DNA of 64,000 bases from Gammaproteobacteria bacterium (GTDB lineage Bacteria > Pseudomonadota > Gammaproteobacteria > Arenicellales > Poriferihabitantaceae), in assembly GCA_024644945.1 (NCBI GenBank), contig JAHEGU010000001.1:1-64000 (forward strand), in the 5' to 3' direction. Below are positions 1 to 64,000 of this stretch, one piece after another. How positions within the stretch are numbered: position 1 is the stretch's first letter; each line of letters opens with the position of its first letter. The notes under the pieces were generated by a model. The model did not search any database and was not told the origin of the DNA. It saw only the letters and a program-made list of their open reading frames with translations. The position numbers and the translations under genes are program-made.

Positions 1-41
1 GTCAACGCCAGTGCGAGCATTAGCAGTTGCACAATCCGCAT
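1..41 (-). CDS. Truncated CDS start; N-terminus MRIVQLLMLALALT... resembles a signal peptide
   Basis: Reverse complement of 1-41 reads ATGCGGATTGTGCAACTGCTAATGCTCGCACTGGCGTTGAC; open to window edge. Confidence 0.35.
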   Translation of the reverse strand, partial: MRIVQLLMLALAL

Positions 42-313
42 TTTATGTCCGACGGGTCTGGATTTAAACTTTAGGTCGCTTGCCCTTTGAGGGCAACTGC
101 CGATGTCATTTAGACTTCTCTCGTCCACAAACCATCCCCCATTTTTTTAACTACGAAGCAAACCATTTTCGCAGGTATGGTTAAAAGCCTGATCGTATTG
201 TTTTGCTTGCGCGAGTTATTGTGCTCAAATAGGCACATACATAATCCGGGTTCAGGCCCCCATCCGGATTTTTTCTACGCTATAAAGATTAGTGCTCTAG
301 ACTCTTTTCTATA

Positions 314-351
314 AAGGTTTCTGTCTCCGATAGGAGACCTATAGAAACCTT
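314..351 (-). terminator. Hairpin downstream of the 379-750 gene, possible terminator
   Basis: AAGGTTTCT(314-322)/AGAAACCTT(343-351) enclosing GTCTCC gata GGAGAC; no strong T-tract. Confidence 0.4.
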
Positions 352-378
352 AGCGGCCGAAAATCTCGGCTGTTTTGT

Positions 379-750
379 TTAGAACAGAGCATCTACAGAA
401 TCTATGACCGGCAATCCTGTAGTAGCCTCACACGTGGTGGTCAAAAATTGCGCCCTTTTCTTAGCCGCCGCCACGGTCATAATTAACACATAGTTATTTC
501 TTTGATCATCGATGCTGATGTAAAACTGACGGACCTTACTCGTCGGCAATGGGTATGTAGCACTACCCGGACATCCATTGATATTGTCGATGTCCTTACT
601 CAAGCTGACTACAGCATAGGTGCCGTGACTTTCGATGTGTTTGATAAATGTCTTTGGAGTAGAATGTGGAGCCGCCGCGGAAGCAGAGACTGCGAATGCT
701 GCTAGGGCCCCCCCCAAGATAAAACGAAGCTTATTATTTAAAAAACTCAT
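379..750 (-). CDS. Small secreted/periplasmic hypothetical protein (123 aa)
   Basis: ORF with clear Sec signal peptide (MSFLNNKLRFILGGALAAFAVSASAAAPHS). Confidence 0.6.
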   Translation of the reverse strand: MSFLNNKLRFILGGALAAFAVSASAAAPHSTPKTFIKHIESHGTYAVVSLSKDIDNINGCPGSATYPLPTSKVRQFYISIDDQRNNYVLIMTVAAAKKRAQFLTTTCEATTGLPVIDSVDALF

Positions 751-1488
751 GATTTCCCCTTATTTAGTATTTAGTCATGAATGGTGGATTCTGATTCAAC
801 TTTATTTTTAATGCAAGCACTAAAAATTCACCTTACTAAATTAAGTGAGATCGCTTTTATGCATAGAGAGCACCTCCTCGTTTAGAATATTTCTTAAATA
901 TATCAATACTTTATTTTCATGTGGTCACAACATAAGTAAACTACAAACTTAATCGCTGGCCGATCCATTCTCGCTGAAAATTAAATTTGTGTGCCATTTG
1001 AAACGGTGAATTTGAGACACAATATTTCACTTAATGTCAATACTTAAGAAACTAGTTTAACTTTAGTATTACTTTTAGAGATCAGATTCTTGTAGACAAC
1101 TATTATTTGGCCACATCTGTCCTGCATTAAGAACGCAATGCTAACTTTAGCGCGTTCCATCTAATGTAACCAGTCTGAACCAGCTCCTGCTCAGCCTCGA
1201 ACTCAGCACCCAACTTCAACGAGACTCCAATATCAATGAGCAGCGCATCTCGCACCCACTAACGCAACATTAAACCTAACAGTTTTTCTAAAACGTGAGT
1301 TCGCTACAGAGCCAAAGTACGTTACCAATCGTTGAAAGATTTATTCTGAATGCAGTCAATTATTCTGGCCAAATCAATCTGCCCTAGTGCCCAGTGCAAT
1401 AGTCCCTAAGTATCCCGGAAATGCCCTTAACTAGCGGGTGATATTGCGGTAAAGTGCAAAGTCCTTAACCAATGTAAGTGGTCTCAGA

Positions 1489-2364
1489 ATGAAAGTTTCG
1501 TTTCTTGGACTTGGCGTGATGGGCTATCCGATGGCAGGTCACCTTGCGAGTAATGGCTATGATGTCTGTGTATACAACCGAACCACCTCCAAAGCAGAAA
1601 AGTGGGTCGACGAACATAATGGTCAATTTGCCAAAACACCCTCGGAGGCCGCAAAAGCCGCTGACTTTGTGTTCTGTTGTGTGGGCAACGATGATGACTT
1701 GCGCAGCGTTACCGTTGGCCCCAGGGGAGCATTCGAAAGTATGCAGCAAGGCGCCGTTTTCATTGACCATACTACTGCTTCCGCCAATGTTGCCCGCGAA
1801 CTGTTCGCCGCGGCCAAAGAAAAGGGCTTTGAGTTTCTCGACGCGCCCGTATCCGGCGGCCAGGCAGGAGCAGAGAATGGTGTTCTAACGGTAATGATCG
1901 GCGGTGAACAATCTGCTTTCGAAAAAGCTAAACCGTTAATCGATAGCTTTGCCCAGGCGGCAATGTTGATGGGCGACGCAGGTGCCGGGCAACTCACAAA
2001 AATGGTCAACCAGATTTGTATTGCTGGGCTTGTACAAGGACTGTCCGAGGGCCTTGCGTTTGCGGTAAATGCTGATCTTGATGGAATGAAAGTATTTGAT
2101 GTGATTTCCAAAGGCGCTGCGGGTTCCTGGCAGATGGTGAACCGTCATGAAACCATGCTAAATAACGAATTCAATTTCGGCTTCGCGGTGGACTGGATGC
2201 GCAAAGACCTGGGCCTTTGCATAGAAGAAGCGACAAGAAATGGTTCTGATCTGCCCGTCGCAAAAATAGTCGACGGTTACTATAAGGAAGTTCAGGAAGC
2301 CGGTGGAAACCGATTCGACACGTCAAGCCTGGTTACCCGATTACATCGAAAAGACTTGGATTAA
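1489..2364 (+). CDS. NAD(P)-dependent beta-hydroxyacid dehydrogenase (HIBADH/GlxR-like)
   Basis: GLGVMGYPMAGHLASNGY Rossmann motif, DAPVSGGQAGAENGVLTVMIGG signature. Confidence 0.9.
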   Translation: MKVSFLGLGVMGYPMAGHLASNGYDVCVYNRTTSKAEKWVDEHNGQFAKTPSEAAKAADFVFCCVGNDDDLRSVTVGPRGAFESMQQGAVFIDHTTASANVARELFAAAKEKGFEFLDAPVSGGQAGAENGVLTVMIGGEQSAFEKAKPLIDSFAQAAMLMGDAGAGQLTKMVNQICIAGLVQGLSEGLAFAVNADLDGMKVFDVISKGAAGSWQMVNRHETMLNNEFNFGFAVDWMRKDLGLCIEEATRNGSDLPVAKIVDGYYKEVQEAGGNRFDTSSLVTRLHRKDLD

Positions 2365-2365
2365 A

Positions 2366-3166
2366 ATGAAAATCAAGTCACTGGTTCGTGACGCTTTAGA
2401 AGGGGCGATCAATATAGCCGGTTATGATGTGGAGTTTGCCAAGAAAGGGGTACGCGAGCTTACTGCTGTCGACAAAAAGGTATGGGAACCGTTTTGCCGA
2501 GAAATTGATCGAGTCCGTCTTTACCAGCAGGCAATGGATATCACCAACATGTGGGATACTGATAATTTCCCCCGCCAGTTACGATTCGATAGTCTGCAAC
2601 AAACCATCCAGCATGTGCTGCAACACAATATTGCAGGCGACTTTGCTGAATGCGGTTGCTGGAAGGGTTTGTCGGCGTACATCACCTGCCACTACATCTC
2701 AGAATATGGCGGCGGTAGAGAGTTTCATATCTTTGACTCGTTTGAAGGCGGCCTTTCCGACAAAACGGATCAAGACGACAATTTGAGATATCAGCTTTCT
2801 GAACAAGAAATCGTTGAAGAAAAGCTGCACTTTGCCTCCACAGAATCGCACATACACACTGCATTGGAAGGACATGACAACTACCATCTTTACAAAGGCT
2901 GGATACCGGAGCGCTTCGAGGAAGTAATCGACACACAATTTGCATTTGTGAATATCGATGTGGATCTTTATCAGCCTACCAAAGATAGCGTAGAATTTTT
3001 CTTTCCAAGGCTGAGTTCGGGGGGCATTGTGGTCTGCGACGATTACAATATGTCTCAGTTTCCTGGGGCGAAATCAGCCATAGACGAGTTTCTTCACGAT
3101 AATTCCGGCCAGGTGCAATATTTCTACGAAGTTCCAATGGGCGGATGTATCATCATCAAGCGTTGA
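2366..3166 (+). CDS. TylF/macrocin O-methyltransferase-family protein
   Basis: DFAECGCWKGLSAYIT...FHIFDSFEGGLS...FVNIDVDLYQPTKDSVEFFFPRL...GGIVVCDDY; start ATG 2366 immediately after upstream stop. Confidence 0.8.
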   Translation: MKIKSLVRDALEGAINIAGYDVEFAKKGVRELTAVDKKVWEPFCREIDRVRLYQQAMDITNMWDTDNFPRQLRFDSLQQTIQHVLQHNIAGDFAECGCWKGLSAYITCHYISEYGGGREFHIFDSFEGGLSDKTDQDDNLRYQLSEQEIVEEKLHFASTESHIHTALEGHDNYHLYKGWIPERFEEVIDTQFAFVNIDVDLYQPTKDSVEFFFPRLSSGGIVVCDDYNMSQFPGAKSAIDEFLHDNSGQVQYFYEVPMGGCIIIKR

Positions 3167-3217
3167 TAGCAGCTCTCCATTTTTGGTTGTGTAAGTGGTG
3201 CCAGAGATACCCGGAAA

Positions 3218-3838
3218 ATGCATTCAAACATTAGCGCACTCGTATTCGACCTCGGCGGAGTACTGGTCGAACTAAACCATCAAAAAGTTAACGTCCCCTG
3301 GTTCAATAACCAACTGAGTGCGAAGGCAAACTGGCATCAATGGCTTACATCCCCGCTTTCCCAGCAATTTGAGCGAGGGCAAATTTCTCCATCTGAATTT
3401 GCCCAGAGGTATATCAGGGACAACGATATACAGATGGAAAGTGCAGATTTTCTTGAGCATTTCAGGAGCTGGGTCATCGGATTCTATCCGGGTGCTTTTG
3501 CGCTCCTAAAACAACTCTCGCAGCATTACCCTATTGCCGTATTTTCAAATGTGACTGCGGTTCACTGGCCACCACTCTATGCGCAAATGCAGGATAGTGG
3601 ATCAGTGAGTTACTTCTTTGCCTCTTTTGAGCTAGGGATGGCCAAACCAGATCCCGCTTCATTCGAACACGTGGCCAACATGATGGGGCATGATCCTGGG
3701 GAAATCCTGTTTGTTGATGACAATCCGATTAATGTGGAGGGTGCACGTCTAACCGGATTTCAAGCAGAGATAGTGCCAGGATTCGATCAAATTGCCCCTG
3801 CACTCGCTAAGCATTCAATCCAACTTGGTTCTCAATGA
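3218..3838 (+). CDS. HAD-superfamily hydrolase (phosphatase-like)
   Basis: LVFDLGGVLVELN, FSNVT, GMAKPDPASFEHV, ILFVDDNPINVEGA motifs. Confidence 0.85.
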   Translation: MHSNISALVFDLGGVLVELNHQKVNVPWFNNQLSAKANWHQWLTSPLSQQFERGQISPSEFAQRYIRDNDIQMESADFLEHFRSWVIGFYPGAFALLKQLSQHYPIAVFSNVTAVHWPPLYAQMQDSGSVSYFFASFELGMAKPDPASFEHVANMMGHDPGEILFVDDNPINVEGARLTGFQAEIVPGFDQIAPALAKHSIQLGSQ

Positions 3839-4039
3839 ACCACATGATCAGCGAGCTCTTGCTCCGAGGGTGTTTCTAACATCGGTCACTGTGACCACAA
3901 ACGCAAGATCCACACCTGCAAGTCTATGATTGGCGCCGATTGTAATCTTGCCATTTTTAACTTCCGTCACTCGAAAGTGTAGGACGTTTCCACTAGGGCT
4001 CTTATTATCTCTTGATGATTTGTCGTTGCTTAAAGTAAA

Positions 4040-4059
4040 AACGCCCGTAAACGGGCGTT
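4040..4059 (-). terminator. Rho-independent-like hairpin after atpC
   Basis: AACGCCCG TAAA CGGGCGTT-type inverted repeat just 3' of the atpC stop. Confidence 0.7.
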
Positions 4060-4085
4060 ATCGAAGTCCTACTTATTGCCAGAGT

Positions 4086-4505
4086 CTATTTTTTCAGTTT
4101 ACGCAGCTTCTCTATGGATCGTATCTGGGCAATGGTGCTGGCGAGTTCAGCCTGGGCCTGGGCATAGTCCATTTCAGAGGCGGCATCTTCGAGTGCCTCT
4201 TCCGCCAATTTCTTGGCCTCGAGCGCCGCAGTTTCATCTAGGTCATGTCCGCGCACAGCGGTATCAGATAGCACCGTCACATGATGAGGCTGCACTTCCA
4301 GTATTCCCCCCGATACGAAGATAAATTCTTCTTCGCCATCCTCTTTGACCACCCTCACGTCTCCAGGATTTAGCCTGGTGATCAGTGGCGTATGCCCGGG
4401 GGCAATACCAAGCTCGCCAACTTCGCCGGGAGCAAAGACCATGGTGCCTTTGCCGGACCAGATTTCCTGTTCCGCGCTGACGATATCTACCTGAATCGTT
4501 GCCAT
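4086..4505 (-). CDS. atpC: F1 ATP synthase epsilon subunit
   Basis: [43 protein letters not shown]; operon position. Confidence 0.97.
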
Positions 4506-4536
4506 AGTTGCGACCTTAAAGTAGTCAGTGTCCGCT

Positions 4537-5976
<1,440 letters not shown>

Positions 5977-5983
5977 TTAGGGT

Positions 5984-6847
5984 CTAAACCGCCGCCGCGC
6001 CGCCAACGATTTCTGAAAGTTCCTGCGTAATTGCTGCCTGACGTGCCTTGTTGTAGACCAACTGCAATTCATCGATCAGCTTGCCCGCATTGTCGGTTGC
6101 AGACTTCATTGCCACCATTCTCGCCGCCTGTTCACAGGCATTGTTGTCTGCAACAGCCTGGTACACCAGCGACTCGATGTAGCGCGTCATCAGGGTATCA
6201 ATGATTTCCTGCGCCTCACGCTCGTATATATAGTCCCAGTGATGCTGGGTCTCCACTTCCTCGCTCGGAATAATGGGGATCAGCTGCTCGATGGTCGGCT
6301 TCTGGGTCATGGTGTTAACGAAGTCGTTATACACCACGAATAAGCGATCGATCTTACCTTCGACATAATCGTCCATCATTATCTTGATTGCGCCAACCAG
6401 CAGCTCCAGTTGAGGTGTATCCCCAATGTCAGTTGCTTCGCTTACAACATTTGCCCCATAACGTTTGAAGAATGCGCTGGCTTTCTTGCCAATCACACAA
6501 ACGTTCATTTTTACTCCCTTGTCATTCCAATCCGACATTGCCACAACCAGTTTTCTGAACAGGTTACTGTTGAGACCGCCACAGAGTCCTCGATCACTCG
6601 AAACCACAATATAGCCAACGGTAGTAACCTGCTCTCGATCAGAAAGATAGGGATGCTTATATTCGGCACTGGCGCTGGCCGTGTGGGCCACCACATTGCG
6701 CATTCTACGTGCATAAGGCCGGGCCATTTGCATTCGCTCCTGGGCCCTCCGCATTTTACTTGCCGCCACCATCTCCATCGCTTTGGTAATCTTACGCGTA
6801 CTACCAATACTCTTGATCTGGGTGCGGATTTCTTTAGCGCCTGCCAT
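5984..6847 (-). CDS. atpG: F1 ATP synthase gamma subunit
   Basis: [36 protein letters not shown]. Confidence 0.99.
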
Positions 6848-6874
6848 GTTTCTATCTCTTGTTAGTCCGCGTGA

Positions 6875-8422
6875 TTACCAGCTTCCATTCTGCTTGAAGT
6901 CTTCGATAGCAGCTCTCATTTTTTCCACTACTTCATCGCTGTACTTCGCTTCCGCATTAATTTCGTCAATCATTGCACCGTGGTTAGACTTTACATACGC
7001 CTGCATGGCCGATTCAAAATCAACCACCTTGCCCACCTCCACATCATCCAGCATGCCTTCGTTCACGGCGTACAGCGACAATGCCATTTCAGCCACTGAC
7101 ATGGGCTGATATTGAGGCTGTTTCATCAGCTCCATGACGCGTTCACCGCGCTCCAGCTGTTTTCTGGTCGCTTCATCCAGGTCAGAAGCGAATTGCGAGA
7201 ACGCCGCAAGTTCACGGTACTGGGCCAGAGCCAGACGAATACCGCCACCCAGCTTCTTTATAATACTGGTCTGTGCCGCGCCACCTACTCGGGACACCGA
7301 TAGTCCGGCATTGATTGCCGGTCGGATTCCAGCATTAAACAGGTCGGATTCCAGAAAGATCTGGCCGTCAGTAATAGAGATAACGTTTGTCGGTACGAAC
7401 GCAGAGACGTCACCAGCCTGGGTTTCGATCACAGGAAGAGCGGTCAGAGAACCGGTCTTACCTTTGACCTCACCATTGGTGAGCTTTTCCACCTCTTGCT
7501 CATTAATCCGTGCACCACGCTCGAGTAAACGAGAGTGAAGATAAAAAACGTCGCCTGGGAATGCTTCCCGACCTGGCGGTCGTCGCAGCAACAGTGAAAT
7601 CTGACGGTAGGCAACAGCCTGCTTACTCAGGTCATCATAGATAATCAGGGCATCTTCCCCTTTGTCACGGAAGTACTCTCCCATGGTACAGCCAGAATAA
7701 GGTGCGATGAACTGCTCAGCGGCGGAGTTCGATGCAGAGGCCGCAACAACAATAGTGTGGTCCATCGCACCGTGTTCTTCCAGCTTGCGCACTACCGCCG
7801 CAATACTGGATGCCTTTTGACCGATAGCCACATAGATGCACTTGATCCCTGTGCCACGCTGATTGATGATAGCGTCGATGGCCACTGCGGTTTTACCGGT
7901 CTGTCGGTCGCCGATAATGAGTTCGCGTTGTCCGCGACCGATGGGCACCATGGAGTCGATTGACTTGAGGCCTGTCTGTACCGGTTGATCTACCGACTTA
8001 CGCGCAATTACACCTGGCGCGACTTTCTCAATGGGCGAGTTACCCGCATAGTCAATGGCACCCTTACCGTCGATAGGGCGACCAAGCGCATCTACCACCC
8101 GACCAAGAAGCCCTTCACCGATAGGCACTTCGAGAATCCGCCCGGTACATTTTACCGTGTCGCCTTCTGATAGATGCTTGTAATCTCCTAACACTACCGC
8201 TCCCACTGAATCCTGCTCCAGGTTCAGTGCCAGGCCGAAGGTGTTGCCAGGGAATTCAAGCATCTCTCCCTGCATGGCTTCTGAAAGCCCGTGAATACGC
8301 ACGATACCGTCGGTCAACATCACGATGGTACCTTCGGTACGTGCCTCGGCCCCGGCTTCAAAATTTTTGATTCGGTCCTTGATCAGCTCACTGATTTCGG
8401 AAGGATTCAATTGGATCGACAT
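6875..8422 (-). CDS. atpA: F1 ATP synthase alpha subunit
   Basis: [18 protein letters not shown] and overall AtpA sequence. Confidence 0.99.
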
Positions 8423-8454
8423 TTGTATGGTTCCTCTGGATCAGGTGAATGGCC

Positions 8455-8991
8455 TTAAGCGGCCACCGCACCTACAAGTTGTTCAAGTTGTGCTTTGACT
8501 GAGCCGTCAACAACCCAGTCGCCAGCACGGATTACGGCACCGCCTATAAGATCCTCATCCACTTCAAAGTTAAGCTTGACGCTGCGTCCGAGTTTAGACT
8601 GAAGAGCCGTGGAAAACGCTTGACGCTGGATGTCATCAATCGGCGTGGCGGTGATCATATCAGCCTCGATAACGCTTTCTGCCTCAGCACGTTTCTCTGC
8701 ATACACCTCAGCAATGTCCGGCAACACATTAACCCGATCATTTCTTACCAGCAGCTTGATCAAGTTGACTGCGTCGGCAGAAATATTTTCGCCACAGATA
8801 TCAAGGATCAGGCTGATCTGCTGATCATTGCCGAACGCCGGGTTTTTAAGCAGCTCGACCATATTACTGTCAGCTGCAATATTGGCGAGCAAGCTCAGCT
8901 GATCTCCCCAGCCCACAAAGTCATTACTGTCCCGGGCAAGCTCAAAAACAGCCTGCGCATAGGGCCTGGCGATATTAGTTAAATCGGACAT
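8455..8991 (-). CDS. atpH: F1 ATP synthase delta subunit
   Basis: ARPYAQAVFELA N-terminus, operon position. Confidence 0.97.
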   Translation of the reverse strand: MSDLTNIARPYAQAVFELARDSNDFVGWGDQLSLLANIAADSNMVELLKNPAFGNDQQISLILDICGENISADAVNLIKLLVRNDRVNVLPDIAEVYAEKRAEAESVIEADMITATPIDDIQRQAFSTALQSKLGRSVKLNFEVDEDLIGGAVIRAGDWVVDGSVKAQLEQLVGAVAA

Positions 8992-9003
8992 TTGACAGTA
9001 CCT

Positions 9004-9474
9004 TTACAGCTTGGCTGCCAGCTGGTTAAGCAAATCTGCGTGGGCGCTGGCATCGACTTCACGTCTCAGAATCTGACGCGCGCCATCCACGGCGAGTTCT
9101 CCAACCTGGGCACGCAACGATTCGCGTGCCTTGTTAAGCTCGGTCTGAATCTCCTCCTGAGCCGCGGCAACGATTCGCTCTCCTTCTGTACGAGCCTTGG
9201 TTCTTGATTCTTCTACCAGCTCAGTGCCGTGTTTCTCCGCTTTACTAATGATCTCGGAGGCCTGAGATTTGGCATCTGCAATATGCTGCTCCGCCGTTTT
9301 CAGCCCTTCTTCTTCGGCTCTCTGCCCTTTCTCGGCAGCAGCCAAACCATCAGCAATGGTGGTTTTACGTTCGTTGATCGCGTCAATAATGAAGCCCCAT
9401 ACGAACTTTTTACTAAACCACACAAATATAACGAAGAACACCATCTGCCAGAGAAGGGTGACGTTAATATTCAT
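9004..9474 (-). CDS. atpF: Fo ATP synthase subunit b
   Basis: MNINVTLLWQMVFFVIFVWFSKKFVW + coiled-coil. Confidence 0.97.
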   Translation of the reverse strand: MNINVTLLWQMVFFVIFVWFSKKFVWGFIIDAINERKTTIADGLAAAEKGQRAEEEGLKTAEQHIADAKSQASEIISKAEKHGTELVEESRTKARTEGERIVAAAQEEIQTELNKARESLRAQVGELAVDGARQILRREVDASAHADLLNQLAAKL

Positions 9475-9574
9475 CTTGGATTACCTGTTGATTACAGCGA
9501 TTGATCGACTGCTGCCATCGGACCAGACTCTTGCCTGCTTACCGATACGCAACCGACAACGACAGTCTGCCAGC

Positions 9575-9853
<279 letters not shown>

Positions 9854-9887
9854 TTAAAAGTTTTTACTGTCCTGATTCCGGCCCAAC

Positions 9888-10769
<882 letters not shown>

Positions 10770-10785
10770 TCAGTAACTTTTCTAT

Positions 10786-11232
10786 TCAGCTCGGTTTGGC
10801 AGTAACCCAGATCAGCGCAAGCTGAGTAACCATATAACCCGATACCACAAATATGGGCTCCAGGCCCAGTGCGACAAGGCCAATGGCCAAGCCTCCACCC
10901 ACAATCAGGAGCTTGTTCAACAGCCCCATATAGACCGGCAACATCGCAAATTGCGGCGTTTTCATTGCCGCCTTAGCCGAACGACTGACGCTCCTTTTGG
11001 AGAGCATCGTATTCACCATGCCGAGCAGGGCGCCGTAGACACAGCTGATCACACTTAAAGTGCTCTGGCTTAATCCTTGCTGGTGCCCGCTGCTAATGAC
11101 CGAGTAGCCGCAGACCAGCACGACCAACATGACTGTTAAGCAAGCCTGCAGTAACAAAGCCCGCTTGGCAGTGTGTTCTAAAGGCTCATCGCTGCGTAAA
11201 GTGTTTCGGTCTGAAGCCAAGCTGGACCCCAC
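10786..11232 (-). CDS. atpI: ATP synthase subunit I
   Basis: Four-TM protein preceding atpB. Confidence 0.85.
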   Translation of the reverse strand: MGSSLASDRNTLRSDEPLEHTAKRALLLQACLTVMLVVLVCGYSVISSGHQQGLSQSTLSVISCVYGALLGMVNTMLSKRSVSRSAKAAMKTPQFAMLPVYMGLLNKLLIVGGGLAIGLVALGLEPIFVVSGYMVTQLALIWVTAKPS

Positions 11233-11411
11233 TTTTGAGGCGGCGAATTATAAAGTTTCGACTGGTGGGGGTCAACCAAACCCCACCGGTCCTTTTGGCA
11301 CCGTCTGTGATTGCTGGATTTTGACACAAAACCTTGAAATAAAGGAATTTTCGCGAATATTGACGGCTCGACGTGAGGGCCAACGTTCCACCAATGTCGT
11401 ACCCCGCGCCA

Positions 11412-12347
11412 CTACTTGATGCGACCCAGGATTCCGTCCAGTTCGTCAAGGGAATTATAGTGAATGACGAGTCTTCCTTTTTTGCCAGAGTGCTGAATGT
11501 CGACGCGGGCTCCAATGCGTTCAGAAAGCTCTTCCTCCAGATGCTTTATGTCCTGTGTGGCGCTTACCGCGCTGTCTGTTGGCTTCTTTACTCGATTAAG
11601 CCTTTTAACCAGATGCTCTGTGGCACGAACCGACAAGCCGCGCGCAACAATTTTACGGGCAGCATCATACTGGCGGGAGTCAGGCAAAGCCAACAGTGCA
11701 CGCGCGTGACCCATTCCCAGTTCCCCACTCTCAACCAACTGCCTGGCCTTGTTATTTAAACTGAGTAGCCGCAAGGTATTGGTCACTGCAGTGCGAGACC
11801 GACCGACTGTAGAGGCGATTTGCTCGTGAGTCAGCCCAAACTCTTCCAAAAGACGCTGAAATCCAATTGCCTCCTCGATCGCATTTAAATCCTGTCGCTG
11901 AATATTCTCTATTAAAGCTACCGCCATGGCTGCTTCATTTGTAACTTCGCGAACAACTGCCGGCACTGTCGCGAGTCCCGCCAGTTGTGCACCACGCCAG
12001 CGCCTCTCTCCGGCGATGATCTCAAATTTGTCATGGCCGAGCCGGCGCACCAGTAACGGTTGAATGATGCCCTGGGCGCGAATTGATTCTGCCAGTTCTT
12101 CAAGGGCTTCCTTATCCATGTTTAGCCTGGGCTGATATTGACCCCGCTGCAACCATTCAATTGGCAGTTCCCGCAGTCCGTTTTGATTTAGCCTGGACTC
12201 AGAAGGTATTGCTTGCTCACTAGCAGCCTCATCGGCTGCAGAATCTGCCTGGATTAATTCCCCTGAGCTTGCGGAGGTGGTTTTTCGCACATCTGACAGC
12301 AGGGCGCCGAGCCCTTTACCTAGCCGTGTTTTCTTTTTCTTGCTCAT
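11412..12347 (-). CDS. parB: Chromosome partitioning protein ParB
   Basis: KKTRLGKGLGALLSD, GQYQPR, IIAGERRWRGAQLAG, ParB HTH. Confidence 0.98.
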   Translation of the reverse strand: MSKKKKTRLGKGLGALLSDVRKTTSASSGELIQADSAADEAASEQAIPSESRLNQNGLRELPIEWLQRGQYQPRLNMDKEALEELAESIRAQGIIQPLLVRRLGHDKFEIIAGERRWRGAQLAGLATVPAVVREVTNEAAMAVALIENIQRQDLNAIEEAIGFQRLLEEFGLTHEQIASTVGRSRTAVTNTLRLLSLNNKARQLVESGELGMGHARALLALPDSRQYDAARKIVARGLSVRATEHLVKRLNRVKKPTDSAVSATQDIKHLEEELSERIGARVDIQHSGKKGRLVIHYNSLDELDGILGRIK

Positions 12348-13168
12348 TCCATGCTAAGAGTTGCACTGTTCTGCATCGACAGTTTACCTTTACGCTTGCC
12401 GGGGTCATGTGAGTTTCTTCTCAACACTTCGCATGCGAGCGCGAGATAGGCCTGGCTACCGGCGCATTGCCGATCATACTCAATGACTGGCTTGCCGTAA
12501 CTTGGCGCCTCCGCAAGTCGAACATTGCGCGGTATCACGGTGCGAAACAGGCGACTATCAAAGTGCTCGCCCAGCTGCTCTGAAACTTCTTCCGAAAGGC
12601 TGTTTCTGCGGTCATACATGGTCCGAATCAGCCCTAGCAATTTGAGCTCTGGATTGAGGCCTTTTCTGACCAGAATAATGGTCTCCATCAAACTGGTAAG
12701 TCCTTCAAGCGCGTAATATTCGCACTGTACAGGAATTAATACCTCTCGCGCCGCCGCCAGTGCATTAACCGTAAGCACATTCAATGCAGGTGGACAGTCA
12801 ATGATAATGAAGTCGTACTGATTGGCCACACTCTCAAGCGCCAGCTTGAGTCGGAAGTCCCGCTGTGAAAGGTCTTGCATTTCAACCTGCGCGCCTGACA
12901 AATCTGGATGCGAAGGCAGCAAGTCATAATTACTATCAGTTTTTACCAGAGCCTCTTTAATGTTTGAATCACCGAGAAGTACTTCATACACCCCTTGTTC
13001 AAGTTCTCGCATTGCCACACCGCTGCCTACAGTGGCATTTCCCTGGGGGTCAATGTCGACCAGCATCACTCGGCTGCCGGCACGCGCCAGGCAAGCCGCG
13101 AGATTAATCGCAGTAGTTGTCTTTCCCACACCACCTTTCTGGTTGGTAATCGCGATGATTCTACTCAA
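12344..13168 (-). CDS. parA: Chromosome partitioning ATPase ParA (TTG start proposed at 13168; the longer ORF reaches 13249)
   Basis: RIIAITNQKGGVGKTTTAINLA. Confidence 0.96.
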   Translation of the reverse strand: MSRIIAITNQKGGVGKTTTAINLAACLARAGSRVMLVDIDPQGNATVGSGVAMRELEQGVYEVLLGDSNIKEALVKTDSNYDLLPSHPDLSGAQVEMQDLSQRDFRLKLALESVANQYDFIIIDCPPALNVLTVNALAAAREVLIPVQCEYYALEGLTSLMETIILVRKGLNPELKLLGLIRTMYDRRNSLSEEVSEQLGEHFDSRLFRTVIPRNVRLAEAPSYGKPVIEYDRQCAGSQAYLALACEVLRRNSHDPGKRKGKLSMQNSATLSME

Positions 13169-13238
13169 GGAAAATCTCTTAGATTGCTTTTTACTGTTAA
13201 GTCGATATTGCCTACACCCATGTTGCTTACATACTAAA

Positions 13239-13913
13239 CTAGAATTCAATTACTACAAGATGACGCTTTGCATCAAGGAAGGGCACCTCAATCGATTCAA
13301 CCTTGAGCCGCCGTTGTAGGGTATTCGGCAGTACCGATATTTCTTCCGCAGGAAATTTACCTTTCATTGCGAGCAGCCTGGAAGTCGGATACTGCAATCC
13401 CTGGGTTCGACGGAGCATGTCTTCCAGCGAAGAGAACGCTCTGCACACGAGGGTATCAAATTTTTGTTTAGGCTGGTAATCCTCAACTCGGGTTTTAACC
13501 GTGGAAGTGTTAGAGAGACCAATTTTACCTATTACATGGCGTAAAAACTCTATTCGTTTTCCACGACTATCAAGCAGCGTAAACTGTCTCTGGGGAAAAA
13601 TCACCGCCAGCGGTACGCCCGGATACCCACCACCACTGCCCACGTCCAGAACCGTTCGCCCTCTCAGATTTGATGCAATTGCTAGTGAATCCAGGATATG
13701 CTGGATAACCATCTGTCGCGGGCTGGTAATAGCAGTCAAATTTAATCGCAGGTTCCATCGAGCCAACAGTTCGACGTGTTCGAGGAGCTGCCGCTGCATA
13801 TCGTCGGTCAACTCAATGCCAAGCTCCTCAGCGCCCGACTGCAATATTGGCAACCCCTTTGAAACGACTCTATGGATTGAATTTATCTCTGTGTTAGAGT
13901 GGGAAAGCGTCAT
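13239..13913 (-). CDS. rsmG: 16S rRNA (guanine527-N7)-methyltransferase
   Basis: RWNLRLNLTAI...HILDSLAI...VLDVGSGGGYPGVPLAV. Confidence 0.96.
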   Translation of the reverse strand: MTLSHSNTEINSIHRVVSKGLPILQSGAEELGIELTDDMQRQLLEHVELLARWNLRLNLTAITSPRQMVIQHILDSLAIASNLRGRTVLDVGSGGGYPGVPLAVIFPQRQFTLLDSRGKRIEFLRHVIGKIGLSNTSTVKTRVEDYQPKQKFDTLVCRAFSSLEDMLRRTQGLQYPTSRLLAMKGKFPAEEISVLPNTLQRRLKVESIEVPFLDAKRHLVVIEF

Positions 13914-13933
13914 GAACTCATTATACCGCCAGC

Positions 13934-14809
13934 ATGGTGCAAGCTGGCCCTAGTTTATTAATGCCTCACCATGTGCCCCTTAAGATGGACTCCAGTTATA
14001 CCCAATTACATCGGGCAGGGCCTCGCCTTGCGGACAAAGCCGACAAACATCATATATATCAGTTAATGCTTCAGTCCCCAGAGGCTGACATTCAACTCCT
14101 GCAAACCATATATCGGTCCAGTACAGGTCGCGATGGTAAACACTTGAGGGAAGATTTTTGCGGCACGGGATATACGCTTGCCAGATGGGTCGCTCAGGAT
14201 GATTCTTTTTCAGGAGAAGGCTTTGACATCGATACCGATCCGATAGACTGGGGGTGGCACAACAACTTTGCCCCTTTGGGAGACGCCGCGATGCGAGGAA
14301 AACTGCACTTGAAGGATGTAAGAGAGCCGAGTATTGCGGCACCAGACATTCGCTGCGCATTTAACTTTTCCTATTGGGTATTCCGAAGGCGGGAGGAGAT
14401 GCTTGGCTACTTTACAGCGGCTTATAAAGATCTACCTGAGCATGGAATGTTCATTATTGACGTTACTGGTGGTACCAACAGTTTGAACGAAGAGCCTTTC
14501 GAATCTGATAATGGAGAAATCAGTTGTATTTGGCAGCAACAAAACTTTTCTCCAGTGGACCATACCGCGGACCTTACGATTAGATTTCGATTTTCCGACG
14601 GCTCTGAAATCGAACCGCCCTATCGCTATCGCTGGCGGGTATGGACGATTCCCGAGCTACAGGATCTGTTAACAGCAGCAGGGTTTTCGAGTATTGAAGT
14701 CTGGTGGCAAAATGATGAAGGTGATGAACTCAACGGTGTTGACTACCATGTCACCGACAAAGGTCAAAACGACCCGTGCTGGGTCGCGTGTATCGCTGCG
14801 ATCAAGTAA
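13934..14809 (+). CDS. Class I SAM-dependent methyltransferase
   Basis: REDFCGTGYTLARWV motif I-like; start may be downstream (MPHH/MDSS). Confidence 0.75.
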   Translation: MVQAGPSLLMPHHVPLKMDSSYTQLHRAGPRLADKADKHHIYQLMLQSPEADIQLLQTIYRSSTGRDGKHLREDFCGTGYTLARWVAQDDSFSGEGFDIDTDPIDWGWHNNFAPLGDAAMRGKLHLKDVREPSIAAPDIRCAFNFSYWVFRRREEMLGYFTAAYKDLPEHGMFIIDVTGGTNSLNEEPFESDNGEISCIWQQQNFSPVDHTADLTIRFRFSDGSEIEPPYRYRWRVWTIPELQDLLTAAGFSSIEVWWQNDEGDELNGVDYHVTDKGQNDPCWVACIAAIK

Positions 14810-14823
14810 AGCGAGTCCCACCT

Positions 14824-16623
14824 ATGTCACGTTCTTTTGGAGTTTACTGGCGTCATGGTAAAATCGTCCTCCGCGAACAGGGAATCAGGGCGCTACTTGG
14901 TCTGATAGTTCGTCGATGGCAACGTATAACGGGGCGCTACCATCCTGGGTTCTACGATTTTAGATACGCTCAGTGGCGTGAACGTATACTGGCATCCCAC
15001 GTGGAGCCGCACCTGCCGGTACAACCTCGCTTCTCCATCGTCGTGCCTATATATAATGTCGATAAAAGATGGCTTGACGCAACCATCGATTCAGTTTGTT
15101 CGCAAAGTTATGAACACTGGCAGCTGTGCCTGATCAATGATGGTTCCACCCAGGTGCATATCAAGTCGACAATTGATCGGCACGCAGACGCCGATTCGCG
15201 AATAGTCGTTCGCCACCATTCGACCAACAAAGGGATTGCTGCAAGCTCCAGTTTAGGACTATCCGTTTCCGACGGCGAATACATCATATTCCTCGATCAC
15301 GATGACTTGCTCGCATCCGATGCACTATGGCATTTGGCATCGACAATCAATGACCACCCGGATGCTGACCTGATTTATAGTGACGAAGACAAAATAGATA
15401 TCCGTGGGAACTATTGTCAGCCATTTTTTAAACCGAATTTTTCTCCAGAGCTTCTACTTAGTCAGAACTATTTCGGTCATCTTGTGGCTTACAGGCATGA
15501 CCTGATACAAGGCATCGGCGGATTTAGAAGCGAATATGATGGCGCCCAGGATTATGACCTGGTATTACGGGCAACAAGCGCGGCAAAGCATATCGTCCAT
15601 ATTCCAAAGGTTCTCTATCACTGGCGACAGATTCCAGGCTCGACAGCAATGGTATATGGTGAGAAAGATTACGCCTGGACCGCCGGGCAGAAGGCTTTGC
15701 AAACTCACTTGAATGATAATCATGCTGGCGCTGAGGCAAAAAAAGGTACATTACCCGGCACTTATCGCGTTGATTACCCACTGGTCGATACGCCATCAGT
15801 ATCTGTAATTATTCCCTTTCGAGACAAACCCGAGCTCCTCGATCGCTGCCTGACCGCCCTGTATAAAAAGACTGATTGGCATTCACTTGAGGTCATCGGT
15901 ATCGATAACCGAAGCCAGGTGCCTGCAATAGAAAAAATCAAGCAGCAGTGGGAATCAAAAGGCGTCGGAGCCCGCTTTGCTGAGTATGATCAAGCATTCA
16001 ATTTTTCCGCCATCTGTAATTTTGGCGTCAACATGGCACGGGGAGACTATGTCGTACTGCTTAATAACGATGTGGAGATTGTCTCCGCGCGATGGATCGA
16101 ATCACTTCTCGGTCTGGCCAAACAGGAGAGCGTTGGTGCAGTTGGGGCCATTCTGCGATATCCGGACAACCAGGTCCAACATGCCGGAATAGTCACTGGT
16201 ATCACTGGGCACGCCGGCCATCCATTCAAGGGTTTCGATAAGAATCAGATAGGATATTTTGGTCGACTCGAAATCGACAGTAATGTAAGCGCCGTCACCG
16301 GCGCGCTGATGATGGTTTCGAAGCAAAAGTATCTCGCCGTAGGCGGCCTCGATCAGGACCGATTCAGCGTGGCACTGAACGATGTGGACTTCTGCCTGAG
16401 ACTGATGAAAGCAGGCTACCGCAACGTTGTCACCGCCAAATGCCAGGCTATTCACCATGAATCCGCATCGCGCGGCAGCGATAGCGACCCAAGTCGGCGT
16501 GCTCGCTATCTAGAAGAAGTCGAAACCTTCAAGCAGGTATGGAAGACCGAACTTGAGCAGGGCGACCCCTACTACAACTCTAACCTCACTTTGGAATCGG
16601 AAGACTACACTTTGCGGTGGTAG
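14824..16623 (+). CDS. GT2-family glycosyltransferase (two GT-A-like segments)
   Basis: FSIVVPIYNV...FLDHDDLLA...SVIIPFRDKPELLDRCL...VLLNNDVEIV. Confidence 0.9.
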   Translation: MSRSFGVYWRHGKIVLREQGIRALLGLIVRRWQRITGRYHPGFYDFRYAQWRERILASHVEPHLPVQPRFSIVVPIYNVDKRWLDATIDSVCSQSYEHWQLCLINDGSTQVHIKSTIDRHADADSRIVVRHHSTNKGIAASSSLGLSVSDGEYIIFLDHDDLLASDALWHLASTINDHPDADLIYSDEDKIDIRGNYCQPFFKPNFSPELLLSQNYFGHLVAYRHDLIQGIGGFRSEYDGAQDYDLVLRATSAAKHIVHIPKVLYHWRQIPGSTAMVYGEKDYAWTAGQKALQTHLNDNHAGAEAKKGTLPGTYRVDYPLVDTPSVSVIIPFRDKPELLDRCLTALYKKTDWHSLEVIGIDNRSQVPAIEKIKQQWESKGVGARFAEYDQAFNFSAICNFGVNMARGDYVVLLNNDVEIVSARWIESLLGLAKQESVGAVGAILRYPDNQVQHAGIVTGITGHAGHPFKGFDKNQIGYFGRLEIDSNVSAVTGALMMVSKQKYLAVGGLDQDRFSVALNDVDFCLRLMKAGYRNVVTAKCQAIHHESASRGSDSDPSRRARYLEEVETFKQVWKTELEQGDPYYNSNLTLESEDYTLRW

Positions 16624-16726
16624 GGGCAGATAACTTTGCAGGCATCGTGGCGTTTAATCTCCGAGTACGATCGAAACAGCGCTCAAGCATCCAAAATACG
16701 CTATAAATACATCCTTGTAGCCTCGG

Positions 16727-16748
16727 CTCCGGCCAGGGATGGCCGGAG
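16727..16748. repeat. Strong palindrome (REP-like?)
   Basis: CTCCGGCCA GGGA TGGCCGGAG, between convergent genes. Confidence 0.45.
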
Positions 16749-16855
16749 AGCGAGCGCCCAGGGAAGGCTAGAGCGGGTTCTGGAAAACCAAGCGTAATTG
16801 CGCCTGACACTTCAGCACGATTCGCGCGCAGTTTTAGCTTTGTGACACGCAGTGA

Positions 16856-18127
16856 TTAAAACGTGGCTTTTCCGTCTCGAGTAATACTGATCTTGGAGCC
16901 TAAGTCCACAATACCCACCGTAGCCTTATCGCTGATGATCTGAAAAGAAATGTAATCGTGTCTGCGATCAAATATCTCCAGCTCCCCTCCTGCAAGTGAA
17001 ACACATCCAAACGACAATAGATAATCACCGGCATTGAGATTGACCCTCTGATTAAAATGAATCTCAACCTCTTCACCAGCGGAAAACTCGCCTGATTGAA
17101 TATCGCAGAAGTGGGTGTTGGTACCCGCAATATCCGTTCCTCTAACGTCTTTGATGGTGAACGCAAAGACCGGGTCAGTAATGGGCTGCTCAAACTTTAC
17201 TTGCAACGAAATCCGATAGCTATCCCCGCTATGAAGCACCTGCACGGCGATGTCGTCCTGGTCATAAATTCCTCCACCGGTGATTGCGGCTTTGTTATTA
17301 CCGTAACGAACTTCGTAAGGATTTAGATCAAACACATGCGCCGCTTCTTCCGCGGCACCATCCGTCGGTAAAACTTCGTAGCCGGTTTCGAGCTTTCTGT
17401 AATCTGCAACCACCCGCCTCGGATTGCCTTCGGTGACCAACCGACCATGGCTCAGAAGATAGGCATGATCACAGTAACGAGTTACCATATTCAAATCGTG
17501 AGTGACGAAAATCACCGTTATGCCTTGCTCCCTGAACTGATGAAACTTATCGAAGCAGCGCGCCTGAAAATGAATATCTCCAACCGCCAGGGCTTCGTCT
17601 ACAATGAGTATTTCGGGATCCACATGAATCGCAATAGCGAATGCTAGCCTTACATACATACCGCTTGAATAAGACCGCACCGGTTGATCGATGTAATCAC
17701 CTATGTCGGCAAACGCAAGTATCTGATCTATACGCTGGTCTACCTGGTCACGGGAAAGGCCGAGGATCGCAGCATTGATATAGAGATTGTCTCGACCACT
17801 AAACTCTGGATTGAATCCTGCCCCTAATTCCAACAACGCCGCGATACGACCGTTGACCTCTACTTCACCTGAGGTCGGTGAAATAATGCCGCAAATGCAT
17901 TGAAGTAAGGTTGACTTGCCGCTACCGTTACGACCAATTATGCCCACCGTGGTGGCCGGCATAATTTCGATATTGACCTGATTAAGGGCATCAAAAGGCT
18001 GGTGATAGACTTTGTCGCCAGGAAGTAAGGCTTCTTTTAATCTATCCCTTGGAGATTTATAAAGTTTGTAAGTCTTGGTGACGCGGTCTAGACGAACCGC
18101 CGCCTTTTGTCCCGGGTCGGTGTTCAT
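16856..18127 (-). CDS. Polysaccharide ABC exporter ATPase with C-terminal Wzt_C-like domain
   Basis: IGRNGSGKSTLLQCICGI, YSSGMYVRLAFAIA; ~180 aa C-terminal extension. Confidence 0.92.
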   Translation of the reverse strand: MNTDPGQKAAVRLDRVTKTYKLYKSPRDRLKEALLPGDKVYHQPFDALNQVNIEIMPATTVGIIGRNGSGKSTLLQCICGIISPTSGEVEVNGRIAALLELGAGFNPEFSGRDNLYINAAILGLSRDQVDQRIDQILAFADIGDYIDQPVRSYSSGMYVRLAFAIAIHVDPEILIVDEALAVGDIHFQARCFDKFHQFREQGITVIFVTHDLNMVTRYCDHAYLLSHGRLVTEGNPRRVVADYRKLETGYEVLPTDGAAEEAAHVFDLNPYEVRYGNNKAAITGGGIYDQDDIAVQVLHSGDSYRISLQVKFEQPITDPVFAFTIKDVRGTDIAGTNTHFCDIQSGEFSAGEEVEIHFNQRVNLNAGDYLLSFGCVSLAGGELEIFDRRHDYISFQIISDKATVGIVDLGSKISITRDGKATF

Positions 18128-18912
18128 ACCAGGTCCGCAAACTGAGGCCTGAGTCGTTTGAATATGATCACTCCCAACGCCAATAGTGAACCAGTGATAA
18201 TCCAGAAAAGAATAGTTTCACCAATCCGATCACTTACCGGAACTGAATAGAAAAGAGAGTCTCGATAGCCTTGCACAACATAGTGCATTGGATTGATCGC
18301 AAAAATGCTTCGCCAAGGCTGTGGAAGGATATTGATATCCCAAAGTATAGGCGTTGCCCACATGCCCACCTGCAACAATACCCCTACCAATCGAGCCGTA
18401 TCTCTGGCAAACACGTTGAGTGCTGCCACAGTCCAACCTATCCCGAGCGCCAGCGCAACCATACAGAAAAAATAATAGACAATCTGCAAAGCGTGAAAGC
18501 TCGTGCCAACCCCCAGAATCAGCATCAGTGCCATTAGAATAATGAGAAAGAAAAGGTGGTTTGAAAAAGAAGAAAACACCTTTATAAGAGGCAAGGCCTG
18601 CACCGGGAATACCACTTTTTTAACTAGGTGTGGATGACTAGTAATCGCATGCACCGAACCGGAAACGATCTCGGAGAACGCGAACCAAACCGCCATGCCG
18701 GCGGTCAACCATACCGCAAATGGCACACCACTTGCCGGCTGAACCCGAAAGCCAACACTGAATACCACCCAGAATACCAATATCAGCACTAGTGGTGTGA
18801 TGAACTGCCATAGCACACCCAGGGCGGAGCCCACGTATTGCATGCGAATCTCACGGATTGCAAGATTCACCAGTACCGACCATTTTGCAAAGATGGCGCT
18901 AAAAAACTGCAT
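18124..18912 (-). CDS. Polysaccharide ABC-2 type exporter permease (Wzm-like)
   Basis: IREIRMQYVGSALGVLWQFITPL; overlaps ATPase gene. Confidence 0.92.
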   Translation of the reverse strand: MQFFSAIFAKWSVLVNLAIREIRMQYVGSALGVLWQFITPLVLILVFWVVFSVGFRVQPASGVPFAVWLTAGMAVWFAFSEIVSGSVHAITSHPHLVKKVVFPVQALPLIKVFSSFSNHLFFLIILMALMLILGVGTSFHALQIVYYFFCMVALALGIGWTVAALNVFARDTARLVGVLLQVGMWATPILWDINILPQPWRSIFAINPMHYVVQGYRDSLFYSVPVSDRIGETILFWIITGSLLALGVIIFKRLRPQFADLV

Positions 18913-19052
18913 GGTTCTAAATTTTATCAGCCACCGCCATAGATAAATTGGCTAGCGCGTCACCGTATTGCTGTTTGATGAAAAACATCGTTAAGTTATA
19001 TCAGAGCTTTTAAGGCTGGCAGGATAGTACCACAAGGGCCCTTATGCTCCGC

Positions 19053-20972
19053 TCAGGGAAACTTAGGGATCAGTGCTAATCCTATAAAGATGAATGAGTA
19101 CATACCAAGCGCGAACATAGCGAAAACCAGCCCATTAAACACGCGATGCATCAGCCAAGGCCTGGTATGAAAATAAAGAACTCCAAACATAGGCAGTATT
19201 GGCGCCAGATATCGACCCTGTGCCTGAAAGGATATGGTCCATGACTGCCACAACGAAGCCGCTACCAGCAAACCAGCACAACCAAGGGTAATGGCGAATA
19301 ACCAATGGGTCGAAGGTGGGCCATAGATCAGGATTGATAGCAGCAGTATTCCGAGCATAGCGACGCCAACAATACGAACGGTGTCGTAGTAGGTATTGCT
19401 CCCGAGATACTGGGTGAATCCGTAAGCACCAAAACTGCTGATAAAGGTTTTACCCGCCCACTGCTCCTTGGTCAGGATCCGGCCAAGGGAAAATCCACGA
19501 TCTCTCATATAGAGATAGATGTGCTTTTTATGCAGTGGCGTGCTTGGTTTATACAAAGGTTCAGCCATCGTCTCTACCAAGGCAAGCTGCTTCTGTTTGC
19601 TGTCCAACCCATTCACAGCAAAATCCACGCCAATCCGCGCACCATAAAACGCGACACCAATCATCGCGACAAGTCCTATGCGTGTCCAAAGGAGCTTCTG
19701 ATCTGGAAAATCTCCAATGACGACACGCCAAATCAGGTAAAGACCAAGAAACAGTATATAAAAGTAAAAATTTAACTTCAGAAGAAACAAGGCGCCCACC
19801 ACAAAGCCAAGCCAGAGGATGTGCAGCGACAAATTTGGCAAGTTCCTTTCGGTTAGAACCAGATTCAACGTACTGCCCTTATAAGCCGCCTGATAGGCTG
19901 CAATCGTGGCCAAGCAAAGCGCAAACCCATCGGAATTAGAATAGCTGAAGAGGTACCACACCTGTGGTGTGATTAAAAATGGCAGCGCAAAAGGTCTGAA
20001 TGCCGGCTGACGATAAGCGTACAACGATAGTAGAGCGAATAGAAACACGCTAAAAAGGCGAGCATCCCGGGTAAACGCCTGCTTGAATGGCACCAGTAAC
20101 CGCGTCACGTATCCCGCGATCGGATAATAGAGCTCGAACGAGGCAAGTCGCGTATAACCGTATACACTGTAGCTGCTCCTGATTTCTTCTGCATCCAGTG
20201 GCGGTGGCAACAGGTGATCGCGATAGTATGCTACTGCTTCGACATGGGCCTCTTCGTCTGGATGCACAAAAATCCGTGAACTACCGTTCGGATGCAACCA
20301 AAAGTGTTTACTGATCACCGCCATAATAAACGCAAGCGATAGCGCTACGGTCATCAGTACCGGTACAAATTTCAGTTCTTTCTGTAGTGGATGCAATATC
20401 GTGGTTACAAACCCACTGACCAACAAGATACTTAATAACACGATCAAATTAACCACTGGAAACGTGCGTGTGGCACTTCGGTCGAGGTGAACTTGCAGCT
20501 GACCATCACGTCCGGTTGTTTTGAAGCGATACCCGTCGGGTTTGACGGTCACTCCAGAAATTTGTTGTAGCGGCTCTAGGCCGGAAAATCTATTTTCTGG
20601 TGAGAGTTCAATCGGCTCGAAACCGGGTTGAGAAATGGAGAGCTTTTTCAGAAAAAGCTTGGTTCTAAACTCTACAGGGTCGATGCGTATGCGATCGATT
20701 GAAGCTAGATTCCCAATGTGGAAACTATACTTTTCATGGGTGCCGTTGATCAGTACCTGCCGCATGTTTTGTTCAGAGAACCCTGTATTGTCCTCAGCCC
20801 AGTAAACCTTGAACCAGGCACGCGTTGGCGCAAACATCTTGATCTCTAAATCGACATGGGCCTTAAAGGCAAAAAAGTAGAGATACACCCCGCACAGTGC
20901 CAGGCCCACAAGAATCCCCGGAACCGAATGTCGTGAAAGATAAGTTCGCAGGAGGGAAACTGGATAGCTCAA
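19053..20972 (-). CDS. Polytopic membrane protein, DUF2142/GT-C-like
   Basis: Many TM segments and HPDEEAHVEAVAYYRD motif. Confidence 0.6.
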   Translation of the reverse strand: MSYPVSLLRTYLSRHSVPGILVGLALCGVYLYFFAFKAHVDLEIKMFAPTRAWFKVYWAEDNTGFSEQNMRQVLINGTHEKYSFHIGNLASIDRIRIDPVEFRTKLFLKKLSISQPGFEPIELSPENRFSGLEPLQQISGVTVKPDGYRFKTTGRDGQLQVHLDRSATRTFPVVNLIVLLSILLVSGFVTTILHPLQKELKFVPVLMTVALSLAFIMAVISKHFWLHPNGSSRIFVHPDEEAHVEAVAYYRDHLLPPPLDAEEIRSSYSVYGYTRLASFELYYPIAGYVTRLLVPFKQAFTRDARLFSVFLFALLSLYAYRQPAFRPFALPFLITPQVWYLFSYSNSDGFALCLATIAAYQAAYKGSTLNLVLTERNLPNLSLHILWLGFVVGALFLLKLNFYFYILFLGLYLIWRVVIGDFPDQKLLWTRIGLVAMIGVAFYGARIGVDFAVNGLDSKQKQLALVETMAEPLYKPSTPLHKKHIYLYMRDRGFSLGRILTKEQWAGKTFISSFGAYGFTQYLGSNTYYDTVRIVGVAMLGILLLSILIYGPPSTHWLFAITLGCAGLLVAASLWQSWTISFQAQGRYLAPILPMFGVLYFHTRPWLMHRVFNGLVFAMFALGMYSFIFIGLALIPKFP

Positions 20973-20995
20973 ATTGCCGCCAGACTGATCAATTG

Positions 20996-21259
20996 TTATT
21001 TAAGTCTGGCTAAAAGGTGCCGCACTTTCGCCTTCAGCGCATACTGGTTTCTTAACCAGATTCGCGCTTTAAACATGGGCTTACCTAGGTAATGCAGAAT
21101 CCCCAGCTTAAGCATGCATATCAACCCAGGGCCGGTGTCAAAGTTACCCATAATTGATGTCTTCATGCGCACCCAGTGACGAAACTGCCGGATTAAAGAA
21201 TTGCCGGTTAAATCGAAACGACTGCTGAGGACCAGTTTGTTTTTTGGTTGCATGCTCAA
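20996..21259 (-). CDS. Small basic hypothetical protein (87 aa), start overlaps upstream stop
   Basis: ORF coupled to 21256-23316 gene. Confidence 0.45.
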   Translation of the reverse strand: MSMQPKNKLVLSSRFDLTGNSLIRQFRHWVRMKTSIMGNFDTGPGLICMLKLGILHYLGKPMFKARIWLRNQYALKAKVRHLLARLK

Positions 21260-23316
21260 CGGTTAATCATTTCTTTAAGATGTTTACGAAATTGCCATCG
21301 CAGGGTCAAACAAGCCCACACTTGTTTCCAGCCCGTGACTTCCCAAGGATTGTATAAGAACTTTGGCCTGCGGGACCGTCTCGGTGTATTTGCTCCATGA
21401 AAATCATCCAGGTGGTGCAGATGACGAATGTTTTTGATCTCGCGCCGATGAGGAAACGCCAGTTTACTAACCAGTAGATAGTGAATCCAAGGCCGATAGC
21501 CTGCAGTGCCGTGAGTCACCACCGCCGAAGCGGCAGCAAATCGATCTGCCGCATCCAGGACCGCCTGCTGCAGATCCGCATAGTAAGTGTCCTGGTTCTG
21601 TTCGCCCTTACCAATGTCGTCATCCATTTGGCGGAACACCAGCTGATGGCTGCCGTCTGAATTTAGGTGGTAAGCATTCAGGGTCGGATAGGGTGCACGA
21701 CAAGCTTCCTCAAATAGATCTCGAGCATACAGAATCGCACTGCTTGCAAAATCAAAGCGATCCCGATCAAACATAAGTCCCTCGATATAGTTATCAGTCG
21801 TAGTCGGAAAAACGATGCCACGGCTGGCGCCGAACAGCATGCCGTGCAGTATCGGTCGGTCCGATCGATGCTTGATTGCGCTATAGAAAAAACGCTGAAT
21901 CGTTCCCAGCCAGCCAATGTCAACTAATGCGACATCGTCATGTTGAAACAATCCTAAGGACTCGAGGTATCGCTGTAAGGCCTGATTGGAATCCCTGCTC
22001 TGACCCATCACCTCCTGTTGAAACGCCGGGCTTCGAATCATTTGCTCGAAAGCGCGTCTGTTTTCGACACAAAAGCCCTCATGCGCTGGACTCAGGGTAC
22101 TGTCCAGCTCTAGATCATGCTGTGCGAGGCAAGACACCATGCTCTCAGGATCAAGACTGAAAACCCTACACACGTCGCGAAAGCTTCGATTTCCTGGCGG
22201 TAAAAACACGATGTCTGCTTTTTCCTGGGTTAGACCTTCATGGGCACAACTCGCCCCCGCCAGAGCCTGGCGGCTGACATGAAGATAGTCGATTTCTGGC
22301 AGTCGCCCGTCTGGATATAATAATGGCATGGTTTTTTCCCAAACCTGCTTGAACATCCAGCCTTCTCTTGAGAGAAAAAACAGCTTAGATATGTTTTTCT
22401 CTCGGCAGCGTTCTGCGACAAAGTGCACAAACATACTGATCAGCGGGCCAAAGAAATTATAGCCTTCGACATACATCGGTGACTGGGGAATATTTTCCGC
22501 TTCGATGGGTGCCATAAGCTGCTGTAACGCGCGGCCTTTCCAAAATGGTCGGCGCGTGCTGTAGAAGAATTGACGTGCGGCGATCGCCTTGCGTCGGTAC
22601 TCTTCCGGGTCCTGCAGCACCAGTGCTTGAATACCATGCTCGCTGGGCCTGAAGCCATCCGATATTGGGTTATCGCCAACATGCAACCATTTACTCGCAG
22701 CCAAGCCTAGTTTCGCTGCAATTTCCGGATAAGTTCGGCCTGAAGCCTTGGCAAGAAAGTTGTCAGCTGAGGAGAACACCTGTTCGACATGTTCCAGAAT
22801 ACCAGCATGCTTAAGCAGTATTTTGAGATGTTCTGCCGGTAGATAAATATCTGAAATCACCAGGACCCGCTTGTCTGCTCTTGCCAACTCCTTTAACCAT
22901 TCAACAATTTCAGTTCGAGGCACCAGCATCGCGTTTTCCATCTGCATTTCATACCGGGTGACCAGGTCCAGTAGCGAAGCATCGGCCACCTCCCCAAATA
23001 TTTTCTCTAGCGTCTCCTGCATAAACACAGGGTAACGGGCTTCGCGGTCCTCATATGACTCACCGGTCAGAGCCCGCATGGCGTTTTCGGTATCGTCGCG
23101 CAGCAGCTGTACCTCGCGCCAGTTCCAATCAAGCCCCTCCGCCCTGGCAAGATTACTGATGAATCGCGCCACAGGAAGCTTTACCAGGTCGGGGTCATGG
23201 GTGCGTCTGACCAGCAGGGTGTCAAACATATCGAAGGACACCGTCTCCACATTGTTCTGAATTTTACGCCCTCTTGATACCAGGGATTCGGGGCTATAGA
23301 CGGTGTTGAGGTTCAT
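21256..23316 (-). CDS. HAD-like protein of polysaccharide loci
   Basis: VSFDMFDTLLVRRTHDP, LVISDIYLP, KLFFLSREGWMFKQVW. Confidence 0.75.
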   Translation of the reverse strand: MNLNTVYSPESLVSRGRKIQNNVETVSFDMFDTLLVRRTHDPDLVKLPVARFISNLARAEGLDWNWREVQLLRDDTENAMRALTGESYEDREARYPVFMQETLEKIFGEVADASLLDLVTRYEMQMENAMLVPRTEIVEWLKELARADKRVLVISDIYLPAEHLKILLKHAGILEHVEQVFSSADNFLAKASGRTYPEIAAKLGLAASKWLHVGDNPISDGFRPSEHGIQALVLQDPEEYRRKAIAARQFFYSTRRPFWKGRALQQLMAPIEAENIPQSPMYVEGYNFFGPLISMFVHFVAERCREKNISKLFFLSREGWMFKQVWEKTMPLLYPDGRLPEIDYLHVSRQALAGASCAHEGLTQEKADIVFLPPGNRSFRDVCRVFSLDPESMVSCLAQHDLELDSTLSPAHEGFCVENRRAFEQMIRSPAFQQEVMGQSRDSNQALQRYLESLGLFQHDDVALVDIGWLGTIQRFFYSAIKHRSDRPILHGMLFGASRGIVFPTTTDNYIEGLMFDRDRFDFASSAILYARDLFEEACRAPYPTLNAYHLNSDGSHQLVFRQMDDDIGKGEQNQDTYYADLQQAVLDAADRFAAASAVVTHGTAGYRPWIHYLLVSKLAFPHRREIKNIRHLHHLDDFHGANTPRRSRRPKFLYNPWEVTGWKQVWACLTLRWQFRKHLKEMINR

Positions 23317-23334
23317 GCAGACAGTCGTATGGTT

Positions 23335-24264
23335 TTATCTACCGCTAAGGCGACGCAATGCGGTTTTGACCATCCTTTTTATTCCGATTCCCAATTTGTT
23401 ACCCGGGGTATTAGAAATCTGGCCTTGCTGTATCCGACCTAGCTCTGCCTTGACCTCATTCAACTCGTTTTCGAGTGCGCGTAACCGGTCGGTGCCTGCA
23501 GCAACATAGCCACGATAGGCTTCTGGGACTTTCGCCAACATGTACTTGCGTATTACCTCAAGATCCTGCTCTCGCCCAGTAATTGCCGCTTCAGATAGCG
23601 TATTCCCTTGGTGGATTCGGTAGTAAAGAAGCCTGTCCTGGTCAAGATAATGCACGCTGTTCGGAAACGCCAACATTAATCGAAAAATATAGTCATAGTC
23701 GTGCAGATATCTCAGGCTCGAAAATTTCCCGACTTCTTGCATCGCATGCCTGGTCATAAACAAATTGGATGTAGTGACCATCAGATTACCCTGCAGGAAT
23801 CCGGTATAGAGGTCTGCCTGTTCAAAGTAGAATTGGCGGTTCCGTTGGTGCCACAGATTCCACCCGAACTCAGGGTCGGTGAACTCGATGCCGTCGTCGG
23901 AAATCGGGATCACATCTGAAATTATGCAGTCAGCTTGGTGCTCAAGAGCATAGGTCAACAACCTTTCCAATCGATCCAGGGTGTAGACATCGTCAGAGTT
24001 TAGGATTGAAACAAAGTCGCCACGGGCGATATCTAACCCTCGATTAATGGTATTGAACGCGTCCTGGTTCTCTTGAAAGGTGTAAGACAATCTATCGTCA
24101 TCATAGGAGTGAATTACCTTCGCGGTGCCGTCTGTAGACCCATCGTCAACGATCACTAATTCAAGATCCTCTATACTTTGCTGCAGTACTGAGTCGATCG
24201 CGTCACCGATAAATTTCTCGTGGTTATAGGCTGGAATGACGACCGATACGAGAGGCGCGGTCAT
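23335..24264 (-). CDS. GT2-family glycosyltransferase
   Basis: VSVVIPAYNHEKFIGDAIDSVLQQ...VDDGSTDGT...ILNSDD. Confidence 0.92.
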   Translation of the reverse strand: MTAPLVSVVIPAYNHEKFIGDAIDSVLQQSIEDLELVIVDDGSTDGTAKVIHSYDDDRLSYTFQENQDAFNTINRGLDIARGDFVSILNSDDVYTLDRLERLLTYALEHQADCIISDVIPISDDGIEFTDPEFGWNLWHQRNRQFYFEQADLYTGFLQGNLMVTTSNLFMTRHAMQEVGKFSSLRYLHDYDYIFRLMLAFPNSVHYLDQDRLLYYRIHQGNTLSEAAITGREQDLEVIRKYMLAKVPEAYRGYVAAGTDRLRALENELNEVKAELGRIQQGQISNTPGNKLGIGIKRMVKTALRRLSGR

Positions 24265-24267
24265 AGT

Positions 24268-26631
24268 TCAGCCCTTACCGCCCAGTTTGCGGAACCCGCT
24301 AACAATCTTAGTAATTTGGCTGCCTATTAGAAAGGATTTACTGGTTTTTATACTTTCGAGCTCGGTTCCCATGTCGACAACCCTCTGTTCCAGACGTTCC
24401 AGCCTGGACTTCTGTTCTTCATTTACTGCTTTTGTTGATTGTAGATCCAGTATTGCCTGGCGTTCTTTAACTAAAAAACGTTTGTAAGTTAACGCATACT
24501 CCATCGACTGCACGATAGCAGCGTCAATGTCGACAAAGTATGTCTTTTTCGCATCTAAGGTCTGCGGCGCTGACAGAGCAAACTCCAATTTTGGAAAATC
24601 GGTTATGGCTACCCAGGTGGCAAGCTTTCCTTCAATGGAGAATTCTGCGCTGGTTGCAACACACTGATTGGCTATTTGTTCAGGCCCATCGAGTTGCCAA
24701 AGAATCCGCTCTCTACCCTCAGTTTCTTGCACAAGCCTGACGGCATTAATTTGAAAAAATCCGATGCCGGGCGGTTTTCGAATATCAAAGGGATCAAAGC
24801 GAATACTCTCAATAGCAGTTGCACCATCGAGAGAAAAACGAAGGGTGTTAATTTCTGGATCGGGTGTTAGCTCCAGCGTGGTTTTCCGTTGCTCTGTAAA
24901 TTCTTCCTTTCGAGCCCGCCATAAAACACTCGGATGCACACTCTCCGTGCCATCTTTGAATTCAAAAACTGTCGCGAGTAGTTGATCGACGTCCGGCGAA
25001 TCGCTCGCCCTGGCAATGGCCTTCTGAAATCGATTTTCCTGTTGCGCGAACAAATCTAGATGTTCATTCAATTGCATCGAATTGATGTGAAAACCATATT
25101 CTACGAAATCGCGCACCGTCTGGAGTTCAAGCCATCCGAGAAAGTCTTTTAAATAAACCCAGTTGGTGACGATGAACGTCAGTAGCGCGCGAAACAACAA
25201 GAACTCTTTGCTAAGAGTCCAGTCGACCTGCCATTCACGATCAAATGCCTGCCACTCACCCTGCTCATCGATAATAATGTTAATAGGCAACAGATCAATG
25301 TGAAGCGCGCCCGCTTTTTCCTCAAGGCCCAGGTACTGATAGTAGTCCTTTAGCAACTGGTCGAACTCGTTACGACGAACGTAAATCAATATTGTGCGCA
25401 GCCACTGCGTGGCGAGCAGGTCGCCGTGAATAAACGGCTGCTCATCGAGTTGTTGTCGAATTCCGGATTCCGGGATATCCCGATCAATCACCAATGGATA
25501 CTTAAGCACCTTGTCTTTAGCGGTGGGCTTGATCGTCGTCACCGCATAGCTGTTTTTGCGCGACTGGCTTGGCCCATGGCAAAAATCAAAGTCCTGCACC
25601 CGGTCGACGGCCGCCGGTTCTTCGGCCATCACAATACAGAATGAATTTGATACCTCACCTAGAAAATTACCGGCGCTCGCCGCCTGCCAGCAGATCATTT
25701 CCGTAGCCGTTCTTGGCATCGGCGCGCAATAGTCACGCGATATGATTCCCTCCAGGTGATTTGCGGCATGTGGATTTTGGTAGACGTAATCCTCTGCTAA
25801 CACTACTCGCGGTATCTTGTAATCGGGAAAGGGATAGCTGAAAGCAACGTTGTTAAAACCAACTTCCTCGATCAGTTGCCGCCATTCTGCCTGGCTGTAT
25901 GTTGCTATGCCCGCTGACTCTCGATAGCCATTTATCCCTATGTACCGTTTTGCATAGTGATCTTCGTGCGCTCCCAGCATGTACTTGAGTCCGAGTCGGT
26001 TTTCAATCGCAACCAGAATTACGCCAGATGGGGTGAGGTGTTTTCTGGATTGACCGAGGATGGTTCTTGCGGCTGCGCTATCACTTTCTGCGTCCGGATG
26101 AAATTTGCTCGCGTATTCAATCACGCCTACGAACAGTATCAGGTCGTAGTAGCCCTCTGGTAATTCGAGATCGTTGTAGTTTGCGTTGATAACCCGGACA
26201 TTATTCAGGTCCCGACACCGCATGGCACCGAGTTCAGCGCGTGCAGCGCTTCCTTCCACGGCGTCTACCTGCTTTCCAAGTTCTCCCAGATAACGCGATA
26301 TAGCGCCGCAGCCGGACCCGAGCTCAAGCACCCGTGAGACCGAATCCAGATTGAACGGGCGCAGCAAATTTGAGCGATCACTGGAAAGATGGTACTCACT
26401 TGGCCAGTCAACAATCGCTGCTTGAAGCTCGTCGGAACGAGTGCTGAGGTCAACCGCTGCACTGAGCACTTGGTGCAGATGGCATTCTGTTTCAACGCCA
26501 TCAGAATAAGCAAACGAATCAACGGCGCTGTCACCGACCACAAACGTCTTTTGGTTCGTTGCGGAAAGCTGATTTAGAGAAATGATGTCTACCATCGCCA
26601 AAGGCGTATCAATGGTCTCACAGAGCGTCAC
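24268..26631 (-). CDS. Multidomain methyltransferase / kinase-like protein with C-terminal coiled coil
   Basis: RVLELGSGCGAISRYLGELG motif I; LHIDLLPINIIIDEQGEWQAFDREW resembles an aminoglycoside/choline-kinase-type loop; heptad-rich C-terminus. Confidence 0.7.
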   Translation of the reverse strand: MTLCETIDTPLAMVDIISLNQLSATNQKTFVVGDSAVDSFAYSDGVETECHLHQVLSAAVDLSTRSDELQAAIVDWPSEYHLSSDRSNLLRPFNLDSVSRVLELGSGCGAISRYLGELGKQVDAVEGSAARAELGAMRCRDLNNVRVINANYNDLELPEGYYDLILFVGVIEYASKFHPDAESDSAAARTILGQSRKHLTPSGVILVAIENRLGLKYMLGAHEDHYAKRYIGINGYRESAGIATYSQAEWRQLIEEVGFNNVAFSYPFPDYKIPRVVLAEDYVYQNPHAANHLEGIISRDYCAPMPRTATEMICWQAASAGNFLGEVSNSFCIVMAEEPAAVDRVQDFDFCHGPSQSRKNSYAVTTIKPTAKDKVLKYPLVIDRDIPESGIRQQLDEQPFIHGDLLATQWLRTILIYVRRNEFDQLLKDYYQYLGLEEKAGALHIDLLPINIIIDEQGEWQAFDREWQVDWTLSKEFLLFRALLTFIVTNWVYLKDFLGWLELQTVRDFVEYGFHINSMQLNEHLDLFAQQENRFQKAIARASDSPDVDQLLATVFEFKDGTESVHPSVLWRARKEEFTEQRKTTLELTPDPEINTLRFSLDGATAIESIRFDPFDIRKPPGIGFFQINAVRLVQETEGRERILWQLDGPEQIANQCVATSAEFSIEGKLATWVAITDFPKLEFALSAPQTLDAKKTYFVDIDAAIVQSMEYALTYKRFLVKERQAILDLQSTKAVNEEQKSRLERLEQRVVDMGTELESIKTSKSFLIGSQITKIVSGFRKLGGKG

Positions 26632-26824
26632 CCCTTATAGACGGTATTGGAGGCTGCGGTGGAATTGGTGGCCGGAATTTTATCCGATCATGGTCCAAGT
26701 TGATACGCGGCGAAGGCCCGCCGATTCTCTGTTTCAATACCTATCCAGGATTGATTCGGCTGTTGAAACGGTTAAACTTACGTGCTCCTGTAAATTATCC
26801 AGTTTTTGGATGGACCATTTTTGT

Positions 26825-28870
26825 ATGAAGAAGCTACTCCCTGCGACCATTTCAATCCTTCTGTATTGCGGCGCGGCTCAGCCCGGAATTGCGGCTTCGG
26901 TGGCCATTGTTGACACCGGCCTTGATCCTGGCGTACTTGGGGGCCGTATCGTAGCGCCGGGTTACGACTTCTTCAACGACGATTCCGAAGCCATCGACGA
27001 CCAGCCGGGGCAGCATGGCACCTCTGCTGGTGTAACCGCAGTGAATGCAGCACCTAACGTCGGTTTGATACCGGTCAAGGCCTATGGCAGCAATTTTGAA
27101 ACCTCTTCGTCGATTCTCGGTCAAGCATTTAGTTTCGTTGCGGGTCAGAGAACGCGCGCTACTGCCCACAACATCGGCAGTATTACTAATACCCCCCTGG
27201 GCGCGTTGCAAGCAGTGACGAATTCAGGTTCGATTCTGGTTATCCAGGCAGGTAATGCTGCTGCGCCCGGGCCTACGGGTGATGCGCGCCAGGTACCTAA
27301 CCTGGGCGGCAGGGGCATTATTGCCGGGGGAATTTTAGGTGGCTCAATCTGGTCCGCCAGTAATCGAGCAGGAAATCTCCAAGATCATTACCTGGTGGCC
27401 GACGTCAGATCAGATATAAATGGCTGGGTGGGCACTTCCATGTCGACACCGCGAATTGCCGCGGTGGCGGCTTCGGTAGCTGAAGCGTTTCCCTTTCTAT
27501 CTCCGCAACAGGTTGTGCAGGTACTGTTTGACAGTGCAAGAGACCTGGGTGCACCCGGCGTGGATTCAACCTACGGTCACGGTCAAGTAGACTATAACGC
27601 TGCGGTTTCAGCCATAGGGGAAGGCACCATTCCCGCCGGTGGCGGAGGCGGCGGAGACGGTGGCGGTGGCAGTAGCGGTGGCGCAGGTATCGCAATAGCC
27701 GCTCTGGGCGTCGGAGCCGTGGTTGCTTACAATTTGAAAAATAAAGAAGAAGATCTTAAGAAAACGATCTTTGTAGATAAGTACGGTCGAGCGTTTAATG
27801 TTGATCTCTCATCTAGAACCACTGTCCGAAGTAATGCATCGCTGTTCGGCCTGTTCAGCGCGCGCCAGAATCCATTCACTGTCGTACAGATGGCAAATTC
27901 CGAGACGGTGCAATCTATTGCATTTGTCGATAGACCCTTCGATATAGACACGTTTAATTTTGATCCGACTGTCGATGATAGCCGTCGGATTGGGTTTAAG
28001 CACTTTATTGACAGCGGTAATATGGACTATTCCATGGGGCTAAACGCAGACCTGAGCGACGACTTTGGCGCATTATCCCTAGCTGGCGAATCCACCTTTG
28101 CACCCGACCCCAGTCGTTTCCTTTACAACCAAATGTTCACCACCCCTGTCTTGGGTTATTCATCCCAAGGTTCTACTTTTCGCTTAGGCTGGGATGATGG
28201 TGGCCAGCAGAGCCATCGACTAGGTCTTGCGGTGATCGACGACCAGGAGGAGTATGGCGTTCAGAGTAATAGCATCTTGTATGAAAACCGAGTGGAAAAA
28301 GAACGGGTCAAACTTGGATTTCAGCTCGGCGCCTTGATTGAGGACGGTAACCTATTTGGTGGCTCCTCTAACGGAGCGTTCAGCGCCAACAAGACCAGTA
28401 CCTATTACCTTGGCATAAATGGCGCCTGGAGTCTGACTCGCGATGTTTCACTAATTGGCGGCTACTTTCAGGGCCTCAGCGAGGTGGATGAATCTGATCG
28501 CGCTCTGCTGGACCAGTTTTCGGATATCCGCACTGAGGGATACGGAATCGGCCTGCTGGTTAATAATGCATTTTCACCAAAGGGAAGTTTCGGGATTTCA
28601 TATTCCAGTCCGATGCAAACCACATCGGGCAATGCCCGTCTGACGTTACCTACATCTCAGGATCGGTTTACCGGAGAGATCGGATACGAATCGTCTAACG
28701 TATCATTCAACGATGCAGATCAGGAACAGATTATTGAGGCCTACTACGGCTTTGCGCTGTCGCCGAAGAGCGATTTGTTTGCCCATTTTTCCTATACAAA
28801 AAATCCCATAAGCGAACCCGACCTCGATCACGACCAGACATTTTATGTCGGCTGGAAAAGGGCGCTTTAA
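26825..28870 (+). CDS. Secreted S8 (subtilisin-like) serine protease with long C-terminal region
   Basis: Signal peptide MKKLLPATISILLYCGAAQPGIAA; VDTGLD (Asp), GQHGTSAG (His), GTSMSTPRIAA (Ser); Gly-rich linker then ~430 aa C-terminal region. Confidence 0.85.
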   Translation: MKKLLPATISILLYCGAAQPGIAASVAIVDTGLDPGVLGGRIVAPGYDFFNDDSEAIDDQPGQHGTSAGVTAVNAAPNVGLIPVKAYGSNFETSSSILGQAFSFVAGQRTRATAHNIGSITNTPLGALQAVTNSGSILVIQAGNAAAPGPTGDARQVPNLGGRGIIAGGILGGSIWSASNRAGNLQDHYLVADVRSDINGWVGTSMSTPRIAAVAASVAEAFPFLSPQQVVQVLFDSARDLGAPGVDSTYGHGQVDYNAAVSAIGEGTIPAGGGGGGDGGGGSSGGAGIAIAALGVGAVVAYNLKNKEEDLKKTIFVDKYGRAFNVDLSSRTTVRSNASLFGLFSARQNPFTVVQMANSETVQSIAFVDRPFDIDTFNFDPTVDDSRRIGFKHFIDSGNMDYSMGLNADLSDDFGALSLAGESTFAPDPSRFLYNQMFTTPVLGYSSQGSTFRLGWDDGGQQSHRLGLAVIDDQEEYGVQSNSILYENRVEKERVKLGFQLGALIEDGNLFGGSSNGAFSANKTSTYYLGINGAWSLTRDVSLIGGYFQGLSEVDESDRALLDQFSDIRTEGYGIGLLVNNAFSPKGSFGISYSSPMQTTSGNARLTLPTSQDRFTGEIGYESSNVSFNDADQEQIIEAYYGFALSPKSDLFAHFSYTKNPISEPDLDHDQTFYVGWKRAL

Positions 28871-28898
28871 ACCCTTCTCTATTTCACGTTAGGCGGAG

Positions 28899-30503
28899 TC
28901 AATTAAGAGCTGGACCCGCTAGTGCCAGGGCCTTGCCCTCTTCATTGTCCTGGTACTGCTTGAAATTTTCAATAAATAGAGCGGCCAGCTTCTTGGCCTT
29001 CCGATCCCACTGGTCTGCCGACGGGTAGGTGTCTCGTGGATCTAATATGCCGTCATTCACGCCCGCCAAACTGGTTGGAATCGAGAGGTGAAAGTATGGC
29101 ATCATTTTAGTTTGTGCCTGATCAATCGAATCACTCAAGATCGCATCGATAATGCCTCGCGTATCCTGAATCGAAATCCGGTTTCCACTGCCGTTCCAGC
29201 CGGTGTTCACCAGATAAGCCTGTGCACCAGCCGCTTGCATGCGCTTGACCAATACTTCCGCATAGCGCGTTGGGTGAAGGCTCAAAAACGCAGCCCCGAA
29301 ACATGCGGAAAAAGTCGGTGTGGGCTCGTCGATACCTCGCTCGGTGCCGGCTAACTTAGCGGTAAACCCAGATAAAAAATGGTATTTGGTTTGCTCTGGG
29401 GTCAATACTGATACTGGCGGCAATACGCCGAAGGCGTCTGCCGACAAGAATACAACTTTCTTGGCGTGCCCGGCCCTGGATACCGGCTTAACGATGTTAT
29501 CAATGTGATAAATCGGGTACGACACTCGTGCATTCTCGGTTTTAGCTCCATTATCATAGTCCACCGATTTATCCGACCTGACTACCACATTTTCCAGTAA
29601 TGCGTCACGGCGAATGGCGTTATAAATGTCTGGCTCAGCTTCGGCGCTCAAGCGAATCGTCTTGGCATAGCAACCACCTTCAAAGTTAAATATACCGTCA
29701 TCGTCCCAACCATGTTCATCATCGCCAATAAGTTTACGCTTAGGGTCAGTGGACAACGTAGTTTTACCGGTTCCGGATAACCCAAAAAAAATAGCGGTAT
29801 CGCCGTCATCGCCAACATTTGCCGAGCAGTGCATCGATGCCATCCCACGCAGTGGTAAAAGATAGTTCATCATAGAGAACATGCCTTTCTTCATTTCTCC
29901 GCCATACCAGCTACCGCCAATAAGCTGCATTTTTTCGGTTAGATTGAACGCGACAAAATTTTCAGAGTTGAGCCCCATTGCCTGCCAATCCCCGTTGGTG
30001 GTCTTGGATCCATTCAGCACGGTGAAGTCGGGCTCGAAGTTCGCCAGCTCTTCCGGGGTGGGACGAATAAACATGTTTTTAACAAAATGCGCCTGCCAGG
30101 CGACTTCCATTACAAAGCGAACGCTCAATCGAGTATCTGGATTGGCGCCGCAAAAGGCATCAACTACAAACAATCGTTGATTAGATAGCTGCTTGACTAC
30201 GCACTGCTTGAGTTTTTCCCAGTTCTCCTGAGACAAGGGCTTGTTGTCATTCTTACCTTGGTCTGACCACCAAAAAGTGTCGCGGGTACTGTCGTCACGG
30301 ACGATATACTTGTCCTTTGGGGATCTACCGGTAAATACCCCGGTATCCACCGCGACCGCTCCAGAGTCCGTGACCACCCCCCTTTCAAATCCGTTTAATC
30401 CAGGCAGCGTTTCTTCTTCAAATAGCTTTTCGAAGCTTGGGTTAGAAATTATTTCCTTGGCGCCAGTAATACCGTAAGTAGATAAATCGATTGGGTGCTG
30501 CAT
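28899..30503 (-). CDS. pckA: Phosphoenolpyruvate carboxykinase (ATP)
   Basis: [13 protein letters not shown] and full-length match to PckA pattern. Confidence 0.98.
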
Positions 30504-30695
30504 TAGATTGTTATAAGGTAATTAGAATAATGATAAGTAAAAATTATGCTTTAGAGTGTATTAGTTTTTATCCTGCGCTCGCAAGGCGGGCGACCACTAA
30601 AGGCTATTAAATGAGCTTATGATAGTCGGGGAGTTGTTTCAGCCTGCCGCTGGGGTTACATTCCGCATCCCCGACAACCGTTAACGAAAATTATC

Positions 30696-30860
30696 ATGAC
30701 CGAATGCCCAGTATGTGGAGCCGAACTTTCGCTGTCCGAAGATCTGGTTAAGGGAGAGCTACTTGAATGCGATGATTGCGGTACCGAACTAGAAGTTACC
30801 AGCCTCGAGCCGCTTAAAGTAGAAGAAGCACCGGAAGCTGAAGAAGACTGGGGACAGTAA
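30696..30860 (+). CDS. lysW: LysW-type amino-group carrier protein (54 aa), atypical C-terminus EDWGQ
   Basis: Manual translation: MTECPVCGAELSLSEDLVKGELLECDDCGTELEVTSLEPLKVEEAPEAEEDWGQ; CxxC...CxxC zinc motif, acidic tail, 5' of lysX. Absent from the ORF track because it is under 60 aa. Confidence 0.93.
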   Translation: MTECPVCGAELSLSEDLVKGELLECDDCGTELEVTSLEPLKVEEAPEAEEDWGQ

Positions 30861-30897
30861 TCCAGTCACGCTCTCACTATCCCGCTGAAAAGTTCTG

Positions 30898-31746
30898 ATG
30901 GCTGCCATCCGCGTCGGCTTTCTGCACTCTCTGGTGCGCAAAGAGGAAAAACTTCTGCTCACCGAGTTCGGTAAGCGAGCCAATGTCAGTTTGGTAATGC
31001 TTGACGACCGTTCTCTTCAGTTCGACTTGCATACAAAACCCACGGCAGATGTCATTGTCGAAAGAAGTATTAACCATTCTCGTGCGCTGCATGCGTTGCG
31101 ACTGTATCAGAGCCTCGGTATCCCATGCGTCAACAGTTACCAGGTGTCCCTGACCTGCGGCGATAAGATTCTGACATCGGTAGCACTGCGCGAACAAGAT
31201 GTGCCACAACCTGACCTGCGCATCGCTTTCACCGAGGAATCCGCTCTTGCGGCCATTGAGGATATTGGCTATCCAGTGGTTCTAAAACCAGCGGTTGGCT
31301 CTTGGGGCAGGCTGCTCTCTAAGATCAATGATCGGGATGCCGCCGAAACCGTGCTTGAACATAAGACTGTACTAGGAAGCTATCATCACTCGATATTCTT
31401 TATCCAAAAGTATGTGCCCAAACAAGGTCGTGATATTCGGGCTTTTGTCGTCGGTGACGAATGCATCGCGGCAATATACCGCAGCTCAGATCACTGGATT
31501 ACCAATACCGCGCGCGGGGCCCATGCCAGTAACTGTCCGGTAACTCCTGAGCTTGCGGACATTTGCCTGCGGGCAGCGCGGGCAGTAGGAGGGGGCGTGG
31601 TCGCGGTCGACCTGTTCGAGAGTGATCACGGGCTGCTGGTGAATGAAGTCAATTACACCATGGAGTTCCGTAATAGCATCGATACCACCGGGGTCAATAT
31701 ACCCGACCGCGTGATTGACTACGTCTTGTCCCAGGCAAGCGCCTAA
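30898..31746 (+). CDS. lysX: LysX-type ATP-grasp ligase (LysW-aminoadipate/glutamate ligase family)
   Basis: RimK-like ATP-grasp; [24 protein letters not shown] and [23 protein letters not shown]. Confidence 0.93.
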
Positions 31747-31747
31747 T

Positions 31748-32776
31748 ATGCTCTCCGTATCTGTCGCAGGTGGCAGCGGCTACGGAGGCGGTGAGCTGGT
31801 GCGGCTGCTGCTATCCCATCCAGGGGTCACCATCAATCAGGTAACGTCCGAGCGGTTTACCGGCAAGCCGGTAGCCAGGACCCATCCCAATTTACGCGGC
31901 GTGACCAACCTTAAGTTTTGCAAAATCGCCGACTTATCGCCCTGTGATCTGGTGTTCTTGTGTCTGCCGCACGGTCATGCCATGAATAGTCTTGATCACT
32001 TTCAATCGCTTGCACCTCGCTTGATTGATTTAAGTGGTGATTTTCGCCTGGACGACAGCGCTGCCTTTGAGAAATGGTATGGAGAGCCGCATGCATGCCC
32101 ACTAAAACTAAATGATTTTGTCTACGGTATACCTGAAGTCAATCGCGACAAAATCCGGGATGCACAATACGTAACCGGCGCGGGTTGCAATGCGACTGCT
32201 ACCATTCTGGCTCTGCTTCCACTTTACCAGCAGGGACTTGTAGACCAGGCCGTTGTCGAAGTCAAAGCAGGTTCCAGTGAAGGTGGAAATAGTGCCAGTG
32301 ACGCCAGTCATCACCCTGAGCGCAGCGGATCTGTGCGCTCATATAAACCTACCGGGCATCGACATGTGGCCGAAATGCAGATGGTCCTGGGTGAAACCGC
32401 AAATATTCATTTTTCCGCCACTTCAATCGAAATGGTGCGGGGGATACTGGCGACTTCTCATGTGTTCCTGAATCAGGAACTGGCTGACAAGGCGGTGTGG
32501 AAAATTTATCGGAAAGCTTACGGCGACGAGCGATTTGTGCGTATCGTCAAAGAACGCAGCGGGATCTATCGATATCCCGAACCGAAACTACTGTCTGGTA
32601 CAAATTACTGCGACATTGGTTTCGAATCAGACCCTCACAGCAATCGTCTCGTCGTTATCAGCGCCATCGACAATCTCATGAAAGGAGCGGCCGGCCAAGC
32701 GTTGCAAGCATTTAATCTGATGCATGGCTTTGCAGAGGATACCGCACTGGAGTTCACCGGGTTGCATCCCATTTGA
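31748..32776 (+). CDS. lysY: LysY/ArgC-type acyl-phosphate reductase
   Basis: VAGGSGYGGGELVRLLLSHP; TGAGCNATATILAL catalytic Cys; GSSEGGNSASDASHHPERSGSVRSYKPTGHRH. Confidence 0.92.
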   Translation: MLSVSVAGGSGYGGGELVRLLLSHPGVTINQVTSERFTGKPVARTHPNLRGVTNLKFCKIADLSPCDLVFLCLPHGHAMNSLDHFQSLAPRLIDLSGDFRLDDSAAFEKWYGEPHACPLKLNDFVYGIPEVNRDKIRDAQYVTGAGCNATATILALLPLYQQGLVDQAVVEVKAGSSEGGNSASDASHHPERSGSVRSYKPTGHRHVAEMQMVLGETANIHFSATSIEMVRGILATSHVFLNQELADKAVWKIYRKAYGDERFVRIVKERSGIYRYPEPKLLSGTNYCDIGFESDPHSNRLVVISAIDNLMKGAAGQALQAFNLMHGFAEDTALEFTGLHPI

Positions 32777-32804
32777 TCGGTCACCCACTGGCTCTTTTAT
32801 TCCT

Positions 32805-33452
32805 GTGTGTCGATTACTACTCATATCAAGTCCACAAGATTTTGATCCCAATCCGTTGCTGCAAGACTTCCGCGGCGTGTGTCGTAACAGCCGCGAATAT
32901 CAAGGTCATGGTTGGGGCTGTGCATGGTTGAGCCCTGAACAGAGCTGGCGGCTTCATCATGATATTGCACCGGTATGGGAGGATCCGAAGGAGGACTTCC
33001 CGAACACCCGCCTGTTTCTCGCCCATGCTCGCAGTGCGTTTCGCGACGAAGGCATTGCGGTTGAAAACAATATGCCTTTTTCCGATGGTACTTCAGTTTT
33101 CCTTTTTAACGGTGAACTGCGAGGCGTTAAAATCAAGGCAGACGGCCGCATTGGCGCGGAAAAAATTTATAACTATATTCGGCGTTTTGATCACGGGGAC
33201 CCTGCCGCAGCAACACGTAAAGCCACAAGTATCATCGACAAGCGAACCCGATACATTCGTGCAATGAACTTCTTTCTGGCGCGGCCCGACACGATTCAGG
33301 TGTGTAGCTGGTTTGGTGAAGATCCAGGCTATTTCCAGATGCGAACCACCGTACACGGTAGCACCCACATCATATGTTCTGAGCCGCTGCCAATGATATC
33401 GGGTGGCTGGGATAGAATACCCAACCATAGCATTCAAACAATAAACTTATAA
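32805..33452 (+). CDS. Class II glutamine amidotransferase-fold (Ntn hydrolase; EgtC/YafJ-like)
   Basis: GTG start 32805 gives MCRLLLISS with Cys2 as predicted N-terminal nucleophile; GHGWGCAWL, LFLAHARSA, NNMPFS, FLFNGEL motifs. Confidence 0.87.
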   Translation: MCRLLLISSPQDFDPNPLLQDFRGVCRNSREYQGHGWGCAWLSPEQSWRLHHDIAPVWEDPKEDFPNTRLFLAHARSAFRDEGIAVENNMPFSDGTSVFLFNGELRGVKIKADGRIGAEKIYNYIRRFDHGDPAAATRKATSIIDKRTRYIRAMNFFLARPDTIQVCSWFGEDPGYFQMRTTVHGSTHIICSEPLPMISGGWDRIPNHSIQTINL

Positions 33453-33492
33453 TGACTTCGGTTGTTACTTTTAACTTACCTGGAGAGCCGGT

Positions 33493-34284
33493 GTGATCAT
33501 CGTTAAAATCGGCGGTGGAGAATCGCTCAATTTGCAAGCGATCGTAAATGACCTGGCTGAACTCGAGCGCCCCTTCATTGTTATACACGGTGCCAATGCT
33601 TTGCGCGATCAGGTTGCGGCAAAAATGGGTTTTGAAAAGACGACCATCACTTCGGCTTCCGGTTACCAGAGTGTGTTTTCTGATGATTCAACACTGGATG
33701 CGATCTTAATGACATACAGTGGGCTGCGAAATAAACGCTTGGTAGAAATGTGCCAGCGCGCCGGTATAAACGCCGTGGGGCTCAGCGGTATTGATGGCCG
33801 GGTCATACAAGGCCAGCGCAATAGCGGTATCCGGGTTATCGAAAATGGAAAGAAAATGCTGAAAAGGGACCTTTCCGGCAAACCAAAATCGATCAATAAT
33901 GATCTCTTAGGGCTGTTGATGAGCAATGGCTATACCCCTGTTCTGACTATTCCAATTTGTGACCAAGATGGCTGCGCGATTAACTCCGAAAACGATGACA
34001 TTGTCTGCGAGCTGCAGAAATCACTGGATGCAGAGACTGTTATCCAGTTGATTGAGGCTCCTGGATTTTTGCGTGATGCGGATCATCCGGATTCTATCGT
34101 GCCCAAGCTTTCGCGCGATGAACTCGCCACCCGCGAACAACAGGTGAGCGGCAGAATGAAACGCAAGATGCATGCGCTGAACAAGCTGGCAATGGGTTCA
34201 ATTAGAGAAATTATAATTGCCGACGGTCGCGTCGATCACCCGATTCACGACGCGCTGAATGGAGGCGGCACCTGGATAACCTGA
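33493..34284 (+). CDS. lysZ: LysZ-type kinase (LysW-aminoadipate/glutamate kinase family)
   Basis: MIIVKIGGGESLN, GLRNKRLVEMCQRAGINAVGLSGIDGR, GRMKRKMHAL; GTG start. Confidence 0.92.
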   Translation: MIIVKIGGGESLNLQAIVNDLAELERPFIVIHGANALRDQVAAKMGFEKTTITSASGYQSVFSDDSTLDAILMTYSGLRNKRLVEMCQRAGINAVGLSGIDGRVIQGQRNSGIRVIENGKKMLKRDLSGKPKSINNDLLGLLMSNGYTPVLTIPICDQDGCAINSENDDIVCELQKSLDAETVIQLIEAPGFLRDADHPDSIVPKLSRDELATREQQVSGRMKRKMHALNKLAMGSIREIIIADGRVDHPIHDALNGGGTWIT

Positions 34285-35447
34285 TGACGAACTGGATCGA
34301 GCTTGAGCAAAAATTTGCCTTTGAGGTTTTTCCTAAACGGGATCTTGTAATTATCCGGGGACAAGGGGCAAGCTTGTGGGACGATAGGGGCAACGAATAT
34401 ATCGATTGTACTGCGGGGATTGGCGTCGCCAACGTTGGTCACGCTAATCCCGATGTAGTGGAAGCGTTACATGCCCAGGCGCAAAAACTGATCACCTGTC
34501 CAGGCATTTTTTATAATGATGCCAGAGCCCGCTTGATGCAAAAGCTGGTGCGAGCCGCGCCGCAAGGATTGACTCGAGCGTTCCTGTGTAATTCCGGCAC
34601 CGAGGCCATGGAGGCAGCAATAAAGTTTGCCCGCCTTACTACCGGAAAAAATGGCTTTATAAGCGCTATGCGTGGATTCCATGGCCGGTCCATGGGCGCT
34701 CTCAGCGCTACATACAAATATCGTGAGGAATTCGAACCGCTGATTCCGGGCCATCAGTTTGTACCCTTTGGCAACTTGAGCAAGCTGGAGGCAGCAATCG
34801 AGACGGATACCGGCGCCATCATTCTGGAACTGGTTCAGGGAGAAGGCGGAGTGCGCCCGGCAGACCCCGACTACCTTAAAGGCGTTCAAGCGCTGTGCAA
34901 TCAGAATGATGTGTTATTAATTGTCGATGAAGTGCAGACCGGCTTCGGGCGTACCGGTAAAATGTTCGCCTGTCAGACTTATGAAATCGATCCGGATATC
35001 ATGACCCTGGCAAAAGGGATTGCTGGGGGGGTCCCAATGGGCGCCACCCTTTGCAACGATCGTATCGCATCGGCTGCTGGAAAACATGGCTCTACCTTCG
35101 GTGGCAATCCGCTCGCCTGTGCGGCTGCCGAGGCGACTATCGATTATTTGCAGAGCCACGGTCTTGCGGAGCGCGCCGCCGAGCTGGGAGCGGCATTCGT
35201 TGGGCGATTCAATACCCGCTCACCGACCGTGGTGCGGGAGGTTCGTCAACTCGGACTGATGATTGGCATCGAGCTTAAAGCACGATCCAGACCCTATCTG
35301 GAAAAATTAATGCTCGCAGGGGTACTGGCATTGCCTGCAGGTCCGACCGTAATCAGGTTGTTACCACCTCTCGTCATATCAGAGGAGAAATTGCTTGAGG
35401 CATGCGATATTCTTGCAGATGTTCTAAATCAAGACCCGAGCGCCTGA
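34284..35447 (+). CDS. lysJ: LysJ/ArgD-type class III aminotransferase
   Basis: Overlaps lysZ stop; LLIVDEVQTGFGRTG...TLAKGIAGGVPMGA (PLP Lys). Confidence 0.92.
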   Translation: MTNWIELEQKFAFEVFPKRDLVIIRGQGASLWDDRGNEYIDCTAGIGVANVGHANPDVVEALHAQAQKLITCPGIFYNDARARLMQKLVRAAPQGLTRAFLCNSGTEAMEAAIKFARLTTGKNGFISAMRGFHGRSMGALSATYKYREEFEPLIPGHQFVPFGNLSKLEAAIETDTGAIILELVQGEGGVRPADPDYLKGVQALCNQNDVLLIVDEVQTGFGRTGKMFACQTYEIDPDIMTLAKGIAGGVPMGATLCNDRIASAAGKHGSTFGGNPLACAAAEATIDYLQSHGLAERAAELGAAFVGRFNTRSPTVVREVRQLGLMIGIELKARSRPYLEKLMLAGVLALPAGPTVIRLLPPLVISEEKLLEACDILADVLNQDPSA

Positions 35448-35488
35448 GCAAGACATTTTAGCCACCGACGCCTACCTTATTTTTCGCA

Positions 35489-36280
35489 TTGAGCAAACCA
35501 CTAAAAATTCAACACTCCATGTCCGGTGATGAACAATCTGCTTCCGGTCGTTATATGGACCTGGTAGTGGGTCAGCGTGGCTGGTTCAATTTGCTGCTCT
35601 ACGAGCTGGTCGTAATGGTCGCGCAAAAGCGGGCTGGGGCATTGGGACTATTGCTGCGCAAAAAAATGTATCCCTGGATCCTAGGCAGCGTAGGTAGCGA
35701 TGTCACTTTCGGCAGTAATGTGGTTATACGACACCCGCACAAAATCCGTATTGGTAACGGGGTAGTAATCGATGAAAATGTGTTACTCGACGCCAAAGGT
35801 GACTCAAATCAAGGCATCGACATAGGCTCTGGCAGCTACATCGGCAGGAACTCAATCATCAGCTGCAAAAATGGCGATATCGCTCTTGGCGAAAATGCCA
35901 ATATAGGGTGGAACTGCACAATCGCGGCAACCAGCCGTATTCGCATCGGGCGCGACTGCATCGTCGCCGCCTACAGTTATATTATTGGCGGCGGTAATTA
36001 TCATTACGACGACATCAATATCCCGATGTGTCAGGCTTATGACGATCAGGGCAAAGGAGGCGTTGAGCTTAAAGACGATGTTTGGCTCGGCTCCCATGTT
36101 GCAGTACTGGATGGTGTCACGATATCCAATGGATGTGTGGTCGCCTCCGGCTCCACTGTCACCAGGGATCTGCCGACGATGTCCATTAGTCTGGGTTCTC
36201 CTGCGAAGCCAGTGAGGCAGCGGCGCCCAGGAGAACAGGTGCAACAAGCCAGTGCAAGCACCGCCGAAGCGCCGCAATAA
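35489..36280 (+). CDS. Left-handed beta-helix (hexapeptide) acyltransferase
   Basis: Repeated [IV]GxG/IG-type hexapeptides; TTG start 35489 or ATG 35519. Confidence 0.85.
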   Translation: MSKPLKIQHSMSGDEQSASGRYMDLVVGQRGWFNLLLYELVVMVAQKRAGALGLLLRKKMYPWILGSVGSDVTFGSNVVIRHPHKIRIGNGVVIDENVLLDAKGDSNQGIDIGSGSYIGRNSIISCKNGDIALGENANIGWNCTIAATSRIRIGRDCIVAAYSYIIGGGNYHYDDINIPMCQAYDDQGKGGVELKDDVWLGSHVAVLDGVTISNGCVVASGSTVTRDLPTMSISLGSPAKPVRQRRPGEQVQQASASTAEAPQ

Positions 36281-36381
36281 TATCAGGCTGTTTCACCTGT
36301 CCTGAACACGCCCTTGAGCGTGCGGTTGCAGCCCATTAGCCGGTGTTATAATCCGCCGCCTGTTCAGTCCTAGCCCACCCT

Positions 36382-37110
36382 ATGAGCTTCAAGTCCAAGG
36401 TCGAAGACCTGTTGCGCAACTACCCGCCGTTATTCCGCTTTGCTTCCCGGATGTACCACAAAATGCACGGTTCTTTTCGCACCCTGAGTCCGGGTGCGCC
36501 CGGTGCGATTCGCAAAGGATTTGAGCGGGTACAGCAACGAGACGGCAGTGTGGATGGCGATTACTACGAGTTTGGTTTGTTTCGCGGATATACCTTTTTG
36601 CAAGCATGGAACCATGCCAGGGAGCTGGGTTTATCAAACGTAAATTTTTACGGATTTGACTCGTTCGAAGGTCTGCCACCGGCGGAGGGAATTGACCAGG
36701 CTGACGGTCGTTTTTTTGAGGGTCAGTTCGCCTGTTCACGTGAAGAGGTAGAGAATAACCTGGCCGGTGAAGGCGTTCTCCTCGACAAGATCAACCTGGT
36801 AGAGGGTTACTACGAAGACTCTTTGACCGAAGAGCTTCACAGCCGCTTTCCGTTTAAGCCGGCAGCTGTAGTGCTGCTGGACTGTGACTACTATTCTTCG
36901 ACGGTCACTGCTTTAAAGTGGATGGAGCCCTATATCCAGGTCGGTACGATTCTGTTGTTTGACGACTGGTTTTCCTACGGTGAAAGCAATGAACTAGGCC
37001 AGCAAAAAGCCTATCAGGAATTTCTTGATCGGCACCCAGAGTACCGCTCTGAAGACCTTTGGGAGTTTGAGAATCACGGCAAGGGATTCGAGCTGCAAGC
37101 GGGCACTTAG
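36382..37110 (+). CDS. TylF-like methyltransferase
   Basis: DYYEFGLFRGYTFLQAW...FYGFDSFEGLPPAEG...VVLLDCDYYSSTVTALKWM...GTILLFDDW. Confidence 0.83.
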   Translation: MSFKSKVEDLLRNYPPLFRFASRMYHKMHGSFRTLSPGAPGAIRKGFERVQQRDGSVDGDYYEFGLFRGYTFLQAWNHARELGLSNVNFYGFDSFEGLPPAEGIDQADGRFFEGQFACSREEVENNLAGEGVLLDKINLVEGYYEDSLTEELHSRFPFKPAAVVLLDCDYYSSTVTALKWMEPYIQVGTILLFDDWFSYGESNELGQQKAYQEFLDRHPEYRSEDLWEFENHGKGFELQAGT

Positions 37111-37167
37111 TGGGCGCGATACAAGCGGTATTTGTTTTCGCCTGCATAAAGACATATTATCTGGCTG

Positions 37168-37304
37168 TCTCAACGGGGCGCTCATTCTGGGTGATGCCTG
37201 CAAATGCGGTACTCATAGATTGAGCTGAGAGGGAATGAGCTGAGAGGCTCAAAACAGCCGACCCGTCGAACCTGATCCAGATCATACTGGCGGAGGGATT
37301 GAGA
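37168..37304 (+). ncRNA. TPP riboswitch (THI element)
   Basis: P1 TCTCAA(37168-37173)/TTGAGA(37299-37304); GGGGCG; CTGAGA; GACCCGTCGAACCTGATCCAG..CTGGCGGAGGGA core; upstream of thiBPQ. Confidence 0.95.
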
Positions 37305-37376
37305 ACCACGAGGTACCCAGCTTCCCGGCTACCTGCTCGCCACTCCGCACTGGTTAACATTTACGAGGAACTAACC

Positions 37377-38369
37377 GTGCGCTTTTACTTATTTGTCCTG
37401 CTGCTTATCTCTAACCTGGCCTTGGCCCAGGATAAACCTGTTTTAACCGTTTACACCTACGATTCGTTTGCGTCGGACTGGGGTCCAGGCCCAAAGGTAG
37501 AAGCCGCATTTGAGGAAGAGTGTGAGTGTGATCTAAATTTTGTGGCCGTAGACAGTTCCACCGGAATACTGAGTCGGGTTCAACTGGAAGGAGAAAGCTC
37601 TTCAGCAGATGTTTTACTTGGTCTGGATAACAGCTTGGTAGTTGAGGCCCAAAACACCGGTTTGATTACTGAACATGAAGTGGATATGACCAAACTTGAT
37701 TTGCCACTGCCATGGAACAATCAAAAATTCTTACCCTTTGATTTCGGTTTTTTTGCTTTTATATACGACACCTCTCGGATAACGTCTCCGCCAAATAGTT
37801 TCGAAAAGCTGTTGGACGCTGGCGACGATCTAAAAATTGTAATTCAGGATCCTCGCTCCAGCACTACCGGACTTGGGTTCCTGTTATGGGTGAAGTCACT
37901 TTACGGTGAGGATGCACCGCAGGCTTGGAGCAGACTGGCACCTAAAATACTGACGGTAACCAAAGGCTGGTCCGAAGCTTATGGAATGTTTCTGGAAGGC
38001 GAGGCTGATATGGTGCTGAGCTACACGACCTCTCCTGCTTACCACATGATTGTAGAACAAGAGAGCCGATATAAAGCGATCGGCTTTCCAGAAGGACACG
38101 GGATCCAGATTGAGGTGGCCGCCGTGCTTAAAAATGCACCCCATCCAGAACTGGCCCAGCGCTTTATGCATTTTATCGCCAGTGAATCCTTCCAAACACT
38201 GATCCCAACCGGCAACTGGATGTATCCGGTAATATTCCCCAAACAAGGGCTTCCGGCCGAATTTCGTGACCTTGTGCGCCCTATTAAAACCCTGATGATC
38301 GACCCCCAGGGCATCGCTGACAATAAAGCCGATTGGATTGACGAGTTCAATCAGGCGCTCAGCCAGTAA
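37377..38369 (+). CDS. thiB: Thiamine ABC transporter substrate-binding protein
   Basis: Signal peptide; VLTVYTYDSFASDWGPGPKVEAAFEEECEC; downstream of TPP riboswitch. Confidence 0.94.
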   Translation: MRFYLFVLLLISNLALAQDKPVLTVYTYDSFASDWGPGPKVEAAFEEECECDLNFVAVDSSTGILSRVQLEGESSSADVLLGLDNSLVVEAQNTGLITEHEVDMTKLDLPLPWNNQKFLPFDFGFFAFIYDTSRITSPPNSFEKLLDAGDDLKIVIQDPRSSTTGLGFLLWVKSLYGEDAPQAWSRLAPKILTVTKGWSEAYGMFLEGEADMVLSYTTSPAYHMIVEQESRYKAIGFPEGHGIQIEVAAVLKNAPHPELAQRFMHFIASESFQTLIPTGNWMYPVIFPKQGLPAEFRDLVRPIKTLMIDPQGIADNKADWIDEFNQALSQ

Positions 38370-38404
38370 ACAAGTACTTTTCTGCCGAGCCAGTTTGAGA
38401 TTCT

Positions 38405-39994
38405 ATGCCAGGTCTGTTCGCAGCTATACTGGTAGGTCTAACAGTAGTTAGCGCACTCTGCGGCCTGGCGATCCATGCTGGAGATATTCCTCTGTTTGAG
38501 CAACTAAGTAAGCCTTATACCTGGTCTATCATCCGTTTCACTTTTACTCAGGCCGCGCTCTCGACATTCTTCAGCGTGGCCCTGGCTGTTCCGCTTGCAA
38601 GGGCACTTTACAGACGACAGCATTTTTTCGGCAGAGCGCTGTTTATACGATTTACCAGCATCTCTTTGATCGTGCCTACGATGGTGGCCGTCCTGGGCAT
38701 CGTCGCTGTCCATGGTCGGAACGGATGGATTAACGATTTACTGACTCTGATCGGCCTTTCGAGGCAGGACTATTTGTATGGATTGAATGGAATCTTAATT
38801 GCTCATATTTTCTTCAACCTGCCTCTGGTTACCCGACTGTTTCTTAATGGACTGTCGGATATCCCGGCTTACCAGTGGAAGCTGGCGACATTGCTCGGTT
38901 TTAACAGCAAACAAAATTTCAGATTGATAGAATGGCCCGCACTACGAGGGCTGGTGCCGGGTGCGGCGGGCATTGTATTTCTGCTGTGTTTCACTAGCTT
39001 TGCTATCGTGCTGTCGCTGGGAGGCGGTCCCGGGTCTACCACTCTTGAGGTGGCAATCTATCAGGCGATTCGATTCGATTTCGATCTTTCCAAAGCGGTA
39101 GCGTTATCCCTTATCCAGATTGGTTTATGCCTGGTTCTGGCGTTTTTGTTTTTTTCAAAACAATCCGTTCTAAAGCTTCAGTCTGATCAACCACCGGGGG
39201 TGGGTCGGCCTGATAGTGGCCAAGTGATAGGTATTGTTCACGACAACCTGGTGATTGGTGTGACAGCGATATTCCTTTTGTCACCGTTTACTGCCGTTCT
39301 GATCAACAGTCTTTCTGGCAATGGCTGGATGATCCTGACCGATCAGCGCTTCTGGCGGGCATTCGGGTCTAGCCTTTTTATCAGTCTTAATGCCGGGCTG
39401 TTAGCGACCGTGCTTGGCCTTTCTATTGCGCACTTGATCGCCAGGCTGCGGTGCAATCAGACTACCAGCTGGCTGGCCACCATTCCCGAGTTAGTCGGCA
39501 TGCTGACATTGTTGATACCGCCCATCACTCTGGGTACCGGGCTATTCCTGCTATTCCGGTCTTTCACGGACGCCCTTTCCCTGGGTCAGTGGCTGGTGAT
39601 TTCAATCAATGCAATCTTTACCTTGGCATTTACACTCAGGATCTTAGTGGCGCCGGTACAACAACAGCAAAATCGATTCCACCATCTCAGTCGGAGCCTC
39701 GGGATAACGGGCTGGAATCAGTGGAAACTGGTGTTATGGCCGACCCTCAAGAAGCCCATCTGTTACGCCATGGCAGTATCAACCACGCTGTCGGCAGGGG
39801 ATATGGGGGTTATTGCCCTGTTCGGTACCGATCGGTTAAGTACGCTACCACTTCTCATTTATCGATTGCTTGGTAATTATCGATTAGACCAAGCCGCTGT
39901 AGTGGCTATTTGCTTGTGTATACTGTGCCTGCTGTTGTTCTGGTCTATCGAGAAGCTGGCACATAGTCCGGCAGGCGTCAAACCTCATGCTTGA
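38405..39994 (+). CDS. thiP: Thiamine ABC transporter permease
   Basis: Two permease domains, operon context. Confidence 0.92.
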   Translation: MPGLFAAILVGLTVVSALCGLAIHAGDIPLFEQLSKPYTWSIIRFTFTQAALSTFFSVALAVPLARALYRRQHFFGRALFIRFTSISLIVPTMVAVLGIVAVHGRNGWINDLLTLIGLSRQDYLYGLNGILIAHIFFNLPLVTRLFLNGLSDIPAYQWKLATLLGFNSKQNFRLIEWPALRGLVPGAAGIVFLLCFTSFAIVLSLGGGPGSTTLEVAIYQAIRFDFDLSKAVALSLIQIGLCLVLAFLFFSKQSVLKLQSDQPPGVGRPDSGQVIGIVHDNLVIGVTAIFLLSPFTAVLINSLSGNGWMILTDQRFWRAFGSSLFISLNAGLLATVLGLSIAHLIARLRCNQTTSWLATIPELVGMLTLLIPPITLGTGLFLLFRSFTDALSLGQWLVISINAIFTLAFTLRILVAPVQQQQNRFHHLSRSLGITGWNQWKLVLWPTLKKPICYAMAVSTTLSAGDMGVIALFGTDRLSTLPLLIYRLLGNYRLDQAAVVAICLCILCLLLFWSIEKLAHSPAGVKPHA

Positions 39995-40604
39995 GCTGTG
40001 CAACGTCGCGTACCACTACCCTGAAGCCAGCGTGCGGATTGACTTTCAGGTAGAAGCCGGTGGTGCAGCTGCGCTGATGGGTCCCAGCGGCTGTGGTAAG
40101 ACTACGATTCTCAATCTGATCGCGGGCTTATTGCATCCAGCACAGGGGGAGATCAAGTTCAATCATGAATCATTGCTTACTCTAAAACCAGCCGAGCGCC
40201 CGATCACATTTTTATTCCAGGCTCATAATCTTTTTCCCCACCTGACGGTGTGGCAAAACCTGGCGCTTGGTGTCGATCCCGGATTGAAAATTTCGCCGCG
40301 GGAAAAAATGAATATCGCGCGCGCCCTCGAATGGATTTCCATGTCCGAGTTTACCGAACGGTTTCCTTACGAACTTTCAGGTGGCCAGCAGCAACGCGTC
40401 GCCCTGGCAAGGTGTCTGCTCAGGAAGCGACCGCTACTTCTATTAGATGAACCATTCAACGCTCTCGATCAATCTCTACGATATGAGATGATTGCGCTGA
40501 TTGGTGAACTCCAGCAACAACAGAACCTCACGTTAGTGATCGCAACCCATCAACTACAGGATGCCGAAGCACTAAACGCCCGAATCGTCACCATGGCTCT
40601 ATAG
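39987..40604 (+). CDS. thiQ: Thiamine ABC transporter ATPase
   Basis: GPSGCGKTTILNLIAG, LSGGQQQRVALARCLL. Confidence 0.94.
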   Translation: MLELCNVAYHYPEASVRIDFQVEAGGAAALMGPSGCGKTTILNLIAGLLHPAQGEIKFNHESLLTLKPAERPITFLFQAHNLFPHLTVWQNLALGVDPGLKISPREKMNIARALEWISMSEFTERFPYELSGGQQQRVALARCLLRKRPLLLLDEPFNALDQSLRYEMIALIGELQQQQNLTLVIATHQLQDAEALNARIVTMAL

Positions 40605-40716
40605 AGATTTAGATAAACGACCAGAGCCAAACTTTACGGTTCTCCGCCTGCCGATGGTATTGCTCTGAGTATAAAAACTGCCGGCTTATCTTCGAATCAA
40701 ATAGCTTTGGCGCCAG

Positions 40717-42759
40717 TCAGATTCTGGCCGCTAGCTCGGCACCCTCTCGGATCGCACGCTTTGCATCCACCTCCGCTGCCAGATAAGCGCCACCTATCAG
40801 ATGCACATGGTTATTTTTTCCATAAGGATCGAGCTGCTGGTAAAGATCATTAACTGAGAGCTGGCCTGCGCAGATTACGATGTTGTCTACTTCCAGAACT
40901 TGATTGACTCCGTCCACGTCGAGGTGCAACCCGTGGTCGTCTATCATCTGATAATTGGCGCCTCCTATTAACTTGACCCCCTTCTTCTTAATCTGCAATC
41001 GATGCACCCAGCCGCTGGTCTTACCAAGGCTTTTACCGTGAGGTGTGGTCTTCCTTTGTAATAACGTAATTTCGCGGGCCGGCGGCATGACTTCAGGCGC
41101 AACCAGGCTTCCTCTGGACTGATATGCAGGATCAATGCCCCATTCAGCATACCAGTTTCTCAACTGTTGATTCGCACAAGTTTCATGCGCTATGTCCTGC
41201 ATCAGGTACTCGGCCAAATCAAAACCAATACCCCCAGCGCCGATAATAGCCACCCGCCTGCCCACGGGCCTCTTCTCGACCACTACCTGATCGTAACGCA
41301 TGACCATAGGGTGGTCGATACCTGGGAGCTCAATTGGTCTTGGTTTTACACCAGTGGCAATTACGATATGGTCATACTTACCTTGCCTCAGAAACCCAGC
41401 GTCTACTGGATGGTTGAGCGATACTTCAACGCCATACTTATCCAGCATCTTCTGGTAGTAACGTAACGTATCGTAAAAGTCCTCTTTGCCTGGAATGTCT
41501 TTTGCAATATTAAACTGACCGCCGATCTGACTCGCGCTTTCGTATAACGTGATACTGTGACCTCGCTCAGCGGCGACCACCGCAGTGGATAATCCCGCGG
41601 GTCCGGCGCCGACCACGGCGACACGCTTTGCTGGCCTCGCGCGCCTATACACTAAACTGGTCTCGCGACAGGCCTGGGGATTGACCAAACAAGAAGCTTT
41701 CTTACCGTTGAAAATATGATCGAGACAGGCCTGATTACAGGCTATACAGGTATTGATCTCTTGTGCTTTCGCAGCAGCGGCTTTTTGTACAAATTTTGAA
41801 TCAGCGAGAAACGGTCGGGCCATGGAGACCATATCGCAATATCCTTGTTCCAGTAATTGCTCGGCCTGGTCCGGCGAGTTGATTCTGTTGGTCGCGATAA
41901 CCGGTATCTTTACATGCTCGCGGAATTTACGACTGACGCCAGCAAATGCCGCATGTGGAACAGAGGTCACAATAGTCGGGATTCGTGCTTCGTGCCAGCC
42001 AATTCCGCTGTTGATCATGCTCGCACCCGCTCGCTCGATTTCAATTCCGAGGCTAACTATTTCTTCCCAGGTACATCCTTGTTCGACCAGATCCATCATC
42101 GATAACCGATAGATAATAATGAAGTCTTCGCCCAAGTCTTGACGCACTCGCCGCACAATTTCAATAGGTAGACGTGATCGATTGCTAAAATCTCCGCCCC
42201 AGCGATCTGTTCGTTTGTTGGTGCGCTGGCACAGAAACTGGTTGATGAAATAACCCTCGGATCCCATGATCTCAACACCATCATAGCCCGATCGTCTCGC
42301 CAGCCTGGCACAACGCACATAAGCGTTTATCTGTTTTTTGATTCCTCGCTCATCGAGTGCTTTTGGGGTGAATTTGTTGATAGGTGCTCGAATTGCAGAC
42401 GCCGAGACGTTGAACGGATGGTAGCCATAGCGCCCAGAATGCAGAATTTGCATACATATTCTGCCGCCTTCACGATGTACCGCAGCGGTAACGCGTCGAT
42501 GATTGAGAATATCGGTGGGCCAGTTCATCGTTCCCGCCAGTGGCGCTAACCAGCCTTGGCGATTAGGGCTGATTCCACCAGTAACGATCAGGCCGGGTCC
42601 GCCGCCCCTTGATCGTTCCGCAAAATATGCAGCCAGCTTGCCATAGTTCCAAAAGCGGTCTTCCAGACCGGTATGCATGGAGCCCATCAGGATTCGATTA
42701 GGCAATTCGATGGAACCCGTTGTTAAAGGTGTGAAGATCCTGGAGTATTTTTGTTTCAA
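40717..42759 (-). CDS. fadH: NADPH-dependent 2,4-dienoyl-CoA reductase-like (OYE/Fe-S/FAD)
   Basis: OYE-type barrel plus CIACNQACLD Fe-S motif and GAGPAGLS. Confidence 0.88.
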   Translation of the reverse strand: MKQKYSRIFTPLTTGSIELPNRILMGSMHTGLEDRFWNYGKLAAYFAERSRGGGPGLIVTGGISPNRQGWLAPLAGTMNWPTDILNHRRVTAAVHREGGRICMQILHSGRYGYHPFNVSASAIRAPINKFTPKALDERGIKKQINAYVRCARLARRSGYDGVEIMGSEGYFINQFLCQRTNKRTDRWGGDFSNRSRLPIEIVRRVRQDLGEDFIIIYRLSMMDLVEQGCTWEEIVSLGIEIERAGASMINSGIGWHEARIPTIVTSVPHAAFAGVSRKFREHVKIPVIATNRINSPDQAEQLLEQGYCDMVSMARPFLADSKFVQKAAAAKAQEINTCIACNQACLDHIFNGKKASCLVNPQACRETSLVYRRARPAKRVAVVGAGPAGLSTAVVAAERGHSITLYESASQIGGQFNIAKDIPGKEDFYDTLRYYQKMLDKYGVEVSLNHPVDAGFLRQGKYDHIVIATGVKPRPIELPGIDHPMVMRYDQVVVEKRPVGRRVAIIGAGGIGFDLAEYLMQDIAHETCANQQLRNWYAEWGIDPAYQSRGSLVAPEVMPPAREITLLQRKTTPHGKSLGKTSGWVHRLQIKKKGVKLIGGANYQMIDDHGLHLDVDGVNQVLEVDNIVICAGQLSVNDLYQQLDPYGKNNHVHLIGGAYLAAEVDAKRAIREGAELAARI

Positions 42760-42914
42760 ACGGGGACTCTTATTTTGGGCTTGGATTTAAATAGAAGATG
42801 TTGTCGGTATTTTAGCTTCTTTCGTTATCTCGATGATCGGTACCAGTGCTAGAATCCCGCGCCCCGGCAAGTACACGCTTTGCCCATAGGAAATTTATCC
42901 ACTCAGATATCGCG

Positions 42915-44189
42915 ATGGTCTCCGTGCTCTTTAAAACCTGGGCCCTGATGATGGGTGTGCTGTTGCTGATGATCGGCAATGGTTTACAAGGTACGCTGAT
43001 CGGGGTCCGCGGTTCTCTTGAAAGTATTGATCCTTCGTGGATGGGATATATTATGTCCGCATACTTCGTTGGATTTCTCGGTGGCTCCAGAGTAACCCCG
43101 CTTTTCCTTATGCGAGTGGGACACATCAGAGTGTTTGCCGCACTCGGATCGCTAACTTCCGCAGCATTTATTCTCTACGCAACTTTTGTCGATCCTGTTT
43201 TCTGGTTGTTGATGCGCGTAGTTGTCGGGTTTTGTTTTTCAGGATTGTACGTGGTAGCGGAAAGCTGGATTAACGATATGTCCAGTAATGAAAATCGTGG
43301 CAAGGCGCTGTCACTATACGTAGTCGTCCAAATGACCGGAATCATAATAGGCCAGCTGTTACTTAATCTCGCGGATCCCGCGGGTTACGGGCTTTTTGTG
43401 CTGATCTCGGTGCTGGTTTCTATATCGTTCGCCCCTATACTGTTGTCGGTATCCCCGGCCCCCGTATTTACCTCATCACGCCGGATGTCACTGCGCGAAT
43501 TGATGGCAGCCTCACCGTTAGGGTGTGTGGGCATTTTCCTGCTCGGAGGAATCTTCTCTGCTTTTTTTGGTATGGCATCTATCTACGGTGCCGAAAAGGG
43601 GTTATCTGTAAAGGAGATTTCGTGGTTTCTGTCGTCAATCTACCTCGGCGGCATGCTGATGCAATACCCAGTTGGCTGGATATCTGACCGAATGGATCGT
43701 CGTACACTGATCGTTGTGATGACGGCGATTGCTTGTGTGTGCGCTCTGCTTGGAACCACTATTGGGTCATCAATCTCATTGTTAGTTGCTGTGGCATTTT
43801 TACTAGGCTCCACAACTAACCCACTGTATGCGTTGTTGTTGGCTTACACCAATGACCATCTGGAGGAAGAGCAGATGGCTTCTGCATCCGGAGGTCTTTT
43901 ATTCATAAACGGTTTTGGCGCCATGGGTGGACCGATTATGGTGGGTTATTTGATCAACAACATGGGGCCAAACGGGTTTTTCTTTTTTATTGCGGTTCTG
44001 TGTGCGATGATCTGTGGCTACAGCGTCTACCGCATGACCAGGCGGGGCGCAATTGCGATAGAAGATACTAACTCTTACGTACCACTTTCAGCAGGCGCAA
44101 CGCCCGTTGCCGTGGAAATTGCCACGGAAATCGCCATAGAAGAAATTGAACAATCTGAAACCGAGCAGCAGGCTACCGAATCTCTCTGA
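42915..44189 (+). CDS. MFS transporter (YcaD-like)
   Basis: 12-TM protein, GFCFSGLYVVAESWINDMSSNENRGKALSLY. Confidence 0.87.
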   Translation: MVSVLFKTWALMMGVLLLMIGNGLQGTLIGVRGSLESIDPSWMGYIMSAYFVGFLGGSRVTPLFLMRVGHIRVFAALGSLTSAAFILYATFVDPVFWLLMRVVVGFCFSGLYVVAESWINDMSSNENRGKALSLYVVVQMTGIIIGQLLLNLADPAGYGLFVLISVLVSISFAPILLSVSPAPVFTSSRRMSLRELMAASPLGCVGIFLLGGIFSAFFGMASIYGAEKGLSVKEISWFLSSIYLGGMLMQYPVGWISDRMDRRTLIVVMTAIACVCALLGTTIGSSISLLVAVAFLLGSTTNPLYALLLAYTNDHLEEEQMASASGGLLFINGFGAMGGPIMVGYLINNMGPNGFFFFIAVLCAMICGYSVYRMTRRGAIAIEDTNSYVPLSAGATPVAVEIATEIAIEEIEQSETEQQATESL

Positions 44190-44600
44190 ATATTTCGATT
44201 GTGCCCATAAAAGCGATGTCCGATGGCGCTTTATTACACAACACTGTCGCGCCAGGATTTGTCACTGCAGTATTACTCGGATAGTCAACAAGTGGCACGA
44301 CTTTCCGTACGTCGATCTCATCGAGGACACCGAATTCATAAGCCGATAACCACAGCTATTTGCTCGTCATCAAAGAGCTAGCCTGCTTTTTAGTCCTACT
44401 GGCGTATTATGACCTTTCATTCCTTAATATGGATCTGTCACAGTCCGATTTTTTCAGCTCCATGTGGTTGTGTACTAATACTGTATTTCTATTACTGTAT
44501 TATTGAGTATATTGATCAGTATATTTTATATTCGTTGAATACCCAAAGATTCCTATTGATTCGCGCCTGACTATCTTCTGTCTAGCGATCCGTTCTCACC

Positions 44601-45485
44601 ATGTCTTCGATCTTCGAGCCCGCGCCAGCCGCCACGGGATGGCCTTACTATCAGCATATTATCTTTGATTGCGATTCGACCTTGAGCACAATTGAAGGAA
44701 TTGATCACCTTGCTGCACAGCCCGATACGAAGCAGGAAATCGTTGCATTGACCAATGCTGCGATGGATGGAGAAATGACGCTCGGTGCGGTGTACGGCAA
44801 ACGCCTGGAACTGATATCACCCTCACGACAAGCGGTGCTCGCACTTGCACAGCACTATCTGACACACGTTGTGCCTGGGGCGCGCCAGGTGATAAGCAAC
44901 TTGATTGAAATTGGGTGCGACGTTTACATTGTCAGCGGCGGATTGATTGAGCCGGTCAAGGAGTTTGGTATTTCCCTGGGCGTACCGGCGGTTAATATCC
45001 GTGCAGTGGAAATTGAATATGATCAGCTGAGCGGTAAATGGTGGCAGAATAATCCGCAATTTCCAGAAAAAGCGCACAACCAGCGCTATCTGGCTTACCG
45101 TCACTCCGAGCTCTCGGAGAGCAACGGAAAGGCAAAAATTATTCAGCAGCTTATCGGCGGTAAGACAGGCGCCAGCCTGCTGGTGGGAGATGGTGTCAGC
45201 GACCTAATGGCACGAAATGCGGTTGATCTATTCGTCGGCTTTGGTGGCGTGGTCACGCGGGAAAAAGTATTGCACGATGCCCCGATATTTATCCAATCAA
45301 AATCGCTACTTCAACTACTGGCCATCGCTCTAGGAAACCAACAATTTTACAAACTTAGCAAAGCACTGCGTCAATCCGTATGTGATTCATTGGCGCAGCA
45401 ACCGCTCTATTTCAATCGTAAAACGTTACAACGTCATTTTGAATCCAGCTTCATTTCTGACACCGAACTTCATAATCAGACCTAA
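44601..45485 (+). CDS. serB: HAD-IB phosphatase, phosphoserine phosphatase-like
   Basis: IIFDCDSTLSTIEGID, VSGGL, LLVGDGVSDLMA; upstream of serA. Confidence 0.75.
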   Translation: MSSIFEPAPAATGWPYYQHIIFDCDSTLSTIEGIDHLAAQPDTKQEIVALTNAAMDGEMTLGAVYGKRLELISPSRQAVLALAQHYLTHVVPGARQVISNLIEIGCDVYIVSGGLIEPVKEFGISLGVPAVNIRAVEIEYDQLSGKWWQNNPQFPEKAHNQRYLAYRHSELSESNGKAKIIQQLIGGKTGASLLVGDGVSDLMARNAVDLFVGFGGVVTREKVLHDAPIFIQSKSLLQLLAIALGNQQFYKLSKALRQSVCDSLAQQPLYFNRKTLQRHFESSFISDTELHNQT

Positions 45486-45506
45486 TTAATTTAAGGAATT
45501 TTTACT

Positions 45507-47093
45507 ATGTTTCGAATTCTTGTTTCCGACAAACTTGGCCAAGAAGGGATTGCTCGTCTTGAACAAGAAAAAGGCTGTGAGTTTGATATGCACGTTGGCT
45601 TATCCCATGAACAATTGCTGGAGATAATACCTTCCTATGATGCGCTGATAGTCCGGAGCGGCACCCAGGTTAATGCAGCGGTGCTGGCTGCCGGCCGTAA
45701 TCTAAAAGTCGTGGGTCGAGCCGGAATAGGGGTCGATAATGTAGATGTGGCAGAGGCCAGCCAGCGCGGGGTTATTGTAATGAATACGCCCCAGGCTAAC
45801 AGTGTAGCCACTGCGGAACACACTCTGGCCCTAATGCTTGCCATGTGCCGCCATACCGCCAAGGCGCATGCGAGTGTACTCAAGGGTCAGTGGGAGCGCT
45901 CCGCATTTACCGGCATACAGCTTTACCGCCGAGTTCTGGGATTGGTCGGATTTGGGCGCATCGCTCGGCTGGTGGCGCATAGAGCGCGGGCCTTTGATAT
46001 GACGGTTGTTGCTTATGATCCATATGTATCTGTCGAGATTGCCCAGGAGACGGGCGTTCAGCTTCTGGATCTGGATGAATTACTCGGCACCGCCGATATT
46101 ATTTCTTTGCATACCAGCATGTCTCCAGAAACAAAAAACATCATCAATGCTTCTACCCTTTCGAAATGCAAAGATGGGGTGATGCTGATTAACCCCTCGC
46201 GCGGCAAGCTTGTAGATGATTCCGCGCTCGCTGAAGCCGTTAAGAGTGGAAAGGTACGCGCAGCGGCTATTGACGTCTACCGCACCGAACCTCCCGCGGC
46301 AGATCATCCACTAATCGGTCTTCCTGGTGTTCTGCATACTCCCCACCTGGGCGCCAGTACCGAGGAAGCTCAGCGCGACGTGGCACTGCAAATTGTTGAA
46401 CAAGTGCTAGACGCTTTAAAGGGATTAGATTTTCGTAACAGCGTCAACATGCCGTTTAGCGTCGGCCCGAACTTTCATGAAGTGGAGCCTTACATGGACC
46501 TTGCCTGTAAAATTGGAGCGCTTCAGTTCCACATGGCAGATGGCCCGATTCGTAAGATAGAGCTCGAACTAAAGGGTGAGGCGGTTGAAGATCTGGCGCG
46601 GCCCATCGCCACAGGTTTGCTTAAGGGGCTTCTGGAGTATATCTCCGCTGACAGTGTCAATTACATTAATGCTCCTACCCTGGCCAATGAAATGGGAATT
46701 AGTGTATCCCAGACCCATGGACTGTCCGGATCTGACTATACTAATCTGGTTACCTGCCGAGTTGAGTGGGATGGCGGCGAGCGCATTATTTCCGGCACTT
46801 TATTTGGTGGTGAACACCCGCGAATTGTTCAGGTAAGCAAGTACCATCTTGATGTCGAGCCTGAAGGCACAATGTTGATTATGATGAACCAGGACGTGCC
46901 CGGCGTCATCGGCCAAGTGGGCACCTTAATGGGCGAACATGGCGTCAATATCGCTGAATGGCGACTGGGGCGAGCCGAAAAAGGTGATCTGGCGCTGGCT
47001 TTTATAAACCTGGACAGTGACCTCTCGGATCAAACTCTAGCCGCAATTGAGGCCTTGCCGGCGATTCACAAGTTAAAGCTGGTAAGACTTTAA
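45507..47093 (+). CDS. serA: D-3-phosphoglycerate dehydrogenase (long form with ACT domain)
   Basis: GRAGIGVDNVDV, HTPHLGASTEEAQRDVA, ACT region at C-terminus. Confidence 0.96.
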   Translation: MFRILVSDKLGQEGIARLEQEKGCEFDMHVGLSHEQLLEIIPSYDALIVRSGTQVNAAVLAAGRNLKVVGRAGIGVDNVDVAEASQRGVIVMNTPQANSVATAEHTLALMLAMCRHTAKAHASVLKGQWERSAFTGIQLYRRVLGLVGFGRIARLVAHRARAFDMTVVAYDPYVSVEIAQETGVQLLDLDELLGTADIISLHTSMSPETKNIINASTLSKCKDGVMLINPSRGKLVDDSALAEAVKSGKVRAAAIDVYRTEPPAADHPLIGLPGVLHTPHLGASTEEAQRDVALQIVEQVLDALKGLDFRNSVNMPFSVGPNFHEVEPYMDLACKIGALQFHMADGPIRKIELELKGEAVEDLARPIATGLLKGLLEYISADSVNYINAPTLANEMGISVSQTHGLSGSDYTNLVTCRVEWDGGERIISGTLFGGEHPRIVQVSKYHLDVEPEGTMLIMMNQDVPGVIGQVGTLMGEHGVNIAEWRLGRAEKGDLALAFINLDSDLSDQTLAAIEALPAIHKLKLVRL

Positions 47094-47123
47094 TCGCCGA
47101 GTTTGGTTGTTCGGATCAGGTTT

Positions 47124-47783
47124 TTATGAGCTCGATTCAATCTCTACCAATAATGTTTCGGTACTGGATTGAAACCCATCCATTCGGTGTTCAGTCAGAG
47201 ACTGCACACCGCCGACTTGTGGACAATGGACTGAGATACTCGTCAATTTTTGTGGCGGATCTTGAATGGTTTTACTGCGCCGAATCGTGAGACAGCGCTC
47301 GAATCGACCGGCAGGGGATTCGAAAGCGCCGATCGACTCTAGCGTCTCCGAGTCCCAGTATCCTGATGGACCCTGCCAGGTCATGCCCACGCTCAAAGGT
47401 GATGGTATCTGAAGGTATTCGGAGAACCGCTCTGCATCTTCGTAGTAAGCAGTGAAAAGCCCATCGTTTTGTTCACGGTAATATACCTTCGACTCCTCGG
47501 GGAAATACTCGGGTAGATTTTCAGATTTCTGTAAGCGCGTCCGATAGTCCGTGTTATTGATTGTCTCTGGTTCTGATGGTGACTCCAGCAACCTACCATT
47601 AATCTCCCAATCCTGTGCGCCGGAAGCGGTCGATTTGTACTGGTAGACCTTATAGGCATTCTGGGGCTCTGCATATTCAAGCACATCCAAAGTGTCCGTC
47701 GCGGCATTGTGCATGACTAGCCCGTACATCAGAGCACCCAGTGTGTACTGCGCGTAACGGGGATTCAATTCTTTATATCGCAT
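47124..47783 (-). CDS. Hypothetical protein
   Basis: 219-aa ORF, no recognised family. Confidence 0.6.
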   Translation of the reverse strand: MRYKELNPRYAQYTLGALMYGLVMHNAATDTLDVLEYAEPQNAYKVYQYKSTASGAQDWEINGRLLESPSEPETINNTDYRTRLQKSENLPEYFPEESKVYYREQNDGLFTAYYEDAERFSEYLQIPSPLSVGMTWQGPSGYWDSETLESIGAFESPAGRFERCLTIRRSKTIQDPPQKLTSISVHCPQVGGVQSLTEHRMDGFQSSTETLLVEIESSS

Positions 47784-47927
47784 ACTTCCATTAAGGTTGG
47801 AGAAGACACAATTCTATCATTGGGCTGAATTTTGCAAAGGATTCACTCCCCTGGGGCTGTGCCGGGATCAGCATGTGCAAGGTCAACTCTTGGAGTTAGC
47901 GCCATAGCCTTTCGAAAATATCTAATC

Positions 47928-47943
47928 TTTACCTAACCTTTAC
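47928..47943. promoter_or_regulatory. CpxR-like box TTTAC-N6-TTTAC
   Basis: GTAAA-N6-GTAAA on minus strand, ~95 bp upstream of Spy/CpxP-like gene. Confidence 0.4.
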
Positions 47944-48037
47944 TTTTCCCTAACCCAAGGTTTGCCAAAGGTTTCCGACAATACACGCATCGATTGATTG
48001 GCAATCGGCAAGCAAATTCTTAAAGGAGACTAAAACG

Positions 48038-48544
48038 ATGACGAAACGCAATAGAATTATTGCAGGTGTTCTGGCTTTGTTAGCTGGATCAGGACTCGCC
48101 CTTGCGGGTTCGAGCGGTTGTGAGGGGTTCGGGCGAGGTCATGATAGTTACGGACATGGTGGGCGCCACCACGGCCCTATGCTGGAAAGAATGATCGGTA
48201 AGCTTGATCACCATCTTGATCTGAGTGATCAGCAACAGCAGTCGCTTCAGCAAATATTAGAGCAAAACAGTGAAAATATTAGTAACCATCGCCAGCAAAG
48301 AAGAGCTTTACGGCAACAAGGTCTGCTTCTAGACCCAACTTCGGATACTTATGGACCGCAAACCGAAGAGCTTGCTAACAAAGTTGCGGAAATGGCATAC
48401 GATCAGGCGATTACCATGGCCACCGTGTATAAGCAGGTGTCAGAGATCTTGACCGCGGAGCAGCGTGAAGAGATGCGCGAACTGATGGAAAACAGGCTTG
48501 AGAAAATGGGAAAGCGTATAAAGCAATGGGAGCAGGGGTCCTAA
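48038..48544 (+). CDS. Spy/CpxP-like periplasmic protein
   Basis: Signal peptide, DLSDQQQQSLQQIL and LTAEQREEMRELM LTxxQ-type motifs. Confidence 0.78.
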   Translation: MTKRNRIIAGVLALLAGSGLALAGSSGCEGFGRGHDSYGHGGRHHGPMLERMIGKLDHHLDLSDQQQQSLQQILEQNSENISNHRQQRRALRQQGLLLDPTSDTYGPQTEELANKVAEMAYDQAITMATVYKQVSEILTAEQREEMRELMENRLEKMGKRIKQWEQGS

Positions 48545-48711
48545 GTATCAGTTCCTGGTTGCCGCCCAGGTTCATTTCGCTCTTGGGCGGTAATTATGTC
48601 CTATGCCGGACCGGGGCCCGGTTTGGAGAGTCCAGCTATTTATAATCGCGGGTAACTCTTACAATGTCAGCGTTGATGTCTATTTCTAGATCGGTTCAGG
48701 CTGAATCCAAT

Positions 48712-49404
48712 ATGTCCCCAAAAATACTTCTTGTCGATGACGACACTGTGTTGACCGGCTTGCTGGCTGAGTATTTAGAGACCGAAGGGTGTGAAATTGT
48801 CCAGGTCCATAACGGGGCCGACGCCGTGAAGAGCGTCCATGAAGGAAAAATTGATATTGTGGTGCTGGATATCATGATGCCAAAGTTAAGCGGTATTGAA
48901 GCGCTGAAACAGATTCGCGCCTCAAGCGTTGTCCCTGTGATTATGTTGACCGCGAGGGGTGACGATCTGGACCGTATACTTGGTTTGGAGCTTGGCGCCG
49001 ATGATTATCTACCAAAGCCCTGTAATCCTCGAGAACTGTATGCCCGAATAAAGGCCGTATTACGGCGCACTGCCCCAGAGCCAGCGATTCCCAACAAATC
49101 CATACGTCTTGGTGATATACAGCTAGACCCCGGCAATCGCAAAGTGACCATCGATCTACGGATTATCACGCTGACGCAAACTGAGTTTGATTTACTATGG
49201 TTACTGCTCAGCACGCCAGATCAAGTCATAACCAAATCAGAAATCTCGACGATGGTGTTAGACAAGCCACTTAGTCAGTGGGATCGAAGTATTGATGTTC
49301 ACATCAGCAATATGAGGAAAAAACTGGGAAATCATACCGACGGTAATGAGCGTATCAAGACTGTGCGCGGTATCGGTTACCTTTACGTCAGCCCTGCGCT
49401 TTGA
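48712..49404 (+). CDS. CpxR-like OmpR-family response regulator
   Basis: MSPKILLVDDDTVLTGLLAEYL...VLDIMMPKLSG, C-terminal winged helix. Confidence 0.9.
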   Translation: MSPKILLVDDDTVLTGLLAEYLETEGCEIVQVHNGADAVKSVHEGKIDIVVLDIMMPKLSGIEALKQIRASSVVPVIMLTARGDDLDRILGLELGADDYLPKPCNPRELYARIKAVLRRTAPEPAIPNKSIRLGDIQLDPGNRKVTIDLRIITLTQTEFDLLWLLLSTPDQVITKSEISTMVLDKPLSQWDRSIDVHISNMRKKLGNHTDGNERIKTVRGIGYLYVSPAL

Positions 49405-49405
49405 A

Positions 49406-50734
49406 ATGAGATCTCTGTTTTTCAGGGTGCTGGCACTGCTGCTGGGCTCCTTTATTCTGGTTCTGATCATATCGTTCGGGTTGTTCTGGTGGATCAATCA
49501 GGAGCTTAATCCCGAAGAGTCCCGCCTCCATCATCGCAGCCGCGAATCGGCTGAAGAGCTGGTTGACGCGACCATCTCTGGCAACGCTAAACCGGTTCTG
49601 GACCATCTTCGCCGAAGCGGCATCCGCGCATGGATCCTTGATCAGGCTAATCGTCCAATAATCGGACTCCCTGTGCCTCCGTCTATTATGCAACAAGTCA
49701 CCCACTACCCCATGTTAATCCGGCCCTATCAGAACGCCGCCAACAGGAGATTTATCTTTTCCCATCAAGTTGAACGTGACCAGTCCAGCTATCGTGTGAT
49801 CCTGTCTGCTGGACGGGGAGACCGACTTCGCGGCACGCACCGGGGGTTTATCTGGTTTCCGATACTGGTGGCGCTTTTGGGGCTGGTGATAGCCAGTATC
49901 CTGCTCAGCCACTGGGTTTTACGTCCTTTACGCACCTTTCGACAAACTGCTAGCTCTATCTCTGGTGACAGCCTCGCAGTGCGTATACCGGAGGAGATTA
50001 CCGAACGTCGAGACGCTTTCGGCGAGCTAGGTCGCGAATTCAATCGAATGACGGCGCGAATGGAGCGCAGTATTGAAAACCAGAAACAATTACTGCGCGA
50101 TGTGTCCCATGAGTTACGGTCGCCATTGGCTCGAATTCAAGTAGCGGCATCTCTTAGCAATAAAAAACATGGCAAGACTGCAGAGATTGACAGAATCGAA
50201 TCTGAAGTCAGTCGTCTTGATAGCTTGATCGAAGACCTCCTATCCCTATCAAAACTACAGACGGGCACAAACGAGGTGTTTGAGTTAGTTGAATTAGGTT
50301 TACTGATCAACAAAGTTTGTGAGGATGCAAACTTCGAATTTCAATCTTCACAAAAAAAAGTAAAAACATTTTTACAGAGTGAGCTCTTTGTCAGAGGCAA
50401 TTCTGATCTTCTTACTAGCGCATTTGAAAACGTGATCCGTAATGCGCTGCGTTTTTCTCCCCAGTCGGGCACTGTCGAAGTATCTGCTAAAATAAAAAAT
50501 CAAACACTAGAGATCCTGGTAACAGATCAAGGGCCTGGGGTAAGTGAGGAGTTCCTGCTACGTATCTTTGATCCTTTCTTTAAGGCCGATCACTCTAGAA
50601 CCGAATTCAATGGGCAACATGGTATCGGCCTTACCCTCAGCCGCGCTATTATTGAGCTCCACGAAGGCAGCATCATCGCAGAGAATAAATTACCGAGGGG
50701 TCTTGTGGTTACAATTTCTCTGCCCTTCAGTTAA
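49406..50734 (+). CDS. CpxA-like sensor histidine kinase
   Basis: Two TM, HAMP, RDVSHELRSPLARIQVA, QHGIGLTLSRAIIELHEG. Confidence 0.9.
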   Translation: MRSLFFRVLALLLGSFILVLIISFGLFWWINQELNPEESRLHHRSRESAEELVDATISGNAKPVLDHLRRSGIRAWILDQANRPIIGLPVPPSIMQQVTHYPMLIRPYQNAANRRFIFSHQVERDQSSYRVILSAGRGDRLRGTHRGFIWFPILVALLGLVIASILLSHWVLRPLRTFRQTASSISGDSLAVRIPEEITERRDAFGELGREFNRMTARMERSIENQKQLLRDVSHELRSPLARIQVAASLSNKKHGKTAEIDRIESEVSRLDSLIEDLLSLSKLQTGTNEVFELVELGLLINKVCEDANFEFQSSQKKVKTFLQSELFVRGNSDLLTSAFENVIRNALRFSPQSGTVEVSAKIKNQTLEILVTDQGPGVSEEFLLRIFDPFFKADHSRTEFNGQHGIGLTLSRAIIELHEGSIIAENKLPRGLVVTISLPFS

Positions 50735-50737
50735 ACG

Positions 50738-50753
50738 TTTACTAAACGTTTAC
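50738..50753. promoter_or_regulatory. Second CpxR-like box TTTAC-N6-TTTAC
   Basis: Same half-sites and spacing as 47928-47943, just after the kinase stop. Confidence 0.3.
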
Positions 50754-51006
50754 GCGATTCACAAGGATAGTCCTGATAATTCGATTCACCAGATAGTAAA
50801 TACTATTCTGTTTTATTTTTAGAGGACCTGGTTTAGCGGTCGGGATTTACAATCCGGATTCAATCTTACACGCAAGTATCTAATACAAAATCGGTTTATT
50901 AGCGAGCACACCTTAATGATTGGAGGTGAACAATCCACAGGACAAATATTTTCGTTTTTAGTGACAAGAAAAAAGAAATTTATTTCCATGTCAAAGCTGA
51001 TTTGAC

Positions 51007-51015
51007 TGTGGATAA
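51007..51015 (-). promoter_or_regulatory. DnaA box TTATCCACA
   Basis: TGTGGATAA exact match upstream of dnaA. Confidence 0.7.
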
Positions 51016-51226
51016 AATTCTCGCGAAGGATTAGACTCAACTCCCCTCTGGCGAAAAAGTTTGTATTAAAGCAATCTCGCCACAACCAGGAAAAAGTGAT
51101 TTTATCCAATTAAATCATAAGGATGGGGTTTGCTGACGCCCGTATCCAGGTGGTTTAATTATCACCTTGCCTGACGCCAGAGTGCGCGAACAGCGAGTAA
51201 CGGGAATTAAAACGGGTGTATAAAAA

Positions 51227-52609
51227 TTGAGCAACTCTCAACTATGGCTTGACTGCCTTGATCGTTTAAAAACCGAAGTCTCGGACGATGAAATCAATAC
51301 CTGGTTAACTCCATTACATACGATCGTAAACGATCAAACGATCAAACTTCTAGCGCCAAATCGCTATGTCCTGAATCATGTTAAACAAAACCTGTTTCAA
51401 CATATTGAGTCTACGATTATTGCAATGGATTCCGGCGTCGATACGGTGCAGTGTGAAATTGGGAGTCACGGTAATGAGTCTGTTCCATTTACACAGTTAA
51501 AAACAAAAGCTGATGAAGAAAAACCCGCGGCAATGACATTTGCCTCTGAGTTTGACGATGACATTAACGAATCCCCCCTGCCCTATACTGGTGGCCGGCT
51601 TAATAGAGACTATACTTTTGACACTCATGTCGAAGGGACTTCAAACCAATTAGCTCGCGCTGCCGCACAACAGGTTGGGATGCATCCTGGAAAATCATAC
51701 AACCCTCTTTTTATCTATGGAGGGGTTGGTCTTGGTAAAACCCATTTGATGCAGGCCGCTGGTAACCTGATACATGATGGTAAACCCGAAGCGAAAGTGA
51801 TTTACATCCGATCCGAGCTTTTCGTTAACGACATGGTTAAAGCACTCAAGAACAATACGATGAACGATTTCAAACGTTACTATCGTTCTCTAGATGCGCT
51901 GCTTATCGACGATATTCAATTCTTTGCCCGTAAAACGCAATCTCAGGAAGAGTTCTTTCATACCTTCAACTCCCTTCTCGAAGGTCAACGTCAAATTATT
52001 ATTACGAGTGATCGGATTCCTAAAGCAATGACCGACGTTGAGGAAAGATTGATTTCTCGTTTTGGATCCGGCCTTACTGTCTCTATCGACCCACCCGAGC
52101 TCGAAACCCGTGTGGCAATTCTTGGAAAGAAAGCAATCGAACGGAATATTACCTTACCAGAAGACGTTGCATTCTTTGTCGCCAACGCGGTACGTTCAAA
52201 TGTCAGGGAGCTTGAGGGTGCGCTTCATCGAATCATTGCCAGCTCCGGATTTACTGGACGACCTATCAATGTCGATCTGGCAAGAGAAGCCCTACGGGAT
52301 TTACTGATGTATCGAGAGTCCCGCATTAACATTGAGAGTATCCAGCAAACTGTTGCAGAGTACTTCAAGATACGAGTCGCAGATTTGCTCTCTAAAAAAC
52401 GTTCCAGAGATATTGCCCGGCCACGTCAGCTCGCGATGGCATTCGCGAAGGAATACACTAATATGAGTTTGCCCCAGATTGGCGACCGGTTTGGCGGTCG
52501 GGATCACACTACAGTGCTGCACGCGTGCAGAAAAGTAGAGGACCTGCTCCAAACAGACAGCAAGGTACAGGAAGATCACCACAATCTCCAGCGCCTGATT
52601 GGTGCATAA
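51227..52609 (+). CDS. dnaA: Chromosomal replication initiator DnaA (TTG start)
   Basis: NPLFIYGGVGLGKTHLMQAAGN, GGRDHTTVLHACRK. Confidence 0.98.
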   Translation: MSNSQLWLDCLDRLKTEVSDDEINTWLTPLHTIVNDQTIKLLAPNRYVLNHVKQNLFQHIESTIIAMDSGVDTVQCEIGSHGNESVPFTQLKTKADEEKPAAMTFASEFDDDINESPLPYTGGRLNRDYTFDTHVEGTSNQLARAAAQQVGMHPGKSYNPLFIYGGVGLGKTHLMQAAGNLIHDGKPEAKVIYIRSELFVNDMVKALKNNTMNDFKRYYRSLDALLIDDIQFFARKTQSQEEFFHTFNSLLEGQRQIIITSDRIPKAMTDVEERLISRFGSGLTVSIDPPELETRVAILGKKAIERNITLPEDVAFFVANAVRSNVRELEGALHRIIASSGFTGRPINVDLAREALRDLLMYRESRINIESIQQTVAEYFKIRVADLLSKKRSRDIARPRQLAMAFAKEYTNMSLPQIGDRFGGRDHTTVLHACRKVEDLLQTDSKVQEDHHNLQRLIGA

Positions 52610-52886
52610 ATAAAGGGTAGTTCGCGCTTATCTATTGTAGCTGAAAACAAAGCAGACACTTCGAGCGTCGCGGTTTTTACCTTGCTCTAAGAGATCCGAC
52701 AGCAATTAGAACTGGCTGAATAACTTGTGGTTAGCCTGTGGAAAAACAGGCCTTTTTCTGTGTACTGTTTGTAGATAATATTAGCCCACATTTTGTTATC
52801 TGGTTGTACAGTGTTTAAGCGTCTTTTTGCCACATTTGTTTGAACAACAACTGTTTGATAAATAATGTTAATTTCGAGTTGTTAAC

Positions 52887-52922
52887 ATATTCACAGGGCC
52901 TAATATTACTACTACTAATAAG
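52887..52922 (+). promoter_or_regulatory. Putative oriC unwinding element: DnaA box-like ATATTCACA, GC-rich GGGCC, DnaA-trio-like TAATATTACTACTACTAATAAG
   Basis: Order of box, GC strip and 3-nt repeats in dnaA-dnaN intergenic; near-consensus boxes also at 52737-52745 and 52770-52778. Confidence 0.6.
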
Positions 52923-52928
52923 TTAAAT

Positions 52929-54032
52929 ATGAAAATTAAAATTGATAGATCAGAGTTATTACCTACATTGGCTCTGGTAAGCAGCGTAGTGGAAAAGAGA
53001 CAAACCTTACCTATTCTCGCGAATCTCTATTTTGGTGTTGAAGACAAAAAGATGACGTTAGTTGGAACTGATCTTGAGGTAGAAATATCGGAGGCTATAG
53101 AGGGGGTGCAAGGCGAAAATGGCAATTTTACAGTATCTACACGTAAAATCTTAGATATATCGCGCATGTTACCGGATAATGCATCGATCTCCTTTAAAAG
53201 TGATGGTGAAAAAGTAGTCGTTACTTCAGGTAGAAGTCGCTATACATTGAAAACGTTACCTGCCGATGAATTTCCTAGAATAGAAACAGGAAATTGGGAA
53301 GAAAGATTTAAAATCAATCAGATATCTCTTAAAAGACTTCTCGAGAAGACTTCTTTTGCGATGGCGGTGCAAGATGTACGTTATTACCTGAATGGTGTGC
53401 TGCTAGAAATCGGCCAGAACAGATTACGTGCAATTGCCACCGACGGTCATAGGCTTGCGCAAAGTGAAGAAGAAATCGATTTATCGATTAACAATATCCG
53501 CCAAGTCATCGTACCCAGGAAAGCGATATCCGAAATCGCGAGATTTCTGGATAATGACGAAGAGGTACAAATTCTGATCGAGGTTAGTAAGAACCACCTT
53601 AGACTCTCTAAAAATAACACCACACTCATTACAAAGCTGATTGATGGAAAATTCCCAGAGTTTAAGGGGGTGTTGGATACGGAATTGAATATTGTAGTTC
53701 CCGTGAATAGATCTGAACTGATTGATACCTTAACCAGGGCCGCAGTGTTAACAACGGACAGATTTAAGGGTGTAAAACTTACCCTTAAGGATGGCACGTT
53801 GTCCGTTACGGCGAATAATCCTGAACAGGAAGAAGCTCTTGAAGAAATGGGTGTGGAGTTTAAGGGCGATAGTGTGGAAACGGGGTACAACGTGGCTTAT
53901 TTGATCGATGCGGCGCGGGTTATTTCCGGTGAGAATGTGGAACTGCATTTCCAGGGTAACGATGGAATATGCATACTTAAACAGCCAGGTGATGAAACCT
54001 CTACGTGGTTAGTGATGCCGATGCGTATATAG
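52929..54032 (+). CDS. dnaN: DNA polymerase III beta subunit
   Basis: MKIKIDRSELLPTLALVSSVVEKRQTLPILANLYF; ends WLVMPMRI. Confidence 0.98.
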   Translation: MKIKIDRSELLPTLALVSSVVEKRQTLPILANLYFGVEDKKMTLVGTDLEVEISEAIEGVQGENGNFTVSTRKILDISRMLPDNASISFKSDGEKVVVTSGRSRYTLKTLPADEFPRIETGNWEERFKINQISLKRLLEKTSFAMAVQDVRYYLNGVLLEIGQNRLRAIATDGHRLAQSEEEIDLSINNIRQVIVPRKAISEIARFLDNDEEVQILIEVSKNHLRLSKNNTTLITKLIDGKFPEFKGVLDTELNIVVPVNRSELIDTLTRAAVLTTDRFKGVKLTLKDGTLSVTANNPEQEEALEEMGVEFKGDSVETGYNVAYLIDAARVISGENVELHFQGNDGICILKQPGDETSTWLVMPMRI

Positions 54033-54052
54033 TGCGTTTTTACCTATTCACT

Positions 54053-54077
54053 AAAGCCGGCGAAGTGCCGGCTTTTT
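54053..54077 (+). terminator. Hairpin terminator after dnaN
   Basis: AAGCCGGCgaagtGCCGGCTTTTT. Confidence 0.85.
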
Positions 54078-54079
54078 CA

Positions 54080-54095
54080 TGTTTCACGTGAAACA
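54080..54095. promoter_or_regulatory. parS site TGTTTCACGTGAAACA
   Basis: Exact 16-bp palindromic parS consensus; parAB in window. Confidence 0.93.
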
Positions 54096-54950
54096 TCCGT
54101 GTTTAGATAGTTGGTCTGGATATTTAGGAAGTAGTGGAAAACTGCGTTTATGCAGTTCGATAGATATCTTTCATAACCTCTCCAGCTTCCTAACTGACAT
54201 TAGAATCTAAAAGAATCGTACGGATAATTTTTTGCTTACAATGAACCCTAGAGCGGAGTAATTCAACTAGTATTGGCATAGACCAAAGGGCTTGGGTAAT
54301 AATTTGACATATCAGACAGCAGACTCTTTGCAATCCACCCCATTTAATAGTTGTTTTAGAAGCAAGCATAATATTGCTGAAGTGGGTTTCTGCTTCGGGA
54401 TAATCATACCCACAGACAGATAGGGCCTTTCATAAATACCACGCCATTTTTGGTTAATGTCACCCCGTCAGGCATGGTGGATGGATTCAAATTGTCGTTC
54501 ATCTACCTACCCTTAACGGATTGTTCGATTGGAACTCTCGATAATGGCAGTTTTAGTCAGTTGTTCTGGTTGAGAACGCTGCAGACGGATACTTTCCTTC
54601 TATGCCTTGGTCTGAATTTCCCGCTAAATACGTGACGGAGTTATTCGATCGAATGGCCTTTAGTTTGCTACGCGAATCAATTATCTGGCCGAATGCAGGC
54701 ATAATTATCAGTACGGGTAATCATAGATCAATTTCAACATCTAAGAATTCTAGATTGTAGTCCTCGATTACATTTAATTTACGAAACACAAGATCGTAAG
54801 CCACCTAACTATGGATTCTCTGCTTCTTTGCCAATTCGAAATTTCTGGCTTTCCAAGCCTGCGAATTTCTTTATATGTAAAATCTCCTGTAGACAAAAAA
54901 TTTTACTTCTAAGCCCAACTAACTACCAGGAAATTACCGCTAAACCACAA

Positions 54951-54966
54951 TGTTCCACGTGAAACA
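54951..54966. promoter_or_regulatory. parS site TGTTCCACGTGAAACA
   Basis: parS consensus, one asymmetric base relative to a perfect palindrome. Confidence 0.9.
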
Positions 54967-55421
54967 GCAGTGGATCGATCGCAAATTAGAATAAGCGGGT
55001 GACAGGGGCTTACTGGGACTCGCTGACAGTATAGATCGGAAGGAAGCGCATTTCGAATTGTACTGAGTCGGGCAGACCATTATCGGACCGCTGAGATAAA
55101 AGGACAGGTATAGCTTCGTAATTTATCGAGGAGGGGTCTATAGGGGCATAGTAAAACATGGACATAACCCCAAGGGTTTCGTCGAAATCAATAAAATGGT
55201 TATTAAAACTATACTTATATAAAATAAATTATTGTTTTAAAAGAATATATTTATCTATCGAGTTTCATATAAAAAATGTGTTTGTAATGGTTACTGGCTC
55301 TATAAGTTATGAAACTTGGTGTACAGCTAAGTAGTTGATATTACAAAACTAATAATTGTTATAGTAAGCAAGGTAATAGCCCGGAAACAGGCTTTTCTAT
55401 GTTAAAATCAAGCACTTATAA

Positions 55422-57836
<2,415 letters not shown>

Positions 57837-58160
57837 CCGCGAAATTTGACATCGAAGCATTCTCTATAGGGTGCCAGCTCTGATCTGAATTAATACAGAT
57901 GAGGCGCTGAATTTCGTTTTGTCTCGAAATAGGTCCTTAGTGCAACTATACAACTCGTATTTCTGGCACCGTGCATAGGGGCTTGGAATCCAGTATAAAC
58001 AGCAACCGGATTAAACAAGCCAACGCCGTCGTCAATTAGATCCTGGCCTTTGTCTGGATATAGAGAGAGTCGCGATCACATTGTCGAAAGAACCCTTCTG
58101 CGCCGAGTAACGAAGTAGCTGACGTCGGGAAACAATCTAACGAGACATTTATTCTACTGT

Positions 58161-58742
58161 CTAATAGTCGAAATTCCTCGGTTCGGCGAAGACGCTCTCG
58201 ACCATAGGTCGAAAAAATTCCAGTGGCTTGGAGGTAAAGTCCGGGTCAAAGCAGTTCTGATCGTAATTGGCGCAAAAATTAACACAGTCCTGGTACCAGG
58301 GATTGTCCTTGTGCACGTCTCGCGCATTGCGGTCCCGGTCAAAATGGTGGGCGTAGTAGTAAGCCTGGAACAACCCGTGATGTTTGATGATCCAGTGAAC
58401 GCGCTCAGAAACGTAGGGTCTCAGAATAGCTGCAGCCATCTCACTGTGTGAATGAGGCGCTAGAGGGTCGCCAATGTCATGCAGGAGCGCAGCCACGACC
58501 ATTTCTTCATCCTCACCCTCTTCCCAGGCCCTTGTCGCAGACTGCAGAGAATGCTCCAGCCTGGAAACTTTATATCCACCAAATGAGTGCTCAAGCTGGC
58601 TCAGCGCGTCGAGTAAGCGATCGGGCAGGGATTTGTTATAGACATGTTCCTGCTCAGTCAGAAAAACATACTCGTCCTTGGTTCCATCCTCCATGTGAAT
58701 AAAGTCGACTGTTTTTAATGGTTGATTCATGTCATAGGCCAA
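58161..58742 (-). CDS. HD-domain protein, possible mixed-valent diiron oxygenase-like (PhnZ-related)
   Basis: LEHSLQSA...LLHDIGDPLAPHSHSE...IIKHHGLFQ...YDQNCFD ligand pattern; start may be Met at 58730. Confidence 0.65.
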   Translation of the reverse strand: MAYDMNQPLKTVDFIHMEDGTKDEYVFLTEQEHVYNKSLPDRLLDALSQLEHSFGGYKVSRLEHSLQSATRAWEEGEDEEMVVAALLHDIGDPLAPHSHSEMAAAILRPYVSERVHWIIKHHGLFQAYYYAHHFDRDRNARDVHKDNPWYQDCVNFCANYDQNCFDPDFTSKPLEFFRPMVESVFAEPRNFDY

Positions 58743-58772
58743 TTAGTTTATTTGGAATACAGTCTTTGGGCG

Positions 58773-59120
58773 CTATCTAAATAACGATAGTACTGCTTCG
58801 GGGGGTCGACCAATAACCGCTTTGCCAGCGTGTGTGACAATAGGTCGTTCCAGCAAAATGGGGTTTTCCAGTATCCGTTCAATTAATATGTGCTCGTCTT
58901 GAGCGCTATCAGCAATATTAAGTTCTTTATAAATTGATTCGCCGGTTCGCATGATATCGTGGACAGAGCATCCAAGAGCCACCGTAATTTCCTTAAGCAT
59001 CTCGCCATTTGGCGGAGTGTCGAGATACAACACTACTTCCGTGTCTACCCCATGTTCTTGGAGCAGTGCTAGAGTCGCCCGGGATTTTGAGCAGCGTGGA
59101 TTATGATAAATGCGCGTCAC
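58773..59120 (-). CDS. arsC: ArsC-family arsenate reductase (glutaredoxin type)
   Basis: IYHNPRCSKSRATLALL, RPIVTHAGKAVIGRPPE. Confidence 0.92.
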   Translation of the reverse strand: MTRIYHNPRCSKSRATLALLQEHGVDTEVVLYLDTPPNGEMLKEITVALGCSVHDIMRTGESIYKELNIADSAQDEHILIERILENPILLERPIVTHAGKAVIGRPPEAVLSLFR

Positions 59121-59197
59121 AGGATATCTGCACCAGTAAAAAGTCTATTGGTATACTGATGAGAATATAAAACCGTTGCCGCCTGGAGGCAATACAG

Positions 59198-60073
59198 TTG
59201 AATCTATCCATACAGACAGGGAGTCATCTGATACAGATTATCACCGGAATACTGAGGCGCTTCGACCAAGATCGATGCTTCAGAGTAGCTTCCGCCCTGG
59301 CGTTTACCACGCTGCTGGCATTGGTGCCGTTGGCTACGGTGATATTCTCAATGTTGTCGCTGTTCCCCGTTTTTGAGCATTGGTCCGGCGAGGTGGAGGC
59401 ATTCATTTTCAAAAACTTTGTGCCAACAGCGGGAGACGCCGTCAGCACTTACATCCGAGAATTCTCCAGTCAGGCCGGCCGCCTGACTGCAGTCGGCCTG
59501 ATTTTCTTGCTGGTAAGCACGTTGTTACTACTTTCAACTATTGAAGATGCTTTCAATGACATTTGGCGGGTAAAACGCGGAAGACTCCTGTTTCAAAGGC
59601 TGCTTCTATATTGGGCAGTCGTAACATTAGGGCCCATGTTGACAGCTGTCAGCTTGTCAATGAGCTCCACTCTGCTCTCGATGAAGATGTTCTCCGATCA
59701 ATCGTTAGTTGCAGGGGCAACGCAGTTCATACTGGGGTACTTACCCATTTTATTTGAGTTAGGGGCCTATATCGTTTTTTATAAGGCGATACCAAATACC
59801 CAAGTTAAGATGCGCCACGCCTTAATAGGCGCTGTGGTGGCCACAATCTTGTTTGAGCTGACCAAGCTCGGGTTCGCTTTTTACATTCTAAACTTTCGTT
59901 CCTATCAACTTATTTATGGCGCGCTTGCGACCATACCAATATTTTTTATCTGGGTGTATCTTTGCTGGCTGGTAATGTTGCTCGGCGCTGTGGTGGCAGC
60001 AGAGTTAAAAACCCGGGAACAGGAGCTAGCGAAAAAGGCTGTAGCTGGAGAGGCTTTAATAAGCGCCAGCTAA
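59198..60073 (+). CDS. YihY/BrkB-family inner membrane protein
   Basis: RVASALAFTTLLALVPLATVIFSMLS, IFFIWVYLCWLVMLLGAVVAAE. Confidence 0.88.
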   Translation: MNLSIQTGSHLIQIITGILRRFDQDRCFRVASALAFTTLLALVPLATVIFSMLSLFPVFEHWSGEVEAFIFKNFVPTAGDAVSTYIREFSSQAGRLTAVGLIFLLVSTLLLLSTIEDAFNDIWRVKRGRLLFQRLLLYWAVVTLGPMLTAVSLSMSSTLLSMKMFSDQSLVAGATQFILGYLPILFELGAYIVFYKAIPNTQVKMRHALIGAVVATILFELTKLGFAFYILNFRSYQLIYGALATIPIFFIWVYLCWLVMLLGAVVAAELKTREQELAKKAVAGEALISAS

Positions 60074-60083
60074 TCAGAAACCA

Positions 60084-62462
60084 CTAGCGCTCTTGTTCAA
60101 TGCTGCGTTCTATAACTTTTGGAATAGTCTTGGGATCCGCGACTTGAATATTAAACCAGCTTTGGACCCGGCCCAGAACACCGGCGCAGGGGGAGTATTT
60201 TCTTATCGGATCGCTGCGCATCACAGGTATTGAGAGTCTATCGGTGCATCCGAATTTGGCCAGCAAACCGTTAGAGGGGTCGACTTCCACATACTCTATT
60301 TCATCCGGCGGATCGAATTGCGCGGGCTGCAGCCATAAATCAGACATAATCTTTTCCCACACACGCATCGCACCGCTGGATCCGGTTAAACCAAACGGTT
60401 TATTATCATCCCGGCCAACCCACACCACGCTAAGCAGATTGCCACTATAACCTGCGAACCAGCTGTCTCGGTAATTATCAGTCGTGCCGGTTTTCCCGGC
60501 GAGTTGCAGCGCGGGATCGAAACGCCCCGCAAGGCGGGCTGCGGTACCTCGCCGCACTACCTGTTTCAAAGCATAATCCACCAGGTAAGCAGGGCCCTGC
60601 TCAATGACCTGTTTTTGTTTTTGTGAGAATCGCGCGATCGCTTCGTTTTGTCTGTTGCTGATATTGCTGATGGATCTAAGTGGTGCGCGAATACCGTGAT
60701 TGGCAATGGACTGGTACAGCTGCGCGATCTCCAACGGGCTATGATCATTCGCGCCGAGCAGAAGCGACGGGTAGTCTTTGAGTTCTCGGCTGATACCCAG
60801 CCTATTTATGGTCTCAATTACGTTTTCAACCCCCACAGACATACCGACTCTAACGGTGGGAACGTTATAAGAGCGAGTCAGTGCCTCCAGAACATTGGTT
60901 TTTCCACGGAAGGTCTGGTCGTAGTTCTGAGGTGACCAGGCGTCACCATTTGGAGGGGTTAGTGTAAGAGGAGTGTCTTCGACCATGGTTGCCAGATTGT
61001 ATCTGGCCGGTTGCTCAAGGGCGGTCAAGTACACCAGGGGTTTGACCAAGCTGCCGATAGGCCGTTGCGCATCTATAGCGCGATTGAAACCGGAATATCC
61101 TCTCTGACGGTCTCCTACCAGACCCAGGATATCGCCACTTTGCACCTCAATAACAATCACGGCGCCTTGCAGTACACCGGATTCAATTCCATGGTCTTTT
61201 TCCAGAACGGACAGCGTACTGGATAACCCGGTCTGAGCGGTAGACTGGACATCAGGATCCAGCGTGGTGAACAGCTTAAGCCCATCGCTTCGCAATACAT
61301 CTTCGGAAAAGTACTGTCGAATCTGTCTGTGCAGATAATCGACGTAAGCCGGAAATCGATTATTGGTTGATGGCCGGTGAGGTGCAATATCCAACGGTAG
61401 TTCCACCAACGTGCGTGCCGTTACATCGGTTATAGCGCCCACCTTGGCCAGGGTTTTTAAAACTAGATTGCGTCGCGACAACGCTCGTTCTGGATGTCGT
61501 CTTGGATTGTAGTAAGACGGCGCGGGAATCATGCCGACCAGAAGAGCGGTCTCATGCAGTTTAAGCTGCTCGACAGGGCGAGCAAAATAGTATTCGCTCG
61601 CCAGGGCGAACCCGTGCACGGCACGGTTGCCGGCCTGGCCCAGAAAAATCTCGTTAAGGTAGTGCTCGAGAATTTCCGCTTTGCTGTATCGAAGCTCCAT
61701 TACGATGGCCATCAGAGCCTCGGTGGCTTTTCTTGATATGGAGCGCTCGGGGCTTAAAAACAAATTTTTCACTAGCTGTTGAGTGATTGTGCTTCCGCCC
61801 TGAACAGCCTGCCTCTTGATCAGGTTGTTATAGAACGCTCGAAGTATGGCAACCAGGTCAATACCAATATGACTCTCAAAATTACGATCCTCCATGGCTA
61901 ACAGGGCCTGTATCAGAAGCTCTGGCATCTGGTGTAGTTTGAGTGCGATGCGGTCTTCGTAAGGGCCGAGCTGAAGGCTGCCAATAAACTCGGGTTCGAG
62001 GGCGGCCGAGTCCAAGTGATTGCCGTTGGCATGGTCGAGGATTCGGCTTAAGCCGGCTTCACCGAATTCAAGGCGAACCAGAGGAGGTTGGTCAGGCGTG
62101 CCAGGAACAGGGTTAATAAATACGTCCATCCGGTTTCCCGCAACCACATAACTGCCGGCCCCAGACACTCTGTCAACTCTGCGATAACCAAGATAATCCA
62201 GCGTATCGGTAACCTTGTCCTGACCCATATTTCGGTTTGGCGCGAGTATCAGTGAACGCGCATAGATGTGAGCTGGTTGGGGATGAATGCCCGCCTCGAA
62301 CCGTTGTTGAATCTGGTAATCAAGATAAATCAGAAAACCGATGATACATAAAATGATGGCGATAGAAACTTTAAAAACCACTGGCCAGAAGAAGCCAAAA
62401 GAGAAAGCCGGCGGTTTTGTTTGACGCTTACGTGCCTTTTTTTTACGAGTCACCATCAGCAA
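60084..62462 (-). CDS. mrcB: Penicillin-binding protein 1B
   Basis: AMEDRNFESHIGIDLVAILRA, GSTITQQLVKN, GKTGTTDNYRDSWFAGY. Confidence 0.93.
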   Translation of the reverse strand: MLMVTRKKKARKRQTKPPAFSFGFFWPVVFKVSIAIILCIIGFLIYLDYQIQQRFEAGIHPQPAHIYARSLILAPNRNMGQDKVTDTLDYLGYRRVDRVSGAGSYVVAGNRMDVFINPVPGTPDQPPLVRLEFGEAGLSRILDHANGNHLDSAALEPEFIGSLQLGPYEDRIALKLHQMPELLIQALLAMEDRNFESHIGIDLVAILRAFYNNLIKRQAVQGGSTITQQLVKNLFLSPERSISRKATEALMAIVMELRYSKAEILEHYLNEIFLGQAGNRAVHGFALASEYYFARPVEQLKLHETALLVGMIPAPSYYNPRRHPERALSRRNLVLKTLAKVGAITDVTARTLVELPLDIAPHRPSTNNRFPAYVDYLHRQIRQYFSEDVLRSDGLKLFTTLDPDVQSTAQTGLSSTLSVLEKDHGIESGVLQGAVIVIEVQSGDILGLVGDRQRGYSGFNRAIDAQRPIGSLVKPLVYLTALEQPARYNLATMVEDTPLTLTPPNGDAWSPQNYDQTFRGKTNVLEALTRSYNVPTVRVGMSVGVENVIETINRLGISRELKDYPSLLLGANDHSPLEIAQLYQSIANHGIRAPLRSISNISNRQNEAIARFSQKQKQVIEQGPAYLVDYALKQVVRRGTAARLAGRFDPALQLAGKTGTTDNYRDSWFAGYSGNLLSVVWVGRDDNKPFGLTGSSGAMRVWEKIMSDLWLQPAQFDPPDEIEYVEVDPSNGLLAKFGCTDRLSIPVMRSDPIRKYSPCAGVLGRVQSWFNIQVADPKTIPKVIERSIEQER

Positions 62463-62759
62463 TCAAAGCTGAAGCTGACACTTCCAGCAAATATCGAACC
62501 CTGCTGGATTGGATTCCCGGCAATGCTGGCAAAAAATGGTTTTATCGCTATCACCAAATTCAATCTGGGAGATTAATTGTCTGGCCAGGGACAGGTCTGA
62601 ATCGCGTCTAACCCAGACCTCGGGTGAAGTAACCGGCAGTTCACCCACGGCGCCGAGGGCATTCTGATGAAAAATCTCGCAGGGCACCCCGTTGCCGTGC
62701 AGCCAGTCAGCAACCAGTTGACAGTCTATCAGCGTGTCCGCGCTATAGGCTCTCTTCAT
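62463..62759 (-). CDS. DUF2007-like protein with C-terminal zinc ribbon
   Basis: MKRAYSADTLIDCQLVADWLHGNGVPCEIFHQNA; CQHC...CWKC. Confidence 0.7.
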   Translation of the reverse strand: MKRAYSADTLIDCQLVADWLHGNGVPCEIFHQNALGAVGELPVTSPEVWVRRDSDLSLARQLISQIEFGDSDKTIFCQHCRESNPAGFDICWKCQLQL

Positions 62760-62829
62760 TGAGGTAGTGATACTCCATGACACCAACAGCGGCAATTAAT
62801 CACACGAAACAATGATCAAAATGCGCTAG

Positions 62830-63891
62830 TTAACTGTGGTCGTTAATGTGAGATTTCGGCCATGCCACCATGATGGCTTGTACCAGGGTGGCGAGCGGAA
62901 TTGCAAAAAACACGCCCCAGACACCAAAAAGCCCACCGAAAAACAGCACTGCTACGATGATTGCAACCGGGTGGATATTCACCACTTCAGAAAATAAAAG
63001 CGGGACTAAAAGATTACCATCGAGTGCCTGAATCACCAGATAAGCAATGACTAATGTGGCGAATTCACTAGTCCAACCCCATTGAAAATATGCAATCACC
63101 ACTACGGGAACGGTTACCACCGCAGCCCCAAGGTAGGGGACCAATACGGACAGTCCGACCAGCACCGCCAGCAGCATCGAAAACTGCAGACCAAGCAGTG
63201 AAAAAGTAACAAAGCTCGCAAACCAGACGATCAGGATCTCCCAGAATTTACCTCGTATATAGTTACCGATCTGTCTGTCTACATCGCGCCAGACTTGTAT
63301 TGCCAGCTGGTTATCGCTGGGTAGCAAGTCTCGCGTCCACTCGATAATACGAGTTTTATCCTTAAGGAAAAAGAAGATCAGGATCGGCAGCAAAATTACA
63401 TAGATCAACAGGGTAATAATATTGGCGGCGCCAGACAAAGAGCTGGTCACTACGGATTGTCCGAACGCCGTCAGGTCATTGCGCAAACTACGGATGATCT
63501 CCTGTATCTGCTCCGGAGAGAACAGATCCGGATATCGCTCTGGTAATGTCATCAGTGCGGCCTGGCCCTTGGTCAGCATGCTCGGGATTTGCGCAACCAC
63601 CTGAGTGAGCTGAGTATATAAAGTAGGGAGCAGTCCGAATACGACCAAAACCAAGAACAGCATGAAAGCGAGAAAAACCAGCCATACGCATACCGTTCGT
63701 GGCAGCCTGAGAAACACCAGTCGTTTGATAATGCCATCAAGCAGGTAAGCGACCACAATGCTGACCAGTACCGGAGCGAGCATATCACCGGCGTAGACGA
63801 TGATGACAAACAGGACCACCAGGGCTATGGTGAGAAATACAACTTGCGGGTTTGCAAGCTGTTTCTTTACCCAGTCTGATATCTGTTCCAT
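62830..63891 (-). CDS. AI-2E/PerM-family transporter
   Basis: Multi-TM; LPILIFFFLKDK, LVPYLGAAVVTVPVV. Confidence 0.88.
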   Translation of the reverse strand: MEQISDWVKKQLANPQVVFLTIALVVLFVIIVYAGDMLAPVLVSIVVAYLLDGIIKRLVFLRLPRTVCVWLVFLAFMLFLVLVVFGLLPTLYTQLTQVVAQIPSMLTKGQAALMTLPERYPDLFSPEQIQEIIRSLRNDLTAFGQSVVTSSLSGAANIITLLIYVILLPILIFFFLKDKTRIIEWTRDLLPSDNQLAIQVWRDVDRQIGNYIRGKFWEILIVWFASFVTFSLLGLQFSMLLAVLVGLSVLVPYLGAAVVTVPVVVIAYFQWGWTSEFATLVIAYLVIQALDGNLLVPLLFSEVVNIHPVAIIVAVLFFGGLFGVWGVFFAIPLATLVQAIMVAWPKSHINDHS

Positions 63892-63974
63892 AACGAATTT
63901 ATATCAGTTTTATCAGGTACCGGCCATACGACAGGGGCGCAGCTCGACAGTGGATCGAAACAGAGAGGGTATCA

Positions 63975-64000
63975 TTGCGCTACGATGCTGTAATCGTGGG
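63975..64000 (+). CDS. Possible truncated start of a FAD-dependent protein (LRYDAVIVG...)
   Basis: TTG CGC TAC GAT GCT GTA ATC GTG GG at window edge. Confidence 0.3.

Follow-up and report, generated by a model that had tools for sequence, protein, structure and literature searches.

The window analysed here, a stretch of 64,000 nucleotides from a gammaproteobacterial genome, carries a LysW (amino-group carrier protein) cluster that probably encodes a modified LysW pathway with an EgtC-like Ntn amidohydrolase, called here the GATase, instead of the zinc hydrolase LysK; this enzyme would serve both to release the product and to deamidate a carrier ending in glutamine. Resting as it does on sequence comparison and a predicted structure, this reading is given a probability of about 0.6. 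In about ten bacterial groups the GATase gene is part of the core and lies next to lysW, always in the absence of LysK, and we found no earlier description of a LysW pathway with an amidase in the place of LysK.

Gene content and distribution of the cluster

The cluster has a core of six genes in the order lysW-lysX-lysY-GATase-lysZ-lysJ (30696-35447), all on the forward strand, followed by two non-core genes:

30696..30860, + strand: lysW, amino-group carrier protein of 54 aa with a CxxC...CxxC zinc ribbon, an acidic tail and the C-terminus EEDWGQ
30849..30857, + strand: terminal W-G-Q codons of lysW; CAG specifies the terminal Gln and is a single base away from GAG (Glu)
30898..31746, + strand: lysX, ATP-grasp ligase of LysW with a GSWGR motif and the specificity motif NSIDT
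31748..32776, + strand: lysY, ArgC family, [LysW]-aminoadipyl/glutamyl phosphate reductase
32805..33452, + strand: GATase gene, GATase-II-fold Ntn amidohydrolase with a GTG start, proposed LysW gamma-glutamyl hydrolase/deamidase; catalytic Cys2, Arg76 and Asn102-Gly103, with Gly117 at the position of the alpha-amine-binding Asp
33493..34284, + strand: lysZ, [LysW]-aminoadipate kinase, GTG start
34284..35447, + strand: lysJ, class-III aminotransferase, LysJ/ArgD family
35489..36280, + strand: hexapeptide-repeat acyltransferase, non-core
36382..37110, + strand: TylF-like methyltransferase, non-core, PF05711 match

Pfam and NCBIfam matches bear out the original prediction, which had placed LysW, LysX, LysY, LysZ and LysJ together with GATase-II, acyltransferase and TylF-like genes on this strand. 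LysW matches PF21344 (E 1.3e-19) and TIGR01206 (69.9 bits, cut-off 53.2), and cut-offs are also exceeded by LysX (TIGR02144, 335.8 against 275.6), LysY/ArgC (TIGR01850, 382.5 against 233.6), LysZ (NF010659, 249.5 against 223) and LysJ (TIGR00707, 435 against 410). The Thermus LysJ model matches LysJ at E 5e-134, yet below its own cut-off (447 against 700). Intergenic gaps measure 1-41 bp from lysW through the acyltransferase gene. LysY starts at the ATG at 31748, and the GATase at the GTG at 32805 (M-C-R...) rather than at 32724, so that its catalytic Cys is residue 2.

The six genes are syntenic in 29 of 80 relatives, far above chance, and the core is conserved in 28 related loci as well as in 80 more, these labelled as Gammaproteobacteria, Gemmatimonadota, Acidobacteriota, 'Deltaproteobacteria'/Thermodesulfobacteriota, Binatia, Phycisphaerae, KSB1, Melioribacteraceae and Spirochaetia. 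The GATase gene had been regarded as an insertion into an ordinary LysW set, but across these groups it belongs to the conserved core. Within the Gammaproteobacteria such clusters are unusual, as had been supposed, LysX scoring above cut-off in 5 of 369 genomes of the class. It had also been asked whether the cluster is a well-described type in related genomes; the arrangement does recur, but no published description was found, and a search of the literature (with few subscription journals covered) turned up no work in which LysW is associated with a glutamine amidotransferase or with a C-terminal glutamine. Plasmid collections held three LysW records only, and relatives of the GATase there were limited to general class-II enzymes at 25% identity.

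No cluster contains both a GATase and LysK. The lack of LysK first noted for the cluster holds for the host genome also, where the best TIGR01902 score is 89.3 against a cut-off of 163.1 bits (assembly 92.6% complete), and across GATase genomes LysK exceeds this cut-off in none of 36, passing only in three LysK control genomes.

The amidohydrolase and the carrier tail

The GATase of the window has no Pfam match at E<=0.001, and its family as a whole gives only weak matches to GATase_6 and GATase_4; in the copies of Pfam and NCBIfam that were searched no model is devoted to this enzyme family, which is open to experimental test. The closest PDB folds to its AlphaFold model (pLDDT 89.8) in a Foldseek search are the substrate-bound and substrate-free forms of EgtC, the ergothioneine gamma-glutamyl amidohydrolase (PDB 4zfj/4zfk/4zfl; E 2e-12, TM 0.75), and the two have in common the N-terminal Cys, the Arg and the Asn-Gly. 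EgtC frees a biosynthetic product by cleaving a gamma-glutamyl amide, and an analogous role is proposed for the GATase. They share 18% identity, however, the GATase scores far under the cut-off of the EgtC equivalog model TIGR03442 (30.6 against 218.65 bits), and, unlike EgtC, it sits with LysW. From the predicted structure, the GATases appear to form an Ntn-hydrolase family of their own, with EgtC as the nearest fold. Cys2, Arg76, Asn102 and Gly103 are invariant in 118 of 118 GATases. An alignment with three class-II enzymes places Gly117, again in all 118, where those enzymes carry the Asp of the T-D-S/T-E motif, a residue that we take to clamp the free alpha-amine in GlmS. Its replacement by Gly fits a substrate that is the gamma-glutamyl C-terminus of a protein, with no free alpha-amine.

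The carrier of the window has the zinc ribbon and EDWG tail, but the residue at the attachment position is Gln and not the usual C-terminal Glu (EDWGQ, not EDWGE), which the original prediction overlooked. Of the carriers adjacent to a GATase, 65 have Glu and 37 have Gln as the last residue and none has any other, whereas those adjacent to LysK end in Glu (17) and never in Gln (Fisher p 0.0013, in a test that ignores relatedness). The LysWs in the PDB from Thermus, Thermococcus and Sulfolobus, and the ArgW of Natrinema, also have a terminal Glu. On the LysX tree there are at least 12 changes between Glu and Gln as against one between GATase and LysK, and all of the former fall within the GATase clade, with a modest p of ~0.03 if changes distribute by branch length. 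Even beside a Glu-ending LysW the GATase retains its full set of catalytic residues, which speaks for a role in release. One Gly-ending LysW (L127) proved to be a frameshifted gene, both halves of which were located separately, and it was left out of the tail counts.

Two other accounts of these observations can be considered. The GATase could be an ordinary class-II glutaminase, supplying ammonia from free glutamine to a cluster partner for an amidated or amino-modified product, with release left to one of the M20 hydrolases of the host, for example ArgE or DapE. Its fold family is indeed that of the glutamine amidotransferases and the host has five M20 peptidases, but the Gly that replaces the alpha-amine-binding Asp of glutamine-using enzymes throughout the family, a core that has no ammonia-requiring synthetase domain, and a nearest fold that is a gamma-glutamyl hydrolase all make this improbable, and it would leave the mutual exclusion of GATase and LysK unexplained. 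Alternatively, LysX, a member of the RimK ATP-grasp family, might ligate its substrate in RimK style to the alpha-carboxyl of the last residue of the carrier. The side chain would then be irrelevant and deamidation unneeded, as might be suggested by how freely Glu and Gln alternate. We think this quite unlikely, since a neutral position should tolerate other residues and yet none but Glu or Gln was seen in 127 LysW carriers; in addition, LysX retains GSWGR and is 55-60% identical to the LysX of LysW-lysine systems, and a gamma-amidase would be without a role.

Proposed mechanism and its implications

In the proposed replacement of LysK by the GATase, a Gln-ending LysW, as in the window, would first have its gamma-amide hydrolysed by the GATase to give Glu. 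LysX would then couple an acidic amino acid, most likely alpha-aminoadipate judging by family and motif, through its alpha-amino group to the gamma-carboxyl. As expected of these enzyme families, the side chain held on the carrier would be phosphorylated by LysZ, reduced by LysY and transaminated by LysJ, after which the N-terminal Cys of the GATase may attack the gamma-glutamyl isopeptide, freeing a diamino acid and leaving LysW with Glu. A single active site able to cleave any gamma-amide at the LysW C-terminus would explain why LysK is absent and also why Glu and Gln replace each other freely. A bolder version, in our view a long shot, has the Gln-tailed LysW as a pro-carrier that the GATase activates via a gamma-glutamyl-thioester, the same thioester serving in loading or release by transamidation and not by plain hydrolysis, which would make the GATase the entry and exit enzyme in the ~10 groups.

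If replacement of LysK by the GATase is right, LysW pathways have a second, non-homologous last step that uses a cysteine amidase instead of a zinc hydrolase, and the terminal Glu of the carrier, treated as essential, need not be encoded in the gene, as the cell can derive it from Gln. LysW pathways would also extend beyond Thermus, archaea and Streptomyces into many uncultured lineages, and for annotators a missing LysK need not mean an incomplete pathway.

Substrate, product and host context

The LysW, LysX, LysY, LysZ and LysJ of the window are common to the LysW-LysK alpha-aminoadipate pathway for lysine in Thermus and Deinococcus. That pathway has LysK, an M20 zinc hydrolase, and GATase clusters have the Cys Ntn amidohydrolase instead; they differ from it also in a carrier tail of Glu or Gln and, in the host, by the lack of a detected homocitrate branch. 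The LysX motif NSIDT is identical to that of the lysine cluster of Deinococcus sp. NW-56, near the NSVHT of Thermus and unlike the GFMVA of ArgX, and its Asn-Ser is found in all readable GATase loci. Seven GATase loci have a homocitrate synthase gene between lysW and lysX, and one of these also has homoaconitase and isocitrate-type dehydrogenase genes, as in the Thermus/Deinococcus pathway. Together, the motif and the homocitrate synthase of some relatives favour alpha-aminoadipate, which on these sequence grounds is the most likely substrate of LysX in GATase clusters, the product probably being a diamino acid, lysine or a close relative. Since the motif did not transfer specificity in a haloarchaeal ArgX (PMC10433800), it is indicative only.

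Synthesis of ornithine from glutamate, as a second ornithine supply of the LysW-ArgX type, is a less probable answer to the question of substrate, and would be compatible with the role proposed for the GATase. The LysW/ArgW pathway for ornithine and arginine (ArgX of Sulfolobus and Natrinema) is alike in its carrier logic and enzyme families, although the cluster of the window is without ArgE/LysK. No homocitrate-synthase-type gene was found in the host or in the other gammaproteobacterial hosts tested, and LysW-glutamate ornithine synthesis has been inferred from annotation in Gemmatimonadota (PMC11651109). Against this, LysX has the Asn-Ser of the lysine-making systems and not the Gly-Phe of ArgX, the host has a canonical argB (249.7 bits), and no positions in LysX, LysZ or LysJ distinguish the clusters that have homocitrate synthase from the others. 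It is doubtful, too, that the cluster makes a specialised metabolite which the two 3' genes acylate and methylate; the original prediction had allowed for a tailored derivative. The 3' spacing is tight and both genes are retained in one congeneric species (G001), but this is the only one of the 28 related loci to have them beside the core, and a gap of 101 bp precedes the TylF gene. The amino-group-carrier-protein clusters of Streptomyces likewise employ a LysW carrier and LysX, LysY and LysZ homologues outside primary metabolism, but they have M20 hydrolases, NRPS genes, a transketolase and a Glu-ending LysW, none of which occurs in the cluster. Assembly genes common to the 28 related loci, sought as clues to the product, were not found, the neighbours varying by family.

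Besides argB the host carries lysA, which scores 517 bits and shares its contig with the cluster, so the LysW pathway is accessory there, in agreement with the original prediction of an accessory cluster in a gammaproteobacterium with the standard routes. Its further claim, that the product is not primary lysine, stands for the host by gene content but not for related lineages, where the core lies beside genes of the homocitrate synthase, homoaconitase and homoisocitrate dehydrogenase types and looks like an alpha-aminoadipate lysine pathway.

Gene content and surroundings of the LysW cluster

All the genes named in the original prediction, which had proposed a noncanonical LysW cluster with an inserted GATase-II-fold protein, were found on one strand and in the predicted order. 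Translation starts were corrected to 31748 for LysY, to a GTG at 33493 for LysZ, and to a GTG at 32805 for the GATase (32805-33452, +, between lysY and lysZ), so that residue 2 of the latter is Cys. A divergent gene for an ATP-type PEP carboxykinase lies upstream of the cluster, and downstream are the following:

37164-37315, TPP riboswitch (63.4 bits, gathering threshold 54.3)
37299-40604, ThiB/ThiP/ThiQ-like ABC transporter, behind the riboswitch

These look like an ordinary thiamine uptake operon distinct from the LysW cluster, which, since the riboswitch heads the apparent operon, stops before it. Elsewhere in the window are a 762 aa Subtilase-domain protein with an autotransporter-like C-terminal half (26582-28870; Peptidase_S8, E 1.9e-14) and a surface-polysaccharide region (14776-26631) with a Wzt-type ABC ATPase carrying a Wzt_C domain, glycosyltransferases, a 787 aa methyltransferase-like protein and a 639 aa ORF (19056-20972) without a Pfam match. 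The host assembly comprises 3.79 Mb in 152 contigs (92.6% complete; the window is on contig 73), and among the genomes of the named collection it stands close to gammaproteobacterial MAGs.

Distribution, fold and active site of the GATase

The GATase belongs to the core of the cluster. There are 29 strong cases among 80 relatives, spread over many families of the order and, where the contig allows, almost always inside lysX-lysY-GATase-lysZ-lysJ; apart from the window, only one species, a member of the same genus, has the acyltransferase and TylF-like genes beside this core. The GTDB-representative collection has the GATase in 212 places, mostly in MAGs, the labels of which were taken as given. 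The best 80 of these include Gammaproteobacteria, Gemmatimonadota/Longimicrobiales, Acidobacteriota, deltaproteobacterial groups, Binatia, Phycisphaerae, KSB1, Melioribacteraceae and one spirochaete. Inserted genes interrupt the core in a few relatives, on the GATase side or on the LysJ side of LysZ; at one locus (L112) LysJ is far downstream, and in genome G003 about 9 kb separate lysZ from the GATase at C51:91724. One acidobacterial GATase-type cluster has a reductive-dehalogenase-family gene (L213, 8136-9527; 272 bits) within a few kb.

No Pfam model matched the GATase at E<=0.001, and the EgtC model matches it weakly. An AlphaFold model built from 27 sequences (pLDDT 89.8, pTM 0.89) has EgtC as its first structural match (E about 2e-12, TM 0.75), followed by other class-II glutaminases; EgtC is thus the nearest fold, yet the GATase falls outside it by the model cut-off. 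In ergothioneine biosynthesis, EgtC removes the gamma-glutamyl group (PMC10805701). Cys2, Arg76, Asn102 and Gly103 are invariant across 118 GATase family members, with Gly (118/118) standing where GlmS and two other class-II enzymes have the Asp of T-D-S/T-E. In GlmS and PurF, free glutamine is bound through its alpha-amine by this Asp and through its alpha-carboxylate by an Arg. Retention of the Arg and loss of the Asp suggest a substrate whose alpha-carboxylate is free but whose alpha-amine is blocked; the expected substrate would be a Gln or gamma-glutamyl residue at the C-terminus of a protein.

LysK, the LysW tail and a proposed mechanism

In Acidobacteriota and Gemmatimonadota, where both types are present, LysK and the GATase are alternatives, one to each cluster. 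Of 39 whole genomes, only the three LysK controls scored above the cut-off of TIGR01902, the LysK model, and the best match in the window's genome was 89.3 bits against a cut-off of 163.1. Other M20 peptidases do occur, five of them in the host, which is in line with arginine and DAP metabolism. The GATase therefore stands where LysK stands.

The window LysW ends in EEDWGQ, while studied systems have a terminal Glu, the gamma-carboxyl of which carries the substrate (PMC10433800), as do all three PDB LysW sequences. Glu and Gln alternate among related loci, and were the only final residues in 127 carriers with complete tails (duplicates removed; 0/127 had another). Carriers adjacent to a GATase had 65 Glu and 37 Gln tails, those adjacent to LysK 17 and 0, and the remaining eight lay on stretches too short to show either neighbour (Fisher's test, p 0.0013, tree not considered). 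On a LysX tree of 122 rows, a single branch (support 91, quick method) sets the GATase rows apart, with at least 12 tail changes against one GATase/LysK change; all 18 rows outside the GATase clade have Glu, and the confinement of all 12 changes to that clade has p about 0.03, assuming changes proportional to branch length. These statistics are suggestive that Gln tails go with the GATase, and chemistry strengthens the association, because a ligase activating a gamma-carboxyl cannot use a gamma-carboxamide. Separately, the lysW of Acidobacteria bacterium SB0668_bin_14 (L127) is frameshifted, likely by assembly error (halves at G451:C12:11870-11968 and 11817-11870), and some Acidobacteriota (L233-L237, L240-L242) have LysW-like zinc-ribbon proteins whose long tails are rich in Asp/Glu and lack the terminal WGE/WGQ, with no LysX-Z-J nearby.

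The most economical account of the cluster is a single enzyme, the GATase, that would cleave gamma-amides at the C-terminus of LysW: where ammonia is the leaving group, the enzyme would mature Gln-tailed carriers, and where the diamino acid leaves, it would complete the pathway. Its proposed role would then be that of LysK plus a deamidase, although it is not homologous to LysK. No literature linking LysW to such an amidohydrolase or to a Gln tail was found in a search that left out most subscription journals. LysW ornithine synthesis has been reported in Gemmatimonadota at annotation level (PMC11651109), and that report may rest on GATase-type clusters.

Substrate of the pathway

A five-residue LysX/ArgX motif is said to govern substrate choice, with Asn-Thr in Sulfolobus LysX and Gly-Phe in ArgX (PMC10433800). 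In the register of the LysX/ArgX alignments used here, the window has NSIDT, identical to LysX of the Deinococcus lysine cluster, compared with NSVHT in Thermus LysX and GFMVA in Sulfolobus ArgX; every readable GATase-type LysX has Asn-Ser. A homocitrate-synthase-like gene lies between lysW and lysX at seven GATase loci (Acidobacteriota, KSB1, Melioribacteraceae), one of which also encodes homoaconitase and a dehydrogenase of the isopropylmalate/homoisocitrate type. With argC and argJ adjacent, the Melioribacteraceae locus does not require its LysW set to make ornithine. No positions in LysX, LysZ or LysJ were found to distinguish loci with and without homocitrate synthase. The likeliest substrate of the family is alpha-aminoadipate, hence lysine or a relative. 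In the window's host, lysA (517 bits, same contig as the window) and a canonical argB are present and no homocitrate-synthase-type gene was found in the assembled sequence (92.6% complete); the LysW pathway is therefore accessory there, and glutamate is a possible substrate.
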